Source of the DNA: Phycisphaerales bacterium
Lineage (GTDB): Bacteria; Planctomycetota; Phycisphaerae; SM23-33; FEN-1343
Length of the DNA: 64,000 nt
Direction: 5' to 3'
NCBI GenBank assembly: GCA_003171335.1
Contig: PMYD01000010.1
Location: 1-64,000, forward strand
The notes under the pieces were generated by a model. It made no database searches and was not told the origin of the DNA. It saw only the letters and a list, made by a program, of their open reading frames with translations. How positions within the stretch are numbered: the stretch's first letter is position 1; each line of letters opens with the position of its first letter. The position numbers were made by a program, and so were the translations under genes. This document shows, in pieces, positions 1 to 64,000 of the stretch.

Positions 1-8
1 GGGAAAAT

Positions 9-455
9 ATGCGGAACTTACAGTTCGCTACAATTGAAAGCGATGGCCGAATGGAGCTTAGGCAGCAGGTCCACGGTCTGAAATGGATCTCGGAGAGTGA
101 CACAATCTGCGTAATCGAGTGCCGAGATGCCAGGAGACTCCGCATACAATCCGAACGCGTTTGGGCGCTTGAGCGGGGAATCAATTCTGATCAAATCGAG
201 GTTATGCTGAGCGAGGAAACTGACGGGATCGAAGAAGATGAAATACCAAGGCTATGTACGGCTCCGGTTAGTTTCCAGAGAAGACAGAAAGCTACTACGG
301 CGACCATCAAATTCCCGCATCAGGCTCTTTGGTGGCTCTTTGCCCCAGATTACGGGCCCTCTGCGCCGAAAGGCCGAAGAGAAAGCGCATGCGTATTGGT
401 GTCTTCCATGGAATCAGCATTGTATATCTGGTCAGCCAGACATCTTCACTCTTGA
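9..455 (+). CDS. hypothetical protein, short ORF near window edge
   Basis: 148-aa ORF, lower GC than surroundings; no recognisable domain; end of ORF lies just before tmk stop. Confidence 0.3.
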   Translation: MRNLQFATIESDGRMELRQQVHGLKWISESDTICVIECRDARRLRIQSERVWALERGINSDQIEVMLSEETDGIEEDEIPRLCTAPVSFQRRQKATTATIKFPHQALWWLFAPDYGPSAPKGRRESACVLVSSMESALYIWSARHLHS

Positions 456-471
456 CTCCCATCCAATAAAA

Positions 472-1107
472 TCAGCCGAAATGCCAATTAGAAATCACCT
501 CGCGCAGGCGCTGAGCCACGCTGAGGGGGTCGCCCGAGCCATCGACAACGGTGAAGTGTGCCGGATCGCCCGCCGCCTGGCGGAGGAAAAGTTCGCGCAC
601 CCGGCGGTGGTATTCCAGGCCGCGGGCCTCGATGCGGTCCAGGTCGCGGTCCACGCGCGCCAACCCCTTTTGGGGCTCGACATCCAGGATGATCGTCAGG
701 TCCGGCCAGGTGTGGCCGACGGCCAGGTCGCCGATGGTGCGGATGGTTTCCACATCGGCCCCGCCGGCGCCCTGGTAGGCCAGGGTGGACGAAATATAGC
801 GGTCGCACAGCACGCACGCCCCGGCCGACAGGCCCGGGCGGATGATCTCGGCGACGAGCTGGGCCCGGCTGGCCATGTAGAGCAGCATTTCGCAGGTGAT
901 GTCCATTTCGCCCGCCGCACGGTCCAGCAGGATCTGCCGGATGCGCTGCCCGATGGCCGTGCCGCCCGGATCGATGGCCAGCACCGTGCGCACGCCCTGG
1001 TCGCGCAGCCACGAGGCCAGGAGCGCCATCTGCGTGCTCTTGCCCGCCCCGTCGGGGCCGTCAAGCACGATAAAGCGGCCGGCCAGTTTTTCAGGAAGAC
1101 GGTCCAT
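472..1107 (-). CDS. tmk: thymidylate kinase (dTMP kinase)
   Basis: MDRLPEKLAGRFIVLDGPDGAGKSTQ P-loop, DRYISSTLAYQG; upstream part of the 280-aa ORF is translated repeat, so start placed at 1107. Confidence 0.9.
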   Translation of the reverse strand: MDRLPEKLAGRFIVLDGPDGAGKSTQMALLASWLRDQGVRTVLAIDPGGTAIGQRIRQILLDRAAGEMDITCEMLLYMASRAQLVAEIIRPGLSAGACVLCDRYISSTLAYQGAGGADVETIRTIGDLAVGHTWPDLTIILDVEPQKGLARVDRDLDRIEARGLEYHRRVRELFLRQAAGDPAHFTVVDGSGDPLSVAQRLREVISNWHFG

Positions 1108-1136
1108 GGGACAGGGCTCCATTGTGGCCGGGGAGA

Positions 1137-1232
1137 ATTGCAAATTGCCAATTGCAAATTGCGAGTTTCCCAGAGAAAAAATCCGGGACCCCCGTCTCTT
1201 TAATTTGCAATTTGCAATTCGCAATTTGCAAT
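1137..1232. repeat. inverted array of short AT-rich words (GCAAATT/AATTTGC)
   Basis: left arm attgcaaattgccaattgcaaattgcg, right arm aatttgcaatttgcaattcgcaatttgcaat, in tmk/dnaN divergent intergenic region. Confidence 0.85.
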
Positions 1233-1319
1233 CGTATAAACGGGCTGGACACCGGGAGCGTCGTGGGCATTCCACCGGCGAGTCGCGCCGGAATCGCTCC
1301 CCCTTTTGAGGCATGGATG

Positions 1320-2417
1320 ATGAAAGTCATCGCGCAAACCCACGCACTGGCGGAGGGACTAAGTCTGGTCGGCAGCATCGTGGCGGGCAGGACGCCCAAG
1401 CCGGTGCTCCAGTGTGTCAAGCTGATCGCCGCCGACGGGCGACTGACCCTGCTGGCCACGGACCTGGAAGTCGCCTGCCGCTACAGCTTGCCGCAGGTGG
1501 AAATCCAGAAGGAGGGCGAGGCCCTCGTACCCGCCGACCGCCTGGCCGCGATCGTCCGCGAGAGCATGGAAGATACGCTCACCATCGCGGTGGAGAAGGA
1601 AACCTGCACCATCACCGGCTCAGGGAGCCGCTTCACCATATACGGCTATGATCCGGCGGAATTTCCGCCCGTGGCCGACTTCCTCGAGGCCCCCGATGCC
1701 GAGGTGGCCTCCGACGTGCTGACCGGCATGATCACGCGGACGCTTTTCGCCACGGCCAAGGAGCATTCGCGATACGCCATCAGCGGCGTGCTGTGGGAAG
1801 TGGCCGACAAGAAGCTCCAGCTCGTGGCGACCGATGGCCGGCGGCTGGCCCTGTGCAAGGGCGCGCTGGCCAGTGCGGCCAGCCGGAGCGCCTCGGCCAT
1901 CGTGCCGACCAAGCTGATGAGCCTCATCCAGCGCGTGGCCGGCGGCACCGAGCAGGCCCTGGCCACCCGCATCGGCGAGACGCAGATCCTGGTCCGCTCG
2001 GCCAACGCGGTCCTCGTGGGCAACCTGGCCCAGGGCAATTTCCCCAAGTACGGCGATGTGATCCCGCGCGAGTGCAACCGCAAGGCCACGCTCAACACGG
2101 GCATGTTCCTCCACCGCATTCGCCAGGCGGCCCTGCTGACCAACGAGGAGTCCAAGGGCGTCCGCCTGAGTTTCAACGGCGACACGCTGACCCTGACCAG
2201 CCGCGCCCCCGAAACCGGCGAGGCCGAAATCACCCTGGCGGTGGAGTATGAGGGCGAGCCCATCGAGATCGGTTTCAATCCGGCGTACCTGGTGGATGCC
2301 CTGAAGGTGATTTCCAACGAAACCGTGAACTTCGAGTTCACCGCACCCAACCGGCCGGGGCTGCTGCGCAGCGGCACCGACTTTCTGTACGTGCTGATGC
2401 CGGTGGATTTGGGGTAA
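1320..2417 (+). CDS. dnaN: DNA polymerase III beta sliding clamp
   Basis: MKVIAQTHALAEGLSLVGSIVAGRTPKPVLQCVKLIAADGRLTLLATDLE... DnaN-like; C-terminal YVLMPVDL. Confidence 0.93.
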   Translation: MKVIAQTHALAEGLSLVGSIVAGRTPKPVLQCVKLIAADGRLTLLATDLEVACRYSLPQVEIQKEGEALVPADRLAAIVRESMEDTLTIAVEKETCTITGSGSRFTIYGYDPAEFPPVADFLEAPDAEVASDVLTGMITRTLFATAKEHSRYAISGVLWEVADKKLQLVATDGRRLALCKGALASAASRSASAIVPTKLMSLIQRVAGGTEQALATRIGETQILVRSANAVLVGNLAQGNFPKYGDVIPRECNRKATLNTGMFLHRIRQAALLTNEESKGVRLSFNGDTLTLTSRAPETGEAEITLAVEYEGEPIEIGFNPAYLVDALKVISNETVNFEFTAPNRPGLLRSGTDFLYVLMPVDLG

Positions 2418-2577
2418 AAGCAAATCGGGTTGCCAAGCCGAAGACGCCGGGGCAAACCAGAATCCAGATTTCCAAAGTTGTCTTGCAGGGCCCCTTATAC
2501 CGAAGAGAAGAAGGAGCGTTTGCTCTTGCGTCTTGATTTGAATTCGTGAATTTAGCTTCTGTTTCGGAATTACCGTC

Positions 2578-2958
2578 ATGGACGACAGACAATTACGAAC
2601 CGCCTGGCAGAATCGTCAACGGCCCGATCCGACGACGCCGCTTGGCGGCCCTTTGGCCATGCTGATGCAGCACACGCTCCGCAAGCGCGTTCGCCAGCTT
2701 GGCGAGTTGGCCGGCGCGTGGGATGAGATCATTCCTGAGGAATTCCGCCAACACACCGCCCTGGAAAGCTTCGCCCGCGGCACGTTGACCGTGCTGGTCG
2801 ATTCGGCGCCGCACCGGTACCAACTGGAGATGTTGCTTCGCGGCGGGCTGCTCCGGCTGCTCACGCAGCGCTTCAGCGGCGCGCTGAACCGCGTCAAGCT
2901 CGTGCCCGGGCAGTTCTACAGCGTGGACGTCGAAGGCAATCCGCGCTTCCGCTTTTGA
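2578..2958 (+). CDS. DUF721/DciA-like protein
   Basis: 126 aa, RKRVRQLGELAGAWDEIIPEEFRQHTALESFARGTLTVLVDSAPHRYQLEMLL pattern typical of DUF721; adjacent to dnaN. Confidence 0.75.
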   Translation: MDDRQLRTAWQNRQRPDPTTPLGGPLAMLMQHTLRKRVRQLGELAGAWDEIIPEEFRQHTALESFARGTLTVLVDSAPHRYQLEMLLRGGLLRLLTQRFSGALNRVKLVPGQFYSVDVEGNPRFRF

Positions 2959-3110
2959 GTCCTCCAGAGATTTGACTTGCTCGATTCCTGATGAGCAAAA
3001 CTGCCGCCACCAAGTGCCCGCGGATGTTGATAAGCCAATTTCGCCGCCTGACGGGCGCGCGGTCGAGGTGTATAATTCCGCTCCTGCTCGGTTAAAGGTG
3101 CGCAGGCGAC

Positions 3111-3845
3111 ATGGCACGGATCGAGGCAATACTGTTTGACCTGGGCGACACCCTGCTGGATTTCGGCGCGGTGGACACCATCGATTTGTTCGAGCAGGGC
3201 GCGCGCCTGACCTATGAGTACCTGCTCAGCCTGAACCAGCCGCTGCCGTCATTCCCCACGTATCATCGGCGGCTGCTGCGGGCCATTCGCTGGGCGTACT
3301 TCAAGAGCGACCTGGTCCGCCGCGAGTTCGATTCGATGAAAGTCCTGCGGCGGATGAGCCGCCAGATGGGCCATCGGCTCAGCGATGACCATTATGCCGA
3401 ACTGGTCTGGCTGTGGTACGAGCCGCTGAGCCTCCAGGCCAAGATCGAGCCGGGGCTGGATCAGGTGCTGCGCGACCTGGCCGCCCGTGGGCTCAAGCTC
3501 GGAATCATCTCCAACACCTTTATCCCCGCGGCGGTGATGGACCGCCACCTGGCGCGCGAGGGCCTGCTGGAGCTGCTGCCCTATCGCATCTACAGTTGCG
3601 ATGTAAGCGTTCGCAAGCCCCATCCCAAAATCTTCAAGGCCGCCTGCGGGCGTGTGGGCAGCCATGCGAGCCAGGTGATGTTCGTGGGCGATCTGCCCAA
3701 GGCGGATGTTTACGGCGCCAAGCGCGCCGGCATGATCGCCGTGCTCAAGGACCCCACAGGCAAGAGGCCGCCTTACCGGGTTCGTCCGGACCACACGATC
3801 GCCACGATGGCCGAGTTGCCGGCCGTCGTGGCGAAGTATCTGTAA
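3111..3845 (+). CDS. HAD-superfamily hydrolase
   Basis: ILFDLGDTLLDFG (motif I), GIISNT (motif II), RKPHPKIF, MFVGDLPKADVYGAKRAGM. Confidence 0.85.
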   Translation: MARIEAILFDLGDTLLDFGAVDTIDLFEQGARLTYEYLLSLNQPLPSFPTYHRRLLRAIRWAYFKSDLVRREFDSMKVLRRMSRQMGHRLSDDHYAELVWLWYEPLSLQAKIEPGLDQVLRDLAARGLKLGIISNTFIPAAVMDRHLAREGLLELLPYRIYSCDVSVRKPHPKIFKAACGRVGSHASQVMFVGDLPKADVYGAKRAGMIAVLKDPTGKRPPYRVRPDHTIATMAELPAVVAKYL

Positions 3846-3927
3846 CTCGGCAGGGCGTTGGCAACGCCCCAGACTTCGTTTAAACTCTTCCCCCGGTTGC
3901 GAACCTCTCCAGTAAGGACTCGCGGGC

Positions 3928-4458
3928 ATGGCAAAGGCAAACAAAGGTGAAACGCCGCTGGTGGCCATTATCATGGGCTCCGACAGCGACTGGGAGACGA
4001 TGCAGCGGTGTAGCCAGCAGCTTGAGGAGCTGGGCGTGGCGTTTGAAGTTCGAATCCTCAGCGCCCATCGCACACCCGCGGAGGCCCACGCCTTTGCCGC
4101 CGCCGCCGCCGGGCGCGGGCTCAAGGTAATCATCGCCGCCGCGGGCTTGGCCGCACACCTGGCGGGGGCCATGGCCGCTGGTTCTACCCTGCCGGTGATC
4201 GGCGTACCCATGGAGGCCGGGCCGCTCAACGGCATCGACGCCCTGCTGTCCACCGTGCAGATGCCGCCGGGCGTACCCGTGGCCACGGTCGGCATCGGGG
4301 TCTGCGGCGCCATGAACGCCGCGGTTCTGGCTGCACAGATCCTGGCCACGGCCGATACGGCCATGGCCGCCCGTGTGGCGGAGTTTCGCTCGGCCCAGGC
4401 CGCCAAAGTCAAGTCAAAGGATGCCGCCTTTGCCGCTCGACAATTCCCCGGCTCCTGA
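3928..4458 (+). CDS. purE: 5-(carboxyamino)imidazole ribonucleotide mutase
   Basis: IIMGSDSDWETMQ, SAHRTPAEAHAFA, AGLAAHLAGAMAAGSTLPVIGVP. Confidence 0.93.
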   Translation: MAKANKGETPLVAIIMGSDSDWETMQRCSQQLEELGVAFEVRILSAHRTPAEAHAFAAAAAGRGLKVIIAAAGLAAHLAGAMAAGSTLPVIGVPMEAGPLNGIDALLSTVQMPPGVPVATVGIGVCGAMNAAVLAAQILATADTAMAARVAEFRSAQAAKVKSKDAAFAARQFPGS

Positions 4459-5089
4459 TCAGCGCGACCGGCTGCCCCTGGAGGCGGTGCTGCTGGGGCA
4501 GGAGTTTGGCGAGCAGGAAGGTCAAGTAGTCGATTTTGCCGCCCTGTTCGGCAACCCTCGGCCGGTGGAGATCGAGATCGGTTCGGGCAAGGGCACGTTC
4601 CTGGTGCATCGTGCCAAGGCGAGGCCGGACATCAACTTCATCGGCATCGAGTGGGCCCGTGAGTATTGCACGCACGCCGCCGACCGCATGGCCCGCTGGA
4701 ATCTGGCCAATGTGCGGATACTGCGGACGGATGCGGAGGTCTTCTTTCGCAACCAGGTACCGGATGGCTCGCTTCTGCGAGTGCACATTTACTTTCCGGA
4801 CCCCTGGCCCAAGCTTCGCCACCACAAACGCCGGCTGATCCAGCCGCGCTTTGTCGGCATTCTGCACCGCGCGCTTCGCATCGGCGGGGAGGTGGCGATC
4901 GTGACCGACCATCGCGACTACGCCCGGCAGATCGAATGGGTGGTCCTGAACCAGCGAGGGTTTGCCACGGTTCCCTTCCCCCGAACGTACGGGGCCGAAG
5001 AAAACGAACGCGTGGGAACGAACTTCGAGCGGAAGTATATCGCCCAAGGTCGACGATTCTACGATCTGGCCGTGATGAAGTGGCGATGA
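4421..5089 (+). CDS. trmB: tRNA (guanine-N7-)-methyltransferase
   Basis: VEIEIGSGKGTFLVHRA, YFPDPWPKLRHHKRRL, GTNFERKY; start overlaps purE end. Confidence 0.9.
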   Translation: MPPLPLDNSPAPDQRDRLPLEAVLLGQEFGEQEGQVVDFAALFGNPRPVEIEIGSGKGTFLVHRAKARPDINFIGIEWAREYCTHAADRMARWNLANVRILRTDAEVFFRNQVPDGSLLRVHIYFPDPWPKLRHHKRRLIQPRFVGILHRALRIGGEVAIVTDHRDYARQIEWVVLNQRGFATVPFPRTYGAEENERVGTNFERKYIAQGRRFYDLAVMKWR

Positions 5090-5105
5090 GGCACAGGGGC
5101 AAGCT

Positions 5106-5130
5106 TCAAGTGTAAACGGTTTACACTTGA
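5106..5130. repeat. perfect palindrome TCAAGTGTAAACGGTTTACACTTGA
   Basis: 12-bp arms around one central base, 17 bp after trmB stop. Confidence 0.85.
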
Positions 5131-5152
5131 GGCATCCTCAAGTGTCTGTATT

Positions 5153-5171
5153 GAATACATTAGATGTATTC
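5153..5171. repeat. perfect inverted repeat GAATACAT-TAG-ATGTATTC
   Basis: 8-bp arms, 3-nt loop. Confidence 0.8.
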
Positions 5172-5444
5172 TTCCATATTCATATACCTTGTGGAATGTG
5201 TTTGGAAAATCAAGCGGTAATACGTAACGCTCGTATTGCAAGACTCTTAGCGAGCGAAACCACCACCTCCGCCGCTGTGCACAACCTGTTGTTTCTTTGA
5301 TTGCGCGCCGTCGGCAGATTCAAGGTGAGCGCAGGACCGACTCGCGACCTTTCAGTCCAGTCCTTTTGACCGATATTGCCCAACTTCCACGCGACACGTT
5401 TTCCCCAGCCTCTCCACAGGTAACTGTGAGATCTGCGGGGCGGA

Positions 5445-6512
5445 TCACTTCGCCAGGTATGCCGCCAACAGATCGATAGCGCTTGTCAGATCGTCCTGGT
5501 GGACCATTTCCGTCACGGTGTGCACGTACCGGCAGGGGACCGACAGCGTAATGGTCTTGTGGCCCCGGCGGCTGCGCTGCATTGTGGCGGCGTCGGTGCC
5601 GCCCAGGGGGAGAATTTCCAGTTGATGAGGAATCTTGTGCTTTGTCGCCAGCTCGATGAATTCATCCACCAGCGCCCGGTCGGAGATGCTGTCGCGATCC
5701 ATGATCTTGATGGCCACGCCCTTGCCGAACCGGCACACGGCCTCATCCTCCGGCACCCCCGGCGTGTCGCAGGCCAGCGTGACATCGAGCGCCACCGCCA
5801 CATCGGGCTCAATGCCAAAAGCCGCCGGCCCGGCACCGCGGCAGCCGACTTCTTCCTGCACCGTGGCGACGTAGAGAATCTCGTTGGCCGTGCCCTTCCT
5901 GGCCACCTTGCGCATCGCCTCCAGGGCGACGAAACTGGCCACGCGATTGTCCATGGCCTTGCCGACGATGCTCTTACCCACCTGCCGCGTCTGGGCCAGG
6001 AGCGTCACCGGGTCGCCCACGCGAACCAATCGCTTGACCTGCTCAACCGGCAGGCCCAGGTCGATGAAGAACTCGCCGATCTTATATACCTTCTTGCGTT
6101 CTTCCTCCGACGCCAGGTGCACCGGCCGGCCAGTCGGATTGAGAACGCCCACCAAGTCGCGCGTGCCCTGCACGAGCACCGCACGGGCATGCAGATTCCG
6201 CGTGTCAAAGCCGCCGGCCGGATTCACACGCAGGAAACCCTTGTCATCGATGTGCTTAACGTAAAAGCCGATCTCGTCGATGTGGCAGGCCAGCATGATC
6301 CGCTTGCCCGCTTTGGCCGCCCGCCGGCTGCCGGCGGGTTTTGGCAATCGCCCTGCGCCGCCGCGGTGGCAGATAAGGTTGCCCATCGCGTCAACTTCAA
6401 AGCCATCGAACAGGCCTTGGGCTTCATCGCGAATGAGTTGGCGAACGCGTTCTTCCCGGCCGGGAATGCCGGGGGTCTCCGTCAGCCGCTTGAGCAGGTC
6501 GAAATCTTTCAT
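5445..6512 (-). CDS. M42-family glutamyl/leucyl aminopeptidase-like peptidase
   Basis: LTETPGIPGREERVRQLI, HIDEIGFYVKHID, GKAMDNRVA, VQEEVGCRGA, GGTDAATMQ. Confidence 0.9.
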   Translation of the reverse strand: MKDFDLLKRLTETPGIPGREERVRQLIRDEAQGLFDGFEVDAMGNLICHRGGAGRLPKPAGSRRAAKAGKRIMLACHIDEIGFYVKHIDDKGFLRVNPAGGFDTRNLHARAVLVQGTRDLVGVLNPTGRPVHLASEEERKKVYKIGEFFIDLGLPVEQVKRLVRVGDPVTLLAQTRQVGKSIVGKAMDNRVASFVALEAMRKVARKGTANEILYVATVQEEVGCRGAGPAAFGIEPDVAVALDVTLACDTPGVPEDEAVCRFGKGVAIKIMDRDSISDRALVDEFIELATKHKIPHQLEILPLGGTDAATMQRSRRGHKTITLSVPCRYVHTVTEMVHQDDLTSAIDLLAAYLAK

Positions 6513-6731
6513 GGTGGTCCTTTCGTGCCCAAGCCATGATACCGGCGGCGCCAAAGTGTGTCGATGTTCGCAGATAAGTGTTACAGTCTGTCCATTATGG
6601 ACACTTGATCATGGTGATCTTGGAGGAAGATTCGCACGCTTCCGGGTCTGCCGCCGCAAACCGGATCTGCCTTCTGGAGGTGGCTGTTTTCCATACCCAT
6701 TTCGCTGGTCCCATCGGGTAACATCCGTTTC

Positions 6732-7799
6732 ATGAGTTTTGTCGCCAGTATGAGACCCGAGTCAGCTTGCGCCCTGTCTTCTGGCCGCTCTTGGAAGCGC
6801 TCTCTCTTGGCCGCGCTGGCGCTGGCATTCGTGGTCGCCGGCTGCACCCAGGACTTCAAACCCGCCGCCAGCACCCCGCCGGCCGTTGCCAGTACGCCTG
6901 TCCGCACGGAAAGCTGGGCCCGCAACGGCGGTGCGGGCTACAAGCTTATCACCGATCACTACACTGTCTTCACAACCCTGGGCCCCTCGTCCACGCGCGA
7001 TGGACTCAATGGTTTTCTGGAGGCGGCGCGGGCCAACTACCTGAAGCTGACCGGTTTGGAGGGCGCCGCTCAGCCCGCCAGCGCGACCCATGGCGTCGAA
7101 AAGCGGCTGGTCGTGTATCTTTTCGCCAGCCGCGAAGAATGGGCCAGCCTGACCGAGCAGATCACCGGCGGCGCCAGCGACACGTACCTGAAGGTGCAGC
7201 GCGGCGGCTACTGCTACGCCGGCACGTGCGTTTTCTGGGATATCGGCCCATCCACCTACAGCGTGGCGGCCCACGAGGGCATGCACCAGTTCCTGTACCA
7301 TTCCCTCAGGCAGACCCTGCCGGTCTGGGCCGAGGAGGGCCTGGCGGTGCAGTCCGAAGGCTACCAGATGCGAAACGGCCTGGTGTACTTCGACGCCCGC
7401 GACAACGGCTCGCGGATGATGACGCTGCGGCAGGTGATGCTTCAGGACCGCTGGCGGCCCGCCGACCGGCTGCTGGCCATGAGCGCCAGCGATAACGTGC
7501 AGGAAAGCGCCCTGTACGGGGCCGACTACTACAGCCAGCTCTGGGCGATGCTGCTGTTGATCCGGCAGGACCCGCAATATGCGGCCGGCTTGGCGCGGAT
7601 GCTGAATGATGCTGCCGCCGGGCGCCTCGGCGAGGCGCTGGGAATCGATGGCCAGGCCTGGGCCCGCCTGCAGCATAACCCGCAGGCCTATCCCGCGGTG
7701 GTTGGCCCCCGGGCCTTTGCGCACTACATCGATCCCAACTTGCCCGCCTTCGAGGCACGTTACCGCGCATTCGCGACGGAACTGGCAAAGCTGAAGTAG
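6732..7799 (+). CDS. lipoprotein with HEGMH metallopeptidase-like motif
   Basis: signal plus lipobox (AFVVAGC), AAHEGMHQFLYHSLRQTLPVWAEEGLA resembles HExxH...E gluzincin-type site. Confidence 0.65.
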   Translation: MSFVASMRPESACALSSGRSWKRSLLAALALAFVVAGCTQDFKPAASTPPAVASTPVRTESWARNGGAGYKLITDHYTVFTTLGPSSTRDGLNGFLEAARANYLKLTGLEGAAQPASATHGVEKRLVVYLFASREEWASLTEQITGGASDTYLKVQRGGYCYAGTCVFWDIGPSTYSVAAHEGMHQFLYHSLRQTLPVWAEEGLAVQSEGYQMRNGLVYFDARDNGSRMMTLRQVMLQDRWRPADRLLAMSASDNVQESALYGADYYSQLWAMLLLIRQDPQYAAGLARMLNDAAAGRLGEALGIDGQAWARLQHNPQAYPAVVGPRAFAHYIDPNLPAFEARYRAFATELAKLK

Positions 7800-7807
7800 C
7801 AGTACAT

Positions 7808-9397
7808 CTACTGGTCAATCCTGATAATCGCCAGCCGCCGCGTTGCCTTGGTCACGCGCACGCGATGGCACAGGCGGTGAGGCGCCAGCCAGATGAGGCC
7901 CCGGCGGTCGCACAGGAGCCAGGCGCGCCGGCGCTGGGGCTGGGGGATCTTGGCGCTGATGAAAAAGTCGCTCAGCTTCTGCCGGCCGGCCGCGCCCAGA
8001 GGGCGAAACTGGTCCCCGGCCCGCCAATGTCGGGCGATCAGCGGTTCTTCCAACTGATCGGCATCCATCATTTCGACAAAGGCATCTTTGCCGGCCGCGA
8101 ATTTCCGCAGCTCGGCCAGGCCGCCGTCGCGAAACTCGATGTATACGCTGCTGCCATCGGGCAAGCACGAGCGGCCGGGTTGCGCTAGCGGCACTTCCTG
8201 GCCATCCAGCGGGGCGCACGCGGGTGAGGTGGTAGCCGCAACGTGCGTGAGGATGAGCTGGTCGTACTGGCGGCAGACACGCAGCCCGCCAGGAAGATCC
8301 AGGCGCCGCCGGCCACGGGCAGGGGCGGCGGCCAGGGCCAGAACCTGCTCCACCTGCTCCTGGCCCATCTCCTGCATGGGCGATTCCAGCAGGCGCAGGG
8401 CCGTACGAACGGCCAGTGAGGCCGGGTAGGCGCCTAATGCCGCCAGCAACGGCGCCGAGAGCGTCAGTTCCCGCTCGCCACGTTCCAGCAACACATCGGC
8501 CAGAGCCTTTTCGCCCAGGGCGCTCACCTGCGGACCGAAAGCCGCGGCCAGCTCCGCCAGGCGGGCCAGCGCCTCATCTACCCGCGCGTTGTAGCCGGTT
8601 CGCAGCAGCGGCAGCAACTCGTGGCGAATCTGATTTCGCGTGTTGTAGGTCGGATCGTCATTGGTGGGGTCGGTTTTCCATCGGATGCGCCGCCGGCGAA
8701 GATATTCCTGCGCCTGCTGGCGCGTCACCGCCAGCAGCGGGCGAATCAGGCGCAGGCGGCCGCCCAGATCCCGGCTGGGCCGGATACCGGCCAAGCCTTC
8801 CAGGCCGGTCCCGCGCAGGATGCGGTGCAGCACGGTCTCGACTTGGTCGTCGAGTTGATGGCCCGTGGCGATGGCGGTGCAGCCGTGGGCGATAGCCGCA
8901 CGGCGGAGGAAGTCGTACCGAACCTGGCGGCCGGCCTCCTCGTGCCCGATGCCCGCGGCGGCGGCGGCTGCCGGCACATCGCCGCGCTCGCAGATGCAGG
9001 GGACCTTCAGCCGCCTGGCCAGGGTGGCGATGAACTCGGCATCTTCGCCGACATCCTCCACCAGGCCGTGATTCAGATGTGCCGCAATGAGCCGATAGCG
9101 TCGTTGCGGGTGGGTTGCCAATTCAGCCAGTCCCGCCAGCAGCGCCACGGAGTCCGAGCCGCCGGAGATGGCCACCAGCACGCCCTGGCCCGCCTCCAGC
9201 AGCCGGTGGCGGTCGATAAACTCCGCCATGCGCTGCGACACCGTTTTGCCGCCGGCGGCCTTCCTGGCGCGCGCCAAGCGGCGAGTGGGGTGACCCAGAT
9301 CCCGCTTGCTGCCTTGGCGCCCTGTGGGGCGTGCTTGTGGCATGTGCTTGATCCGCTTACCATGGTCGTCGAGGAGCCGCATGCGACCGGTACCCAA
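7808..9397 (-). CDS. tilS: tRNA(Ile)-lysidine synthase (start uncertain)
   Basis: VLVAISGGSDSVALL PP-loop, HLNHGL, GHQLDDQVETVLHRILRGTGLEGLAGI. Confidence 0.9.
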   Translation of the reverse strand: MGTGRMRLLDDHGKRIKHMPQARPTGRQGSKRDLGHPTRRLARARKAAGGKTVSQRMAEFIDRHRLLEAGQGVLVAISGGSDSVALLAGLAELATHPQRRYRLIAAHLNHGLVEDVGEDAEFIATLARRLKVPCICERGDVPAAAAAAGIGHEEAGRQVRYDFLRRAAIAHGCTAIATGHQLDDQVETVLHRILRGTGLEGLAGIRPSRDLGGRLRLIRPLLAVTRQQAQEYLRRRRIRWKTDPTNDDPTYNTRNQIRHELLPLLRTGYNARVDEALARLAELAAAFGPQVSALGEKALADVLLERGERELTLSAPLLAALGAYPASLAVRTALRLLESPMQEMGQEQVEQVLALAAAPARGRRRLDLPGGLRVCRQYDQLILTHVAATTSPACAPLDGQEVPLAQPGRSCLPDGSSVYIEFRDGGLAELRKFAAGKDAFVEMMDADQLEEPLIARHWRAGDQFRPLGAAGRQKLSDFFISAKIPQPQRRRAWLLCDRRGLIWLAPHRLCHRVRVTKATRRLAIIRIDQ

Positions 9398-11051
9398 AGC
9401 TCGTCACATCCTGGCGGTGGCCATCCTGGTGGTCGTCAGTGCTCTGGCGCACGTGCACGCGGCCTGCCAGCGACAACTGGCCGATGAGCAGGTCGGCGTC
9501 CTGGTCAATATGCTGCGCTCGACGAACCGGCAATTGTACCAGCGGGACGCGATTTTCGGCGACAGTGGCCTGTGGCGCTTTCGCACCCCCGTGTGGGAGT
9601 GGTACCTGCGCGAGTCGTACCGTACCGGCGGGTCCCAATCGCCGGTCAAGGCTTTGGCGAACCTGTCCGGACCCCTGACGCTCATCTACCTGCTGGGCAT
9701 GTACGGTCTGCTGTATCGGCAATGCCGCTCCTGGTCCATCGCCTGTTACGTCGCAGTGCTTTCCACCGCGGTGGTGCCCGTGGCCGGCGATGGCTGGGGT
9801 CTGGGGCCGCTCAGGAGCATCACCGCCGACACGGTGTACCTGGCGTTTGTGCCGTGGCTGGTCTGGGGATTGGTGACAACGCTCGGATCGCCCAACGTGC
9901 TGTGGGTCTTCCTGGCGGCGGGGTTGCTGGCGAATATTCACGCGGTCACCGCCATGAATTTCGGCCTGGTGGCCGCGGGGGCGATTCTGGTGCACGGTCA
10001 TTTCAGCCGGCCAAGCTGGCTCACGGCGGCCGGGGGTCTATTCTGTACGTTGGCCGGGGCCAGCCCGTTTCTGGCGTATTACCTGGTGCAGCGGGCCGCC
10101 TTCGCCGCCGATGCCGCGGCCTCATGGTCGGCGGCCGACATCGCGTTAGGCCCGGCCGGGCTGGCGGTACTTCTGCCCGATGTGCTGGCGGCGCTGCTGA
10201 CGATGCCGACGCTGGGCTACCTGCTGGCCCTGTCGTTGCCGGCCGCCGGGGCGATTCTGCTGCCCGGCCGCCTGGCGGTCAAAGATGCCCGGCTGTGGGT
10301 AGGCATGCTGGTGTCCGCGGCGATCGTGGGCCTGGGGCTGCACGGCGTGTGCCAATTGCTGGGCATGTTCCGCGATCAGCCGCCCCCCGTGGCCGACTTC
10401 ATCCATGCGTTGCGTTTCCTTATGTTGCCGCTGTACGTGCTGCTGGCCGAAGCCATCGTGCAGCTTACCCGCTTGGGTCTGCCGCGAAGGGCCCTGCGCG
10501 TGACGTTGGCGGCGGTGCTGGCCGTGTGGCTCGTGCCGGCCGATAATCTCGTCGCCGCCCGGCAGTGGGTGGACCGCACCGCCACCGGCATCATGCGCGA
10601 GCAGGAGCGCTCCGAGCCCATGCGCCGCCGGCTCATCGAGCCCGACCGGGGCAGGGAACTGGCGGCGATTGGCGACTATTTGTGGCACAACACGCCCATC
10701 GACACGGTGATTATTTGCGATCAGGGCCGGCTGCGGCTGTGGTCGCGGCGGGCGCTGGTCGTGTGCGGCGACGATGTGAAGTACCTGTATTACCTGGCGC
10801 CGCGGCGCCTGGCGACCTGGGCCGCCGTTGGGGCCGAGCAGGAGGAGGCATTGAGCCCCAAGTCCGGCGGACCCTGCGACCCGCGCGGTCTGGAACGATT
10901 CGCCCGGCGGCACGGCGCCGAGTTTGCCGTGGTCCCCGCCGAGAAGGCCTTCGCCGCGGTCAACGCGCCGCGCTGGACCGAGCTGGAGAACGCCGCGTGG
11001 GGCGCGCAGTGGAAGCTGTATCAGCTCGCCGACAGGCCGGCGGGAAAGTAA
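9381..11051 (+). CDS. multi-pass membrane protein of unknown function (DUF6798-like)
   Basis: multiple hydrophobic helices; PVAGDGWGLGPLRSITADTVYLAFVPWL region. Confidence 0.55.
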   Translation: MRPVPKARHILAVAILVVVSALAHVHAACQRQLADEQVGVLVNMLRSTNRQLYQRDAIFGDSGLWRFRTPVWEWYLRESYRTGGSQSPVKALANLSGPLTLIYLLGMYGLLYRQCRSWSIACYVAVLSTAVVPVAGDGWGLGPLRSITADTVYLAFVPWLVWGLVTTLGSPNVLWVFLAAGLLANIHAVTAMNFGLVAAGAILVHGHFSRPSWLTAAGGLFCTLAGASPFLAYYLVQRAAFAADAAASWSAADIALGPAGLAVLLPDVLAALLTMPTLGYLLALSLPAAGAILLPGRLAVKDARLWVGMLVSAAIVGLGLHGVCQLLGMFRDQPPPVADFIHALRFLMLPLYVLLAEAIVQLTRLGLPRRALRVTLAAVLAVWLVPADNLVAARQWVDRTATGIMREQERSEPMRRRLIEPDRGRELAAIGDYLWHNTPIDTVIICDQGRLRLWSRRALVVCGDDVKYLYYLAPRRLATWAAVGAEQEEALSPKSGGPCDPRGLERFARRHGAEFAVVPAEKAFAAVNAPRWTELENAAWGAQWKLYQLADRPAGK

Positions 11052-11222
11052 GCCAGAAACTCCTCACGTCGACCTTCGTCTTCTTGCGGATATTCGCGAT
11101 CCGCGTCTTCCGGCTTCCTGGGCGACCTTTGACTGCCGGTCGGCGGCCGGATAGACTCGCGCGACCTTTCGCCGCCCGGGCGCTTGTCCGCGGCCGGCGG
11201 CGAACTTCACGAGGAGAGATCG

Positions 11223-13445
11223 GTGGACTCCAAGACAACAACGCTGCTGCCCCAGCCGTGGCAGGTGCACGAGAAGCGCGGCCGGCTGACACTGAATTCC
11301 ATCAAGCAACTGGCCTTTGTGGATGTTTTCGACCGCACGGTTTTCGCCACGGCCTGCTTCTTGCGGGATGAGCTGATGGCGCGCTGCGCGCACAGCGTCG
11401 AGGTCGAGCCGGTCGCCTCCAAGGCCGCTGCCGGCACCGTGCGGCTGGGGCTCCTGGATGATCCGGCGATGCGCGCGGCACTGCCGGCCTCGCTGAAGCG
11501 GACGTGGGCAAAGGACCTGGGGCCGGAAGGCTATGTGCTGCTGGTGACGCCTGCCGGCGCCACCATCGCCGGGGCCGATGGCGCGGGATTGTTCTGGGGC
11601 GTGCAGACGTTCCTGCAACTGCTGGAGCGACAAGGCGGCCTCTGGTCGGCCGACTGCGTGGAGATCCTCGATCGGCCGCGACACCCCTTCCGCGCGGTGC
11701 ACCTGTACCTGCCGCCGCGGAGTGAAATCGAGCACCTCAAGCGGCTGATGGGGTATCTGGCCAGCCTTAAGATTAACACGGTCATCCTGGAGCTGGCCGG
11801 GGCGCTGGAACTGAAGCGGCATCCCGAAATTAACCGCGCCTTTCGCGACTTCTGCCAGGTCGGGCGCGACAACGCCTACGGCCCCAATCCGGGCATCTCG
11901 CTGTACCACCCGCTGCACGGCTGCTACGGCAACTCCACGCATACCGAGCAGGGCGGCTTCTCCTGGATCACGCAGGACGACATGCGCGAAATCCTCCGCA
12001 CCGCCCGGCAGCACCATCTCCAGGTGATTCCCGAAGTGCAGTCGCTGAGCCACTCGTACTGGCTGCTGATGGCCCATCCCGATGTGGCCGAGCGGCAGGG
12101 CGAGCCGTTCCCGGCGGCATACTGTCCCTCCAACCCGCGGACGTACGAACTGCTGTTCGACTGCATCGACGAGGTGCTGGAGGTGATGGAGAGCCCGTGG
12201 GTGATGATCGGGCACGACGAGTGGTACCACTATGGCATCTGCCCGCGCTGCCGCAACCGCGAGGGGGCGGACCTGCTCAGCGACGATGTGAACAAGCTGC
12301 ACGCCCACCTCAAGAGCCGGGGCGTCAAGTGCATGATGTGGTGCGACCTGCTGCTGGACCCGGCGCAGGTGAAGGTGAAAACCACCCGCGACCCCGTCAC
12401 GGGCGATGTGCCGTATGGCGCCGCCGAGCGCATCTTCACCGATGACGCCGGCGGCCGGTACGTTCGCAAGTCGCTGGTCGGGGCCATCGATCGCGTCGGT
12501 GATGACATCCTCATGGCCGACTGGCAATACATGATGACCCCTGACACGCAAGACTATCTTGCCAAGCACGGCAAATCCGTCGTGTTCGGCAATTTCAGCT
12601 CCTCCTTCTTCGACAAGAACGCCCGCCGGCTGGGCGCCCCCAATGTCAAGGGCGGCATCTACTCGACGTGGTTCGAAAACTCCCAGATGGCCATAGCGGC
12701 GGTAAACTGGACGCAGCAGGTGGTCCCTGCCGCCGACATGTTCTGGACCTGGCAATGGCGGCCGGGCAAGCTGTCCGACCGGCGGGAGGTGTACGACGCC
12801 TTCTGGTCGGCCAACCGCGACCGGCTGTACGATTCGACCCGGAGGCTGGTCAGCCGCGACCCGACAATCCGGATCCGCCCGGTGCCGCTGGACCTTTCCA
12901 AGGCCCAGCGTGCCGCTGCCGCTCCCGCCGTCTCCGCGCCGGCGGCCCTGGTCATCCAGCAGGTGGATGGCCCGGTGCCGGTGAAGGTCTCGCGCACGCC
13001 GCTGGTGCTGACAGGCTCGCCGGCGGATCAGATCATCCTGCCCATCGGCAGGCAGCTTCGCGGCATCGCGTTTTTGCTGCGGTGGGTGCCCGGCGAGAAG
13101 AAGATCGACGGTCAGCCCATCTACAACTGGGCCCGGTACGACGAGTTTTACAGCTCGCGCGAGGTGGGCCGCTGCCGCGTGGAGACCAACCTGGTGCCCA
13201 CCAGCCCGTACCGCAAGGAAGTGAAGGGTTACTTCAACTTCGTCCTGGGCCTCCACGTGGGCCGGCCCGGCGGGGCGGCCGGTTTTGCCGACCGCATTCG
13301 CATCGCGGGCCAGGAAGACCTGTTCCTCTACGAGTGGCGCCACCACAACCCCGATCATTACCGCATCGAGCGGCTGGTTTTCGAGGCGGGCAGGAGCGGG
13401 CTTGATGGACAGTTGGTCATCTACGGAGCAAGTTTGATTCTGTAA
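11223..13445 (+). CDS. glycoside hydrolase family 20-like (beta-N-acetylhexosaminidase-like)
   Basis: GLFWGVQTFLQLL..PRHPFRAVHLYLPPRSEIEHLKRLMGYLASLKINTVILEL; IGHDEWYHYGICPRC; GTG start after gaggagag. Confidence 0.7.
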   Translation: MDSKTTTLLPQPWQVHEKRGRLTLNSIKQLAFVDVFDRTVFATACFLRDELMARCAHSVEVEPVASKAAAGTVRLGLLDDPAMRAALPASLKRTWAKDLGPEGYVLLVTPAGATIAGADGAGLFWGVQTFLQLLERQGGLWSADCVEILDRPRHPFRAVHLYLPPRSEIEHLKRLMGYLASLKINTVILELAGALELKRHPEINRAFRDFCQVGRDNAYGPNPGISLYHPLHGCYGNSTHTEQGGFSWITQDDMREILRTARQHHLQVIPEVQSLSHSYWLLMAHPDVAERQGEPFPAAYCPSNPRTYELLFDCIDEVLEVMESPWVMIGHDEWYHYGICPRCRNREGADLLSDDVNKLHAHLKSRGVKCMMWCDLLLDPAQVKVKTTRDPVTGDVPYGAAERIFTDDAGGRYVRKSLVGAIDRVGDDILMADWQYMMTPDTQDYLAKHGKSVVFGNFSSSFFDKNARRLGAPNVKGGIYSTWFENSQMAIAAVNWTQQVVPAADMFWTWQWRPGKLSDRREVYDAFWSANRDRLYDSTRRLVSRDPTIRIRPVPLDLSKAQRAAAAPAVSAPAALVIQQVDGPVPVKVSRTPLVLTGSPADQIILPIGRQLRGIAFLLRWVPGEKKIDGQPIYNWARYDEFYSSREVGRCRVETNLVPTSPYRKEVKGYFNFVLGLHVGRPGGAAGFADRIRIAGQEDLFLYEWRHHNPDHYRIERLVFEAGRSGLDGQLVIYGASLIL

Positions 13446-13462
13446 GAGTCGTGAGTACTGGA

Positions 13463-14647
13463 ATGGCTGGGAAAGAACTAATCGATCGATTCCAAGAAAC
13501 CTTCGGTCGCGGGGCCGGCCCGCTTGCCGTTCGCGCGCCCGGCCGGGTGAATCTCATCGGCGAGCACACCGACTACAACGATGGGTTCGTGCTGCCAATC
13601 GCCATCGAAAAAGAGATTCTCGCCCTGGTGCGGCCGCGCGATGACCGCCAGGTGATCATTCATTCCACCGCACAGGACCGCCCGGTGCGCTTCAGTCTCG
13701 ACGAGATTCTCGCCCCCGCCGGGCCCGCCTGGGGCAACTACTGCCGGGGCGTGGCCGCGGGGCTTAAAGAGCGGGGCGAAAAGCTCGTGGGCGCGGAGAT
13801 CCTGCTCGATAGCACGATCCCCGGCGGCGCGGGCCTGTCCAGCTCGGCGGCGCTGGAGGTAGCGACGGCCCTGGCGCTCCAGGCGGCCGCCGGCACCCTC
13901 GGCCTCGTGCCCGCCGGCGAGCTGGCCCGGCTATGCCAGATGGCCGAGCATGTTTTTGCCGGCGCGCCCGTGGGCATCATGGACCAGTCCATCTGCATCA
14001 TGGGTCAGGCCGGCCACGCGCTGCTGCTGGACTGCCGCAGCGGCCAGGTTCGCCACGTGCCCTTCAATGACCCCCACCTGGTGCTGCTGGTGTGCGACAC
14101 CCAGGTCCGCCACGCCATCAACGACGGCGGCTACGCCAGCCGGCGCAGCCAATGCGAATCGGCGGCGGCCAAGATGGGCGTGCCGTCGCTGCGCGAGGCT
14201 ACCCTGGAGATGGCCGCGCGCTGCACCGGCCTGACGACCACCGAGCGCCAGCGCGTCCGCCACGTGGTGGGAGAAATCGCCCGCACGCTGGACGCCTCCG
14301 CCGCTCTGCAGGCCGGCGACTATGCCGCCTTCGGCCACCTCATGGTCGCCAGCCACCACTCGCTGCGCGATGACTACCACGTCAGTTGCGAGGAGTTGGA
14401 CACGGTGGTCGAAAGCGCCTTGGCCCAGAAAGGCGTGTACGGCGCGCGGATGACCGGCGGCGGCTTTGGCGGCTCGGCCATCGTCCTGGTGGCCGTCGAT
14501 CAGGCCGCGGCGGTGACGGCCGCCATCGCCGCCGACTTTTCCCGCCGCTTCGGCTGGCCCTGCCCGATCTTTTCTACCACGGCCGCCGCGGGGGCGGGCC
14601 TCGTTGAGGCCGGAGACTCCGGCCATCGCTTGCCATCTTCTTTTTAA
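13463..14647 (+). CDS. galK: galactokinase
   Basis: RAPGRVNLIGEHTDYNDGFVLPIAIE, GGAGLSSSAALEVA, GARMTGGGFGGSAIVLV. Confidence 0.93.
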   Translation: MAGKELIDRFQETFGRGAGPLAVRAPGRVNLIGEHTDYNDGFVLPIAIEKEILALVRPRDDRQVIIHSTAQDRPVRFSLDEILAPAGPAWGNYCRGVAAGLKERGEKLVGAEILLDSTIPGGAGLSSSAALEVATALALQAAAGTLGLVPAGELARLCQMAEHVFAGAPVGIMDQSICIMGQAGHALLLDCRSGQVRHVPFNDPHLVLLVCDTQVRHAINDGGYASRRSQCESAAAKMGVPSLREATLEMAARCTGLTTTERQRVRHVVGEIARTLDASAALQAGDYAAFGHLMVASHHSLRDDYHVSCEELDTVVESALAQKGVYGARMTGGGFGGSAIVLVAVDQAAAVTAAIAADFSRRFGWPCPIFSTTAAAGAGLVEAGDSGHRLPSSF

Positions 14648-14664
14648 AGCCGCGCTACTCTAGA

Positions 14665-15474
14665 ATGCCCGCCATGACCGTGATCGACTTTCACACGCAT
14701 GCGTTTCCGGATTCGCTGGCCGCGCGGGCCATCGCGCACCTGGAGAGCGAGGCCAACCACATCTGGAAGGCCAAGCTGGACGGGCGCATCTCGTCCCTGG
14801 TGGCCTCCATGGATGCCGCCGGCGTGGATCGCTCGATCGTCTGCCCCATCGCCACCAAGCCCGAGCATTTCGAGGGCATTCTCAAGTGGTGCCTGGCCAT
14901 CCGCTCTGACCGCATCGTGCCCCTGGCGAGCGTTCACCCGGCGGCGGCGGATGTGGCCGGCCAGCTCGCCCAGATCGCCGAAGCGGGACTGGCCGGCATC
15001 AAGCTTCACCCGATGTACCAGGATTTCGACCTCGACGATCTGCGGCTGGATCCACTCTACGCCGCCGCCACGCGCCACAAGCTGCTGGTGGTGGTGCATT
15101 GCGGGCACGACATCGCCTATTTCGGCAGCACGCAGGGTCATCCGCATCGCCTGGCGGCCGTGCACCGCAAGTACCCCGAGTTGATGCTCGTGGCCACGCA
15201 CCTGGGCGGGTTTCGGGTCTGGGATGAGGTCCGCCGCCACTTGCTGGGCACGGGCATGTGGATGGAGACCTCCTTCACGCTCGGGTGGATGCCGGAGCAG
15301 GATGTGCTGGACATCATCCGCCGCCATGGCCCCGAGCACATCCTTTTCGGCACGGACAGTCCCTGGGCCGACCAGGCCGCTGAAATCGCCCGACTGCGGG
15401 CGCTGCCGATCTCCGAAGAGGAGAAGGTGGCGATCCTGGGCGGCAACGCCCTGCGGGCGCTGAATGGTTCTTGA
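14665..15474 (+). CDS. amidohydrolase_2 family metal-dependent hydrolase
   Basis: VIDFHTHAFPDSLAARAIAHL, GIKLHPMYQDFD, HILFGTDSPWADQ. Confidence 0.85.
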   Translation: MPAMTVIDFHTHAFPDSLAARAIAHLESEANHIWKAKLDGRISSLVASMDAAGVDRSIVCPIATKPEHFEGILKWCLAIRSDRIVPLASVHPAAADVAGQLAQIAEAGLAGIKLHPMYQDFDLDDLRLDPLYAAATRHKLLVVVHCGHDIAYFGSTQGHPHRLAAVHRKYPELMLVATHLGGFRVWDEVRRHLLGTGMWMETSFTLGWMPEQDVLDIIRRHGPEHILFGTDSPWADQAAEIARLRALPISEEEKVAILGGNALRALNGS

Positions 15475-15536
15475 TCCGAAGTACACGCGGGGGTCTGTTT
15501 CCCCTGCGCGCCCTGTGAGCTGTGGAAAGGCGCGAA

Positions 15537-16103
15537 ATGACCATCGTGGGACACGCCCTGACCGGCATGGCGATCGCCGTGGCCCTCGCGCCGCGAAGGC
15601 TGGGCGCGGCGGGCTGGGCGGCCGTCCTGGCGGTTGGCGTGCTGGCGGGCAACATGCCCGATGTGCCGCTGCCCTCCGGGGGCTACCAGCGGTACGAAAT
15701 CAGTCATAGCGTTTTCGTTTTCGCCGCCATCATGTTAGCACTGACGGGTGTTCTGTTGCTGTGGCCGCGAGGCAAGCTGGAATTCCGCGGCCGGCTGGCC
15801 GGCATGATCGCATTGGCCTGGATGAGCAACCTGGTGCTGGGCTGCTGCGATAAACCTGGTCGGGGCCTGCCCATCTTCTGGCCGTTTGCGTGGAAGCTGG
15901 CGCTGCCGCTGCGGTGGTTTCCAACGCTTCCTGATGGCGGGGGGCTGTGGGATCCGCGGATGCTTCAGGCGGCCCTGACGGATGTGGAGTTTTCCGGGCC
16001 GATCCTGCTTCTGGCCGTGGCCTGCCGGCTGCTCGGTGGATGGCGTGCCCGACGCGCCGCCGCCGGCAGCGCGCCCGAGCCGGCCGCGCCGCAGGTGCTA
16101 TGA
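15537..16103 (+). CDS. membrane-bound metal-dependent hydrolase-like protein (YdjM-like)
   Basis: MTIVGHALTGMAIAVALAPRRLG..AGNMPDVPL...HSVFVFAAIMLALTG. Confidence 0.6.
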   Translation: MTIVGHALTGMAIAVALAPRRLGAAGWAAVLAVGVLAGNMPDVPLPSGGYQRYEISHSVFVFAAIMLALTGVLLLWPRGKLEFRGRLAGMIALAWMSNLVLGCCDKPGRGLPIFWPFAWKLALPLRWFPTLPDGGGLWDPRMLQAALTDVEFSGPILLLAVACRLLGGWRARRAAAGSAPEPAAPQVL

Positions 16104-16113
16104 TTATGTCACC

Positions 16114-17169
16114 ATGCCCAATACCGCGGACAAATCTTCGCATCGTCTCAAGCGACTGATGCGGCTGTTGAAGGGCTCCAAGAGCCTGCTGGTCGTGATG
16201 CAGGACAACCCCGACCCGGACGCCATCGCCGCGGCCGCGGCCCTGCGCGAGCTGGCCAATGCGGCCGGCGTGACCTGCTCCATCGCCCACGGCGGCAATG
16301 TGGGCCGCGGCGAGAACCGGGCCCTGGTGAAATACCTGGGCGTAAACCTGCGGCCACTGAGCCCCACCGGCGCGAAGAAGTACGACCGCATCGCCCTGGT
16401 CGACACGCAGCCAGGCGCGGGCAATAATTCCCTGCCGGCCGAGATCGTGCCCGATATCGTGATCGATCACCACCCGATGCGCAGCGCGACGCGCCGGGCC
16501 CATTTCTTCGATGTCCGCAGCCGCTACGGCGCCGCCTCGTCCATCCTGTGGGAGTATCTCTGCCGCGCGGGCATCGTGCCCTCGGCGCCGCTGGCGACCG
16601 CACTGCTCTACGGCATTCGCTCCGACACGCAGGACCTGGGTCGGGCCTCCTGCCAGGCCGATGCCCAGGCCATCGGCCAGCTTTACGAGCTGGCCAATAA
16701 CCGCATGCTCGGCCACATCCAGATGGGCGAAGTCTCGCCGAACTATTTCCAGGCCATGTGGGACGCCTTGCACAACGCCCGCCTGTACGGGCGGTGCATC
16801 GTGAGCGACCTGGGCCGCGTGTACAACGCCGACATGATGGCCGAGATGGCCGACCTGCTGCTGCGGCACGAGGCCTCCGACTGGACGCTGAGTCTGGGGG
16901 CGGTCGATGGGCTGCTCTTCTTCTCCGTCCGCACCGACACGCCCGCCGGCCGCGCCGATCTGGTGGCCCGGCAAATCGCCGGCAGCCGCGGCGCCGGCGG
17001 CGGACATCCCGAATCCGGCGGCGGCCGCATCCCCCTGGCCAGCGATAGCGACGACTACCGCCGCCGCGAAGCCCGCGCCGCCACGCGACGGTTCCTCCGG
17101 GCTGTAGGTCAAAACAACAATTCGCGCGGTGTGCCGCTGGTCAGCGAGGCAAATAAGGAGAGGTCATGA
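16114..17169 (+). CDS. DHH/DHHA1 family phosphoesterase (NrnA-like)
   Basis: VVMQDNPDPDAIAAAAAL, ALVDTQPGAGN, DIVIDHHPM. Confidence 0.88.
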   Translation: MPNTADKSSHRLKRLMRLLKGSKSLLVVMQDNPDPDAIAAAAALRELANAAGVTCSIAHGGNVGRGENRALVKYLGVNLRPLSPTGAKKYDRIALVDTQPGAGNNSLPAEIVPDIVIDHHPMRSATRRAHFFDVRSRYGAASSILWEYLCRAGIVPSAPLATALLYGIRSDTQDLGRASCQADAQAIGQLYELANNRMLGHIQMGEVSPNYFQAMWDALHNARLYGRCIVSDLGRVYNADMMAEMADLLLRHEASDWTLSLGAVDGLLFFSVRTDTPAGRADLVARQIAGSRGAGGGHPESGGGRIPLASDSDDYRRREARAATRRFLRAVGQNNNSRGVPLVSEANKERS

Positions 17170-17181
17170 GGGGTTGCAAAT

Positions 17182-18048
17182 TCATATTGGCGGGGTTTGA
17201 TCTGATCTAGATATAGATGCCATGACTTTGTTGCTATGCTCTACAATGGCGGCTGCCCGCTCGACATTTTGTTTATCGGACTCAACACCGAGCATCATTT
17301 TCACCATTTCATCGAGAATTCCTGATTCAATCTCTTCAATAAGATAGGCAAATGAGCTGCTACCATATTGATTGATATAGTCGGCCTTTTGGGGAAGCGC
17401 GGCAGTGACAAGTTTTCTTATTTCATCTTCAGCGATGAGGTTTGCGTCCGGGTCGATTCTTTTCTTAGGAAACTCGCATTTAACCAAGGCGACAGAAAGG
17501 ATAGTTTTGTAAGCGACGAATAGCCCCCAGACAATCCGTGGAATAAACGGTCGAGCTTTATCGGCTGTAGTTGTTTGGAAACTCTTTAAGTCGAGATGGC
17601 CACCAATTGCAGCAAAAACGTCTCTAGTCTTTTGATCATATGCCGCCTGTTTAGCTACCTTATCATAGTTGAAACGCGCAAGGATCTCGGCTATAAACTT
17701 GGCCGGAGCTAATGTCATGACGCCAGACCATATCTGTTCGATTGCCTCTATTCGGCGTCCATCCAGGGCTGCTTGTCTGCTGGCCAAAGCGGATATTGCC
17801 CCGCTGCGGAGTGCTTCAATCTGAACTTCTTTTGAAAGCAGATCGGCCTTAAACGACTCTAGTTTCTTGTCATATTCGTGCCGTACGCTAGCAGTTAACC
17901 TTGCGGAAATCATAGCCCGACAAAGCCAAAGAATGACACCAAACAAGGCAGTAATTGAAATAGATGGTATCCAGTCGCTAATTCTCATAAATAGCTCCGA
18001 AAGTAACTGTGCATTGTAGATTCGCAAAACGGCCAAATCGACTCTCAA
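17182..18048 (-). CDS. single-pass membrane/coiled-coil protein of unknown function
   Basis: hydrophobic N-terminal helix then HEYDKKLESFKADLLSKEVQIEALRSGAISALASRQAALDGRRIEAIEQIW; clearly lower GC than neighbours. Confidence 0.6.
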   Translation of the reverse strand: MRVDLAVLRIYNAQLLSELFMRISDWIPSISITALFGVILWLCRAMISARLTASVRHEYDKKLESFKADLLSKEVQIEALRSGAISALASRQAALDGRRIEAIEQIWSGVMTLAPAKFIAEILARFNYDKVAKQAAYDQKTRDVFAAIGGHLDLKSFQTTTADKARPFIPRIVWGLFVAYKTILSVALVKCEFPKKRIDPDANLIAEDEIRKLVTAALPQKADYINQYGSSSFAYLIEEIESGILDEMVKMMLGVESDKQNVERAAAIVEHSNKVMASISRSDQTPPI

Positions 18049-18082
18049 GTAATCTTACCCGTTTCCTCTAGGGATTCATATC

Positions 18083-21000
18083 CTAATGTTCTTCATCGGG
18101 ACATGTCGAAGGCCACACCCGCTGTTCCAACGCCCGGTAGTGGGTCTTTCCAGTCCCCAGTAATGGCAGGGCCTCGACGCGGATAACCTGCTGGAGGCTG
18201 TAGAGCGGCGAGAGGCCCGCCTGGCGGAGGGCGGCGTTGGCCTGATCCAGCGGGATCTCCTTCGTGGTCACCAGGACGATCTGGGGGTGGCCCTCCGTCG
18301 TCGGGTCGGCCACGACGGCCAGCGTGGGGATATCGCTTTGGGCATCGCCGTACCTTTCGGCCAGCGCGGCCTCGATGGCGGGTAGCGAGATCAGTTCGCC
18401 GCCGCGCTTGATGAAGCGCCGCCGGCGGGCAATGAAACGCAGCGCACCGTCGGTATCGGGGCTGACAATGTCGCCGGTGGGGTACCAGCGCTTGCCCGCC
18501 AGGTCGACCCACGGCGGCAGCACATCCTCGCCCAGGTAGCCGCCGAAGACGCACGGCCCGCGGACCAGGAGTTCTCCTCGGCCGCCCGGTGCGGCCGGCT
18601 CGCCGGTCTGTTCATCGCGCAGCAGGATCTCGTACGACTCCAGTGGCCGGCCGATCGTGCCGGGCCGTGGGAAGCGCTGGTCGTTGAAGGTGATGATCGG
18701 CGAGCACTCGGTCACGCCGTAGCCCTCCAGCAGCGTCGCCTCGGGGCACGCGCTGGCCAGTGCGGTCGCCAGGGCCGGCGGGCAGGCCTCGGCGCCGCTG
18801 ATGATCAGCCGCAGCGACGCCAGCGGGCCAGCGGCGCCGGCCGGTGCGGGCATTTCGCCGCCAGCGCGCAGGATGCCGCGCAGGAACGTCGGCGTCGTGA
18901 TCAGCATTGTGGCGCGATACGCCTCAATCGTCTTGGCCAAGGTTGCCCCATCCGTCGGGCTGGGCGAGTAGACCACGCGGGCCCCCAGGCACGTGGCCAG
19001 CAGCATCGTTGCCGTCAGCCCGAAGGTGTGGAACGGCGGCAGCATGCCCAGCACCACGTCGTCCTCGCGCGGGATGTACCGCGTGAACGCGCCGGCGAGG
19101 TTCGTCAGCAGGTTGCGATGCGTCAGGGGCACCGCCTTGGGCTGGCCTTCCGAGCCGGAGGTGAAGAGGATCGCGGCCATTTCCGGTGCCCCCGCAGCAG
19201 CGCGCTCCAGGGCCTTCCACGAGAAGCGCGCCCGCGCGCCGGCCGCCAGGCGCGCCCGCAGAGATAGACCCGCCGCCAAGTCCTCCAGGAAGAGCAGCCG
19301 GCCGCGCAGAGCTTCCAGGCTCACGCCCTGGGCTTCCAGCCGGCCCAGCAATCGGCGGGAAGTCAGCACCGTCTGGACCTGGGCCGCAACCAACCCCGCC
19401 GCCAGCGCTCGGGAGCCGAGCGTCCAGTTGATCATGACCGGCGTCTTGCCTGCGAAGAGCGCCGACAAATACGTGATGTTGGCCGCCACCGAGGCAGGCA
19501 GCAGAATGCCCAGCCGGTCTTGCGCGATAGCGGCCAGTGGACCGCGCAGGGCGGCGACGGCGGCGACCACGTCCCGATACGTCCGCGTGCGCCCGACGGT
19601 TGAACGGCCCTGCGCCAGGGCATCGGCCATCGACGGCCGGCCGGGCCCGCGCCGCGCCTGGTGCAGGAACGCCTGGCAGATGTTCATGTCGGCCATGCCC
19701 GGCGGGCAGGCGGGGATGTGCGTGCGTGCGAACCAGCGCGGCGTCGGCGGCACGACCGCCGGCTCACGCGCCCCGGCCGCCTGGCCCCAGGCCGCCAGGA
19801 GCACGTCGACGACGGTTTTGAGGCCGTCGCCATCCAGCGGGCCCACGCCGAAGCGCTGCGTCAGCCACACCGCCAGGTCCGCCCGCCCCAGCGAGTCCAT
19901 ACCCAGGTCGCGGCCCAGCTCGTCGCTGTCGGACAGGTGGACGAGCTTGAGCACCTGGCACAGGTATTCCGTAACGGCCGTGCGCACGGCCGGCGGCACC
20001 TCCATGGCGGCGGTCGGCAGCGCGGCCGGTCGCGGCGGGGCGGGCTCACTTAGAAGGCGCGTGGGGCCGCCGAAAAGCCAATAGGGGACATACGTTCGCC
20101 GCTCCGCGCCCACGTTGAAATACGCCTCCAGGTAGCGGTTCAGCGCCCCGCGGTCGCCGCCGGGCGGCACATCGCTCGGCTCGGCTAGTTCGATCCGCAC
20201 CCGCCGCCGCGGGGCAAAGAACAGGCCGCTGGCCAGGAGCCCCAGCCCCCCGCGCCACAGCACCGCGGCCACGGAGGGTGCCCGGCCGGCCGCACGGCCA
20301 AAGCCGCTGCCCCACAGCCCGCGCGTGCGGATCAGCACCACCCGCGCCTCGGGCACCTCCTGGAGCAGCAGGTCCGCCGCCGCCGAACCGCCCAGGTCTT
20401 CGTAACGCGTCCGCAGGATGCCGCCGGCCGGATACAGCAGCAGGTTTTCGCCGTGCCGCAGCCCCTCGGCGCACTGCCGCAGGGCCTGCCGCACTTCCTG
20501 GGCCGCCGCAGCGCCTTCAACCGCCGGGTCGGGGATCACAATCACCCCCACGCGCCGGGCAAGTTGGCGGATCAGCGGCCGGTCGATCTGCGTGCGGTCG
20601 GCCAGCGAGCGGATGTGGAACGCCCCAAACAGCCGCGAGTACAGGATCACCGGGTCGATCAAAGCGGGGTGGTTGGCCAGAAATAGAATGCCGCGTCGGC
20701 CGCGCTGGGCAATCGCTTTCCTGCCGTAAACCTGCACGCGGTAGCGCAGCATCAGCAGCCCGCGAACCAGGGCCAGCCACACCCAGTCGCCCAGGCGGCT
20801 GCGCTGGCCCTGGAAATGGCGGATGATCAGGCAGCCGGCCAGGCAGATGCCGCCGGCGGCGGCCATCGCGCTGGCCGGCGGGAGAAGGGGGATCAGCGCC
20901 CACGACACCGGCCCTGACAGGCAGATGCCCACGAACGCGGCGAAATTGGCCGCGGCGATCATGCGCCCGCGCTGGCTGGCCGGCGGCCGGTTCTGAATGA

Positions 21001-22030
21001 ACGCCTCGCAGCCGACGATGATCAGCCCGCCGCCGACGCCGGCCACCAGGAGCAGGCCGAACGTGACTGGCAGCCGCCAGGGGCCCGGCAGCAGGGGAAT
21101 CGCCCCGGCCAGTCCCAGCGCTGCCGCCATCATCAGGAGGGCCGGCGCCAACAACCGCTGCCAGCGCATGCCCGCCGCCAGGCGCCCGGCCAGCAGACTG
21201 CCGGCGGCCACGCCGACCAACTCGCCGCACATGAGCAGGCTGGCGAGTCTTTTTGCCTCCTGCTCGCCCAGGCCGAATTGGCCTTTGGCCAGCATGTTCA
21301 CTAGCGGCTGGAGCAGCGCGCCGATAAACCAGGCCAGGGCATTGACCCACACCGCCAGCAGCAGCGGCCGGTCGGCCCGCAGCCGCCACAGGGCCGCCAA
21401 GGTCTGGGCCGGTCCCGACCAGGGAAACTTCGCCGCAGGCGCGGCGGCGGGTCGCCGGGGCAGGCGCAGCGCCACCGCCAGGCCAGCGGCGGATACGGCG
21501 ATCCCCGTCACCCCCGCCAGCGACCGGCCGACGGACAGCAGCCATCCCGCGGCGGCCATGCCGGCGATGATCATCGCCATGATCACGGCTTTTAGAATCG
21601 CGTTGGCGCGCGTCACCTGGCCGCTGGCAAACAGCTCAGGAATTGACCCGTTCATCGCCGGGCTGAATACGCAGGAATGCACGCCCAGCACGAATGCCAT
21701 CGCCCCCAGCAGTCCCCAATCGCGGTACAAGAACCCCACCGCTCCCAGGGCCATGGCGACCACTTCCACGCCCTTGGCGACGATGACAACATCGCGCTTG
21801 GCCAGGCGGTCCGCCAGCCAACCCGCGGGAGCGGCCAAGAGCAGGTAGGGCAGCGTGAACAGCGAATTCACCAGCCCCTGGCGATTTCCCATCCCCGCCG
21901 CAACCAGCAGCAGCATGACCGATTGGCGAAAAGCGCTGTCGTTGAAGACCCCCAGCCCGTAGGCCGCCGCCATGGCCGCCAGGGGCTTGCGAAATGGGCG
22001 AACCGCGCCGTTATCCGCCTGCTGATCCAT
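18083..22030 (-). CDS. LplT-like MFS transporter / PlsC acyltransferase / acyl carrier / AMP-dependent acyl-ligase fusion (Aas-like)
   Basis: N-terminal 12-TM MFS; FLANHPALIDPVILYSRLFG (HX4D-type PlsC motif); ELGRDLGMDSLGRADLAVWL (carrier Ser); ILFTSGSEGQPKAVPLTHRNLLTNL and GYGVTECSPIITFN (AMP-binding). Confidence 0.9.
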   Translation of the reverse strand: MDQQADNGAVRPFRKPLAAMAAAYGLGVFNDSAFRQSVMLLLVAAGMGNRQGLVNSLFTLPYLLLAAPAGWLADRLAKRDVVIVAKGVEVVAMALGAVGFLYRDWGLLGAMAFVLGVHSCVFSPAMNGSIPELFASGQVTRANAILKAVIMAMIIAGMAAAGWLLSVGRSLAGVTGIAVSAAGLAVALRLPRRPAAAPAAKFPWSGPAQTLAALWRLRADRPLLLAVWVNALAWFIGALLQPLVNMLAKGQFGLGEQEAKRLASLLMCGELVGVAAGSLLAGRLAAGMRWQRLLAPALLMMAAALGLAGAIPLLPGPWRLPVTFGLLLVAGVGGGLIIVGCEAFIQNRPPASQRGRMIAAANFAAFVGICLSGPVSWALIPLLPPASAMAAAGGICLAGCLIIRHFQGQRSRLGDWVWLALVRGLLMLRYRVQVYGRKAIAQRGRRGILFLANHPALIDPVILYSRLFGAFHIRSLADRTQIDRPLIRQLARRVGVIVIPDPAVEGAAAAQEVRQALRQCAEGLRHGENLLLYPAGGILRTRYEDLGGSAAADLLLQEVPEARVVLIRTRGLWGSGFGRAAGRAPSVAAVLWRGGLGLLASGLFFAPRRRVRIELAEPSDVPPGGDRGALNRYLEAYFNVGAERRTYVPYWLFGGPTRLLSEPAPPRPAALPTAAMEVPPAVRTAVTEYLCQVLKLVHLSDSDELGRDLGMDSLGRADLAVWLTQRFGVGPLDGDGLKTVVDVLLAAWGQAAGAREPAVVPPTPRWFARTHIPACPPGMADMNICQAFLHQARRGPGRPSMADALAQGRSTVGRTRTYRDVVAAVAALRGPLAAIAQDRLGILLPASVAANITYLSALFAGKTPVMINWTLGSRALAAGLVAAQVQTVLTSRRLLGRLEAQGVSLEALRGRLLFLEDLAAGLSLRARLAAGARARFSWKALERAAAGAPEMAAILFTSGSEGQPKAVPLTHRNLLTNLAGAFTRYIPREDDVVLGMLPPFHTFGLTATMLLATCLGARVVYSPSPTDGATLAKTIEAYRATMLITTPTFLRGILRAGGEMPAPAGAAGPLASLRLIISGAEACPPALATALASACPEATLLEGYGVTECSPIITFNDQRFPRPGTIGRPLESYEILLRDEQTGEPAAPGGRGELLVRGPCVFGGYLGEDVLPPWVDLAGKRWYPTGDIVSPDTDGALRFIARRRRFIKRGGELISLPAIEAALAERYGDAQSDIPTLAVVADPTTEGHPQIVLVTTKEIPLDQANAALRQAGLSPLYSLQQVIRVEALPLLGTGKTHYRALEQRVWPSTCPDEEH

Positions 22031-22130
22031 GAACGGGAATTATAAACCGCCAGGCAAAGCCTTTAGTCGCAGATCATGGAAACCGCTGAAGTGCTTGCCA
22101 GCCTCATATGCAAAGTGAAAAAGAGGCCGT

Positions 22131-22173
22131 AAGTGTTACACTCTTCATGCTGAGCATAAAGAGTGTAACACTT
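22131..22173. repeat. perfect hairpin AAGTGTTACACTCTT...AAGAGTGTAACACTT
   Basis: 15-bp arms, 13-nt loop containing its own ATGCT-G-AGCAT palindrome. Confidence 0.9.
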
Positions 22174-22181
22174 ATCTCGAT

Positions 22182-22200
22182 CAACTGCGGAAATTCCGCA
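22182..22200. repeat. copy of 23-bp palindrome family (right end degenerate): CAACTGCGGAAATTCCGCA
   Basis: matches copies at 30177, 30292, 30360, 43222, 43312. Confidence 0.8.
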
Positions 22201-22230
22201 CTCGCACTCGATATCCGCCGCCGCAAATCA

Positions 22231-22743
22231 CTAGCGCGTGCCGGTCTTGCCCGTCTGTGTCGGCAGGCCTTTCTCGATATCGTTGAGAATTCGGCGGCTC
22301 ATATCTTCATCGCCGAAGGTGCCCACCCGAATGCCGACCTGGCTGAGGCCGTCGGATTTATATTCCACGCTGATTTGAACCTTCTCATCGCTCGACGTGC
22401 GGCCGAGCACCTCGCCGCTCAACTCGTCGGAACTGGAGGAAATCACGCTGACGTACAAATTCCCCAGCGCCGTCTTGGCTGCCGCCACGATTTCCGGCGG
22501 CGTGGCCCGTTCGGTCGATCTCAGTTCGCCCATGTAATACGCCACCCCGCCGGCGGCGGCGCCCGCCCCGGCCCCGACGGCGACCAGCACGCAGCCCGGC
22601 AAAATCGACGCTAACAACAGCACCGCCACAAGATGTAGCGGGAGCACGAGTGAGGTACGAACCATGGCTCTTCTCCGTTTAGGACGTCCTCGAACAACTT
22701 CGGTCGGCGGGTCGCTGGGACATGACTGAAAGTACACGCTCAT
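22231..22743 (-). CDS. DUF3568-like lipoprotein (start probably internal)
   Basis: LLLASILPGCVLVAVGAGAGAAAGGVAYYMGELRSTERATPPEIVAAAKTAL. Confidence 0.65.
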   Translation of the reverse strand: MSVYFQSCPSDPPTEVVRGRPKRRRAMVRTSLVLPLHLVAVLLLASILPGCVLVAVGAGAGAAAGGVAYYMGELRSTERATPPEIVAAAKTALGNLYVSVISSSSDELSGEVLGRTSSDEKVQISVEYKSDGLSQVGIRVGTFGDEDMSRRILNDIEKGLPTQTGKTGTR

Positions 22744-22843
22744 CGCGCGGGCAGGAAGTGTTTTGCGCGCGGCGCCGAATTTTCCCGGCCACGCGCGAAG
22801 AATTGCAGCCGCCCGGCGGGCCTTTTCTACCGCCGCCGAGGCG

Positions 22844-24118
22844 CTAGCTTATGTGCTCGCGGATGCGGTCATCCATCGCCTGCTGGTCGGCGGCGAAACT
22901 TTGCAGCGCCGACAACGTCATCAGGGCATCGAGCCCGATCTCGCCCGTCGCCAGCCGGTCGCGCCACAGGGCCAGCTTGGGAATCTTGCCATCCTGGCTG
23001 ACCCGGCGGACATCCTGGTCGCTCCAGAAGGGCAGCAGGTCGCTATAGCCCGCATCGGCGACCATCTCCTGAATATCCATGCCGGTCAAGCTGGCCGCAT
23101 CGCGTTGGCTCACATGTTCGATCGCGTGCGAGAGTCCGGCCGCCACCTCCCACAGCGTGTCGAAGGCGTACGCCCCGGGCGAAATTCCGGTGTTGAAGGT
23201 CGGGCGGAAAATGTCTTCAATACCCCGCCGCAGCTCCGGCGGCGACTGGCCGGAATCCTGGAACTCCTGGGCGCTCTTGGGCGGTATCGTCATCACATCC
23301 ACACCCGCCAGGGCCGCCACCTGGCTGCCGGAGCGCAGACTGGCGGCGATCTGAAGCGTTTCGACATGCTTATGCCGCCGCAGATGTGCCACCACTGCTT
23401 GGCTGGCCGCCACCGCCCGTTCGCCGATCCACTGCCCATCGCTGAGCTGATTGTCCGCCGCCACCTGGTTGAGCCGGCCCAAAAAGACATTGCAATATTT
23501 CGGCCGCGACAGCAGCGTGATCATCAGATTCTGGCGCGCTGAGAACCCCAGTGTGAAATTCACCGGTACCCCCTCCTGGCCAAGCCGTGCGGCCGCCACA
23601 AGCCCCTCGGGCGTCAAGGGCACCTTGATGATGAACCGCTCCGGGCAGATCTGGAAGTACCGCCGGCCATACGCCACGCTGGCGGAAGAATCGTTGGCCA
23701 AGTCCGTATGAAGCTCGACGGAGACTTGCGCATCGAAGCGCTCGACCAACCGTAAAGCATGGTACGCATTGAGGATGAACGCGATTTCCTTCACCAGCTC
23801 ATCATCCCCCAGCCGCCCGAAATGCTCGCGGAGGGCATGGGCTGAGCGGGCGATGAGCTCATCGTAGGTGCCGCGCTGAACCTCCTTGTTCAGCAGCGTG
23901 TTGTTGGTCGTCAGGGCGCTAAAGGATTGGTTCCACAGCTTTTGCGTCGCATCAATATCGCCGGTATCCAGCCACAGCTTAGTGCCGAGCTCTCCCAGCC
24001 GCTGCCACAGTGGGTTGGCGCAGAATGCATCTCGAAGCTCCCCGTAGTGCGGGTGGAAGTTCTCCAGGATGATGCCGCGCGTAACATCGACCAACGTGGC
24101 GTCAAGAATATTAAGCAT
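22844..24118 (-). CDS. tal: transaldolase
   Basis: KLWLDTGDIDATQKLWNQSFSALTTNNTLLNKEV; FIIKVPLTPEGLVAAARLGQEGVPVNFTLGFSARQN. Confidence 0.88.
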   Translation of the reverse strand: MLNILDATLVDVTRGIILENFHPHYGELRDAFCANPLWQRLGELGTKLWLDTGDIDATQKLWNQSFSALTTNNTLLNKEVQRGTYDELIARSAHALREHFGRLGDDELVKEIAFILNAYHALRLVERFDAQVSVELHTDLANDSSASVAYGRRYFQICPERFIIKVPLTPEGLVAAARLGQEGVPVNFTLGFSARQNLMITLLSRPKYCNVFLGRLNQVAADNQLSDGQWIGERAVAASQAVVAHLRRHKHVETLQIAASLRSGSQVAALAGVDVMTIPPKSAQEFQDSGQSPPELRRGIEDIFRPTFNTGISPGAYAFDTLWEVAAGLSHAIEHVSQRDAASLTGMDIQEMVADAGYSDLLPFWSDQDVRRVSQDGKIPKLALWRDRLATGEIGLDALMTLSALQSFAADQQAMDDRIREHIS

Positions 24119-24240
24119 GGCTTTCCCTTTGCCAACAGGGTCTCTACGTGGACCTGACTGGCAATTATAGGCTTGTCAACAGCCCAAAGCTGTGCGGCCG
24201 GCCGCCGTGTGCGATAAATGACGCCACTTTCGCGCGGCCG

Positions 24241-25002
24241 TCAAATCTCAAAGACGGCTGAAACGTCGTACCGGCTGGCGATATGAATGGGCATCTTGGG
24301 CCCGATGATCTGTGCGGCCGTCTGATAGGCCAATTCGGGCGTGTTGTTGTGCTCGGAGAGATGGGCTAACGCCGCCCAGCGCAGGCGGCCGTTGGTGCAG
24401 TCGCGCAGCAGCGTGGCGGCCTGGGCGTTGGCCAGGTGGCCGCCATCGCCGGCGATCCGCCGCTGGAGATAAATCGGGTAGGGGCCCGTGCGGAGCATCT
24501 CGGGGTCGTAATTGCTTTCCAGGTACACCGCGTCGAGTTGGCCCATGAGTTCCTCCAGCTCGGGAAAGACAAACCCCAGGTCCGTCAACACGCCCAGGTT
24601 CCGGCCGGCGTGCTCGATGACAAAACACACGCCGTCGACCGCATCGTGCGGCGTGGGAATGGTGCGGATGACCGCCTCGCCGATGGTCAGCGTGTCGCCG
24701 GCCGCGAAAACCCGCACATCATCCACCTCGCCCAGCCACCGCCGGCTGGCGCGGCAGGTCTGCTCGGTGGCGTAGATCGGGATGCCGAACCGCCGGTTAA
24801 AAATGCCCGCCGACCGCACATGATCGATGTGGTCATGGCTGATCAGCAGCGCCTCGACCTGGCGGATCTCCTGCCCGTGCGCTGTCATGCGCTGCTGGGC
24901 CCGCCGGCCGCTGATGCCCGCATCGATGAGCAGGCGCGTGCCTCCCGCCTGCACGAAAATGCAGTTGCCGTTGCTGCCGCTCTGACACGAAAAGGTCTGC
25001 AT
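24241..25002 (-). CDS. MBL-fold metallo-hydrolase (YycJ/VicX-like)
   Basis: MQTFSCQSGSNGNCIFVQAGGTRLLIDAGISGRRAQQRM, ISHDHIDHVRSAG. Confidence 0.88.
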   Translation of the reverse strand: MQTFSCQSGSNGNCIFVQAGGTRLLIDAGISGRRAQQRMTAHGQEIRQVEALLISHDHIDHVRSAGIFNRRFGIPIYATEQTCRASRRWLGEVDDVRVFAAGDTLTIGEAVIRTIPTPHDAVDGVCFVIEHAGRNLGVLTDLGFVFPELEELMGQLDAVYLESNYDPEMLRTGPYPIYLQRRIAGDGGHLANAQAATLLRDCTNGRLRWAALAHLSEHNNTPELAYQTAAQIIGPKMPIHIASRYDVSAVFEI

Positions 25003-25088
25003 GGTGGCACAGGCTTCATGGTGGCACAGGCTTTTAGCCTGTGGCATTTCTTGCTTGTCTACGGCCACAGGCTGAAAGCCTGTGCCAC
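25001..25088. repeat. GGTGGCACAGGCTTTxAGCCTGTGxCA hairpin element with a tandem 17-bp partial copy at the gene start
   Basis: atggtggcacaggcttc atggtggcacaggcttttagcctgtggca ... ccacaggctgaaagcctgtgccacc. Confidence 0.85.
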
Positions 25089-25140
25089 CTTTCGATCGGG
25101 CGAATTATACAGGCTCGGCCGGCCGGGAAGCAGAGAAAGT

Positions 25141-25376
25141 CAGGCTGGAGACTGGAGGCTGGAGGTACGGCCAGACAAGAGGATGCGTCAGCGCGAGCTT
25201 GTTTCGTGGCCGCCGGCCATTGTGGCGGCAAAAACAAATTGAGGCGACTCATCCGGTGTTGCCCGCATTTTGCGGCTGGCAGCGTTCTCCCTGCCCCTTT
25301 CGGCCAACGCCGGCCCCTGGGTTCCTAACCCTCCAGCCTCCAGTCTCCAGCCTCCAGCCTTGCAATTGGCAATCTC
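25141..25376. repeat. inverted array of CTGGAGG / CCTCCAG words with adjoining TTGCAATTGGCAAT
   Basis: left arm aggctggagactggaggctggagg (25142-25165), right arm ccctccagcctccagtctccagcctccagcct (25329-25360). Confidence 0.85.
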
Positions 25377-25395
25377 TTTAGTCACAGTTCCCCGC

Positions 25396-26316
25396 ATGGG
25401 CGAACGCGCCGACAACCAGCCCTGGACCATCCTGCGGCTGATCACCTGGACCAAGGACTACCTCGCCTCCAAGGGCGTTGACTCGCCGCGCCTGGCCGCC
25501 GAGGTGCTGCTGGCGCACGTGCTGGGCTCACCGCGGATCGCCCTGTACGCCCAGTTCGAAAAGGTGCCCGCCGCCGAGCAACTGGCCCAGTATCGCGAGC
25601 TGGTGAAGCGCGCAGGCGCCCACGAGCCAGTGGCCTACCTGGTCGGCCACAAGGAGTTTTACAGCCTCGATTTTCTCGTGGACGAGCACGTGCTCATCCC
25701 GCGTCCGGAGACCGAACTCTTAGTGGATGCCGCGCTGGAACACTTAGCAAGAGCCGCCGCCGGCGCGGCCGACGCCGTAGCCAAAAAAGCCGGCCGGCCG
25801 CACTATTGGGATGCCTTCACCGGCAGCGGCTGCGTGGCCGCGGCCGTCGGCAAACACGCCGCCGAGGCGCAAATCCTGGCCACCGATTTGAGCGATGATG
25901 CGCTCGCCATCGCTCGCCAGAACCTCGAAAAGCACGGGCTCACCCCGCGCGCCACCGTGGCCCGCGCAGACTCCCTCTCCCTGCCGGCGGACCTCGCCTC
26001 CCTCGCCCCCTTCGACGTAATCACCGCCAATCCGCCCTACGTTCGCGACAGCGACATGGCCGGCCTGCCGGCCGATGTCCGCCACGAGCCCGCCAGCGCC
26101 TTGGCCGCCGGCCCCGACGGTTTGAAATACATCCTGCCCATCCTGGCCGCGGCCCACGCCCACCTCGCCCCCGGCGGCCTCGTAGCCATCGAGATCGGCG
26201 CCGGCCAGGCCCCGGCCGTGTGGGAGGCCGTCGCCGCGGCCACGCAGTACGAGCGGCCGCGATTCATCAAGGATCTGGCGGGGATTGAGCGGGTGCTGGT
26301 GGCGTATAAATCTTGA
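25396..26316 (+). CDS. prmC: peptide chain release factor N5-glutamine methyltransferase
   Basis: VLIPRPETELLVDAAL, NPPYVRDSD, SALAAGPDGL. Confidence 0.92.
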   Translation: MGERADNQPWTILRLITWTKDYLASKGVDSPRLAAEVLLAHVLGSPRIALYAQFEKVPAAEQLAQYRELVKRAGAHEPVAYLVGHKEFYSLDFLVDEHVLIPRPETELLVDAALEHLARAAAGAADAVAKKAGRPHYWDAFTGSGCVAAAVGKHAAEAQILATDLSDDALAIARQNLEKHGLTPRATVARADSLSLPADLASLAPFDVITANPPYVRDSDMAGLPADVRHEPASALAAGPDGLKYILPILAAAHAHLAPGGLVAIEIGAGQAPAVWEAVAAATQYERPRFIKDLAGIERVLVAYKS

Positions 26317-26332
26317 CCGAAAGCGCAATGCG

Positions 26333-26563
26333 ATGAAGAGACAGCAGAACATCCCGGCCATAGAATACGTCCGGAAATCCCTGGCCCGGCGAATCACTCA
26401 GGCCCGTCGCGCAGCGGGGCTGATCCAGGCGGAGCTTGCCCGCCGGGCCGGCATTCGCCCGGAAACCCTGAATCGCCTCGAAAAAGGCAAGACCACGCCC
26501 GCCATCGCCACCGTCATTAAGATTGAGCGGGCTCTGGAAACTGTCCAGACGACGGCTGAGTGA
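26333..26563 (+). CDS. XRE-family helix-turn-helix regulator
   Basis: RRITQARRAAGLIQAELARRAGIRPETLNRLEKGKTTPAIATVIKIERAL. Confidence 0.8.
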   Translation: MKRQQNIPAIEYVRKSLARRITQARRAAGLIQAELARRAGIRPETLNRLEKGKTTPAIATVIKIERALETVQTTAE

Positions 26564-26726
26564 CGAGCGTTGGCGGCGAGGGTGTTTCACCCCGGGTTTT
26601 CCCCCCGGAAGAGGCAGGAAGAAGTAACCTATTGTTTCCCTGTCCCCTTTGTTTCCTGACGCTTTTGGGCTTGACCGATTGACTGCTCTTCAGTACTGTT
26701 TCTGTTAGGGCTTGGGCCGGTGGCTG

Positions 26727-28847
26727 ATGATCGAAAAAGATTTTGACATTTCGTTTGTCGCAGATCTCGCGCTGCGAGAGAAGCAGATACAGCAAAACTA
26801 CCGCCCAATCATCGCTGTCCATAAGTGGTTTGCTCGACGACCAGGAACACTATTTAGAGGCCTTTTGCTTTCTGAGTTCGCAAGCGAACCCCTTCGCGAC
26901 GTCTTTTATAAAAAAAATGACTTCGCCGGGCTTAGAATAGGCGACCCGTTCATGGGTGGGGGCACTCCTCTCTTAGAAGCAAACCGCGTTGGATGTGATG
27001 TAGTTGGCTTCGACATAAACCCAATGTCCTATTGGATAGTCAAGGAGGAAATTGGGTATTTGGATTTGACTGCATACGACGAGGCGGCAGAATCGCTTAT
27101 TCGGATGCTTGAGCGAGAGATTGGGGATTTGCACCGAACCAGCTGCGTATCCTGTGGAAGCGGAGATGCACTTGTAAAATACTTCCTTTGGGTGAAAGTG
27201 ATTCTCTGCCGTAAGTGTGGTAAGGATGTAGATCTTTTTCCCGGCTATCTTCTGGCGAGCGATTCCCGCCACCCTAAAAATGTTTTTGTTTGCCCATTCT
27301 GCCATCAATTGACGGAAACAGTGGACCGTCATTCACCTGGAACATGCGCCCATTGTGGCAGGCAACTTTCGGTCAGGGGTCCCGCTTCTAAAAAGCACTG
27401 CCAGTGCTCGTATTGCAAGCATGACAATTTATACCCGGAGGGCAAACAACCGCCAAGGCACCGACTGTTTGCTATAGAGTATACCTGCCCGCGTTGCAGG
27501 AGCAGACATGCCGGAAGGTTTTTTAAGGTGCCTGATGCTGATGACTTCAGAAGGTTGAAAGAGACGGAAGAAAGGTGGTGCGGCATCAGACCTCGCTTTG
27601 TCCCAGATGCGAATATTCCATCAGGGGATGAGACCAATCGTCTCCATCGTTGGGGGTATAAGCGGTACAGCGAGATGTTTAACTCACGCCAGCTTTTGGG
27701 TCTAGAGCATTCAGCGCGTTTTATTGCTTCATTGAAGGACGAGCGAGTGCGGGATGCTCTGGCGACAAACCTTTCCGATCTGCTTCGTTATCAGAATATG
27801 TTGTGTCGGTATGACACAATGGCCCTCAAATCACTGGATATTTTTTCGGTGCACGGTTTTCCCGTAGGATTAGTCCAATGCGAATCGAATTTCGTGGGAA
27901 TAAAGGGGGGCGGGAACGTAGGCTGTGTTGGGAGCGGTGGGTGGAGAAATATTCTTGAAAAGTACAGAAAGGCAAAACTTTACTGCGATTTCCCATTTGA
28001 GATCTTTCACCATGGGAGCCAGAAACAAATTCGCCCGATAGTAGGGGAATGGATAGGCGAGCGTCATAACGGCGATCAGACGATTAAGCCACGTCTAGTA
28101 GAATTGCGTTGCGAAGATTCCGCAGTAGCGAGTTTGCCGCCGAATTCACTTGATGCTGTTTTCACGGACCCGCCATATTTTGGCAATGTACAATATGCCG
28201 AACTAATTGATTTCTGCTACGTATGGCTTCGCCTGCTTGTCGGCACCAGATCTGCAGCGTTTCAAAAGGATTCAACAAGGGACGCCGAGGAGTTGACAGT
28301 TAATGAGCAAATGGGTAGGGGGATTAAGCATTTTACAGAAGGTCTTTCTGCCGTCTTTCAGCGTATGGCCGGGGCTTTGAAACCGGGAGCACCGTTCGCT
28401 TTCACATACCACCACAACGCAATAGAGGCCTATTACCCCGTAGCGGTTGCCGTTCTGGATGCTGGGCTAAAATGCTCCGCTGCGTTGCCTTGTCCGGCGG
28501 AAATGGGGGCTTCGATTCATATAAACGGAACCGGATCGTCGATAGTTGACACCGTTTTCGTATGCCGAACTACGGGCAAGATCGCGAGAAATACTATTTT
28601 TTCCTCGCCGGATGGCGTTGCAGCCCTTGTAGAAAAGGATTTAGAGGATTTACGGAGAGGCGGGGTGAAACCATCTAAGGGTGACATTAGATGCATCGCA
28701 TTCGGGCATCTGGTGCGGCTGGCCATATGGCAACTGCACAAAAAATGGCCAAAGGAAGCTTCTACATCAAGCAAACTTTCAACTGTGGCAAATAGCATTC
28801 GGGCGCTTGGCGGTTGGCCGGAGGTGGAAAAGTACATCGGAGGTTGA
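26727..28847 (+). CDS. site-specific DNA methyltransferase (DUF1156/TDPPY type) with embedded zinc ribbons
   Basis: ALREKQIQQNYRPIIAVHKWFARRPGTLFRGLLLSEF; GDPFMGGGTPLLEANRVGCDVVGFDINP (SAM motif); VFTDPPYFGNVQYAEL (catalytic motif); six CxxC pairs between. Confidence 0.87.
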   Translation: MIEKDFDISFVADLALREKQIQQNYRPIIAVHKWFARRPGTLFRGLLLSEFASEPLRDVFYKKNDFAGLRIGDPFMGGGTPLLEANRVGCDVVGFDINPMSYWIVKEEIGYLDLTAYDEAAESLIRMLEREIGDLHRTSCVSCGSGDALVKYFLWVKVILCRKCGKDVDLFPGYLLASDSRHPKNVFVCPFCHQLTETVDRHSPGTCAHCGRQLSVRGPASKKHCQCSYCKHDNLYPEGKQPPRHRLFAIEYTCPRCRSRHAGRFFKVPDADDFRRLKETEERWCGIRPRFVPDANIPSGDETNRLHRWGYKRYSEMFNSRQLLGLEHSARFIASLKDERVRDALATNLSDLLRYQNMLCRYDTMALKSLDIFSVHGFPVGLVQCESNFVGIKGGGNVGCVGSGGWRNILEKYRKAKLYCDFPFEIFHHGSQKQIRPIVGEWIGERHNGDQTIKPRLVELRCEDSAVASLPPNSLDAVFTDPPYFGNVQYAELIDFCYVWLRLLVGTRSAAFQKDSTRDAEELTVNEQMGRGIKHFTEGLSAVFQRMAGALKPGAPFAFTYHHNAIEAYYPVAVAVLDAGLKCSAALPCPAEMGASIHINGTGSSIVDTVFVCRTTGKIARNTIFSSPDGVAALVEKDLEDLRRGGVKPSKGDIRCIAFGHLVRLAIWQLHKKWPKEASTSSKLSTVANSIRALGGWPEVEKYIGG

Positions 28848-28892
28848 TTTAGCGTGGAGCAGAATGCATTTGCAGATGAGGGAGGAAAGACA

Positions 28893-29930
28893 ATGCCGAA
28901 ATTGCCGTTTGAAGCTTCGTACGAGGAGATTCTTCAGAACCCGCTTGACTATGTTGAAGCAGTTTTCTCTTGCCTGGAGTCCGAGTTCCTGATCATGCCC
29001 AAGGGAGAGGGTTTCATCGATTATCCGGTCTTCGAGCGCGGGTATGAGGCGTTAAAACATGCGACAGGCGCATTCTCGCGATTCGAATCGTCGGCGGTTA
29101 CGGCCGCAGCGATAGACGAACCAATTTCCATTATCGTGCTGCGTACGATGATGGGTTTCACGCCGCCGGAGTGGGCATATCTTACAGGCCAGCGAACTGG
29201 CATTATTGTTTCTCAAGGATTTATACGCTCTTTGGATCGAAGGATTCGCAAGAATCCGGAATTACCTCTCAGGCGCGGGAAGGGCGGCGAGGTGGTTGAT
29301 CGATTGGAGGCCCTGATTCGGACCGCCTGCGAAATACTCTCAGAGGGAGCGCCTGCGGTTGCCAAGAATAGGCTTCACCGATTGGACAAGGCAGACACAA
29401 AAGGAGGGGTCAATAGCATTGCAAGTTTAGCTGGAATCGGGGTTCCTTACGCGATGCTTCTTTACGAGCGGTTTCTCGGGCGTCCATTTGCTGGCCATCG
29501 CGACTCTGTTAGTGAATTGATTGGAGGTTCGCTTGAAGCTTCCATTGAAGAAGTGCTGTCCGGTGCAGGCATAAGTTATAGGAAGACTAAGCGTGCGGAA
29601 CAAATTGCAGGGCTTGATCAGACACCGGATTTCATAGTCCCCGATGAGTTTAGCCCAAGGGTTATGATTGAAGCCAAAATAACGGAGGACGACGGCACGG
29701 CCCGGGATAAAGTCACCCGAATTCAACATCTTGCCGAGCTTAGCGCGGCCCGCCACCCGAACGAATTTGAGGTAATTGCTTGCATTGGCGGCAGGGGTTT
29801 TGGCGTGCGCCGCGAAGATATGAAGAAGATGCTGATTGCCACCCGAGGCAAGGTCTTCACTCTTAAGACTTTCCATCGGATGATCGAATGTACGAGATTG
29901 CGGGAGTTCAAGACAAGGATACTGGAGTAG
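28893..29930 (+). CDS. putative restriction endonuclease (PD-(D/E)XK-like)
   Basis: TPDFIVPDEFSPRVMIEAKITEDDGTARDKVTRIQHLAEL matches D-x(n)-ExK spacing; strong RBS ggaggaaagaca-ATG; 45 bp after methyltransferase stop. Confidence 0.7.
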   Translation: MPKLPFEASYEEILQNPLDYVEAVFSCLESEFLIMPKGEGFIDYPVFERGYEALKHATGAFSRFESSAVTAAAIDEPISIIVLRTMMGFTPPEWAYLTGQRTGIIVSQGFIRSLDRRIRKNPELPLRRGKGGEVVDRLEALIRTACEILSEGAPAVAKNRLHRLDKADTKGGVNSIASLAGIGVPYAMLLYERFLGRPFAGHRDSVSELIGGSLEASIEEVLSGAGISYRKTKRAEQIAGLDQTPDFIVPDEFSPRVMIEAKITEDDGTARDKVTRIQHLAELSAARHPNEFEVIACIGGRGFGVRREDMKKMLIATRGKVFTLKTFHRMIECTRLREFKTRILE

Positions 29931-30176
29931 CCCCAGGGGCGGCGGGGTCTCGGCGTCTGTCCATGTGCTCTTTTTTGAAGAAAAGACTTGACAAGAGCAG
30001 AATCCACGCTTATCCTTATTGTGCATATAATGCAACGGAGATAGAATCACACTTGGCGTTCATGGAGAGTTTTTGGCTTCAATTTCTGAGGAGGGGGCAT
30101 TTTGAAGGCTGAGTTTTCATTAAATTATTTACAAGCTGGAGTTATGCTCATAATTGCCAAACAAATCGCATGCTAT

Positions 30177-30199
30177 CAACTACGGAAATTCCGCAGTTG
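30177..30199. repeat. 23-bp palindrome copy CAACTACGGAAATTCCGCAGTTG
   Basis: near-perfect palindrome. Confidence 0.85.
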
Positions 30200-30291
30200 G
30201 TCATCATCAAGTGTTGTCGGGCGAGGGAGGAGTCTACCCCCTCAGTACGATGGGCGAAAGGAATTGGCAATCCGCTAACAAAGGCCGAATT

Positions 30292-30314
30292 CAACTGAGG
30301 AAATTCCTCAGTTG
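30292..30314. repeat. 23-bp palindrome copy CAACTGAGGAAATTCCTCAGTTG
   Basis: perfect 11-bp arms around one central base. Confidence 0.9.
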
Positions 30315-30359
30315 GCTTGATTGTGGCCAACGAGCGAGGAAGTTCCACCGCCCCGGACC

Positions 30360-30382
30360 CAACTGCGGAAATTCCTCAGTTG
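30360..30382. repeat. 23-bp palindrome copy CAACTGCGGAAATTCCTCAGTTG
   Basis: one arm mismatch. Confidence 0.85.
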
Positions 30383-30462
30383 ACTTCATCTTGCCGGTCC
30401 AGGGCCTGGCCTTCTCTCCTCGCACGCAAAGCCTTTTTCCGCAAGCGGATGCAGTCCATCAC

Positions 30463-31677
30463 CTAGAGCGACGGCAGGATGTTGACCATCTCTTCCATCG
30501 TCGTCTGGCCGTTCAAGGCGGCCAGTTTGCCGGCCTCTTCGAGCGTCAGCGTATTGGTCTGGACCATGGCCTTTTCCAGCTCGCTGGCGCTGGCGCGGCG
30601 GAGGATGAGGTCCTTGGCTTGGTCGTTGGGCAGGAACAGTTCGAAGAGGCCCATGCGGCCGTGATAGCCGGTGTTGAAGCATTCCGGGCAGCCGGCGCCC
30701 TGGTAGAGGCAGGGGGGGCCATCCGCGTGCAGGTGCGGGCGGATGCGCTCATCGACGATCATGTCGGCCGTCTCGGGCAACGCGGTCTTGCAATTGGGGC
30801 AGATGCGCTTGACCAGCACCTGGGCGATCACCCCGCGCAGCGACACGGCCAGGAAGTACGGGTGCACGCCGAGGGAGAGCATGGTCTCCACCGCGCGGCT
30901 GGCCCGGGTGGCGTGCGTGGTGGCCAGCACCAGGTGGCCGGTGTTGGCGGCGCGCACGGCGGTGATGGCCGTCTCCTCATCGCGGATCTCGCCGACCATG
31001 ATGATGTCGGGATCCTGGCGCAGGATGGCGCGCAGCATGATGGCGAAGGTCACGCCGATCCGCGGGTTCACCTGCGTCTGGTTCACGCCATCGAGGTCGT
31101 ACTCGACGGGGTTTTCGATGGTGATGATCTTGCGCCGGTCGCCCGTGAGCTGGCGCAGCATGGCGTACAGCGTGGTGGTCTTGCCGCTGCCGGTGGGGCC
31201 GGAGACCAGGATCAGCCCGTGGGGCCGCTGGATCATGTCGTTGATGTAATCCATCTGGCGCCCCATCAGGCCCAGGTCGACCATCTCCATTAGGCTGACG
31301 GTGCGGTCGAAGATGCGCACCACCAGGTCCTGGCCGTGAATGGTGGGAATGGCGCTGATGCGCAGGTCGATGTTGCGGTCATCGATGGCGAGCTTCATGC
31401 GGCCCTCGGTGGGCCGGCGGTGTTCGCCCAGGTCGATGCCGGCGGCGGTCTTCACATGGCTGATGAGCCGGCGGCCCAGGTCGGTGGGCATGACGCCCTG
31501 GTGGTTCATGTCGCCGTCGAGCCGGAAGGACAGCTCAATGCCCTCGGCCTGGGACATGACGTGAATGTCGCTGACGCGGCCCAGGGCGGCGGCCTTGACG
31601 ATGGCTTCCCAAACCAGGACGGGGTCGCTATCGGCGTTGACGAGTTCTTCGATGTCAAAAATCGTCGCCGTTGTCAT
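30463..31677 (-). CDS. GspE/PilB-family secretion/pilus ATPase
   Basis: LILVSGPTGSGKTTTLYAML Walker A, IITIENPVEYDLDGVNQTQVN, RAILRQDPDIIMVGEIRDEETA, CPNCK..C..C zinc motif; RBS gcggaggtttttgcc-ATG. Confidence 0.93.
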   Translation of the reverse strand: MTTATIFDIEELVNADSDPVLVWEAIVKAAALGRVSDIHVMSQAEGIELSFRLDGDMNHQGVMPTDLGRRLISHVKTAAGIDLGEHRRPTEGRMKLAIDDRNIDLRISAIPTIHGQDLVVRIFDRTVSLMEMVDLGLMGRQMDYINDMIQRPHGLILVSGPTGSGKTTTLYAMLRQLTGDRRKIITIENPVEYDLDGVNQTQVNPRIGVTFAIMLRAILRQDPDIIMVGEIRDEETAITAVRAANTGHLVLATTHATRASRAVETMLSLGVHPYFLAVSLRGVIAQVLVKRICPNCKTALPETADMIVDERIRPHLHADGPPCLYQGAGCPECFNTGYHGRMGLFELFLPNDQAKDLILRRASASELEKAMVQTNTLTLEEAGKLAALNGQTTMEEMVNILPSL

Positions 31678-31695
31678 GGCAAAAACCTCCGCACT

Positions 31696-32055
31696 TCAAA
31701 CAATAGGTGTGGTGGCGGGCAGGGAGGCGCGGGCCTGTTCCAGGCTGTCGGCAACCGGCATAAGCGCCGCCAGGTTCACCGTCCGCAGCAGCCGGGCGAT
31801 GGTCACGTTGGGCCGGGCCACCGCGGTGGCGCCGCCGGCTTGCTCCACGTATTTGCGCAGGGCGAAAATCGCCCCCAGTCCCGCCGAGTTGATGTAGCTC
31901 ACGTCGACCAGGTCCACGATGACGCCCCGCGGCGGCTGTCCGCCGGCGGCGGTCTTCAGCGACTCGACCAGATCGGTGCGGGCGTTCCATTCCATGCGCG
32001 ACGGGCACGTGATGATGTAAAGCGAGTCGCCTTCATGCTTTATGGACACATCCAT
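31696..32055 (-). CDS. STAS-domain anti-sigma factor antagonist-like protein
   Basis: GVIVDLVDVSYINSAGLGAIFALRKYVEQAGG. Confidence 0.88.
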   Translation of the reverse strand: MDVSIKHEGDSLYIITCPSRMEWNARTDLVESLKTAAGGQPPRGVIVDLVDVSYINSAGLGAIFALRKYVEQAGGATAVARPNVTIARLLRTVNLAALMPVADSLEQARASLPATTPIV

Positions 32056-32203
32056 GAGCGCTCCTTTTGAGGCCAGAAGGCAGATTGGCCCGTCGCGGCC
32101 CAGCCGGCCTGTCTTCCACTGGATTATGGAATTGGACAGGCGCCGTGGGCGCAGCCGCACAGGGCAGTTAGTCCTGCCGGTCGTCGAGAGGCTCATCGGC
32201 GAT

Positions 32204-33772
32204 TTAGCCGTTGCGCTGAAGTTCTTTCGTCATTTGCTCCAGCAGGGCGTTGACCTGCCCATCGTTCTGGCGCAGCGACTGCACGGTGCGATTGGCGTGC
32301 AAAACGGTGGAGTGGTCGCGGCCGCCGAAGTAGCCGCCGACTTCCTCCAGGCTGTGGCGGGTGAGCTGACGGGCCAGGTACATGCACACCTGGCGGGGAA
32401 AAGCGATGCTCTTGTGGCGCTTGTGGCTCTGGAGGTCGGCCAGGCGCACGTTGAAGCGGTGGGTGACGGCCTCGAGGATCTGCTGGATGGTGATCTCGCG
32501 CTTCGTGGGCGCGCCATCGGCCCCCAGTGCTTCCTGGGCCAGCGACAGGTCGATCGACCGGCCGTACGCCTTGGCCAGCAGGGCCAGCTTGGCGATAGCG
32601 CCTTCCAGCTCGCGCGGGTTGGAGTCGACGCAGGCGGCGATCAGGCAGACGACATCCTCGCCGAGCTCCATGCTGCGCAGGCGGGCCTTCTTGCGGACGA
32701 TGGCCACGCGCGTCTCGTACCCGGGCTTGTCGACGCGGGCCACCAGGCCCCAACTAAAGCGGCTGACGAGCCGGTCCTCGAGGTGCTCGATTTCCCCCGG
32801 GCCGCGGTCGGAGGAGAGAATGATCTGCTTTTGCGTCTGGTAGAGCGCGTTGAAGGTGTGGAAAAACTCCTCCTGCGTCTGCTCGCGGCCGGAGAGGAAC
32901 TGAACATCATCGATAATCAGCACGTCGGCGTGGCGGTAGCGGTAGCGGAAATCGTGCAGCTGGCCGTGCTCCACGGCCTCGATGAAGTGGTTGACGAACA
33001 TCTCGCAGCTCAGCATGCAGTAGCCGCCGCCGTTGGCGCTTTTGCCGGCCATTTCGTGGCAGATGGCGTGCAGCAGGTGCGTCTTGCCCAGGCCGACATC
33101 GCCGTGAATGAACAGCGGGTTATAGGTCTTGCCGGGGGTCTCGCACACCGCCACGCAGGCGGCGTGGGCCAGGCGATTGCACGGGCCGGTAACGAGGTTC
33201 TCGAAGGTGTACTCGGGGTTGAGCGGGTCTTCCTGCGGGCCGGCGGGCGATTCGTCCTGGCCAGGGGCGGTCAACTTCGCCGGCGTGCCGGCAGGAACGG
33301 CGGGCGCCTCGGCGGCAGGGGGCAGCAGGAAACACACGCCCACGAGTCTTCCGGTGGCCGCCTGTGCGGCTTCGGTGAACAGGCGCAGCGCATGCTGATG
33401 GAGATAGCGCTGCTGCGCTGGGCCGGGGGCCTGGATCTCGAGCAGCCCATGCTCCATCGAGATCGGGTCCAGTTGATCGAACCACGGGCGGATCAGATTT
33501 CCCGCATGGGCCACCACGTGCTCGATAATTCGCTGCCAAAGGCCGGCGTCCACGCTGCTCACAACGCACTTGCCTTTCGTGAGGCCCGCCGCGGCGGACC
33601 GTTGTTTTTCGTTCACTCGTGTCGCCCCCCTGCGCGAGGGGTCGACACCCTTGGGCAACACGACACGCGCGCACAAGCGACCCGTCAATCCATTGATGGA
33701 TGTGCTGCCGGGCGCGGCTCCCACCGCCGCCCTGTCCCACGCCAGATACCACCTTTTCCCCTGACCGGCCAT
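32204..33772 (-). CDS. dnaA: chromosomal replication initiator DnaA (start uncertain, probably downstream of 33772)
   Basis: YTFENLVTGPCNRLAHAA, NPLFIHGDVGLGKTHLLHAICHE, DVLIIDDVQFLSG, VCMYLARQLTRHSLEEVGGYFGGRDHSTVLHA. Confidence 0.93.
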   Translation of the reverse strand: MAGQGKRWYLAWDRAAVGAAPGSTSINGLTGRLCARVVLPKGVDPSRRGATRVNEKQRSAAAGLTKGKCVVSSVDAGLWQRIIEHVVAHAGNLIRPWFDQLDPISMEHGLLEIQAPGPAQQRYLHQHALRLFTEAAQAATGRLVGVCFLLPPAAEAPAVPAGTPAKLTAPGQDESPAGPQEDPLNPEYTFENLVTGPCNRLAHAACVAVCETPGKTYNPLFIHGDVGLGKTHLLHAICHEMAGKSANGGGYCMLSCEMFVNHFIEAVEHGQLHDFRYRYRHADVLIIDDVQFLSGREQTQEEFFHTFNALYQTQKQIILSSDRGPGEIEHLEDRLVSRFSWGLVARVDKPGYETRVAIVRKKARLRSMELGEDVVCLIAACVDSNPRELEGAIAKLALLAKAYGRSIDLSLAQEALGADGAPTKREITIQQILEAVTHRFNVRLADLQSHKRHKSIAFPRQVCMYLARQLTRHSLEEVGGYFGGRDHSTVLHANRTVQSLRQNDGQVNALLEQMTKELQRNG

Positions 33773-33978
33773 GAGGCCGGGTCGGCGTGCGACGAATCGC
33801 TGGAGACTCTAGCGAGCGGCCGGCTGGCTGTCAAGCCAGCGCGCAAAATGCGGCCGCGAACCTCGGAGAGGCTGCCTGGGAGAATTGCACCGAGCGCGGG
33901 AGCGCCAAGGGTAGCGCCCTTGCGTAAATGCGGGTCAGGCTATAATAATGGAGTCACACCCCCGTAAGGAGAATCTCG

Positions 33979-34908
33979 GTGAAGAAATGGGTATTACGCA
34001 TCGTCCTGGGTCTCATCGCCCTGGTGATTATCGCCGTGGTGCTGACCTTCGTGATGATCAATCACATCGCCAAGGCCGGCATCGAGCAAGGCGGCAGCTA
34101 CGCCCTGGGCGTGCCCACAACGGTCAACACGGTCGACCTGAGCATCTTCGGCGGCAAGTTCGACATGAATGGCCTGCAGATTGCCAACCCCGCCGGCTAC
34201 AAGGGCGACTTCCTGATGCACTCGGGCAAGTTCAACTTGAAGCTGGAGCCCAAGACGGTCCTCTCGGATACGGTGGTCGTGGATTCCTTCAACTTGGATG
34301 GCCTGGACGTGATCATCGACAAGACCCTTAGCGGTTCCAACGTCCAGGTGGTGATGGATCACGTCCAGAAGCTCGGCGGCTATGCCCCCGCGCCGCAGGC
34401 CCAGGGCGGCCAGCCGGCCCCGCAGCAACCGGCCCAACCGGCAGCGCAACAGCCGGCCCAGAAGCCCGGCAAGAAGGTGAAGGTGAACGATCTGGTGATC
34501 CGCAACGTCAATGCCAAGTTCTATGTGATGGGCGGCCCGGCCATTCCGATTCCCGTGCCGGAGATCCACCTCCAGAACATCAGCAGCGGCGATGGCGGCG
34601 GCGTGACCGTGCCTGAGCTGACGGCGAAGATTTTTACGGCCATTCTGGCCGGTGTGGCCCAGCAGGCCGAGAAAGCCGGCGTGCCCATGGACGCCGTGGC
34701 CAACCTGAAAGACCAGGTGGCCGGCGCCGCCGGCGCCTTGGGCGGAAACACCAGTCAGCTCGTCTCACAAGCCTCCCAGGTGCAGCAACTCTTCGGCCCC
34801 GCCGGCAGTCAGCCGGCCGGGCAAAGCGGCGTGAAAGAGCTTCAACACGGCCTGGGCGGCTTGCTGGGCGGGCGGGCGCAATCGCAGCCGGCCCAGCCGT
34901 CGAAGTAG
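33979..34908 (+). CDS. AsmA/DUF748-like membrane-anchored protein
   Basis: N-terminal TM; ALGVPTTVNTVDLSIFGGKFDMNGLQIANPAGYKGDFLMHSGKFNLKLEPKTV; P/Q/A-rich linker. Confidence 0.6.
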   Translation: MKKWVLRIVLGLIALVIIAVVLTFVMINHIAKAGIEQGGSYALGVPTTVNTVDLSIFGGKFDMNGLQIANPAGYKGDFLMHSGKFNLKLEPKTVLSDTVVVDSFNLDGLDVIIDKTLSGSNVQVVMDHVQKLGGYAPAPQAQGGQPAPQQPAQPAAQQPAQKPGKKVKVNDLVIRNVNAKFYVMGGPAIPIPVPEIHLQNISSGDGGGVTVPELTAKIFTAILAGVAQQAEKAGVPMDAVANLKDQVAGAAGALGGNTSQLVSQASQVQQLFGPAGSQPAGQSGVKELQHGLGGLLGGRAQSQPAQPSK

Positions 34909-34920
34909 GTCATACTCGCG

Positions 34921-35078
34921 ATAAAGAGGACACAAAGACCACAAAGATCACGAAGGACACAAAGGAAGAAACAGAGCGAGCAAATAGGCACCAGCCAAGA
35001 GTGTTTTGCTGTTGCCGTTACCCTTTCTTGCCTTTCTTCGTGCTCTTCGTGGTCTTTGTGGTCTTCGTGTTCTCTTCT
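34921..35078. repeat. inverted array of CACAAAG/CTTTGTG words
   Basis: aggacacaaagaccacaaagatcacgaaggacacaaagg ... cctttcttcgtgctcttcgtggtctttgtggtcttcgtgttctctt between convergent genes. Confidence 0.85.
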
Positions 35079-35093
35079 AGTCTAAGAGAGACC

Positions 35094-35855
35094 TCACTCC
35101 ACGTAGATCATTTTCTTGGTCATCCCCCCATCGACGACGAAGTTCTGCCCCGTGATAAAACCCGCAGCGTCCGAGCAGAGGTACAAGACCATCGAGGCCA
35201 CATCTGGCGGCTGGCCGGCCCTGCCGGCGGGGTGCTGGGCGTTGTCGGCCTCGGAGAGTTTTGCCCGCGGCCGCTCGGGCGGATGGTGATAGCCGTGCGT
35301 GACGATCCAGCCGGGGCTGATGCAATTGGCCCGCACCGCCGGCCCCAGGCTCACCGCCAGGGCATGGGTCAGGGCCACCAGGCCGCCTTTGCTGGCGGAG
35401 TAGGCCTCGGTATTCGGCTCGGACATGAGCGCGCGCGTCGAGGCGATATTCACGATAGCCCCATGGGCGGCTTTGAGATGCTCGGCGGCATACTTAGCGC
35501 ACAGCATCGCGCCGGTGAGGTTGGTGCCCAGCACGCGATGCCAGTCGGCCAGGGAGAGCTGCGCCAACGCGCGATTGCGGCTGATGCCGGCGTTGTTGAC
35601 CAGGTAGTCGATCCGGCCGAACCGGCCCAGCGCCTGCTCGATCATCGCCCCGACGGCGGCTTCCTCCGCCACATCGGTTTGCACGAACAGCGTTCGCGCC
35701 GGCTGGCCCAGCCGGGCCAGCGCCCAGGGGCCGGCCTCTACATCCATCTCCGCCAGGACGACGGATGCGCCGGTTGCCAAAAAAGCCTCGACCGTCGCCA
35801 GGCCGATGCCGCCGCCGCCGCCGGTCACGATTGCCACTTTGCCGCCGAAGTCCAT
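35094..35855 (-). CDS. SDR-family NAD(P)-dependent oxidoreductase
   Basis: [36 protein letters not shown]. Confidence 0.93.
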
Positions 35856-36060
35856 GGGTTGGCCTTTCCTGAAGCAAAGGGTAGTGTGGCGCGCGGGAGG
35901 AGATCCTGCAAGGCCACGTTTTTGATTGACATCGCCCGCGCTATGAGACACTATCCGGTGAGGTCACACCGATGTGTGAGCACAAGACAAGCCTTCTCTC
36001 ACCGGTTCCTTACCGGTTGCTGCATGCTATTTTATGGGTCTTTAGAAAAGTGAGCCGCTC

Positions 36061-37611
36061 ATGAAACTTGCCGCTTTTTGCCTGGTTCTTCTGATCGGGT
36101 GGACTGTTCGAACCGCCTTGGCGGCCGAGCCCGCTTCCGCCGCCGCCTCGGTGCCAGCCGCCAGCAAACCTGCCCATATCTCGCTGGTGACCATCGCGGT
36201 CGCCCCCGGCGGCGAAACAAAGATCCCCGCCACGCAGCCGAGTCTGGCGGATAAGCCCGAAGTGCTTTTCATGGGCCCGATGAACCCCAACTTCGAGCTT
36301 TATGACCTGGTCTACAGTTACCTCGTCGAGAGCGGCGTGTACATGCAGCTCGAGGATGATGACCGCCTGCCGGAAGAGCTGCCCTGGGACCTGTCGCAAT
36401 ATAAGGTGATCGTCGCCGATGCCCATGCGCCCTTCATGAGCGCCGCCACCGCCAAGGAGCACCTTCAGAAGTTCGTGGACAGGGGCGGCATGGTGATCAC
36501 CATCAAGCAGCCCGAGAAGGTGAACTGGGATACGAACGATCCCGAGCTGTACGAGGTCTATGATGCGGTCCTGGGCCGCGGCGTGCGGCTGCAGCATCCG
36601 GCCTTTTTGAAGCGCAACGCCGCCCGCCCCGACCGCCAGGTCATCCTGGCCTCCACCGCCAAGCAGATGGCGGTACCCGGTTCCATAAGCTGGTACCTGA
36701 TCGGCAACGATGTGGCGTACATGCATTTCGAGGGCCTGCTGAAGACGGCCGCCTTGTACAACCGGCCCGAGATCCGGCAGTTCGTCCTGGACCTGCTGCA
36801 GGAAATCGACACCAAGCACCAGGGCCACGCGGCGGTGTTCGGTCCCCATTTGGTCAAGCAGTTCAAGGCGCTGGGTTGCGAGAGCTATTATGAGCGGGTT
36901 CTGGCCTCCGTCGACGCCAACACGGTCCAGCGGCTGCGCGACAGGGTCAAGCAAACCCAGGAGCGAGGCGGCAGCTTCAGTTGCGAACGGATGGAGGGCT
37001 TCGGCTATAGCTGCACGCTGGCGAATCTGGCCAATCACCCGGAGCTGTACGATCCGGCGGTGGAGATGATCAAGCTGGGGCACGGGGTGCTCTTCGACGA
37101 GAAGACCAAACTGTGGGCGCATGGCGGGGCAACCGGCCAGGAGCGCACGCCCCCGTGGAGCCGTGGCCAGGGCTGGGCGCTGATCGGGCTGATCGAGGCC
37201 CTGGAAAACCTGCCCAAGGACCACCCGGGCTACCCCATCATCGTGAAGTACCTGGAAGAGACCGCCGAGGGCTTGGCCCAGGCGCAAGATGCCACGGGCC
37301 TGTGGCATTGCGTGGTGGATGACCCCGACACGCGCCTGGAGGCCAGCGGCACGGCCATGATTCTGCGGGCGTATTGCCACGCCTGGCGCGCCGGCGTGTG
37401 CCAGATGCCGCAGGTCAAGGAGATGCTCACCAAGGCGTGGTACGGGCTAAAAGCCCACAGCGTCGGCGGGCGGACGTTCTCCTTCCTGTGGGGTTTCTCC
37501 GCCACGCACGACAAATCCGCGTACGGGAAGAAGCCCTCCAGCGGCACCGTGTACCTTACACCACTGGCCGGACCGGAATACGTGATGACCTTCGGGCCGC
37601 TGGTGCCGTAG
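36061..37611 (+). CDS. secreted GH105/GH88-like glycoside hydrolase with N-terminal extra domain
   Basis: signal peptide; C-terminal PPWSRGQGWALIGLIEALENLPKDHP...QDATGLWHCVVDDPDTRLEASGTAMILRAY. Confidence 0.75.
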   Translation: MKLAAFCLVLLIGWTVRTALAAEPASAAASVPAASKPAHISLVTIAVAPGGETKIPATQPSLADKPEVLFMGPMNPNFELYDLVYSYLVESGVYMQLEDDDRLPEELPWDLSQYKVIVADAHAPFMSAATAKEHLQKFVDRGGMVITIKQPEKVNWDTNDPELYEVYDAVLGRGVRLQHPAFLKRNAARPDRQVILASTAKQMAVPGSISWYLIGNDVAYMHFEGLLKTAALYNRPEIRQFVLDLLQEIDTKHQGHAAVFGPHLVKQFKALGCESYYERVLASVDANTVQRLRDRVKQTQERGGSFSCERMEGFGYSCTLANLANHPELYDPAVEMIKLGHGVLFDEKTKLWAHGGATGQERTPPWSRGQGWALIGLIEALENLPKDHPGYPIIVKYLEETAEGLAQAQDATGLWHCVVDDPDTRLEASGTAMILRAYCHAWRAGVCQMPQVKEMLTKAWYGLKAHSVGGRTFSFLWGFSATHDKSAYGKKPSSGTVYLTPLAGPEYVMTFGPLVP

Positions 37612-37729
37612 TGTTCGGTCACACATTATGTGATGGGTGCGTGGGTTGCCGTCGGCGTGGTTGCTGCGCTGCGCTTCGCAAACCACGGCACCCAACTATC
37701 GTTTCATTGTGTGACAGAGACCGAGTCAG
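37611..37729. repeat. long imperfect inverted repeat
   Basis: GTCACACA (37618) ... TGTGTGAC (37708-37715) with inner GGGTTGCCGTCGGCGTGGTTGC / GCAAACCACGGCACCCAAC. Confidence 0.7.
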
Positions 37730-37769
37730 TAAGAATCTCAAATGGTGCCGTGATTTCAGGAGACAGACC

Positions 37770-39338
37770 TTGAACCTGTGGCAAATCACCATTGGCTTGT
37801 GCGTCTTTTCTGGCCTCTTGATCTCCTGCGCCGCCGGCGCTTCGAGGTCAAATACCCCGACCGCCGCCGCGGCAGCCCAGCCGGCTGCTAAACCCGCCGC
37901 CCCGGCGCCGATGCCCGTGGCCCAAGCGCCCCAGCCGGCCACAAAGCCGGCGGTGCGGCCGGGCTCAAAGAACACCGACCGCGCCGAGGTGCTCATGCTC
38001 GGACCCAACCGGTTTGAAGGCCACGTGTACGACCTGATCTACAGTTACCTCCTGGAGAGCGGCATCTATCTCGAGCTGGATGACCACGACCGGCTGCCCG
38101 AGGAGCTGCCCTGGGACCTGTCTCAGTACAAGGTCATCATCGTGGATAAATCGCTGCCGGTGGTGGAGTACGCCGGTTTTAAAGAGCATCTGGACCGTTA
38201 CGCGGCCCAGGGCGGCACGGTGATCTATCACACCCCGCCGGCCGAGACGAACTGGAAAGCGAACGACCCCGAGATGTACGAGGTTTATAACAAGGTGGTG
38301 GCGGCCGGCGTGAAGTTGCAGAACCCCGCCTTCCTGAAGCGCAACGCCGCCCGCCCGGATCGCGATGTGATCCTCAGCTCCACCGCCCGCCAGACCACCG
38401 TGCCGGGCCTGGTCGGCTGGTACCGCATCGGCAATGATGTGGCGTTCATGCATTTCGAAGGCATCCTGAAGACCGCCGAGCTGTACAACCGGCCGGACCT
38501 GCGCGATTTCGTGCTGTGGATGCTGGATGACATCGTCCGCACGCACGGTGACAAGCCGCTGCCGGTCTTCGGCGGGCACCTCGTGGACCAGTTCCAGAAG
38601 CTCGGCCGCCAGGACTACTACGAGCGATGCATGAAGAGCCTCAGGCCCGCCTCAATGCTCGTCGATCGCGTGGAGTTCACCCGCCGCACCAATCCCGCGG
38701 TCGCCTGCGAAACGGTCAGCGGCCTGGGTGATTTCATGGCCCTGGCCAAGCACGCCCCGGATCCCAACGAGTACTACCAGCCGCTGGTCGACATGATGAA
38801 GCTCTGCCATGATGCGCTGTTTGAGCCGACCACGCAGCTCTGGGCCCACGGGGGCACGCGCGGCGGCGAGCCCACTCCGGCCTGGAGCCGCGGCTACGGC
38901 TGGATGCTCATCGGCCTGGTGGGCATCATCGAAAACCTGCCCAAGGACCACCCCGATTACCCGCTGATGGTGCAGTACCTCGAGGAGACCACCAACGGAC
39001 TGAGCCGTTACCAGGATGCGACGGGCCTGTGGCACTGCATTGTCGATGACCCCAACACGCGCCTGGAGGCCAGCGGCACGGCCATGATTCTGCGAAGCTA
39101 CTGTCACGCCTGGCGGGCCGGGGTCTGCCGGACGCCGCAGGTCAAGGCGATGCTGACCAAGGCGTGGTACGGCCTCAAGACCCACACGGTCGGCGGCCGC
39201 ACGTTCTCGTTCCTCTGGGGCCAGGGCGCCACACACGACAAGAGCGCCTATGCCGTCAACCCCTCCAGCGGAACGCCGTATCTGGCGCCACTGGCGGGAC
39301 CGGAATATGTGATTACGTTCGGGCCGCTGGTTCCGTAA
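37770..39338 (+). CDS. GH105/GH88-like glycoside hydrolase, tandem paralogue, predicted lipoprotein (TTG or nearby alternative start)
   Basis: LNLWQITIGLCVFSGLLISCAAG signal/lipobox; same domain order and near-identical C-terminal PSSGTPYLAPLAGPEYVITFGPLVP. Confidence 0.75.
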   Translation: MNLWQITIGLCVFSGLLISCAAGASRSNTPTAAAAAQPAAKPAAPAPMPVAQAPQPATKPAVRPGSKNTDRAEVLMLGPNRFEGHVYDLIYSYLLESGIYLELDDHDRLPEELPWDLSQYKVIIVDKSLPVVEYAGFKEHLDRYAAQGGTVIYHTPPAETNWKANDPEMYEVYNKVVAAGVKLQNPAFLKRNAARPDRDVILSSTARQTTVPGLVGWYRIGNDVAFMHFEGILKTAELYNRPDLRDFVLWMLDDIVRTHGDKPLPVFGGHLVDQFQKLGRQDYYERCMKSLRPASMLVDRVEFTRRTNPAVACETVSGLGDFMALAKHAPDPNEYYQPLVDMMKLCHDALFEPTTQLWAHGGTRGGEPTPAWSRGYGWMLIGLVGIIENLPKDHPDYPLMVQYLEETTNGLSRYQDATGLWHCIVDDPNTRLEASGTAMILRSYCHAWRAGVCRTPQVKAMLTKAWYGLKTHTVGGRTFSFLWGQGATHDKSAYAVNPSSGTPYLAPLAGPEYVITFGPLVP

Positions 39339-39344
39339 CGGCAG

Positions 39345-39450
39345 AAAAGAAGGCTGTAGACTGTAGGCTGTAGGAACTACCAGAAGGGCGCTCTTGCCTT
39401 TTCCGGTCGTTGCTACAGCCTACAGTCTACAGCCTACAGCCTTGTTTCTT
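39345..39450. repeat. inverted array of CTGTAGG/CCTACAG words
   Basis: aaaagaaggctgtagactgtaggctgtag ... ctacagcctacagtctacagcctacagccttgtttctt between convergent genes. Confidence 0.9.
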
Positions 39451-40636
39451 ACTTGACCTTCGCCAGCGGCACCCACTTCTTCGTCCGCGCCGAGATCAGC
39501 GCCGCCTCCAGCACGCGCTGGGTCTGGTAGGCATCCTCGAAATCCGGCAGGGGCACGATGGGCTTCTTGCCGCCCAGCACGCGGCAGATGTCGTAGGCCT
39601 CGTTGGCGAAGCAGTGCTCGTAGCCGATCAGGTGGGCATCGGGCCACCAGGCATCGACGTACGGGTGGCTGCCGCCGTGCGTGCACATGATGTTCGTCCA
39701 GCCCTGGATTTCGCGGGGGCTGGTGGCGTCGTAAAACTCCAGTTCGTTCATGCGCTCGAAATCAAACCGCACCGAGCCCTTCGTGCCATCGATCTCAAAG
39801 CCGTTGCGGTTCTGGTTGCCGGTGGCCTGGCGGGCCGCCTCGAAGCTGGCCACAGCCCCGCCGGAGAAGCGCGCCAGGAAGAGCAGCGTGTCATCCACGG
39901 TCACCTTGCCTTTGCGGGCGCCCTTCTTGAGCCCCGACCCCAAACCGCCGGCCACATCGCCGGCCTGCAGGGCCCGCTCCTTGATGAACGTCTCGGCGAT
40001 TGCCCCGCAGATCTCGGTGATCTCCTGGCCGGTGACGAAGCGCGTCAGGTCGACGATATGCGCGTTGAGGTCGCCATGCGCGCCTGAGCCCGCCTGGTCC
40101 TTCTGGAACCGCCAGGCCAAGGGCACGCTCTCGGTGGCCCAGTCCTGGAGGTAGTGGGCGCGGACATGGCGGATCTCGCCCAGCCGGCCCTGCCTGACCA
40201 GCAGGTGCGCCAGTGCGGCCGCCGGCGCGCGGCGATAGTTGTACCAGACGAAGGTCGGCCGCTTGGTGGCGCGGGCCTTGGCGGCCATCTGCCTGGCCTC
40301 GGTGAGCGTACCCGCGATGGGTTTTTCGCAGGCTACGGCCTTGCCCGCGCCTAACGCCGCCAGGGCCATGGGGGCGTGCCAGTTGTTGGGCGAGGCGATA
40401 TCCACCAGGTCCACCTCGGGATCGCTGATCGCTTCCTTCCAGTCGGCGGTGGCATGCTGCCAGCCCCAGCGGGCGGCGAAGGCCAAAAGCTCCGCCTCCA
40501 GGCCGCAGGTGGTGTGCAGCACGGGCATCAGCGGGGGATTGAAAAACCGACCCACCTGGCCCCAGGCATTGGAATGCGCCCTGCCCATGAACCCCTGCCC
40601 GATCAGCGCGACGTTCAGCATCTTGCTGTGTGCCAT
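39449..40636 (-). CDS. Gfo/Idh/MocA-family oxidoreductase
   Basis: VALIGQGFMGRAHSNAW, VDIASPNNWHAPMALAALGAGKAVACEKPIAGTLTEA. Confidence 0.93.
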   Translation of the reverse strand: MAHSKMLNVALIGQGFMGRAHSNAWGQVGRFFNPPLMPVLHTTCGLEAELLAFAARWGWQHATADWKEAISDPEVDLVDIASPNNWHAPMALAALGAGKAVACEKPIAGTLTEARQMAAKARATKRPTFVWYNYRRAPAAALAHLLVRQGRLGEIRHVRAHYLQDWATESVPLAWRFQKDQAGSGAHGDLNAHIVDLTRFVTGQEITEICGAIAETFIKERALQAGDVAGGLGSGLKKGARKGKVTVDDTLLFLARFSGGAVASFEAARQATGNQNRNGFEIDGTKGSVRFDFERMNELEFYDATSPREIQGWTNIMCTHGGSHPYVDAWWPDAHLIGYEHCFANEAYDICRVLGGKKPIVPLPDFEDAYQTQRVLEAALISARTKKWVPLAKVK

Positions 40637-40826
40637 GAAACGATCCCTTTCAGCGCGCGTGTTGCCCATCTACTATCCCGAACGCCCGGCGCATGATAGC
40701 CCACCGTTTGCGGTGGGGCAAGCAGGCTGGAGCAAGCTAAACCTCGCTGGCCGGCGGCCCGATAGGAGGAGTGAGGTACTGTCGGCGTCTGGCCCCCGCG
40801 CGCTGTGCCTATTTCGCGAGTGGGAC

Positions 40827-41018
40827 TGCCGCGGCATCGATCCGAAGCGAATCCTGGAAAAGGCGGTCGAAAAGAGCCTGCTCACCGCCGCCGCGGCCCA
40901 AACGATGTCCGCCAAGGAGGCCATGGGGCTGATCTTCCTGCCGGGATTCACCACGGCCGAGAAGGTGACGCAGGTTTCCGGGCGCGGCGTCGGGCTGGAC
41001 GTGGTGCGCCTGCCTTAA
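40827..41018 (+). pseudogene. cheA histidine kinase remnant (HATPase core fragment)
   Basis: RGIDPKRILEKAVEKSLLTAAAAQTMSAKEAMGLIFLPGFTTAEKVTQVSGRGVGLDVVRLP* matches CheA N/G-box region; no remaining CheA domains on either side. Confidence 0.8.
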
Positions 41019-41424
41019 GCAGTGTTCGTTCATCATTCCTGTAACACTCGCGGGGTTTTCATACATAAGGGGGTGAGAAAGCGGTGAGAAAGCAGGTACT
41101 CAAGGGAAGACAGGCCCAGCGCGGCAGGATTTCTTTCACGCTGCGGCTGGTGCTCGATGGGTGCGGCACTGGGTGTAGATGGTGGGATGGCGGCCAGGAA
41201 TCGCTTCGCCTGGCTGCCTCCCCCCCAGCGCGCACAAAAAAAGGATGCCGGCGGTCCGCCGCCGCAACGGCAGATATGCTTGACCTTGGAGCCCGTAATG
41301 TGAGACGATTCGCCTCAGACAGACCCGGTCAAATGCCGGTCGTAGGTTTTTGCAGGCAGCCGGAGGGCGTGGGGTGTCACGAGCCGTCAACCCGTCCCAG
41401 CACACTACGCCGGCGCGCGATCGA

Positions 41425-41913
41425 ATGGCCGAAGCCTACCACCGTCACATCGATGCCATCTATCGCTTCTGTTTTCGGCTTCTGCTGAACCGGTCGGCCG
41501 CTGAAGATGCCGCCGCCCAGGTCTTTCTGAACTTGGCGCAGCGCTGGGGGCAGTTGGCCAGCCGGAATGATGTCGAGTTGAGGAACTGGCTGTACGGGGA
41601 AGCGCGCAATGCCGTGCGTTCCTATCTGCAAAAAACCAAACGGCATTCGGAGGCGATGCAGGAAGTCTGGCGCCGGGAACACCAGCGCCGCGATGGGCCC
41701 AAAGACATGGAGATCGACCCGGCGGCGCTTCTGGCAATGCTGAAGCAACTCAAGCCGGCCCAGCGCGAAGTGATGGTGCTGAGATACTTGGAAGGCTATT
41801 CGACACAGGAAACCGCCAGGATTCTGGGCAAATCGCGCGTGGCGGTCCGAGTGACCCTGATGCGGGCCACGCGCAAGGCCAGAGGACTTTTGGAGAACCT
41901 GCTGGCAGAATAG
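41425..41913 (+). CDS. ECF-type RNA polymerase sigma factor (start 41350 or 41425)
   Basis: MAEAYHRHIDAIYRFCFRLLLNRSAAEDAAAQVFLNLAQRW; LKPAQREVMVLRYLEGYSTQETARILGKSRVAVRVTLMRA. Confidence 0.88.
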   Translation: MAEAYHRHIDAIYRFCFRLLLNRSAAEDAAAQVFLNLAQRWGQLASRNDVELRNWLYGEARNAVRSYLQKTKRHSEAMQEVWRREHQRRDGPKDMEIDPAALLAMLKQLKPAQREVMVLRYLEGYSTQETARILGKSRVAVRVTLMRATRKARGLLENLLAE

Positions 41914-41924
41914 GCAGCACGACG

Positions 41925-43172
41925 ATGGCGAAGCATAAGCTTGATTTGGAACAGGCCTTGCGGCAGTTGCCCGAGGTCCCCATGCGCCCGGAGGCCAAGG
42001 AGCAACTCCTGGCGCGCATGCGGGCCGTGCACCAGGCCAGTCACCAGCCGGATGCATCCCCACCGGCCCGCCGGCGGATGATTTTCCCCACCGGCCGGGT
42101 AGGCCGTCTGGCGGCCGCCGGCCTCGTGCTGGCGGTCACCCTGGGAGGGCTGTGGTGGCTGCTGTCCGGGTCGGCGGCGATCGCCTCCATCTCTTTCGGC
42201 GAGGTGATGCGCAAGGTCCGAATGGCCTCGACCATCCGTTACGAAATGGCCGTTTACGAGGGCGGCCAGTTCGCCGACCGGTGCCAGGTCAGCTTCGCCA
42301 AGTCCGGTCAACTCGTGCGGCAGACGAGCCTGACCGAGGGCAACACCGTTATCTACGATTTCATCCAGAACAAGGAACTTGTCCTCACCAACGAAAACAA
42401 GGCCACCGGCACGCTGACGGAGCTGCACCCCGGCGGCGGCTGGGATGAGCCCATTCGCTCCCTGGCCAACCTGGCCGACTCGGCCGGCAAAGCCTGCGGC
42501 ACGGAAATCGTTCACGGCCGGACGACGGAAATCTTTGAGGCCCAGGGCAAGAATCAGACCACGCGCATGTGGGTCGACCCCCAACGGAATCTGCCCGTGA
42601 AAGTGCAGATCACCACGCGCGCGGCACCGCCGGCGGCGGCCATGGTGGTGACGATCGATCATATTGAGTGGGATTGTCCCTTGGATGCCTCCCTGTTCGC
42701 CTTGAGGCTGCCGCCGGGTTACCTTTGGTCCTTTGAGCGAATCAGCGCGGCGACCGAACAGGACCTGCTGGCCATGCTGGAGGCCTGGGCCCACATGAAT
42801 GATGGCCGGTTTCCCCAGAAACTGGACCGCCAGGGTTTGGAGACGTTTGGCGAGCAACAATTAAAACGTACCGGCAGGGCGCATTCCTTCTACGTTGGCC
42901 AGTCCCTCAACCAGAGCTACATTGTCGATGGGGCCATGCAGGAGATGTTCGACAAGGCCCGCCTGGGCTTGCGCTTTGTCCGCAAGATGGGCGATAGCCA
43001 GTGGCATTGGGTCGGCGGCGGCGTGCGCCTCGGCGAGGCCAACGTTCCTGTCGCCTGGTGGTGCCAGGAAGACCACTCGGGCTACCGCATCGTGTACGGC
43101 GACCTGACCATCCGGGATAGCCAGGAACTCGACCTGCCGGCCGCACCGGCGACGACGGTGCCGGCACAATAG
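41925..43172 (+). CDS. membrane protein, candidate anti-sigma/regulatory partner with large extracytoplasmic domain
   Basis: short N-terminal cytoplasmic segment, single TM (LAAAGLVLAVTLGGLWWLL), long LolA/RseB-like beta-rich region; starts 12 bp after sigma gene. Confidence 0.6.
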   Translation: MAKHKLDLEQALRQLPEVPMRPEAKEQLLARMRAVHQASHQPDASPPARRRMIFPTGRVGRLAAAGLVLAVTLGGLWWLLSGSAAIASISFGEVMRKVRMASTIRYEMAVYEGGQFADRCQVSFAKSGQLVRQTSLTEGNTVIYDFIQNKELVLTNENKATGTLTELHPGGGWDEPIRSLANLADSAGKACGTEIVHGRTTEIFEAQGKNQTTRMWVDPQRNLPVKVQITTRAAPPAAAMVVTIDHIEWDCPLDASLFALRLPPGYLWSFERISAATEQDLLAMLEAWAHMNDGRFPQKLDRQGLETFGEQQLKRTGRAHSFYVGQSLNQSYIVDGAMQEMFDKARLGLRFVRKMGDSQWHWVGGGVRLGEANVPVAWWCQEDHSGYRIVYGDLTIRDSQELDLPAAPATTVPAQ

Positions 43173-43221
43173 TATGCCAGCAAATAAGTTATGCGACTTG
43201 CAACTCACGACGGATGAAACT

Positions 43222-43244
43222 CAACTGAGGAATTTCCCCAGTTC
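43222..43244. repeat. 23-bp palindrome family copy CAACTGAGGAATTTCCCCAGTTC
   Basis: part of 37-bp direct repeat also at 43312. Confidence 0.85.
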
Positions 43245-43311
43245 ATTTATCCGTAACGCGCCTGCGACTTGAGGCGAGGGCAGATCCATCTCGCCCCGGA
43301 ACTCGGCGAGG

Positions 43312-43334
43312 CAACTGAGGAATTTCCCCAGTTC
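43312..43334. repeat. 23-bp palindrome family copy CAACTGAGGAATTTCCCCAGTTC
   Basis: 37-bp direct repeat caactgaggaatttccccagttcatttat(c/t)cgtaacg. Confidence 0.85.
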
Positions 43335-43693
43335 ATTTATTCGTAACGAACTCATACAAGTCGCTTCTCGCACAGCAATTACAAATCGCACGATTCGGCG
43401 CTACTGACCGTACATCCTTTCTTTGATTGTCAATGCACCGCGCGCGAACTCCCTCGCCGCGCTGGGGTCCTCATCAACCCCCGGTGGTAATGCCGTAGCT
43501 GCACACTTTGGTATCCTGCTCCCAGGATAACGTAGTATAACCTATTCTTGCGTATTGTCAAGACTTTTCTTGGATAATTCCGGTGGGATGGGGCGGCAGA
43601 AGACAGCGGTTTGGTATCTATATATGTGGCAGGAGATTATGAACGATGCGCCGCCAAGCCCACACGCCTTGGTAGGCACAGCCGGCCGGCGGA

Positions 43694-44215
43694 TTACTTC
43701 GACCGGGTCATGACATCAGCCGGGGCGGAGACCACCACGCGGCCCTGCGGATCGAGGTACTGTGCGATGATCGTCACCGTGTTGCTGTTGGGGATCTTGG
43801 GCACCCAGCTCAGTGAGGCGTGGTAGCTGCCCAGGCCGTATTTGTCGGCACCAAAGTACGGCCGCATCTGCTCGGCCGAATATTCCCACTGGAAGAAAGG
43901 CTCCTTTTCGGTACCGGCCACAGCGCGGCCTTCATAGGCCAGGAACTGGAACTGGCCCTTGCGGACCAAGCCCGGCTGCGTGGAGCTGGGACTGGAACTG
44001 AACAGGTACAGCCGTATTTCGATTCCATCGGGGGCCAGCCGGCTGGTCAGTTGGACGGCCGTTGGGGCCACCCACAAATCCAGCCGATCCACCTGATCCA
44101 CCTCGGGTGGTCCGTTGCTGCGGCCGAGTCTAGACAGGTTGCCGCATCCGGCCAGCGCCGCTGCGGCGATCATGAGCAATACAGAACTCCATCGGATCAT
44201 GCGGTCGCTCCTCAA
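43694..44215 (-). CDS. lipoprotein of unknown function, last gene of secretion operon
   Basis: RWSSVLLMIAAAALAGCGNLSRLG lipobox; 13 bp downstream of secretin stop, same strand. Confidence 0.7.
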   Translation of the reverse strand: MRSDRMIRWSSVLLMIAAAALAGCGNLSRLGRSNGPPEVDQVDRLDLWVAPTAVQLTSRLAPDGIEIRLYLFSSSPSSTQPGLVRKGQFQFLAYEGRAVAGTEKEPFFQWEYSAEQMRPYFGADKYGLGSYHASLSWVPKIPNSNTVTIIAQYLDPQGRVVVSAPADVMTRSK

Positions 44216-44228
44216 GCGGCTGGGTGCT

Positions 44229-47200
44229 CTACCATCTCAGGTCTTTCACCGGCTGAAGTCTGGAATCTGTGGCCGCGCCATCCCGGGCCGGCTGGGTCGC
44301 CGGGACCTGGGCCGGCTTCAGCGGCGGGGTATCGCAGTTCTTGGGGTTCTCGCCCCAGTGCACACCGTCGAGGCGCATCTTGGGGCCGCTTTCCAGGGGA
44401 TTGTACAGGGTCTCCATCAGGCTCTGGCACCCCTGTCCGCCCAGCATTCTGGTCCGCCGGGCCTCCTGATCCGTGGCCAGATCGGCCTCGGGCACGGTGC
44501 GAATGATCCGCGGCGTCAGGATGATCAACAGTTCCGTGCGGTTCTTGGCGACCGTGGCGCTCTTGAACAGCCAGCCGAGGATGGGAATATCGCCCAGGCC
44601 AGGCACCTTGGACTCGGTCGATTGGTCGGAGGTGGTGATCAGCCCGCCGACGACGATGGAATGGCCATCCTTGACCGTGATGGTCGTCGTGGCGGAACGA
44701 TTGTTGAAGGTCGGCGCCTGGGCGGACGTGGCGTTGGCCGAGATGGAACTGATTTCCGGGTGCACATCCATGCGCACGAAGCCATCGGGGCTGATCCGGG
44801 GCACGACTTCCAGGATGATGCCCACGTCCCGGTAGTTGTACGAGGTCGTCGGGTTGGCGGTGCCGTAGTAGTAGTTGATCTCTGGAATGGGCACCTGCTG
44901 GCCGGATTGGATGCGCGCCACCTGGTTGTCGATGGCCAGGATCTGCGGGCGATTCAGCACCCGCATGCGGCCCTGGCTCTCCAGCGCGCGCAGGAAGAAC
45001 TGCAGGTTTCCGCCGGTGACCGAAAGGTTAAAGCCGTTGTCCACCGAGCTGATGGCGGCCGGATTGGGCACATTCGTAGGCGTCGCGCCGCCGCCGACCG
45101 TCGTGCTGCCCACGCCATTGATGTTAGTGCCCGAGACGCCGCTGAACGTGTTGGCGTGGAACGTGTTCTGATACTGCCAGCCGGCGCCCAGGTCCATCTG
45201 GTCATCCAGGGTGACTTCCGCCATCAGCACGTCGATGAGCACCTGGGGCGGCGGTTCGTCGAGCTCCTGGATCATTTCCATGACGTTGTCAAAATAGCGC
45301 GAGGAGGCGGAGACCAGCAGCACATTGGAAGACTGCCCCGACGACTGGAGTTGAGCCGAAGGGCCGGTGCCGCTGGAGCCGGTGCCATAGTTATAGGATG
45401 GGCGATTGCTGGGCTGGGAGGTGCTGCCGCTGACATCGTTGGAGGTGGTGACCGCGACGACCGACACTTCGCGCTCCAGCAGCCGCTGAACGGCGCCCAA
45501 GTTGTCGGTGCCCATCGACTCGGTCAGCCGCTTGTGCTCCTCGTCGAGCCACTTCTTCATGGCCGTCTCGATTTCCGTCGCTTGCACGTTGCGCAGGCGG
45601 TAGATGCGGCAGATCCGCTCCTGGGCGGGGTAAGAATCGAGCTGCTCGATCACCCGCGAGGCCAGCCTGACGTGCTGATCCGTGCCGCCGACCAGCAGCG
45701 TGTTGGTGCGGGGATCGGCGGTAATGGTCAGCGCGACATCGGCGGCCGTGCCGATGGTGGCCGAGGACTTCTCCCCGGCCAGATTGGTCATGGTGTAGGT
45801 GACCATCTCGCCCGAGCCGCCATTGGAGCCGGGGGAGCCGGCGGAACTGCCGCCGCCGCCGCTGCGGGTCGAACGCGTCGAGCCGGCGCTATCGAGGCGG
45901 AAGAGGTCCTTGAGCGTGAGGGCCATCTGACTGGCGTCGGCGTTAACCAGCACGAACGACTTGATAATCGAGGCCCGCGGCGCCACGGAATCCAGCGCCT
46001 CGATCAGGTTCTTCAGCAGTTCCAGCTCATCCACCGGGGCGGTGACGACCAGGGCGTTGGCCCGCCGGTTGGGGGTGATCAGGATGCCTTCCTGGAGCGC
46101 CTGCGTGACCAGCCGCTGACCCCCGGGCATGTTGCGAATGAACTGGAGCAACGTCTGGCGCTCGACCTGCTGGGAGGCGGGCGATTCGGGCTTCTTGGTG
46201 AGGGTCTTGATCAGCGTGTCGGCCAGTTCGTTGGCGTCGGCGTTGCGCAGGGGGAAGACGCGGATTTCGGTGACGTTGGTCGACTTGTCATCATCCAGGG
46301 TCTTGATGATTCCCGCGATGCGATCCATCTCGTCCTGGGGCGCCGAGACGACGATCTTCTGGCCCCAGTCGTCCACGCTGATGGACACGCCGGAGTCCTG
46401 CATGCCGCCCATGCCCGTGTACAGGTTCTTGATCGTGTCGCCGACCTTCTTGGCGTCGGCCTTCTTGATCGGGAAGATCCGCTGCGTCTGGTCCGTGTCG
46501 ACCTTCTGGTCGAGTTGGGTGATCAGGTTCTCGGCCATCTGCATGTCTTCGGTCGTGGCGCCGACCATCAGGACGTTGGACTTCTTGTCGTTCACCACGG
46601 TCACCGGATCCAGCTCCTTGCCCTGGGCCTTGGGCCGGCCGGCGAAGAGCTTCTGGATCTGGTCGGAGATGTTGGCGGCCGAGGCATACTGGAGGCGGAA
46701 GACGCGGAAGATGGCCGTGGGCACCACATCTTCGGCGTCCAGTTTTTCGATCATGGCTTCGACGGCGTTGAAGCTCTCGGGGCCGCCGGAGACCAAAATC
46801 GTGTTGGTCCGCGGGTCGCCGGTGAAGTTGACCTGCAGGGGCGGGGTGCGCTTGTCGCCCTGCGTGGCGATCTCGGCGGTGCGCTTGGCGTCAAAGAACT
46901 TCTGCAGCGAGGGTGCCAGCCGGTCGGCATTGGCGTGCTGCATGGTGTACATGCGGATGGAGCTCATCTGGCCCTTGGCCTCCGGCGTGTCCAGCCGCTT
47001 GATCACATCCTCCAGGACCACGAAGTTCTCCTTGGAGGCCGAGATGACCAGCACGTTGGTCCGATCATCGGCCACGATGGAGACTTTTTCGTGGGCGGCG
47101 GCGGCGCTGTTGGCGGCCGGGTTGGCCAGGCCGACGCCCGGCTTATACAGCCCCTTGCTCACCAGGCTGTCGAGCATGCCGGCGATGCGGACGGCGTCGG

Positions 47201-50200
47201 CGTTCTCCAGGGCGTACATGCGGACAATGCCGTTGGCCACCGGGGGCGCCACGTCCACCTTGCCCAGCAGGGTGTGAATGAGCGCCAGGTTCTCGCGGCT
47301 GGCCGAGACGATCATCGCATTGGCCAAGGCGTCGGTCTCGACATCCACCTGGTCCTGCGGCGAGGGCTGCTGGCCGGGCGCCTGCGTGCTCTTCTGGCGG
47401 GCGTCGAAGAGCCGCTTGATCATCGGGCCCACGATTCCGGCATCGTTGTGCTCCAGCGGGATAACCACCAGGGCCATGGCCGGATCGGTCGGCTTGGTGT
47501 CGAGCTTCTCCAGCAGGCTCTTGACGATCTGGCTGTCTTCCTGGTTGGCCGCGACCAGCAGGCTGTTGGTCCGCTGGTCGGAGAGAATGACGGGCTTTTG
47601 GCGCTGGGTATCGCCGCCCTTGCCCTGGACCGCCTGGTAGCGACGGTCGAAGAGGGTCGACAGCGTGGTGGCCAGCGTGCCGGCCGAGGCGTTGGCCAGC
47701 GGCATGACCTGGATCTGCCCGCTCAGGGCCGGGGCCGCCACATCCAGCCGGTCGGCGAGGCCCTTGATCAGTTCGAAGCTCTCCGCCGAGCCGCCGACGA
47801 TCAGGCTGTTGCTGCGGGGGTCGGCCAGCACCATCACGCGCAGGGCCTCGGCATCCTTGGAGCCCAGGTCTTTCTGCCGCTGCACGCGGGCATCCATCAG
47901 CTTCTGCATGGTGGCGGCCAGGGCTTCGGCGTCGGAGTTGGCGACCGAGATCAGCCGCACCTCGTGCAGATCGACGGCCATCTTGGCATCCAGCTTCTCC
48001 AGCAGGGCGGTGATCATGGCGAACGTCTTGTCCGAGGCCGAGACGATCAGCGAGTTGGTTCGCGTATCCACCTGCACGGTCGGCTTGTCTTCCAGGCGCA
48101 CCAGGGCCGCATTGAGCCCGGTGTACAGGCCGGAAATCACGTTGGACAGTCGCGAGGCGTCGGCGTTGACCAGCGGGAAGATGCGGACCGTGTTCATCGT
48201 TCCAGCGCCGGGAATGTCCATGGACGTGATCACGTCGGCGATGATGGGCATCACGTCGCCGCGTGCGGCCACAATCAGGGTATTGGTGCCGCTGTCCGCC
48301 TGCAGCGCCAGGGCCGGGCGGGCCTTGGGATACTCGCTGGGCAGGAGCTGGCCGTTGGGCTGCTTGATCACCAGTCGCGTCACGTACGTGCGCACGCCCT
48401 CGGCGCCGGTGGCCGCTGGGCCGCTGCCCGTCGCGCCGGTCTCGCTGAAGACGGCCTGGAGCATGGGGGCCAGGCGGGCCGCATCGGCGTTCTGCAGCTT
48501 GAAGAGGCGAACTTCCGTGACAAACTTGCCGCTGTCGCGGTCGAGGTCCTGGACGAGCCGCTCGGCCAATTCCAGCGTGTCGGGCGCGCCGGAAAGGACG
48601 ATGGCGTTGGTCCGCACGTCGATGGCGCACGTCAGCGGCTTGACCAGCGCCTTGCCGTCGCCCTCGGCGGGCTCGGCCTTGCCGGCGAGAGTCGTGTTCG
48701 GCCGCCCGGCCAGTTGCTTGGCGCCCTGGGAGAAGGCGTCGTCGAGCACTTTCTTGACGGCCTCGGCATCGCCGTTGCGCAGCACGATCAGCCGCACCTT
48801 GATGGCCTCGGTCACCGGCACCGCGTCCATCAGCTTGACCACCGCGGCCAGGGCCTTGTTGTTCTCGGGCGTCGAGGTGATGACCAGCGAGTTGTTGCCC
48901 TGCTGACCGCTCTGGGTGGGGCTGGCCTGGATTTTGATGGGCTTGGTCAAGTCCAGTTCCGGAAGCGCCTCGCCATTCAACGTCCGCACGTGCAGCAGCT
49001 TGACCTGCTCCTGCAAGGCCCGCGCCTCATCGGTCACCTGGCCGGTCTTGCTGGGCTGGAGCATCTCGTTGAGCACGGCGGCCAGCGTGGGGGCGTCGGC
49101 CCGCATCAGCGGCACGATCAGCACTTCGCCATCGCCGAATTTCGGGCGCTCGTCGATCCGCGCAATGAGCTTGTCGATCTGCTCGAACATCGAGGTCTGC
49201 GCGCTGACGATCAGCGAGCGCGTCCGCTCGTCGACCACCACGCTGATGGGCTCATCGGGGTGCTGCTTGCGGTACTCATCGAGCATCTTGTTGAGCAGCG
49301 AGGAGGCGTTGGCCGGCGAGGTGTACTGCAGCGGCCAGACGCGGAAGTCCATGGCCGGGGAAATCGTCGGCGTGTCCAGTTCCTTGATCAGCCGCTCGGC
49401 ATCGGCCATCTTCTCGGCCACGGCGGCCACCATCACGGCCTTGGTCTTGGGCAGGGCCGTGATCGTGACGTTGTCTTCGGCGAAATTCGGCCGCTTGATA
49501 TTGGTGAAGATCTGCCGCAGCGAGTCGGCGGTGCGGGTGCTGTCGGCGTTCTTCAGTTCGAACAGCCGGATCTCGGGCTTCTGCGTCTTGGCCGCGCCTT
49601 CCAGGGCCTTCACCAGGTCCTGGATGACCTTGAGGTCCTCCTGGGAGGCATCAACCAGCAACTGCCGCTGGGCCGGCAGGACGGACACCGTGAAGGGCAG
49701 GGCGCCAGCCCCGGATGTCTCGCCGCCGCGCCGTTCGCCACCGCGCCGCTCACCCCCGGGCGCGCCGGCGCCGCTGCTGCTGCCGTACAGCTTGCGCAGC
49801 GCGCCTTCCAGCTCGTTGGGATCGACATTTTCCAACTGGATAATCCGAGGGGTGCCCTGCTTGGGGTTCATCTGCTCGACCTGGTTCACCCACGTGGCCA
49901 CTTCCTTGAAGCGTTCCGGGGAGCAGATCAGCACCAGCGTGTTGCTGCGATCATCCGGCGTGACGGCCAGCGGCGGCACCTCGCGCTGCGTGCGCTGGGC
50001 GGCGGCGAGTTGCTGGCGGTGCAGGTCGAGCACCATCTCGGCCACCTGCGCGGCCTTGGCCCGCTCCAGGGGCAGGATGAATGTGCCTTCGGCGGTCTGC
50101 GTGTTGGCCTTCTCGAGCTGGTCGATCATGCCGGCGAACTTCTCTACCGCCGCCGCCGGGCCCGACAGGATGATCGAGTTGCTGTTGACTTCCGCAGCCA

Positions 50201-53200
50201 CTGTCACGGCCGGCCCGGCCGCACCGCCGTGCACGCTGGGCGTGGCGGTTCGTTTGGTGTCCGCGATCACGGTCAGCGTCTTGGCGACCTCGACGGCCTT
50301 GCCATTGTGAAGCTGGATGACCTTGGTCGTGCCGCCGCCGTCAGTCTGGGCGGACTGGACCTGCTTGATAATCTTGTCGATCATCTCGTGCTGCTCGGCG
50401 GAGGCCGAGACGATCAGCAGCCTGGCGGCCTCATCGGCCGTGACTACCACCGGCGTTTCCTGCCGGCCCACCGGCAACGTGGGAATTCGCCCCGGCTGCA
50501 TCAGGTCGACGCCGGCGAACGTCCGACTCAGCGTGGCGGCCAGGCCCGCCACATCATCCACGGTGGTGGGATACATGCGGATCACCGGCCGGGTGCTCTT
50601 GCCCACGGACTGGTCCAGTTCCTTGATCACATCGGCCACCACGCTCATGATTTGCCGCGGCCCGGAGACGACCACGCTGTTGGTGGCGCGGTTGGCCGTG
50701 ACGACCGTGGTGCTGAGCGAATCGGCCGGCAGGGGGTTGCCGCTGGCGTCAAAGAGGGGCAGGATCGCCTTGAGGTCCTCGGCCCGCAGCTGCTGCGGGT
50801 TGATCGCGATCGCATTGCCGCCCTGGCTGGACAGGCGAAACAGCTCGCGCAGGTTGGCGGCCACTTCCGTGGCCTCGGTGTTGACCAGGGGGAACGTATG
50901 CACTTCCGTTTCCGCCCCGCCCGTCATCTGGTCGAGCCGCTTGATGGTCGGCTCAATGAGGTCGAAGTCGGCGGCCTTGGCCTTGACGATCAGGTTCCGC
51001 GTTCGCATCTCGGGCACGACGATGATCTTGGCGGGCGCCGCCGGGGCCGGCGGGGGGGCCGGCTGCGAAGGCTGCTGGCCCTTGTCCTTCTCGTCCTTGC
51101 CCTTGGGGGCCTGGGCGGCGGCGACGGCGGCGGCGGCCGCGGCGGCTGCCTGCTGCGGGTTAAACAGCTTCTCCAGCGTGGCCGCCACGGCCTGCGGATC
51201 GGCATGCTGCAGAGGGAACCAGCGGATCTCGGTGTCGGCCGACTCTTCGCCGCGCGACAACTGCGTGGCCAGTTCCTTGATGGCATCGATTTCCTGCTGC
51301 GTCCCCGAGACGATCAGGGTGTTGGCCCGCTTGTCCACGGCCACCAGCACCGGCGGCGTGACCGCGGCGGCCGGCGCCGTGGCCGGCGCTGAGGCAGCCG
51401 GCGGGGGAACCTGCCCGCGCGTCTCATCGGCCCGCAGAATGGCCGGGGCGGCTGTCGGTGCGCTGGCGGGCCCAGCGCGGGCGGGGCTCACCGTGGTCGG
51501 TGCGGCGGGCGGAGCAGCCGGCGTCTCGACCGGCTGAGCCGGCGGCAGCGCCGGCTCAGCGGATTCGCCGCGCCCGGGCAACGTCTCCACCACGCGCAAC
51601 TGATTGTCCGAAAGCTGCGGATACATATGGGCCAACAGCTCGGCCAGTTTCTCAGCCCGCATGTTGGTCACCGGAATGACCTGCACCTTGCGGGTGGGCA
51701 TCTTGTCGATCTTCTCGATTAGCGGCAGCATTCGCCGGTAGTCCATCTCTTTGGCGATGATCGTCAGGGCATTGGCGTAGCTGTCGGTTTCGATGCTCGG
51801 GGCATCGGGGCCTTTGCGGCCGCCGAAGAGGCTGTCGAGCTTCTTGGACAGCTCGTAAGCGTCGGCGTTGATCAGCGGCACGTAGTACACCTCGCGCAGC
51901 GGCACCTCGGTGTGCTCGATCTGGTTGAGCAACTGCTCGAACATGGAGAAATACGCCGGCGTCGTGGAAACGACCAGCGTGTTGGTCGGAATGTCCACGC
52001 CGATGGAGAACGGCGTAGTGGCCGAAGAAGAAGATCCGCTCCCGTGGCCCGGGCCGCCGGAGGCGGGTATCTGCTTGATCATGTCACGGAACAACTGGCC
52101 CAGCGAATCGGACACTTCCTTCGCATCATTGTTGGCCAGCTTGTACGTTCGCATCTGCGGCAGGTTGCTCGTGCCGGTGCCGTCAAGCTGGCGGATCGTC
52201 GCCACCACCTCGCTGACGCGCGTGGCCGGCCCGCGGACCAGCACGCTGTTGGAGTTCGTTTCCGGCGTCACGGTGACCGTTTCCGTCTCGCTCAAACCGC
52301 TTTGCTGGCCGCCTTGCGGAGCGCCTTGGCGGTTGGGGCCGGAGGATCCCTGCTGGCTGCCGCCAAGCATTCCGTTAACCGCCTCGGCCAGGCTGGAGGC
52401 CTGGGCATTGGTCAGGCGGACGATCTCCGTCACTGTCCGCTGGGCGGCCTGGACCACGTCGAGCTGGCCAATCATCTGCTCGGCCAGGGCCAGTTTGTCC
52501 GGCGGCCCCTGGACGATCAGGCTGTTGGTCGCATCGGCCGCGGCGATGCGCACGACCGTCTCCGTCGATTCCGGCGATCCCTGGCGGCGCTGGCCGCGCG
52601 GCGAAGAGCCGGAGGTCTCACTGGCCCCCAGCATCGATTGGAGGACATCCACCAGGTCCTTGGCCTGGGCGTGTTGGAGCGGGAAGAACTTCACCTCGCC
52701 GGTGAGCTTCGTGCCGGCATCATCAAGCTGCTTGACCAGGACCTTCATGGCCGCCAGCTCTTCGGGCCGGCCGGTGATCACCAGGCAATTGCCCGGATCG
52801 ACGGCGGAGGCGGGGGAAAGACTGCCCGGCGTGCGGTGTTGCGGATCGACGCCGCGGGCCGCATTGAGCGCATCGGCCATGGCCGAGGCCTTGCCGTGCA
52901 TCATGGGCACCACTTCGATGCGCATGGCGGAGTCGGCCGCCTCGGCGGAATCCAACTGCTCCAGCAGCGCGGCCACCTGGGCATGAACATCAGAGGTGGC
53001 ATAGACCACCACGGCGTTGACCGTCGGATCGGCGGAGACCTTCACCGGCGTCTCGGCCTGGCCCGAGCGCCCGGGCCGCGAGGGGCCGCCGGCCTGCTGG
53101 CTGGTGGACAGCGTGTCCTGGAGCACCTGGCGAACCGAGTCCGCCTTGGCATGGGCCAGCTTGTAAACCTTGGTTTCGGGCTTGGCGCCGCCATCGCGCT

Positions 53201-56200
53201 CATCGAGCAGCGCCACGAGGCTCTTGGCGACCGCGATATCCGACGGAGTGCCCGTCAGCAGCACGCTGCGGGCCCCGGCGTTGGGAACCACGCGCACGTT
53301 GCGGCCCTTGAGGGCGGGGGCCGTCCTGCCGCCGCCCTGGGGCTGTTGGCCGCCACGGCCGGGAATCTCCTGGCCCGCCAGCGCGGCGTTGAGCGCGGTG
53401 GCCATTTCTTCGGCGTCGGCGTGGGCCAGCGTGACGACCTCGGTCGTTACCGCGCTCTCGGTGCCGTCGGCAGTGTCCAGGCGGGTGATCAGCGTCTCGG
53501 CCTCTTTCATCAGCGAACTGGGGGCCGTGACGATCAGCACATTGGTCCGTTCATCGGTGCTCACGCTGATCCGCCCGGGGCGAGCGCCCTGGCGCGCGTC
53601 CTGGGTGCCCAGGCCGGCGCGGGTGCTCAGGGCGGCCTCGACGGTGGGCTCGATGTCGGCAGCGCGGGCCTGCTTCAGCGCGAACAGCCGCACCTGCACC
53701 TGGCGATCGACCGAGTCCGTCTCCAACTGCTGGATGAGCTTGTCGATGATCTCGTACTGCGTGGAGGTGGCCGCCACGAGCAGCAGGTTGGAGGCCTCTT
53801 CGGCCTCGAAGCGCGGCTCGGGCTCCAAGTTGCCCTTGTCGTTCTGGTCCTGGCGCGTGCGCCGCTCGGCGAACAGTTTGCTCAGCGACTGGGCCAGGTC
53901 GCGCGCGTTGGCGTTGGTCAGGATGTAGCTGCGCGGCGTCAGCCGGCCGGCCACCTCGCCTTCGGAATCCAGGCTGTCGGCCAGTTGCACGATCCGATCG
54001 ATCTTCTGCCGCGGGGCATCAATGACCAGGGCCTTGTCGCCGGGGGCGGCGGTAATCACGATCCGCTCCGAAATGCCGGCCTCGCCGCTGCTGCCCGGCC
54101 GTGGGCCGCCGGAGGAAGGGCCGCCGGCCGAAGAGCTCGGCGTGGGGTAAAGCTGCGTCAGCACTGCCGAGACGGCGGTCGCCGAGGCATTCGCCAGCGG
54201 GTGCACCAGCGTCTGGCGGGCCGTCTGGGCGATGGGTTTGTCGAGGTGGGAAATCATCTCTTCCAGCATCTTGCGCTGGTTTTCCGGCGCACGGATGAGC
54301 ACCGCGTTGGTCTGGGCGTCGGCGGTGATGGCCACGTCGCTCTCTGTGCCGTTTGCAGCCTTGGGCAGCATGGCGCGGAGCGTCTCGGCGACCTTCTGCG
54401 CATCGGCGGCCGTCATTTCGATGGTCGTGATGCGAACTGCTTCGCTCTGGCCCTCGACGTCCATCTCGGTGACCAATTGGGTGATCCGATCGAGGTCATC
54501 CTTGGATGCCGAGATCAGCAGGGCGTTGGCCTGCTCGCTGGCGGAAATGACCACCGGCAGGGCGATATCCGCCCGATTGTTGCCGGCGCGGTCGCGCCGC
54601 GAGAAGACCGGGTCCAGCGCCTTGGCCATGTCGCGGGCCGAGGCGTGTTTCAGCGGCAGCAGCCGCGTGATGCCGGCGGTCTGCTCGACAGTGGCCTGCT
54701 TGATGTCCTTGAGTATCGTCTCGATCCGCGGCCATTCGGCCGGGGGGGCGGCCACGATGAGATTGTTGCTGGAGCGGTCCGACTCGATGCGGATGTTGGG
54801 GCCGCCCGGACCCGTGCCTTCCTTGTTCAGCACGTTGATAAGGCTCTGGGCGAGCGGGCGGATGTCGGAGGTCTCCACGTGGATGACGCGAACCTCCAGC
54901 GCCTGCTCGGGCCGCACCTGGTCCAGTTCCTCCACCAGCGCGGCGGCGGTCTTGATGTCCGCGGCGGAGCCGGCGACGATCAGCGTGTTGCTGCGCGCCT
55001 CGGCCGAGACGGTCAGGGGCACCTGCGGCGTGCCGCGCGTGTTGGGGTGATTGGTGGCATCGTGGATTACCGAAACCAGTTGCCGGGCATCCGCCACCTT
55101 CATGCGGAAGGTCCGCACGCCGGCCACCTCGGTCTCTTTGCCGCTGTCCAGCTTCTCGATCAGGGCCTCGATCTTGGCCATCTGGTCGACCGGCGCGCTG
55201 ACCACCAGGCGGTTGCCTGTGGGGTCGGCCACGATGCGCGTCGCCATGTCGCGGCCGCCGGGGCCCTGCGGGGGCTGTTGATTCTGCACCGTCTCCTGGA
55301 GCGTGCGGGCCAAGTCCTCCGCGCGGGCGGTGGTGAGTTGAAATACGCGCGTGTCGCCGCTCAAGGCGCCCTGGTCTCGGTCCAGCCGGCCGATCATTTC
55401 GGTCGCCATCAAGAGCGCTCCCGACTCGCCCATGAGAACGACGATATTGGTGCGGTCGTCGTAGGTGACCCGGATGGTCTCGGTCTGCTGCGCGGCGGCC
55501 TGCGGCGGCTGCGGCTGTGGCGGGTTGGGCTGCTGGGGCGCGCGGCCGCGGCCCCATAGCTCGGTGATCACGCGGGCCACATCGCGGGCCGCGGCGTGCT
55601 TCAGCTCGACCGCCCGGACCTGCACGTCCTGGGCGATATCCCCCGTGTCCAGCAGCTCCAGCATTTTGCCGATGCGCTGGATCGTCGCCACCTCATCGGT
55701 GATCAGAAGCCCTTTGCTCTTGGCCAGGGCCGCCACCTTGCCGTAGGCATGGGCCATGGGCACGGCCAGTTGCTGGGCTTCACTGGGCTGGAGGTACTTG
55801 AGGGGCAGAAGAACCGTCACCAATTCAGCGTTCCGCATCTGTTTGGTGTTGTCCAGGCCGGACACGATCGGCACGGGCTGGCTTCCCAGATCCGCCAGCG
55901 GAACCAGCCGCAGGAAGCGGCCATCATCCATCATGCGAAAGCCCCGCATGGCCAGGACGATGTTGATCGTGTCGAAGGCCTCTTCGGGGGAGTATGGGCG
56001 GCTGTCGAAGAAGGTAACCTGTCCCTCTACGTCGACGGGGCCCATGATGGGCCTTCCCAGCTTGGCGCTGAAGGCTTTGACCACGGCGGTGATCGGCGCC
56101 CCGTCGTACTGTAGCCGGATTTCATTCTTTCCCAGCGCCGCCCGACTGGCGGCAGCGGCGGTCGGAACAGGTCTGGCCGGGGCGGGCGAAGCGACGGCGG

Positions 56201-56489
56201 TCGCGGGATTGGAAGGTGCAGGCGCGGCAGGTGCGGCAGCCGCCGGTGCGGCCGCCGGTGCAGCCGCTGGGGAGACGGCGGCCGGAGAAGCGGTCGGCGT
56301 TGGAGGTGTCGTCGCGGCGGCCGCCGGCGGGGCATCCGGCGCATGCGTCGGAGCCGGTTGGACGGCGCCATTAGGCGCAGCCGCGGGCTGCGGCTGCCCG
56401 GTGGATGTCGCACCGGCGGATTGACCCGATTGGCCCAGCAGCGAGAGGGCCAGCAGCGTTGCAAGAACCAAGGCGATTGTCGTACGCAT
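44229..56489 (-). CDS. giant secretin (GspD/PilQ family) with about 40 tandem N1-like domains
   Basis: MRTTIALVLATLLALSLLG signal peptide with RBS ggaggaaaaag; N0-like NEIRLQYDGAPITAVVKAFSAKLGRPI; repeated xVxxxPLxNADAxxLAxxLxxLF...V..D.RTNSLIVSA....I..LI..LD units; C-terminal secretin ESKVPGLGDIPILGWLFKSATVAKNRTELLIILTPRIIRT. Confidence 0.93.
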   Translation of the reverse strand: MRTTIALVLATLLALSLLGQSGQSAGATSTGQPQPAAAPNGAVQPAPTHAPDAPPAAAATTPPTPTASPAAVSPAAAPAAAPAAAAPAAPAPSNPATAVASPAPARPVPTAAAASRAALGKNEIRLQYDGAPITAVVKAFSAKLGRPIMGPVDVEGQVTFFDSRPYSPEEAFDTINIVLAMRGFRMMDDGRFLRLVPLADLGSQPVPIVSGLDNTKQMRNAELVTVLLPLKYLQPSEAQQLAVPMAHAYGKVAALAKSKGLLITDEVATIQRIGKMLELLDTGDIAQDVQVRAVELKHAAARDVARVITELWGRGRAPQQPNPPQPQPPQAAAQQTETIRVTYDDRTNIVVLMGESGALLMATEMIGRLDRDQGALSGDTRVFQLTTARAEDLARTLQETVQNQQPPQGPGGRDMATRIVADPTGNRLVVSAPVDQMAKIEALIEKLDSGKETEVAGVRTFRMKVADARQLVSVIHDATNHPNTRGTPQVPLTVSAEARSNTLIVAGSAADIKTAAALVEELDQVRPEQALEVRVIHVETSDIRPLAQSLINVLNKEGTGPGGPNIRIESDRSSNNLIVAAPPAEWPRIETILKDIKQATVEQTAGITRLLPLKHASARDMAKALDPVFSRRDRAGNNRADIALPVVISASEQANALLISASKDDLDRITQLVTEMDVEGQSEAVRITTIEMTAADAQKVAETLRAMLPKAANGTESDVAITADAQTNAVLIRAPENQRKMLEEMISHLDKPIAQTARQTLVHPLANASATAVSAVLTQLYPTPSSSAGGPSSGGPRPGSSGEAGISERIVITAAPGDKALVIDAPRQKIDRIVQLADSLDSEGEVAGRLTPRSYILTNANARDLAQSLSKLFAERRTRQDQNDKGNLEPEPRFEAEEASNLLLVAATSTQYEIIDKLIQQLETDSVDRQVQVRLFALKQARAADIEPTVEAALSTRAGLGTQDARQGARPGRISVSTDERTNVLIVTAPSSLMKEAETLITRLDTADGTESAVTTEVVTLAHADAEEMATALNAALAGQEIPGRGGQQPQGGGRTAPALKGRNVRVVPNAGARSVLLTGTPSDIAVAKSLVALLDERDGGAKPETKVYKLAHAKADSVRQVLQDTLSTSQQAGGPSRPGRSGQAETPVKVSADPTVNAVVVYATSDVHAQVAALLEQLDSAEAADSAMRIEVVPMMHGKASAMADALNAARGVDPQHRTPGSLSPASAVDPGNCLVITGRPEELAAMKVLVKQLDDAGTKLTGEVKFFPLQHAQAKDLVDVLQSMLGASETSGSSPRGQRRQGSPESTETVVRIAAADATNSLIVQGPPDKLALAEQMIGQLDVVQAAQRTVTEIVRLTNAQASSLAEAVNGMLGGSQQGSSGPNRQGAPQGGQQSGLSETETVTVTPETNSNSVLVRGPATRVSEVVATIRQLDGTGTSNLPQMRTYKLANNDAKEVSDSLGQLFRDMIKQIPASGGPGHGSGSSSSATTPFSIGVDIPTNTLVVSTTPAYFSMFEQLLNQIEHTEVPLREVYYVPLINADAYELSKKLDSLFGGRKGPDAPSIETDSYANALTIIAKEMDYRRMLPLIEKIDKMPTRKVQVIPVTNMRAEKLAELLAHMYPQLSDNQLRVVETLPGRGESAEPALPPAQPVETPAAPPAAPTTVSPARAGPASAPTAAPAILRADETRGQVPPPAASAPATAPAAAVTPPVLVAVDKRANTLIVSGTQQEIDAIKELATQLSRGEESADTEIRWFPLQHADPQAVAATLEKLFNPQQAAAAAAAAVAAAQAPKGKDEKDKGQQPSQPAPPPAPAAPAKIIVVPEMRTRNLIVKAKAADFDLIEPTIKRLDQMTGGAETEVHTFPLVNTEATEVAANLRELFRLSSQGGNAIAINPQQLRAEDLKAILPLFDASGNPLPADSLSTTVVTANRATNSVVVSGPRQIMSVVADVIKELDQSVGKSTRPVIRMYPTTVDDVAGLAATLSRTFAGVDLMQPGRIPTLPVGRQETPVVVTADEAARLLIVSASAEQHEMIDKIIKQVQSAQTDGGGTTKVIQLHNGKAVEVAKTLTVIADTKRTATPSVHGGAAGPAVTVAAEVNSNSIILSGPAAAVEKFAGMIDQLEKANTQTAEGTFILPLERAKAAQVAEMVLDLHRQQLAAAQRTQREVPPLAVTPDDRSNTLVLICSPERFKEVATWVNQVEQMNPKQGTPRIIQLENVDPNELEGALRKLYGSSSGAGAPGGERRGGERRGGETSGAGALPFTVSVLPAQRQLLVDASQEDLKVIQDLVKALEGAAKTQKPEIRLFELKNADSTRTADSLRQIFTNIKRPNFAEDNVTITALPKTKAVMVAAVAEKMADAERLIKELDTPTISPAMDFRVWPLQYTSPANASSLLNKMLDEYRKQHPDEPISVVVDERTRSLIVSAQTSMFEQIDKLIARIDERPKFGDGEVLIVPLMRADAPTLAAVLNEMLQPSKTGQVTDEARALQEQVKLLHVRTLNGEALPELDLTKPIKIQASPTQSGQQGNNSLVITSTPENNKALAAVVKLMDAVPVTEAIKVRLIVLRNGDAEAVKKVLDDAFSQGAKQLAGRPNTTLAGKAEPAEGDGKALVKPLTCAIDVRTNAIVLSGAPDTLELAERLVQDLDRDSGKFVTEVRLFKLQNADAARLAPMLQAVFSETGATGSGPAATGAEGVRTYVTRLVIKQPNGQLLPSEYPKARPALALQADSGTNTLIVAARGDVMPIIADVITSMDIPGAGTMNTVRIFPLVNADASRLSNVISGLYTGLNAALVRLEDKPTVQVDTRTNSLIVSASDKTFAMITALLEKLDAKMAVDLHEVRLISVANSDAEALAATMQKLMDARVQRQKDLGSKDAEALRVMVLADPRSNSLIVGGSAESFELIKGLADRLDVAAPALSGQIQVMPLANASAGTLATTLSTLFDRRYQAVQGKGGDTQRQKPVILSDQRTNSLLVAANQEDSQIVKSLLEKLDTKPTDPAMALVVIPLEHNDAGIVGPMIKRLFDARQKSTQAPGQQPSPQDQVDVETDALANAMIVSASRENLALIHTLLGKVDVAPPVANGIVRMYALENADAVRIAGMLDSLVSKGLYKPGVGLANPAANSAAAAHEKVSIVADDRTNVLVISASKENFVVLEDVIKRLDTPEAKGQMSSIRMYTMQHANADRLAPSLQKFFDAKRTAEIATQGDKRTPPLQVNFTGDPRTNTILVSGGPESFNAVEAMIEKLDAEDVVPTAIFRVFRLQYASAANISDQIQKLFAGRPKAQGKELDPVTVVNDKKSNVLMVGATTEDMQMAENLITQLDQKVDTDQTQRIFPIKKADAKKVGDTIKNLYTGMGGMQDSGVSISVDDWGQKIVVSAPQDEMDRIAGIIKTLDDDKSTNVTEIRVFPLRNADANELADTLIKTLTKKPESPASQQVERQTLLQFIRNMPGGQRLVTQALQEGILITPNRRANALVVTAPVDELELLKNLIEALDSVAPRASIIKSFVLVNADASQMALTLKDLFRLDSAGSTRSTRSGGGGSSAGSPGSNGGSGEMVTYTMTNLAGEKSSATIGTAADVALTITADPRTNTLLVGGTDQHVRLASRVIEQLDSYPAQERICRIYRLRNVQATEIETAMKKWLDEEHKRLTESMGTDNLGAVQRLLEREVSVVAVTTSNDVSGSTSQPSNRPSYNYGTGSSGTGPSAQLQSSGQSSNVLLVSASSRYFDNVMEMIQELDEPPPQVLIDVLMAEVTLDDQMDLGAGWQYQNTFHANTFSGVSGTNINGVGSTTVGGGATPTNVPNPAAISSVDNGFNLSVTGGNLQFFLRALESQGRMRVLNRPQILAIDNQVARIQSGQQVPIPEINYYYGTANPTTSYNYRDVGIILEVVPRISPDGFVRMDVHPEISSISANATSAQAPTFNNRSATTTITVKDGHSIVVGGLITTSDQSTESKVPGLGDIPILGWLFKSATVAKNRTELLIILTPRIIRTVPEADLATDQEARRTRMLGGQGCQSLMETLYNPLESGPKMRLDGVHWGENPKNCDTPPLKPAQVPATQPARDGAATDSRLQPVKDLRW
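44470..45240 (-). other. secretin C-domain of the giant secretin
   Basis: LIDVLMAEVTLDDQMDLGAGW...VPGLGDIPILGWLFKS...LLIILTPRIIRT. Confidence 0.9.
45240..55850 (-). repeat. tandem secretin N1-like protein repeats (about 40 by manual count, average about 88 aa)
   Basis: recurrent NAxA..LA..L..LF and TN.LIV.A/G cores ending in LD/LE. Confidence 0.85.
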
Positions 56490-56749
56490 TCTTTTTCCTC
56501 CGACCGACAAGTCGACGACCGATGCATCAGTCGTCGGCTTCATTTGACATCTCTCGCATCGCTACCGGCAGAAAGCTGCCATTAGCAATCGCCCCGCACG
56601 CTTGTGGAGTCGATCCGCTTGCGCAGCTTCACCATCTTTCCCAGTTCCACGTGTGCGCCGCGCACACCTGATCCCGCCGATAGTATGGCTTTGTGGCACC
56701 GCAGCTTATATCCTTCTTTTTCGGCAAGGCGGCCTAGACCGCTATTCAT

Positions 56750-57982
56750 TTAACTCTCGTCGTGCGGCAAGGTTCCGCTTTCTTTGGCAGGCTTTTCGGA
56801 TTGTTCGGCAGGTGAGTGGGGGGTGCCGGTGGCGGTTGTATCTCCAGTATCCGCAGCGGGTTGTGCTGGCGTGACTAAGCCGGGCGCCGCCGCTGGGGCA
56901 GTGGCGGGGGAAGTTTGCAGCTCCAAAGGCAAATCGTCATTATTCAGCCGGCGTTTCTGGGAGAGCGACTGGCCCAGTTCCACCGCCCAGTAATCGCCCT
57001 GTCCCGACTGCAAAATGAGCCGGCTGGGGCTCAGGATTTCCGGCTGATCCTGCGAGGGTAGCGGGCGGTAATCAACCAGCGCAATCTTCAGGTCCAGGAC
57101 CGACTGGCCCACTCCGTACTGCTGACCCTTCTGGTTGGTCTGGTCGACCAGAAGCACCGGCAGTTCGCCCTCGGTGCCAAACTCGCTCAGGCCCGCCAAG
57201 CGGTATCGATTGTAGTCCGGGCCGCCGGGCGGCGAGGGCGGGGTCGGTGCCGGCGGCGGGGCGGCCACCTCAACCGGCGAGGGTGGACGCGGCACGTAGG
57301 GGCTGAATAAGTCGCGCTCGGCAATGCCGTTATAGCGTATCCTGTCGGCCGCGGCCAGAAGGACCGCCGCCGGCTGGGTGGTCGCATTGGCCGGGGCCGG
57401 GGGCGTCCAAATCGTAAAGTCGCGATTGGCTGCCTTGTCATGACCTATCATGGGGGAAAGCACCAGCGTGGTGCACAGAAAGCTCGCCTTAACGGTCCGG
57501 CCTTCGCGCGGCTGGATGAACAGCTTATCCACTCGGACCGGATGCGGCTCGTTCTTGATCAGGTACAGGAAGTCCGTCAATTCCTTCAGGCCGCCGACGC
57601 ACGTGACGTTCCAGCCGACCTCGTTGAGAAGCTCTATGTTGTTCAGCTTTTCAGAAATCGCTTCGATTTGCTGAAGCAGCAGCTCGCTTTCATCAAGGTG
57701 ACTGGCCCTGGCCATCTCCAGCAGGCGAACGCGAAGCTGCCGGGAGGCCGTGTCGGGGTTCTTGTCATAAACCTGGGCGGCCAAAGCATTTAGACGACGC
57801 TGATAGTCGGCGCGCTTGACGGTATCGCTGTGGAACTGATTGTACTTCTTGAGGCTGTCCGCCAACTCTGCGCCGGACCTGCTCAACGGGACCAACAGCA
57901 CGGTGCTGAGGATAGCATAGAGGATCATCACTCCGACCAGTCCGCCGACGAGCCAGGCCATGCGACGTTCGCGAATCTTCAT
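56750..57982 (-). CDS. GspM/PilO-like inner-membrane protein with C-terminal GspC/PilP-like region
   Basis: N-terminal TM plus coiled coil, LKELTDFLYLIKNEPHPVRVDKLFIQPR (PilO-like); GIAERDLFSPYVPRP...YRLAGLSEFGTEGELPVLLVDQ...YGVGQSVLDLKIALVDY (PilP/GspC-like). Confidence 0.7.
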   Translation of the reverse strand: MKIRERRMAWLVGGLVGVMILYAILSTVLLVPLSRSGAELADSLKKYNQFHSDTVKRADYQRRLNALAAQVYDKNPDTASRQLRVRLLEMARASHLDESELLLQQIEAISEKLNNIELLNEVGWNVTCVGGLKELTDFLYLIKNEPHPVRVDKLFIQPREGRTVKASFLCTTLVLSPMIGHDKAANRDFTIWTPPAPANATTQPAAVLLAAADRIRYNGIAERDLFSPYVPRPPSPVEVAAPPPAPTPPSPPGGPDYNRYRLAGLSEFGTEGELPVLLVDQTNQKGQQYGVGQSVLDLKIALVDYRPLPSQDQPEILSPSRLILQSGQGDYWAVELGQSLSQKRRLNNDDLPLELQTSPATAPAAAPGLVTPAQPAADTGDTTATGTPHSPAEQSEKPAKESGTLPHDES

Positions 57983-59688
57983 TGGCCTACCCTCCCTCGG
58001 TTCCGGCGCGGCCGCCGGTCGTTCGCATCCGACGGACCTGCTGGTGGCGGCGGGGCCGCCGGCTTCGGGGGCGCTACTGGCGCCGCGGGGGCGACAGCCG
58101 GCACGGCCGCCGGCGCTGCGATCGCTGAGCCGGCCGGGCCGTTTGAGACATCATCCTGCGGCCGGGCGGGCACTGTTGTGGACAGTTTTTTCAACGCGTT
58201 GGCGTCGAGGGTCGCCGGGACGGCCGATTCGTACACGTAGCCCAGACCTTTGGGATCATTCTGGGGAGTCACCGTGGCGGGCTTGTTGTGGTATCCATTG
58301 GTTTCCAGCAGCTTTTCGAGCTGATCGATGCATTCGCGATCGTGGGCGCGCACCGCCAGGTTGACTATCTTGCCGGCGGACGCATCAAGCCGCGAAATAT
58401 AGATGTCCTTGGCCCCCGGCAGCAGGGCCGAAAGCTGCGCCAGGTGGCCCAACCAATCGACCTGCGAATCTTGCCATTCCTGCAGCCGGCGAACCCGCTT
58501 GCTCATGGGCTCGACCGTTTCTTCCCACAGGTTTTTTTCATTCTTGGCCGCGGCGGTCATACGCTTGGCTTCGTCGTTACGGCTGTTGGTCAGCCAGTAG
58601 CAGCCCAGCAGCAGCAGCAAGCAAACCAGCGCTCCCGTCGCGGCAAGGAGGGCCACGCGGGTCTTGCGGTCATCCTTGCGCACGGCCGGCCGGCGCGGGT
58701 GGAGGAAATCGAAACCCGCACTCTCGGCCGAGCCCACCGCCGCCCCCAGCGCCGCGGAGAACGCCGAGGCCGCCGAATCCGCCTGCAGGTCCAGCGCCTT
58801 GGCCGGGTCGAATCTCTGGCAGCGCGCCTCCAGCCGCTGCGACAGGGCCGCCGCCACTTCGCTGGCCAGCTCGCTCTGGCCGGCCACCAGCAGCCCTTCC
58901 AGCTTGCCCGCCCGGTGGCTCACCTGGAAGCTCTGGAGGCTGCGCATCACTTCGCTGACCACCGTCTGCACCATGCCGGGCCGCCCAGACTCGTCCTCGG
59001 CCGTCTCGGCCAGCGGCGCCGAACGGCTGAAGACCAGCGAGGCGCCGACGACGAAATCAATCTCCGTCTCATCGGCCGTCACATCCACCAGGGCCACGAA
59101 TTCGCCGGGGCGCCGGGTGACACACGAATCCAGGCAGCGCAGATTCGAAGCGGGGCGCAGGCACAGCCGCACCGGCTGCAACGAGGCCACCTCCGCCAGC
59201 CGGCGGTAATAATCGACCACCGGCAGGCGCACCGCCGCCGCCAGGACATCCTGTCCCCCCTCGGCGCCGTCCGCGCCGGTCTCGGTGCCAGTGTGGGGCG
59301 TGATGGTGAAATCCACCACCGCCTCGGCGGCGTCGAAAGGCAGCTCATTGGCGATCTGGTACTGCACCATGCCGGCCAGTTCCCCCTCGGGCGTGCCGGC
59401 CGGCAGCGTCAGAGCCTTAAGCACCGCCTGGCTGCGCGGCACGTTCATCAGCACATCGGCGCCGGCCAGGCCCATCTCGCCCATCACCTGGCCGACCAGC
59501 GCGCCGGCCGCCTCAGCATCGCCCATATCCACATCCGGCGGCACCGGCACGCTGCGCAGGGCCAGGATTCGCGGGCCCCAGCGCGAGGCGTCAAAGTGAA
59601 CCACCCGCAGTTGGCGGCGGTCGAAATCGAGCGCTACCGTCTTGGGCCGCCTGAACCGCTTGGTGAACTGTTTCGCCCACGCTTTCAT
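57979..59688 (-). CDS. PilM-PilN-like fusion (GspL-like)
   Basis: TVALDFDRRQLRVVHFDASRWGPRIL, GMVQYQIANELPFDAAEAVVDF (PilM); internal TM VALLAATGALVCLLLLLGCYW then PilN-like LGHLAQLSALLPGAKDIYISRLDASAGKIVNLAVRA. Confidence 0.8.
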   Translation of the reverse strand: MKAWAKQFTKRFRRPKTVALDFDRRQLRVVHFDASRWGPRILALRSVPVPPDVDMGDAEAAGALVGQVMGEMGLAGADVLMNVPRSQAVLKALTLPAGTPEGELAGMVQYQIANELPFDAAEAVVDFTITPHTGTETGADGAEGGQDVLAAAVRLPVVDYYRRLAEVASLQPVRLCLRPASNLRCLDSCVTRRPGEFVALVDVTADETEIDFVVGASLVFSRSAPLAETAEDESGRPGMVQTVVSEVMRSLQSFQVSHRAGKLEGLLVAGQSELASEVAAALSQRLEARCQRFDPAKALDLQADSAASAFSAALGAAVGSAESAGFDFLHPRRPAVRKDDRKTRVALLAATGALVCLLLLLGCYWLTNSRNDEAKRMTAAAKNEKNLWEETVEPMSKRVRRLQEWQDSQVDWLGHLAQLSALLPGAKDIYISRLDASAGKIVNLAVRAHDRECIDQLEKLLETNGYHNKPATVTPQNDPKGLGYVYESAVPATLDANALKKLSTTVPARPQDDVSNGPAGSAIAAPAAVPAVAPAAPVAPPKPAAPPPPAGPSDANDRRPRRNRGRVGQ

Positions 59689-59713
59689 GCCATTTTTCCT
59701 GGTAAACCACCGT

Positions 59714-61144
59714 TCACGGTCCGACCGCCAGCGGCATTCCCAGCCGCGTCAGGTCGCGCAGATACGTAATGTGCGGCGTGGATGAACTCAGGTCCACCAC
59801 CGCTTCAAGCACGCAGTAACCCGCCGGCCGGCCGCCCTGGACGCCAATGCCATAGCCCACGCACCGCACGCGGTATTGCCGGCTGCTGGTCGTGATCATG
59901 CCGATGAGCTTCTTGAAGGCCTGCGCATCCACCAGTTTTTGCGCGTAAATCCAGGAGCGCGAGGCAAGCTGCTGGCTGGAGAGCGTGGAGCGAGCCTGGA
60001 CAATCCGCTGGGCCAGCCCCTCATCCACACCCGGCAGCAGGCTGAGCACCTCGACCGGCGCCGTGTTGATATTCAGTCGGCCCGGCGTCAGCGAGACTTG
60101 CGATTGGCTGGCCGAATTGCCGGAATTGGCATCCACGGATGTTGATTGCGAGGTCGCCTTGCTGGCCGGCTGCGAGCCGGCCGGCTGCGAGGCGGCGGTA
60201 TCTTCGCTGGCCGGGATGAGTTGCTGACTGATCGGCCCGGCCACCAGCGACTTCTCCAAGCTGTCCACCTGGTTGATGCCGACGCCGGAAGTCAGCTGCG
60301 AGCCTTTTTGCGTGACGTAGTTGGCATCGAGCAAGTCATAGATACTTTGGAAAACCTTGCCGTCCTCGCGGTAGCCGCGAATGAAGTTCTGCGTTTGCGC
60401 CGGAAGCTGCGTGCGGGACAAACCCTTGAGATTGCCGTTGATATTGAACTTGCCCTGGCTGGAGCCGTTCGTGTCGCGCTGGCACGTGGCGGCCGTCAGC
60501 ACGGCCGAGAGGCCCGCATCCGGGCGAACCGGCCCTCCGGCGTTAGGGTCCTGGCCGTAGACGATGGCGGCCGTGAAGCCGCGAACCAGCAGCAGCTCCT
60601 CCAGTGTGGCCAGGGGCCCGTTTCGCGGCTGGTACGGACAGGGCAGGCGGCTGTAGAACTCCGACTCAATGCCCCCCGCCGCACCGCGATAGCCGATCAC
60701 CGCCTCAGCCAGGGCCGCATTCATGCCCGGCAGGCGGGAGAGCGTTTCGGCCGTGGCCGTATTGACGTTGATCTTGGCGCCTTCATCGATGACCCCGTAG
60801 CGGACCGAGGCCAGGCCGCTCTGCTCGACCGGCGCGTAAACGGTGAAATACCAGCGCACGCCGCCATCATCGCTGACCAACTGGTTGCAGAAAGCCGCCG
60901 GATTATCCCACCAGACGGCCGGATCGTTGGCCTCGCACAGCACCGCCATGGCCTGCTCCAGCCCGCCCATGGCCGTCAGTCGCGCCTGGTTGAAGCTGAC
61001 GGCAATCCCCGCCGCATAAACCTGCGCCCGCATGCGGTAAATGACGGCCGTGGCGGCCAGCGCCATCATCGAAATCAGCACGAGGATGGCGAAGAGAATG
61101 GAGCCCGGCCGGTGGAGCGGCCTTGCCGTGGTAGCCGCGTTCAT
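59714..61144 (-). CDS. gspK: GspK-like minor pseudopilin
   Basis: PGSILFAILVLISMMALAATAVIYRMR without Glu5; INVNTATAETLSRLPGMNAALAEAVIGYR. Confidence 0.87.
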   Translation of the reverse strand: MNAATTARPLHRPGSILFAILVLISMMALAATAVIYRMRAQVYAAGIAVSFNQARLTAMGGLEQAMAVLCEANDPAVWWDNPAAFCNQLVSDDGGVRWYFTVYAPVEQSGLASVRYGVIDEGAKINVNTATAETLSRLPGMNAALAEAVIGYRGAAGGIESEFYSRLPCPYQPRNGPLATLEELLLVRGFTAAIVYGQDPNAGGPVRPDAGLSAVLTAATCQRDTNGSSQGKFNINGNLKGLSRTQLPAQTQNFIRGYREDGKVFQSIYDLLDANYVTQKGSQLTSGVGINQVDSLEKSLVAGPISQQLIPASEDTAASQPAGSQPASKATSQSTSVDANSGNSASQSQVSLTPGRLNINTAPVEVLSLLPGVDEGLAQRIVQARSTLSSQQLASRSWIYAQKLVDAQAFKKLIGMITTSSRQYRVRCVGYGIGVQGGRPAGYCVLEAVVDLSSSTPHITYLRDLTRLGMPLAVGP

Positions 61145-61890
61145 TGCGCACCCCCCAGCGCGGCGATCCGCGTTCCCGGGAGGTACACCACGCGCCGAAA
61201 CGTCTCGTTGGCGGCCAGGTAGTCGTTGATATCCTGCCCGTCGGCAATCGGGTTTGGGCCCATGGTGATTTCGACGGCCAGCGGCAGGCCGCCTTGCCAG
61301 TCATCCACCCAACCGTTGTCAATGGGGCCGGAATAGCCGGAATTGGCGGGGTCGCCCACGTGGTAGCGCAGGCGCAGGAAGTGCACGCCCGGAGCCACCA
61401 GGTCGGCCATCGCGGGCGAGGAGTCCTCATCCACGCCCGGCAGCCAGGACAGGCTCACCCGTTCCAGCCCATCGTTGTGGGTGGTGCCATCCTCCATCTG
61501 GCTGTAGCGGATGCGGTAAATCACCCGCTGCACATCGCTTTGCGGCGGCATTTCGGCGGTGTGCTGCTCAGGCGGCAGGCAGGCCGAAGGGCCCGGCATG
61601 AGGGTGGAAAGGAAGTCCACCTGGCCGGAAGAACCCGCAAAGGCCGGCGAGCTGTCCGACTCCGACTGTCCCAGCGCCGGCACGAAGGCCGAGCGCAGCT
61701 CAGTCGTCAGCATTTCCATCGTCCGCTGCTGGGCGACGACCGCTTCCACATCCGTCAGCACCTGGCCCTTGACCGTCTGCACGTAATGGTTGAAGCTCAG
61801 CGCTGAACCGATCAGTCCCAGCGTCAGGACGATCGCCAGAATCACTTCCAGCAGCGTAAAGCCGGTTTTGGCAGGGCGGCGTCGCCTCAT
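61141..61890 (-). CDS. gspJ: GspJ-like pseudopilin
   Basis: MRRRRPAKTGFTLLEVILAIVLTLGLIGSAL; start overlaps gspI stop. Confidence 0.82.
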   Translation of the reverse strand: MRRRRPAKTGFTLLEVILAIVLTLGLIGSALSFNHYVQTVKGQVLTDVEAVVAQQRTMEMLTTELRSAFVPALGQSESDSSPAFAGSSGQVDFLSTLMPGPSACLPPEQHTAEMPPQSDVQRVIYRIRYSQMEDGTTHNDGLERVSLSWLPGVDEDSSPAMADLVAPGVHFLRLRYHVGDPANSGYSGPIDNGWVDDWQGGLPLAVEITMGPNPIADGQDINDYLAANETFRRVVYLPGTRIAALGGAQ

Positions 61891-62498
61891 GATTGCGCCC
61901 CCCCGGCCGGTCCGCTGGGCTGCGACGCCGGAGACTGCCCGGGCGAGCGCAGCGGCTTGATGGGAATCAACTCATTCAGGCTGTGCGTCAGCCCGGTCGG
62001 CGTGTGGTGGACGGTGAACTGCACGTTCTCCAGCGTGGCGTCCGACCGGTTGCTGGACTGAACGTTCGTTGACCAGGTCCAGTCGGAGAAGCCCGGCTCG
62101 GTGAAGGCCCCGCCGTCGGTTGAGGTTGTCGGCAGCAGGCCCATCTTCATCTGGCTGGCCAGCGTGACCGTCAGGTCCGCGGCGTGCGCGTGCAGTTTCA
62201 AGCGCGTCGCCGCCCGCGTGCAGGTCATCATCGAGCCGACGATCACCCCCGAGGCCAGCACCAGCAGCGCCATCGCCATGACCACTTCCAGAAGGATGAT
62301 GCCCGCAGGCTGGAGGCGCGAAGGCCGGAGCAAAGAAGGCTGGAGGCTGGAGGCTGGCCTGCTACGCCAGAGGCTACGCAGGCCTTGGCTTGCCCTGCGA
62401 AGCCCCGTGTGGGCGAAGCAGGGAGGCTGGAGCCAAGACAGAGAACGACCGGCCTGACCCTCGTGATGGTTCAGAATGGTCGTTTTCTGTGTTGCCAT
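61887..62498 (-). CDS. gspI: GspI-like pseudopilin with repeat-derived leader (start uncertain)
   Basis: PAGIILLEVVMAMALLVLASGVIVGSMM prepilin core; preceding residues SSLQPSLLRPSRLQ are translated CTGGAGG-type repeat. Confidence 0.72.
   Translation of the reverse strand: MATQKTTILNHHEGQAGRSLSWLQPPCFAHTGLRRASQGLRSLWRSRPASSLQPSLLRPSRLQPAGIILLEVVMAMALLVLASGVIVGSMMTCTRAATRLKLHAHAADLTVTLASQMKMGLLPTTSTDGGAFTEPGFSDWTWSTNVQSSNRSDATLENVQFTVHHTPTGLTHSLNELIPIKPLRSPGQSPASQPSGPAGGAQS
62309..62432. repeat. CTGGAGG-word array plus CCCTGCGAAGCCCCGTGTGGGCGAAGCAGGG hairpin overlapping the 5' part of gspI
   Basis: aggctggaggcgcgaaggccggagcaaagaaggctggaggctggaggctgg...ccctgcgaagccccgtgtgggcgaagcagggaggctggagcc. 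Confidence 0.8.
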
Positions 62499-62559
62499 CG
62501 AACGAACCTCAGCCAAAAATCAGTCGATTCGCCACCCAGTCTTGCCTTTCCTCGAGCCT

Positions 62560-63195
62560 CTACCGCGCCACTTCCTGCTCATACTGGTCATTGGCGTAAA
62601 GCGTCGTGCGGATCGTGCCGGTCGTGCCGTTGATCTGGACGATCGCGCGGCGAAGATCGCTCGCATAGCTGCTGGCGACGAAAACCTGCGCCCAGTCGCT
62701 TGAGCCGTCAGGATAGAAGGTCACCGGCGGCAGCGCGCCCGGCGCCCCGGCCGCCAGAGGAGCGCTGGGGCCGGTCAGCTTGCAGTTCTCGACGCGAACC
62801 ATGTCCGCCAGGTCCGTCGTGCCGACCAGTGAGCCCTGGTACGGCTGAAAAACGCCGGGTTCGGTCAGCGGCTGCGGCTCCCACTGCACCGAGGCGGCCG
62901 GCGCGTTGGAATCCTCCGCCGAGGCAAAGCGCACCTGCACGCGGCAGCCGGTGTCGGCGGCGACGGCCTGGCAGGCCCGCAACAGCGTGGCCAGGCGCTG
63001 CGCACCATCGCCCAGCGCCGCCTGGCGCTGCCACGGGCCAAACGCCATCACCGCCGTCCCGGCCAGCAGCATCAGGATGGAAATCGCCAGGATCAGCTCG
63101 AGCAGCGTGAAGCCGCCAGCGCCGGTTCTCCGCGCGGCGCAGGGCCGCAGGCCGGCATCGCCCGGCCTGATGTCGATTCTCCCAGCGGCAACCAT
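62560..63195 (-). CDS. gspH: GspH-like pseudopilin
   Basis: GAGGFTLLELILAISILMLLAGTAVMAFGPWQRQAALGDGAQRLATLLRACQAVAADTG. Confidence 0.82.
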   Translation of the reverse strand: MVAAGRIDIRPGDAGLRPCAARRTGAGGFTLLELILAISILMLLAGTAVMAFGPWQRQAALGDGAQRLATLLRACQAVAADTGCRVQVRFASAEDSNAPAASVQWEPQPLTEPGVFQPYQGSLVGTTDLADMVRVENCKLTGPSAPLAAGAPGALPPVTFYPDGSSDWAQVFVASSYASDLRRAIVQINGTTGTIRTTLYANDQYEQEVAR

Positions 63196-63199
63196 CGGC

Positions 63200-63670
63200 C
63201 TAGCGCGACTCTTCCGCCCAGGCGGGGATGTCGTCGCCGCTGCCGCTGTCGTCGGTGCGGTTGGGGCCGAAGGAGTACACATGGAAGTACACCCCGGTTC
63301 GGGAGGCCGTGGCGTCGTCGACCTTCTTATAGGCCAAGGGCGTCCCCCACGGGTCGGTGGGAATCTTGCCGCCCTTGAGGAACGGGCCACCGCTGTCCCA
63401 CAGCTTGGCCTGCGCCTCATCGTCCGGCCGCGTGATCAGCGCGCCCAGGCCCTCACCGTCCTCGGGATAGCGGCCCATGGAGCGGTCATACAGCTCCACG
63501 GCGCCCTCGACATCCTTGGTCAGGATCTTCGCGGTGTCTTTCCTCGAACTGTCGGCGATCTTGCTGTAGGAAATCACGCCCACTGTGCCCAGCATCAGCA
63601 GGATGACGATCACCAACAGCACTTCCATCAGGGTGAAAGCGCTCCGCCTCGTTCTTTGCCGCCTGGTCAT
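63200..63670 (-). CDS. gspG: GspG major pseudopilin
   Basis: FTLMEVLLVIVILLMLGTVGVISY; YPEDGEGLGALITRPDD...WGTPLAYK GspG signature. Confidence 0.93.
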   Translation of the reverse strand: MTRRQRTRRSAFTLMEVLLVIVILLMLGTVGVISYSKIADSSRKDTAKILTKDVEGAVELYDRSMGRYPEDGEGLGALITRPDDEAQAKLWDSGGPFLKGGKIPTDPWGTPLAYKKVDDATASRTGVYFHVYSFGPNRTDDSGSGDDIPAWAEESR

Positions 63671-63764
63671 TACCTTCTCCTAAGTCTTTTCTACAAATCA
63701 GGGACGCCGGTTGGTCCCGGCGAGTACTACGCGCAGGGACGATGTTGGCCAGATCCGTGGCCTG

Positions 63765-63925
63765 GGAAATTCCAAATCCCAAATTCCAAATCCCAAACAA
63801 GCTCCAAATCCCAAGCTCCAAACCTCATCTACGAACCTCACGTTGTTCCATGCGGACCTTTTGTTCTTATTGGAATTTGGTGCTTGGAATTTGTTTGGAA
63901 TTTGGGATTTGGAATTTGGAATTTC
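63765..63925. repeat. inverted array of AAATTCC/CCAAATC words
   Basis: gaaattccaaatcccaaattccaaatcccaaacaagctccaaatcccaagctccaaacc ... tggaatttggtgcttggaatttgtttggaatttgggatttggaatttggaattt. Confidence 0.88.
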
Positions 63926-64000
63926 GGCGCAGCGGCCGTCGCGCGCGTTTTCGGACGCCCATTCACCTGCCAACCACAATTCTCTTGAAGACCGACTCAT

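Follow-up and report, generated by a model that had tools for sequence, protein, structure and literature searches.

The locus raises the question of which machine would use a secretin of 4086 aa and what a stem of about 40 repeated domains might build. The gene lies at 44229..56489 on the minus strand of the window, the 64-kb stretch of Phycisphaerales DNA analyzed here. The initial annotation had read it as a single unbroken minus-strand frame with a good ribosome-binding site. We found that 44229..56489 (-) contains no stop codon and encodes 4086 aa (a giant GspD-type secretin of about 431 kDa when mature) and that the ATG at 56489 is preceded by GGAGGAAAAAGA, with GGAGG immediately 5' of the start, both of which bear out that description. 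An alternative in-frame ATG at position 56543 would add 18 residues. GC content at codon positions 1, 2, and 3 is 66, 47, and 88% overall, and the third-position bias is present in each 400-aa block of the gene. The hydrophobic N-terminal leader MRTTIALVLATLLALSLLGQSGQSAGA (56409..56489, -) is, judged by eye, a probable Sec signal peptide, with its cleavage site inferred.

We found an N0 domain at aa 127 to 191 (55917..56111, -; Pfam PF21305, type_II_gspD_N0, 29.4 bits against a cutoff of 27) and a secretin C-domain, comprising the outer-membrane barrel and gate, at aa 3835 to 3997 (44499..44987, -; PF00263, E values of 5e-52 to 7e-54). These are the N0-like start and the canonical C-domain that had been noted at first sight. 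The same Pfam scan returned 37 Secretin_N stretches totaling 1258 bits. A repeat-derived profile resolved 39 N1-type repeats at aa 285 to 3744 (45258..55637, -) with a mean period of 88.7 aa. Together with a divergent first N1 at aa 226 to 282 (55644..55814, -; PF03958, E value of 3.9e-4, under the curated cutoff), this gives 40 N1-type domains, in agreement with an earlier manual count of about 40 copies averaging about 88 aa. The earlier concern that most repeats might lack the Secretin_N fold is answered by the 37 matched stretches, and the significant Pfam matches of the array repeats are solely to the secretin N-domain family. PDB XcpQ N0-N1-N2 chains align with aa 136 to 318. The TIGR02517 score of 1322 bits (cutoff, 351) adds up 20 separate stretches; for this same reason, the cutoffs of TIGR02515 (PilQ) and TIGR02516 (SctC) are exceeded as well. 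KH and N1 domains have a similar fold; a KH-domain RNA-binding reading was rejected, as the Pfam KH matches fall under cutoff.

We modeled repeats 32 to 35 (aa 2999 to 3328; 46506..47495, -) with AlphaFold2 from a 50-sequence alignment. The model consists of four beta-alpha-beta-beta-alpha domains with a mean pLDDT of 87.8, and Foldseek returned 39 matches at an E value of ≤0.001, all of them secretin chains, with GspD/XcpQ-type chains on top. Modeling of three to five repeats had been proposed as a check on the N1 assignment, and this four-repeat model gave four confident N1 folds. On the strength of the model, we are confident that the repeats fold as N1 and resemble GspD/XcpQ N-domains. A model of the C-terminal 520 aa matched GspD cryo-EM structures (Foldseek E value of about 1e-19); its mean pLDDT is 66.8, with low-confidence loops and tail, and it was used for the fold match alone.

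To which machine does this secretin belong? The giant gene is the final gene of a type II secretion system (T2SS) operon with the order E-F-G-H-I-J-K-L-M-D. GspF and GspE lie directly past GspG, outside the 64-kb window. Within the window, all on the minus strand, we identified the major pseudopilin GspG (63200..63670; T2SSG, E value of 5e-16), the minor pseudopilins GspH (62560..63135; TIGR01708, E value of 6e-8), GspI (61887..62516; TIGR01707, E value of 2.5e-6), GspJ (61141..61890; T2SSJ, E value of 1e-4), and GspK (59714..61144, with a helix-hairpin-helix motif), the GspL/PilM-like cytoplasmic platform protein (57979..59688; PF11104, E value of 4.7e-16), and GspM (56750..57982; NF040576, E value of 2.9e-6). 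The GspH, GspI, GspJ, and GspM matches are below curated cutoffs, and these assignments come partly from operon order. The true start of GspH is near 63135, as a longer open reading frame reaching 63420 overlaps GspG. The E-to-D order recurs at giants of several families, within the reach of the contigs or stretches. A type IV pilus secretin was ruled out by the GspD-type N0, the lack of any AMIN domain before N0 in the Pfam scan, and the T2SS operon order with its pseudopilins; the pilM-N-O-P set is not found at this locus, and the operon is T2SS-type, though GspL scores PilM-like. Judged from sequence, the giant secretin is the GspD component of this complete T2SS, and all the defining features that could be tested fit.

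GspM carries an additional C-terminal domain (aa 205 to 350; 56933..57370, -), which was delimited by alignment. A direct Pfam and PDB search with this domain gave no significant match, the best solved structure being GspC (E value of 0.35). A profile of the domain matches loci that Pfam T2SSC also detects (E values of 4.8e-4 and 0.022), and in the operons of relatives with ordinary-size secretins the domain is encoded on its own, by a gene that lies between M and D (L077, L080, L081, and L098). From this profile linkage and operon context, we infer that the extra domain is the homology region (HR)-like domain of GspC, making the protein a putative M-C fusion. The fusion is already found at two loci with intermediate secretins (L088 and L104). 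In giant operons, GspM is about 340 to 645 aa long, compared with 192 to 201 aa at two further T2SS-like loci of the source genome (contigs C4 and C77).

We propose that the giant gene probably encodes the channel of a complete T2SS whose stem has been lengthened by N1 duplication to 40 copies and forms a long tube. According to this model, the periplasmic stem of GspD would have grown as the N1 ring domain was duplicated in tandem. As in other secretins, 12 to 15 protomers would assemble, and the N0 and 40 N1 domains would stack into about 41 rings. If all rings stack, the tube beneath the outer-membrane pore would be roughly 100 to 160 nm long, taking ring heights of 2.5 nm (a general estimate for the domain size) to 4 nm (about 240 Å over six rings in Thermus PilQ). 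The predicted complex would be about 6 MDa (5.6 to 6.5 MDa for a 13- to 15-mer), and the pseudopilus would be correspondingly long. Such a stem would allow a T2SS to function at sites where the two membranes are widely separated.

We found giant secretins throughout a class-level sample of 237 genomes of at least 90% completeness, the class being Phycisphaerae according to named relatives. By a tally of the matches listed, at least 67 of the 237 genomes hold frames of ≥2300 aa, at least 48 hold frames of ≥4000 aa, and at least 32 frames are 1400 to 2300 aa long; some of the short frames may end at contig edges, and weaker matches are uncounted. Some genomes of the same order, also at least 90% complete, have no giant frame, which counts against the long-tube reading. 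Among the matches listed from 292 phylum-wide genomes, the frames of >2300 aa all come from Phycisphaerae, and secretin frames in the other planctomycete classes are about 1200 to 1500 aa or 500 to 1000 aa. Those relatives of the giants that bear names are metagenome-assembled genomes (MAGs) of Phycisphaerae or Phycisphaerales. Repeat counts form a gradient, from 1 to 4 in other phyla through 5 to 10 in most Pirellulales/Planctomycetia to 10 or more in Phycisphaerae. A search of related genomes for homologues and for variation in repeat number had been proposed, and the Phycisphaerae giants that we retrieved in full have 14 to about 50 repeats.

Several records stood apart. Two records titled Leptolyngbya/Cyanobacteria (L068, QWIH01000003.1; L072, RHKP01000005.1) hold Phycisphaerae-type giants with 39 to 41 repeats; because of these secretins, the MAG names look wrong. 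Secretins of 2267 and 1968 aa in L099 (VGZJ01000050.1) and L086 (JAIBBI010000001.1) have 10 to 11 recognized repeats, with the remaining stem outside the repeat profile. Two genomes of family f20, G287 (C55:20219-21727) and G337 (C61:45931-47433), have one TGA in the matched C-terminal stretch of the giant secretin, which could be a natural frame end, a frameshift, or a decaying copy.

We compared the repeats position by position. They are orthologous by position within the order and to those of G047, from another family of the class: 34 of 35 reciprocal best profile matches with G047 are colinear, versus 9 by chance, as are 30 of 30 with G034. Reciprocal best repeats between genera have a median identity of about 0.42 to 0.52, versus 0.29 within the array. 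This orthology between genera led us to reject a recent tandem expansion within the order. In distant families, fewer repeats match, mostly on the C-terminal side (positions 26 to 28 and 32 to 39), and the arrays of G049 and G040 (49 repeats) are largely noncolinear outside C-proximal positions. The pattern fits what would be an ancestral C-proximal core with partly independent expansion thereafter.

The same pattern bears on an unlikely but serious alternative, in which stacking is confined to N0-N1 and the C-proximal rings and the other repeats form a flexible or folded-back tether to an inner membrane that is distant or mobile. Such a T2SS secretin would agree with a C-proximal core conserved across the class and N-proximal repeats that are lineage specific. 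The four-repeat model, with a pTM of 0.53, does not fix the orientation of one repeat to the next, and the N4 ring of Thermus PilQ is a flexible one, with a gap of about 20 Å to N2N3. In contrast, repeats are joined by short, uniform junctions, with about 9 residues from helix 2 to the next strand in the model, and purifying selection extends to the distal repeats.

It is improbable that the repeats instead form a binding or gating array for cargo, polysaccharide, or peptidoglycan, with length incidental and loops rich in G, P, Q, and S between helix 1 and strand 2 serving as a lumen filter. Repeat length varies mainly in this alpha1-beta2 loop, and loop insertions totaling 470 residues fall at one site of the repeat fold. 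Single repeat positions are kept as orthologues, which could mean distinct binding roles, and N1 loops make a gate in Thermus. Against this reading, we detected no binding motif, the loops differ freely from one another in both length and sequence, and the repeats significantly match just the secretin N-domain family.

Neutral expansion, in which a tolerated domain was duplicated by a constructive ratchet and length has no function, we regard as quite improbable. Repeat numbers do range from 14 to about 50 between families, and in one pair of families most repeats of the 4086-aa secretin are not colinear with those of G049 and G040. However, counts made with the repeat profile are identical in congeners (31/31, 39/39, and 49/49), and frame sizes are tight in families f15 (1503 to 1843 aa, with one of 1253 aa) and f4 (4261 to 5207 aa). 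They are also narrow in f5 (3847 to 5100 aa) and more spread out in f19 and f91. Across three congener pairs, each tenth of the gene has a pN/pS of 0.07 to 0.46, mostly 0.1 to 0.3. Because selection is purifying in every tenth of the gene, we consider the whole array to be maintained.

An assembly or gene-prediction artifact is scarcely credible: the source assembly is in 169 contigs, but no 20-mer occurs twice within the gene, and like architectures occur in seven single-contig genomes (G039, G137, G333, G352, G447, G487, and G495) and in CP070772.1, a named complete-chromosome record whose giant has 40 repeats in a stretch that ends, at its flank, at 3751 aa. The initial annotation had itself raised assembly collapse or expansion as a suspicion, and these results lay it to rest. 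Identity among the repeats of the array has a median of 29% and a maximum of 44%; thus, the repeats are old and diverged and do not reflect assembly expansion.

Returning to the long stem, we asked what distance it might span. The initial annotation had suggested that it bridges a very wide periplasm. The same genome encodes further secretins of 939, 1188, 773, and 581 aa and a TPR secretin of 1149 aa (contigs C4, C77, C135, C51, and C123; L130 to L134), the 939-aa paralogue having three Secretin_N stretches, as well as TolC-family proteins of normal size. With such ordinary components, at least some of the envelope is expected to have the usual width, and a periplasm of 100 nm throughout is unlikely, which weakens the suggestion as a statement about general width and leaves a locally widened periplasm as a possibility. 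In other members of the phylum, the planctomycete periplasm has been reported to vary, with large local enlargement by invagination (PMC5394234). The long stem could serve such locally enlarged regions. We found no envelope images of Phycisphaerae species known to carry the giant gene in the literature searched. We put forward tentatively, as a plausible reading, that the T2SS of Phycisphaerae may include a closed trans-periplasmic tube of about 40 to 50 rings (>100 nm), several times as long as any described secretin stem. Through this tube, cargo or a long pseudopilus would cross regions where the periplasm is locally enlarged, and the N1 repeat number would set its length.

Other envelope and neighboring genes were also noted. 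Two of the five further secretins are in T2SS-like operons, and one has Tad-like neighbors. The genome has 15 T2SSE-family ATPase matches and unusually rich type IV filament machinery. In the window, at 30463..31677 (-) and 32204..33772 (-), a T2SSE-family ATPase without MshEN (of PilT-like size) adjoins dnaA and not a pilus operon. An LplT-Aas-like protein of 1315 aa, encoded at 18083..22030 (-), joins an MFS transporter to acyltransferase and AMP-binding domains. Two frames of the GH88 family and one of the GH20 family lie near the secretion operon (36061..39338, +; 11184..13445, +). Polysaccharide-degrading enzymes are possible cargo for the giant T2SS.

GspD normally consists of N0 and three N1-type domains. 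The giant shares with GspD proteins (XcpQ, PulD, EpsD, and ExeD) the N0, the N1-type domains, the secretin C-domain, the last position in an E-M operon, and a GspC-HR-like partner, and differs in its 40 N1-type domains, a count well beyond what is usual for the family, and in the fusion of GspC to GspM. Secretins of Planctomycetia/Pirellulales (about 1100 to 1500 aa) belong to the same family, mostly have 5 to 9 repeats, roughly a fifth of those of the giant, and in some cases (L088 and L104) accompany the GspM-HR fusion; they may represent an intermediate step of expansion. Thermus PilQ also has rings of the N1-type fold, and its extended stem (six stacked rings, 350 Å long including the secretin domain) has been ascribed to the wide periplasm of these cells, which measures about 70 nm (PMC5745081, PMC4463427). 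Thermus thermophilus PilQ is 757 aa long, has six rings, and functions in type IV pili and DNA uptake, whereas the giant has 4086 aa and about 41 predicted rings and is encoded in a T2SS operon. The crateriform structures of Planctopirus and Gemmata (PMC5394234) are from the same phylum and likewise span the envelope, with pili-like fibers, but they occupy sites at which the inner membrane and the wall are close together. The main text of that paper does not contain the word "secretin," and the crateriform proteins are not identified in the text searched; a link to the giant secretin is only a lead.

We found no description of secretins of such size, or of secretins in Phycisphaerae or planctomycetes, in the literature searched, a body of text to which most subscription papers are external and in which many matches were to "secreting." The main text of a survey of huge proteins does not mention secretins. 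The initial annotation had offered the locus as an undescribed system. No account of the 40-repeat stem was indeed found in the literature searched, and the machinery, with its complete operon, is a variant of the T2SS.

If the long-tube reading is true, this stem would exceed all known secretin stems in length, and the encoded stem length would vary by single-domain steps between related bacteria. The coupled GspM-GspC fusion suggests that the inner-membrane anchor changed along with the stem. The finding would open to test the width of the planctomycete periplasm where secretion machines sit and the use of secretin stem length as a ruler of the distance between the inner and outer membranes.
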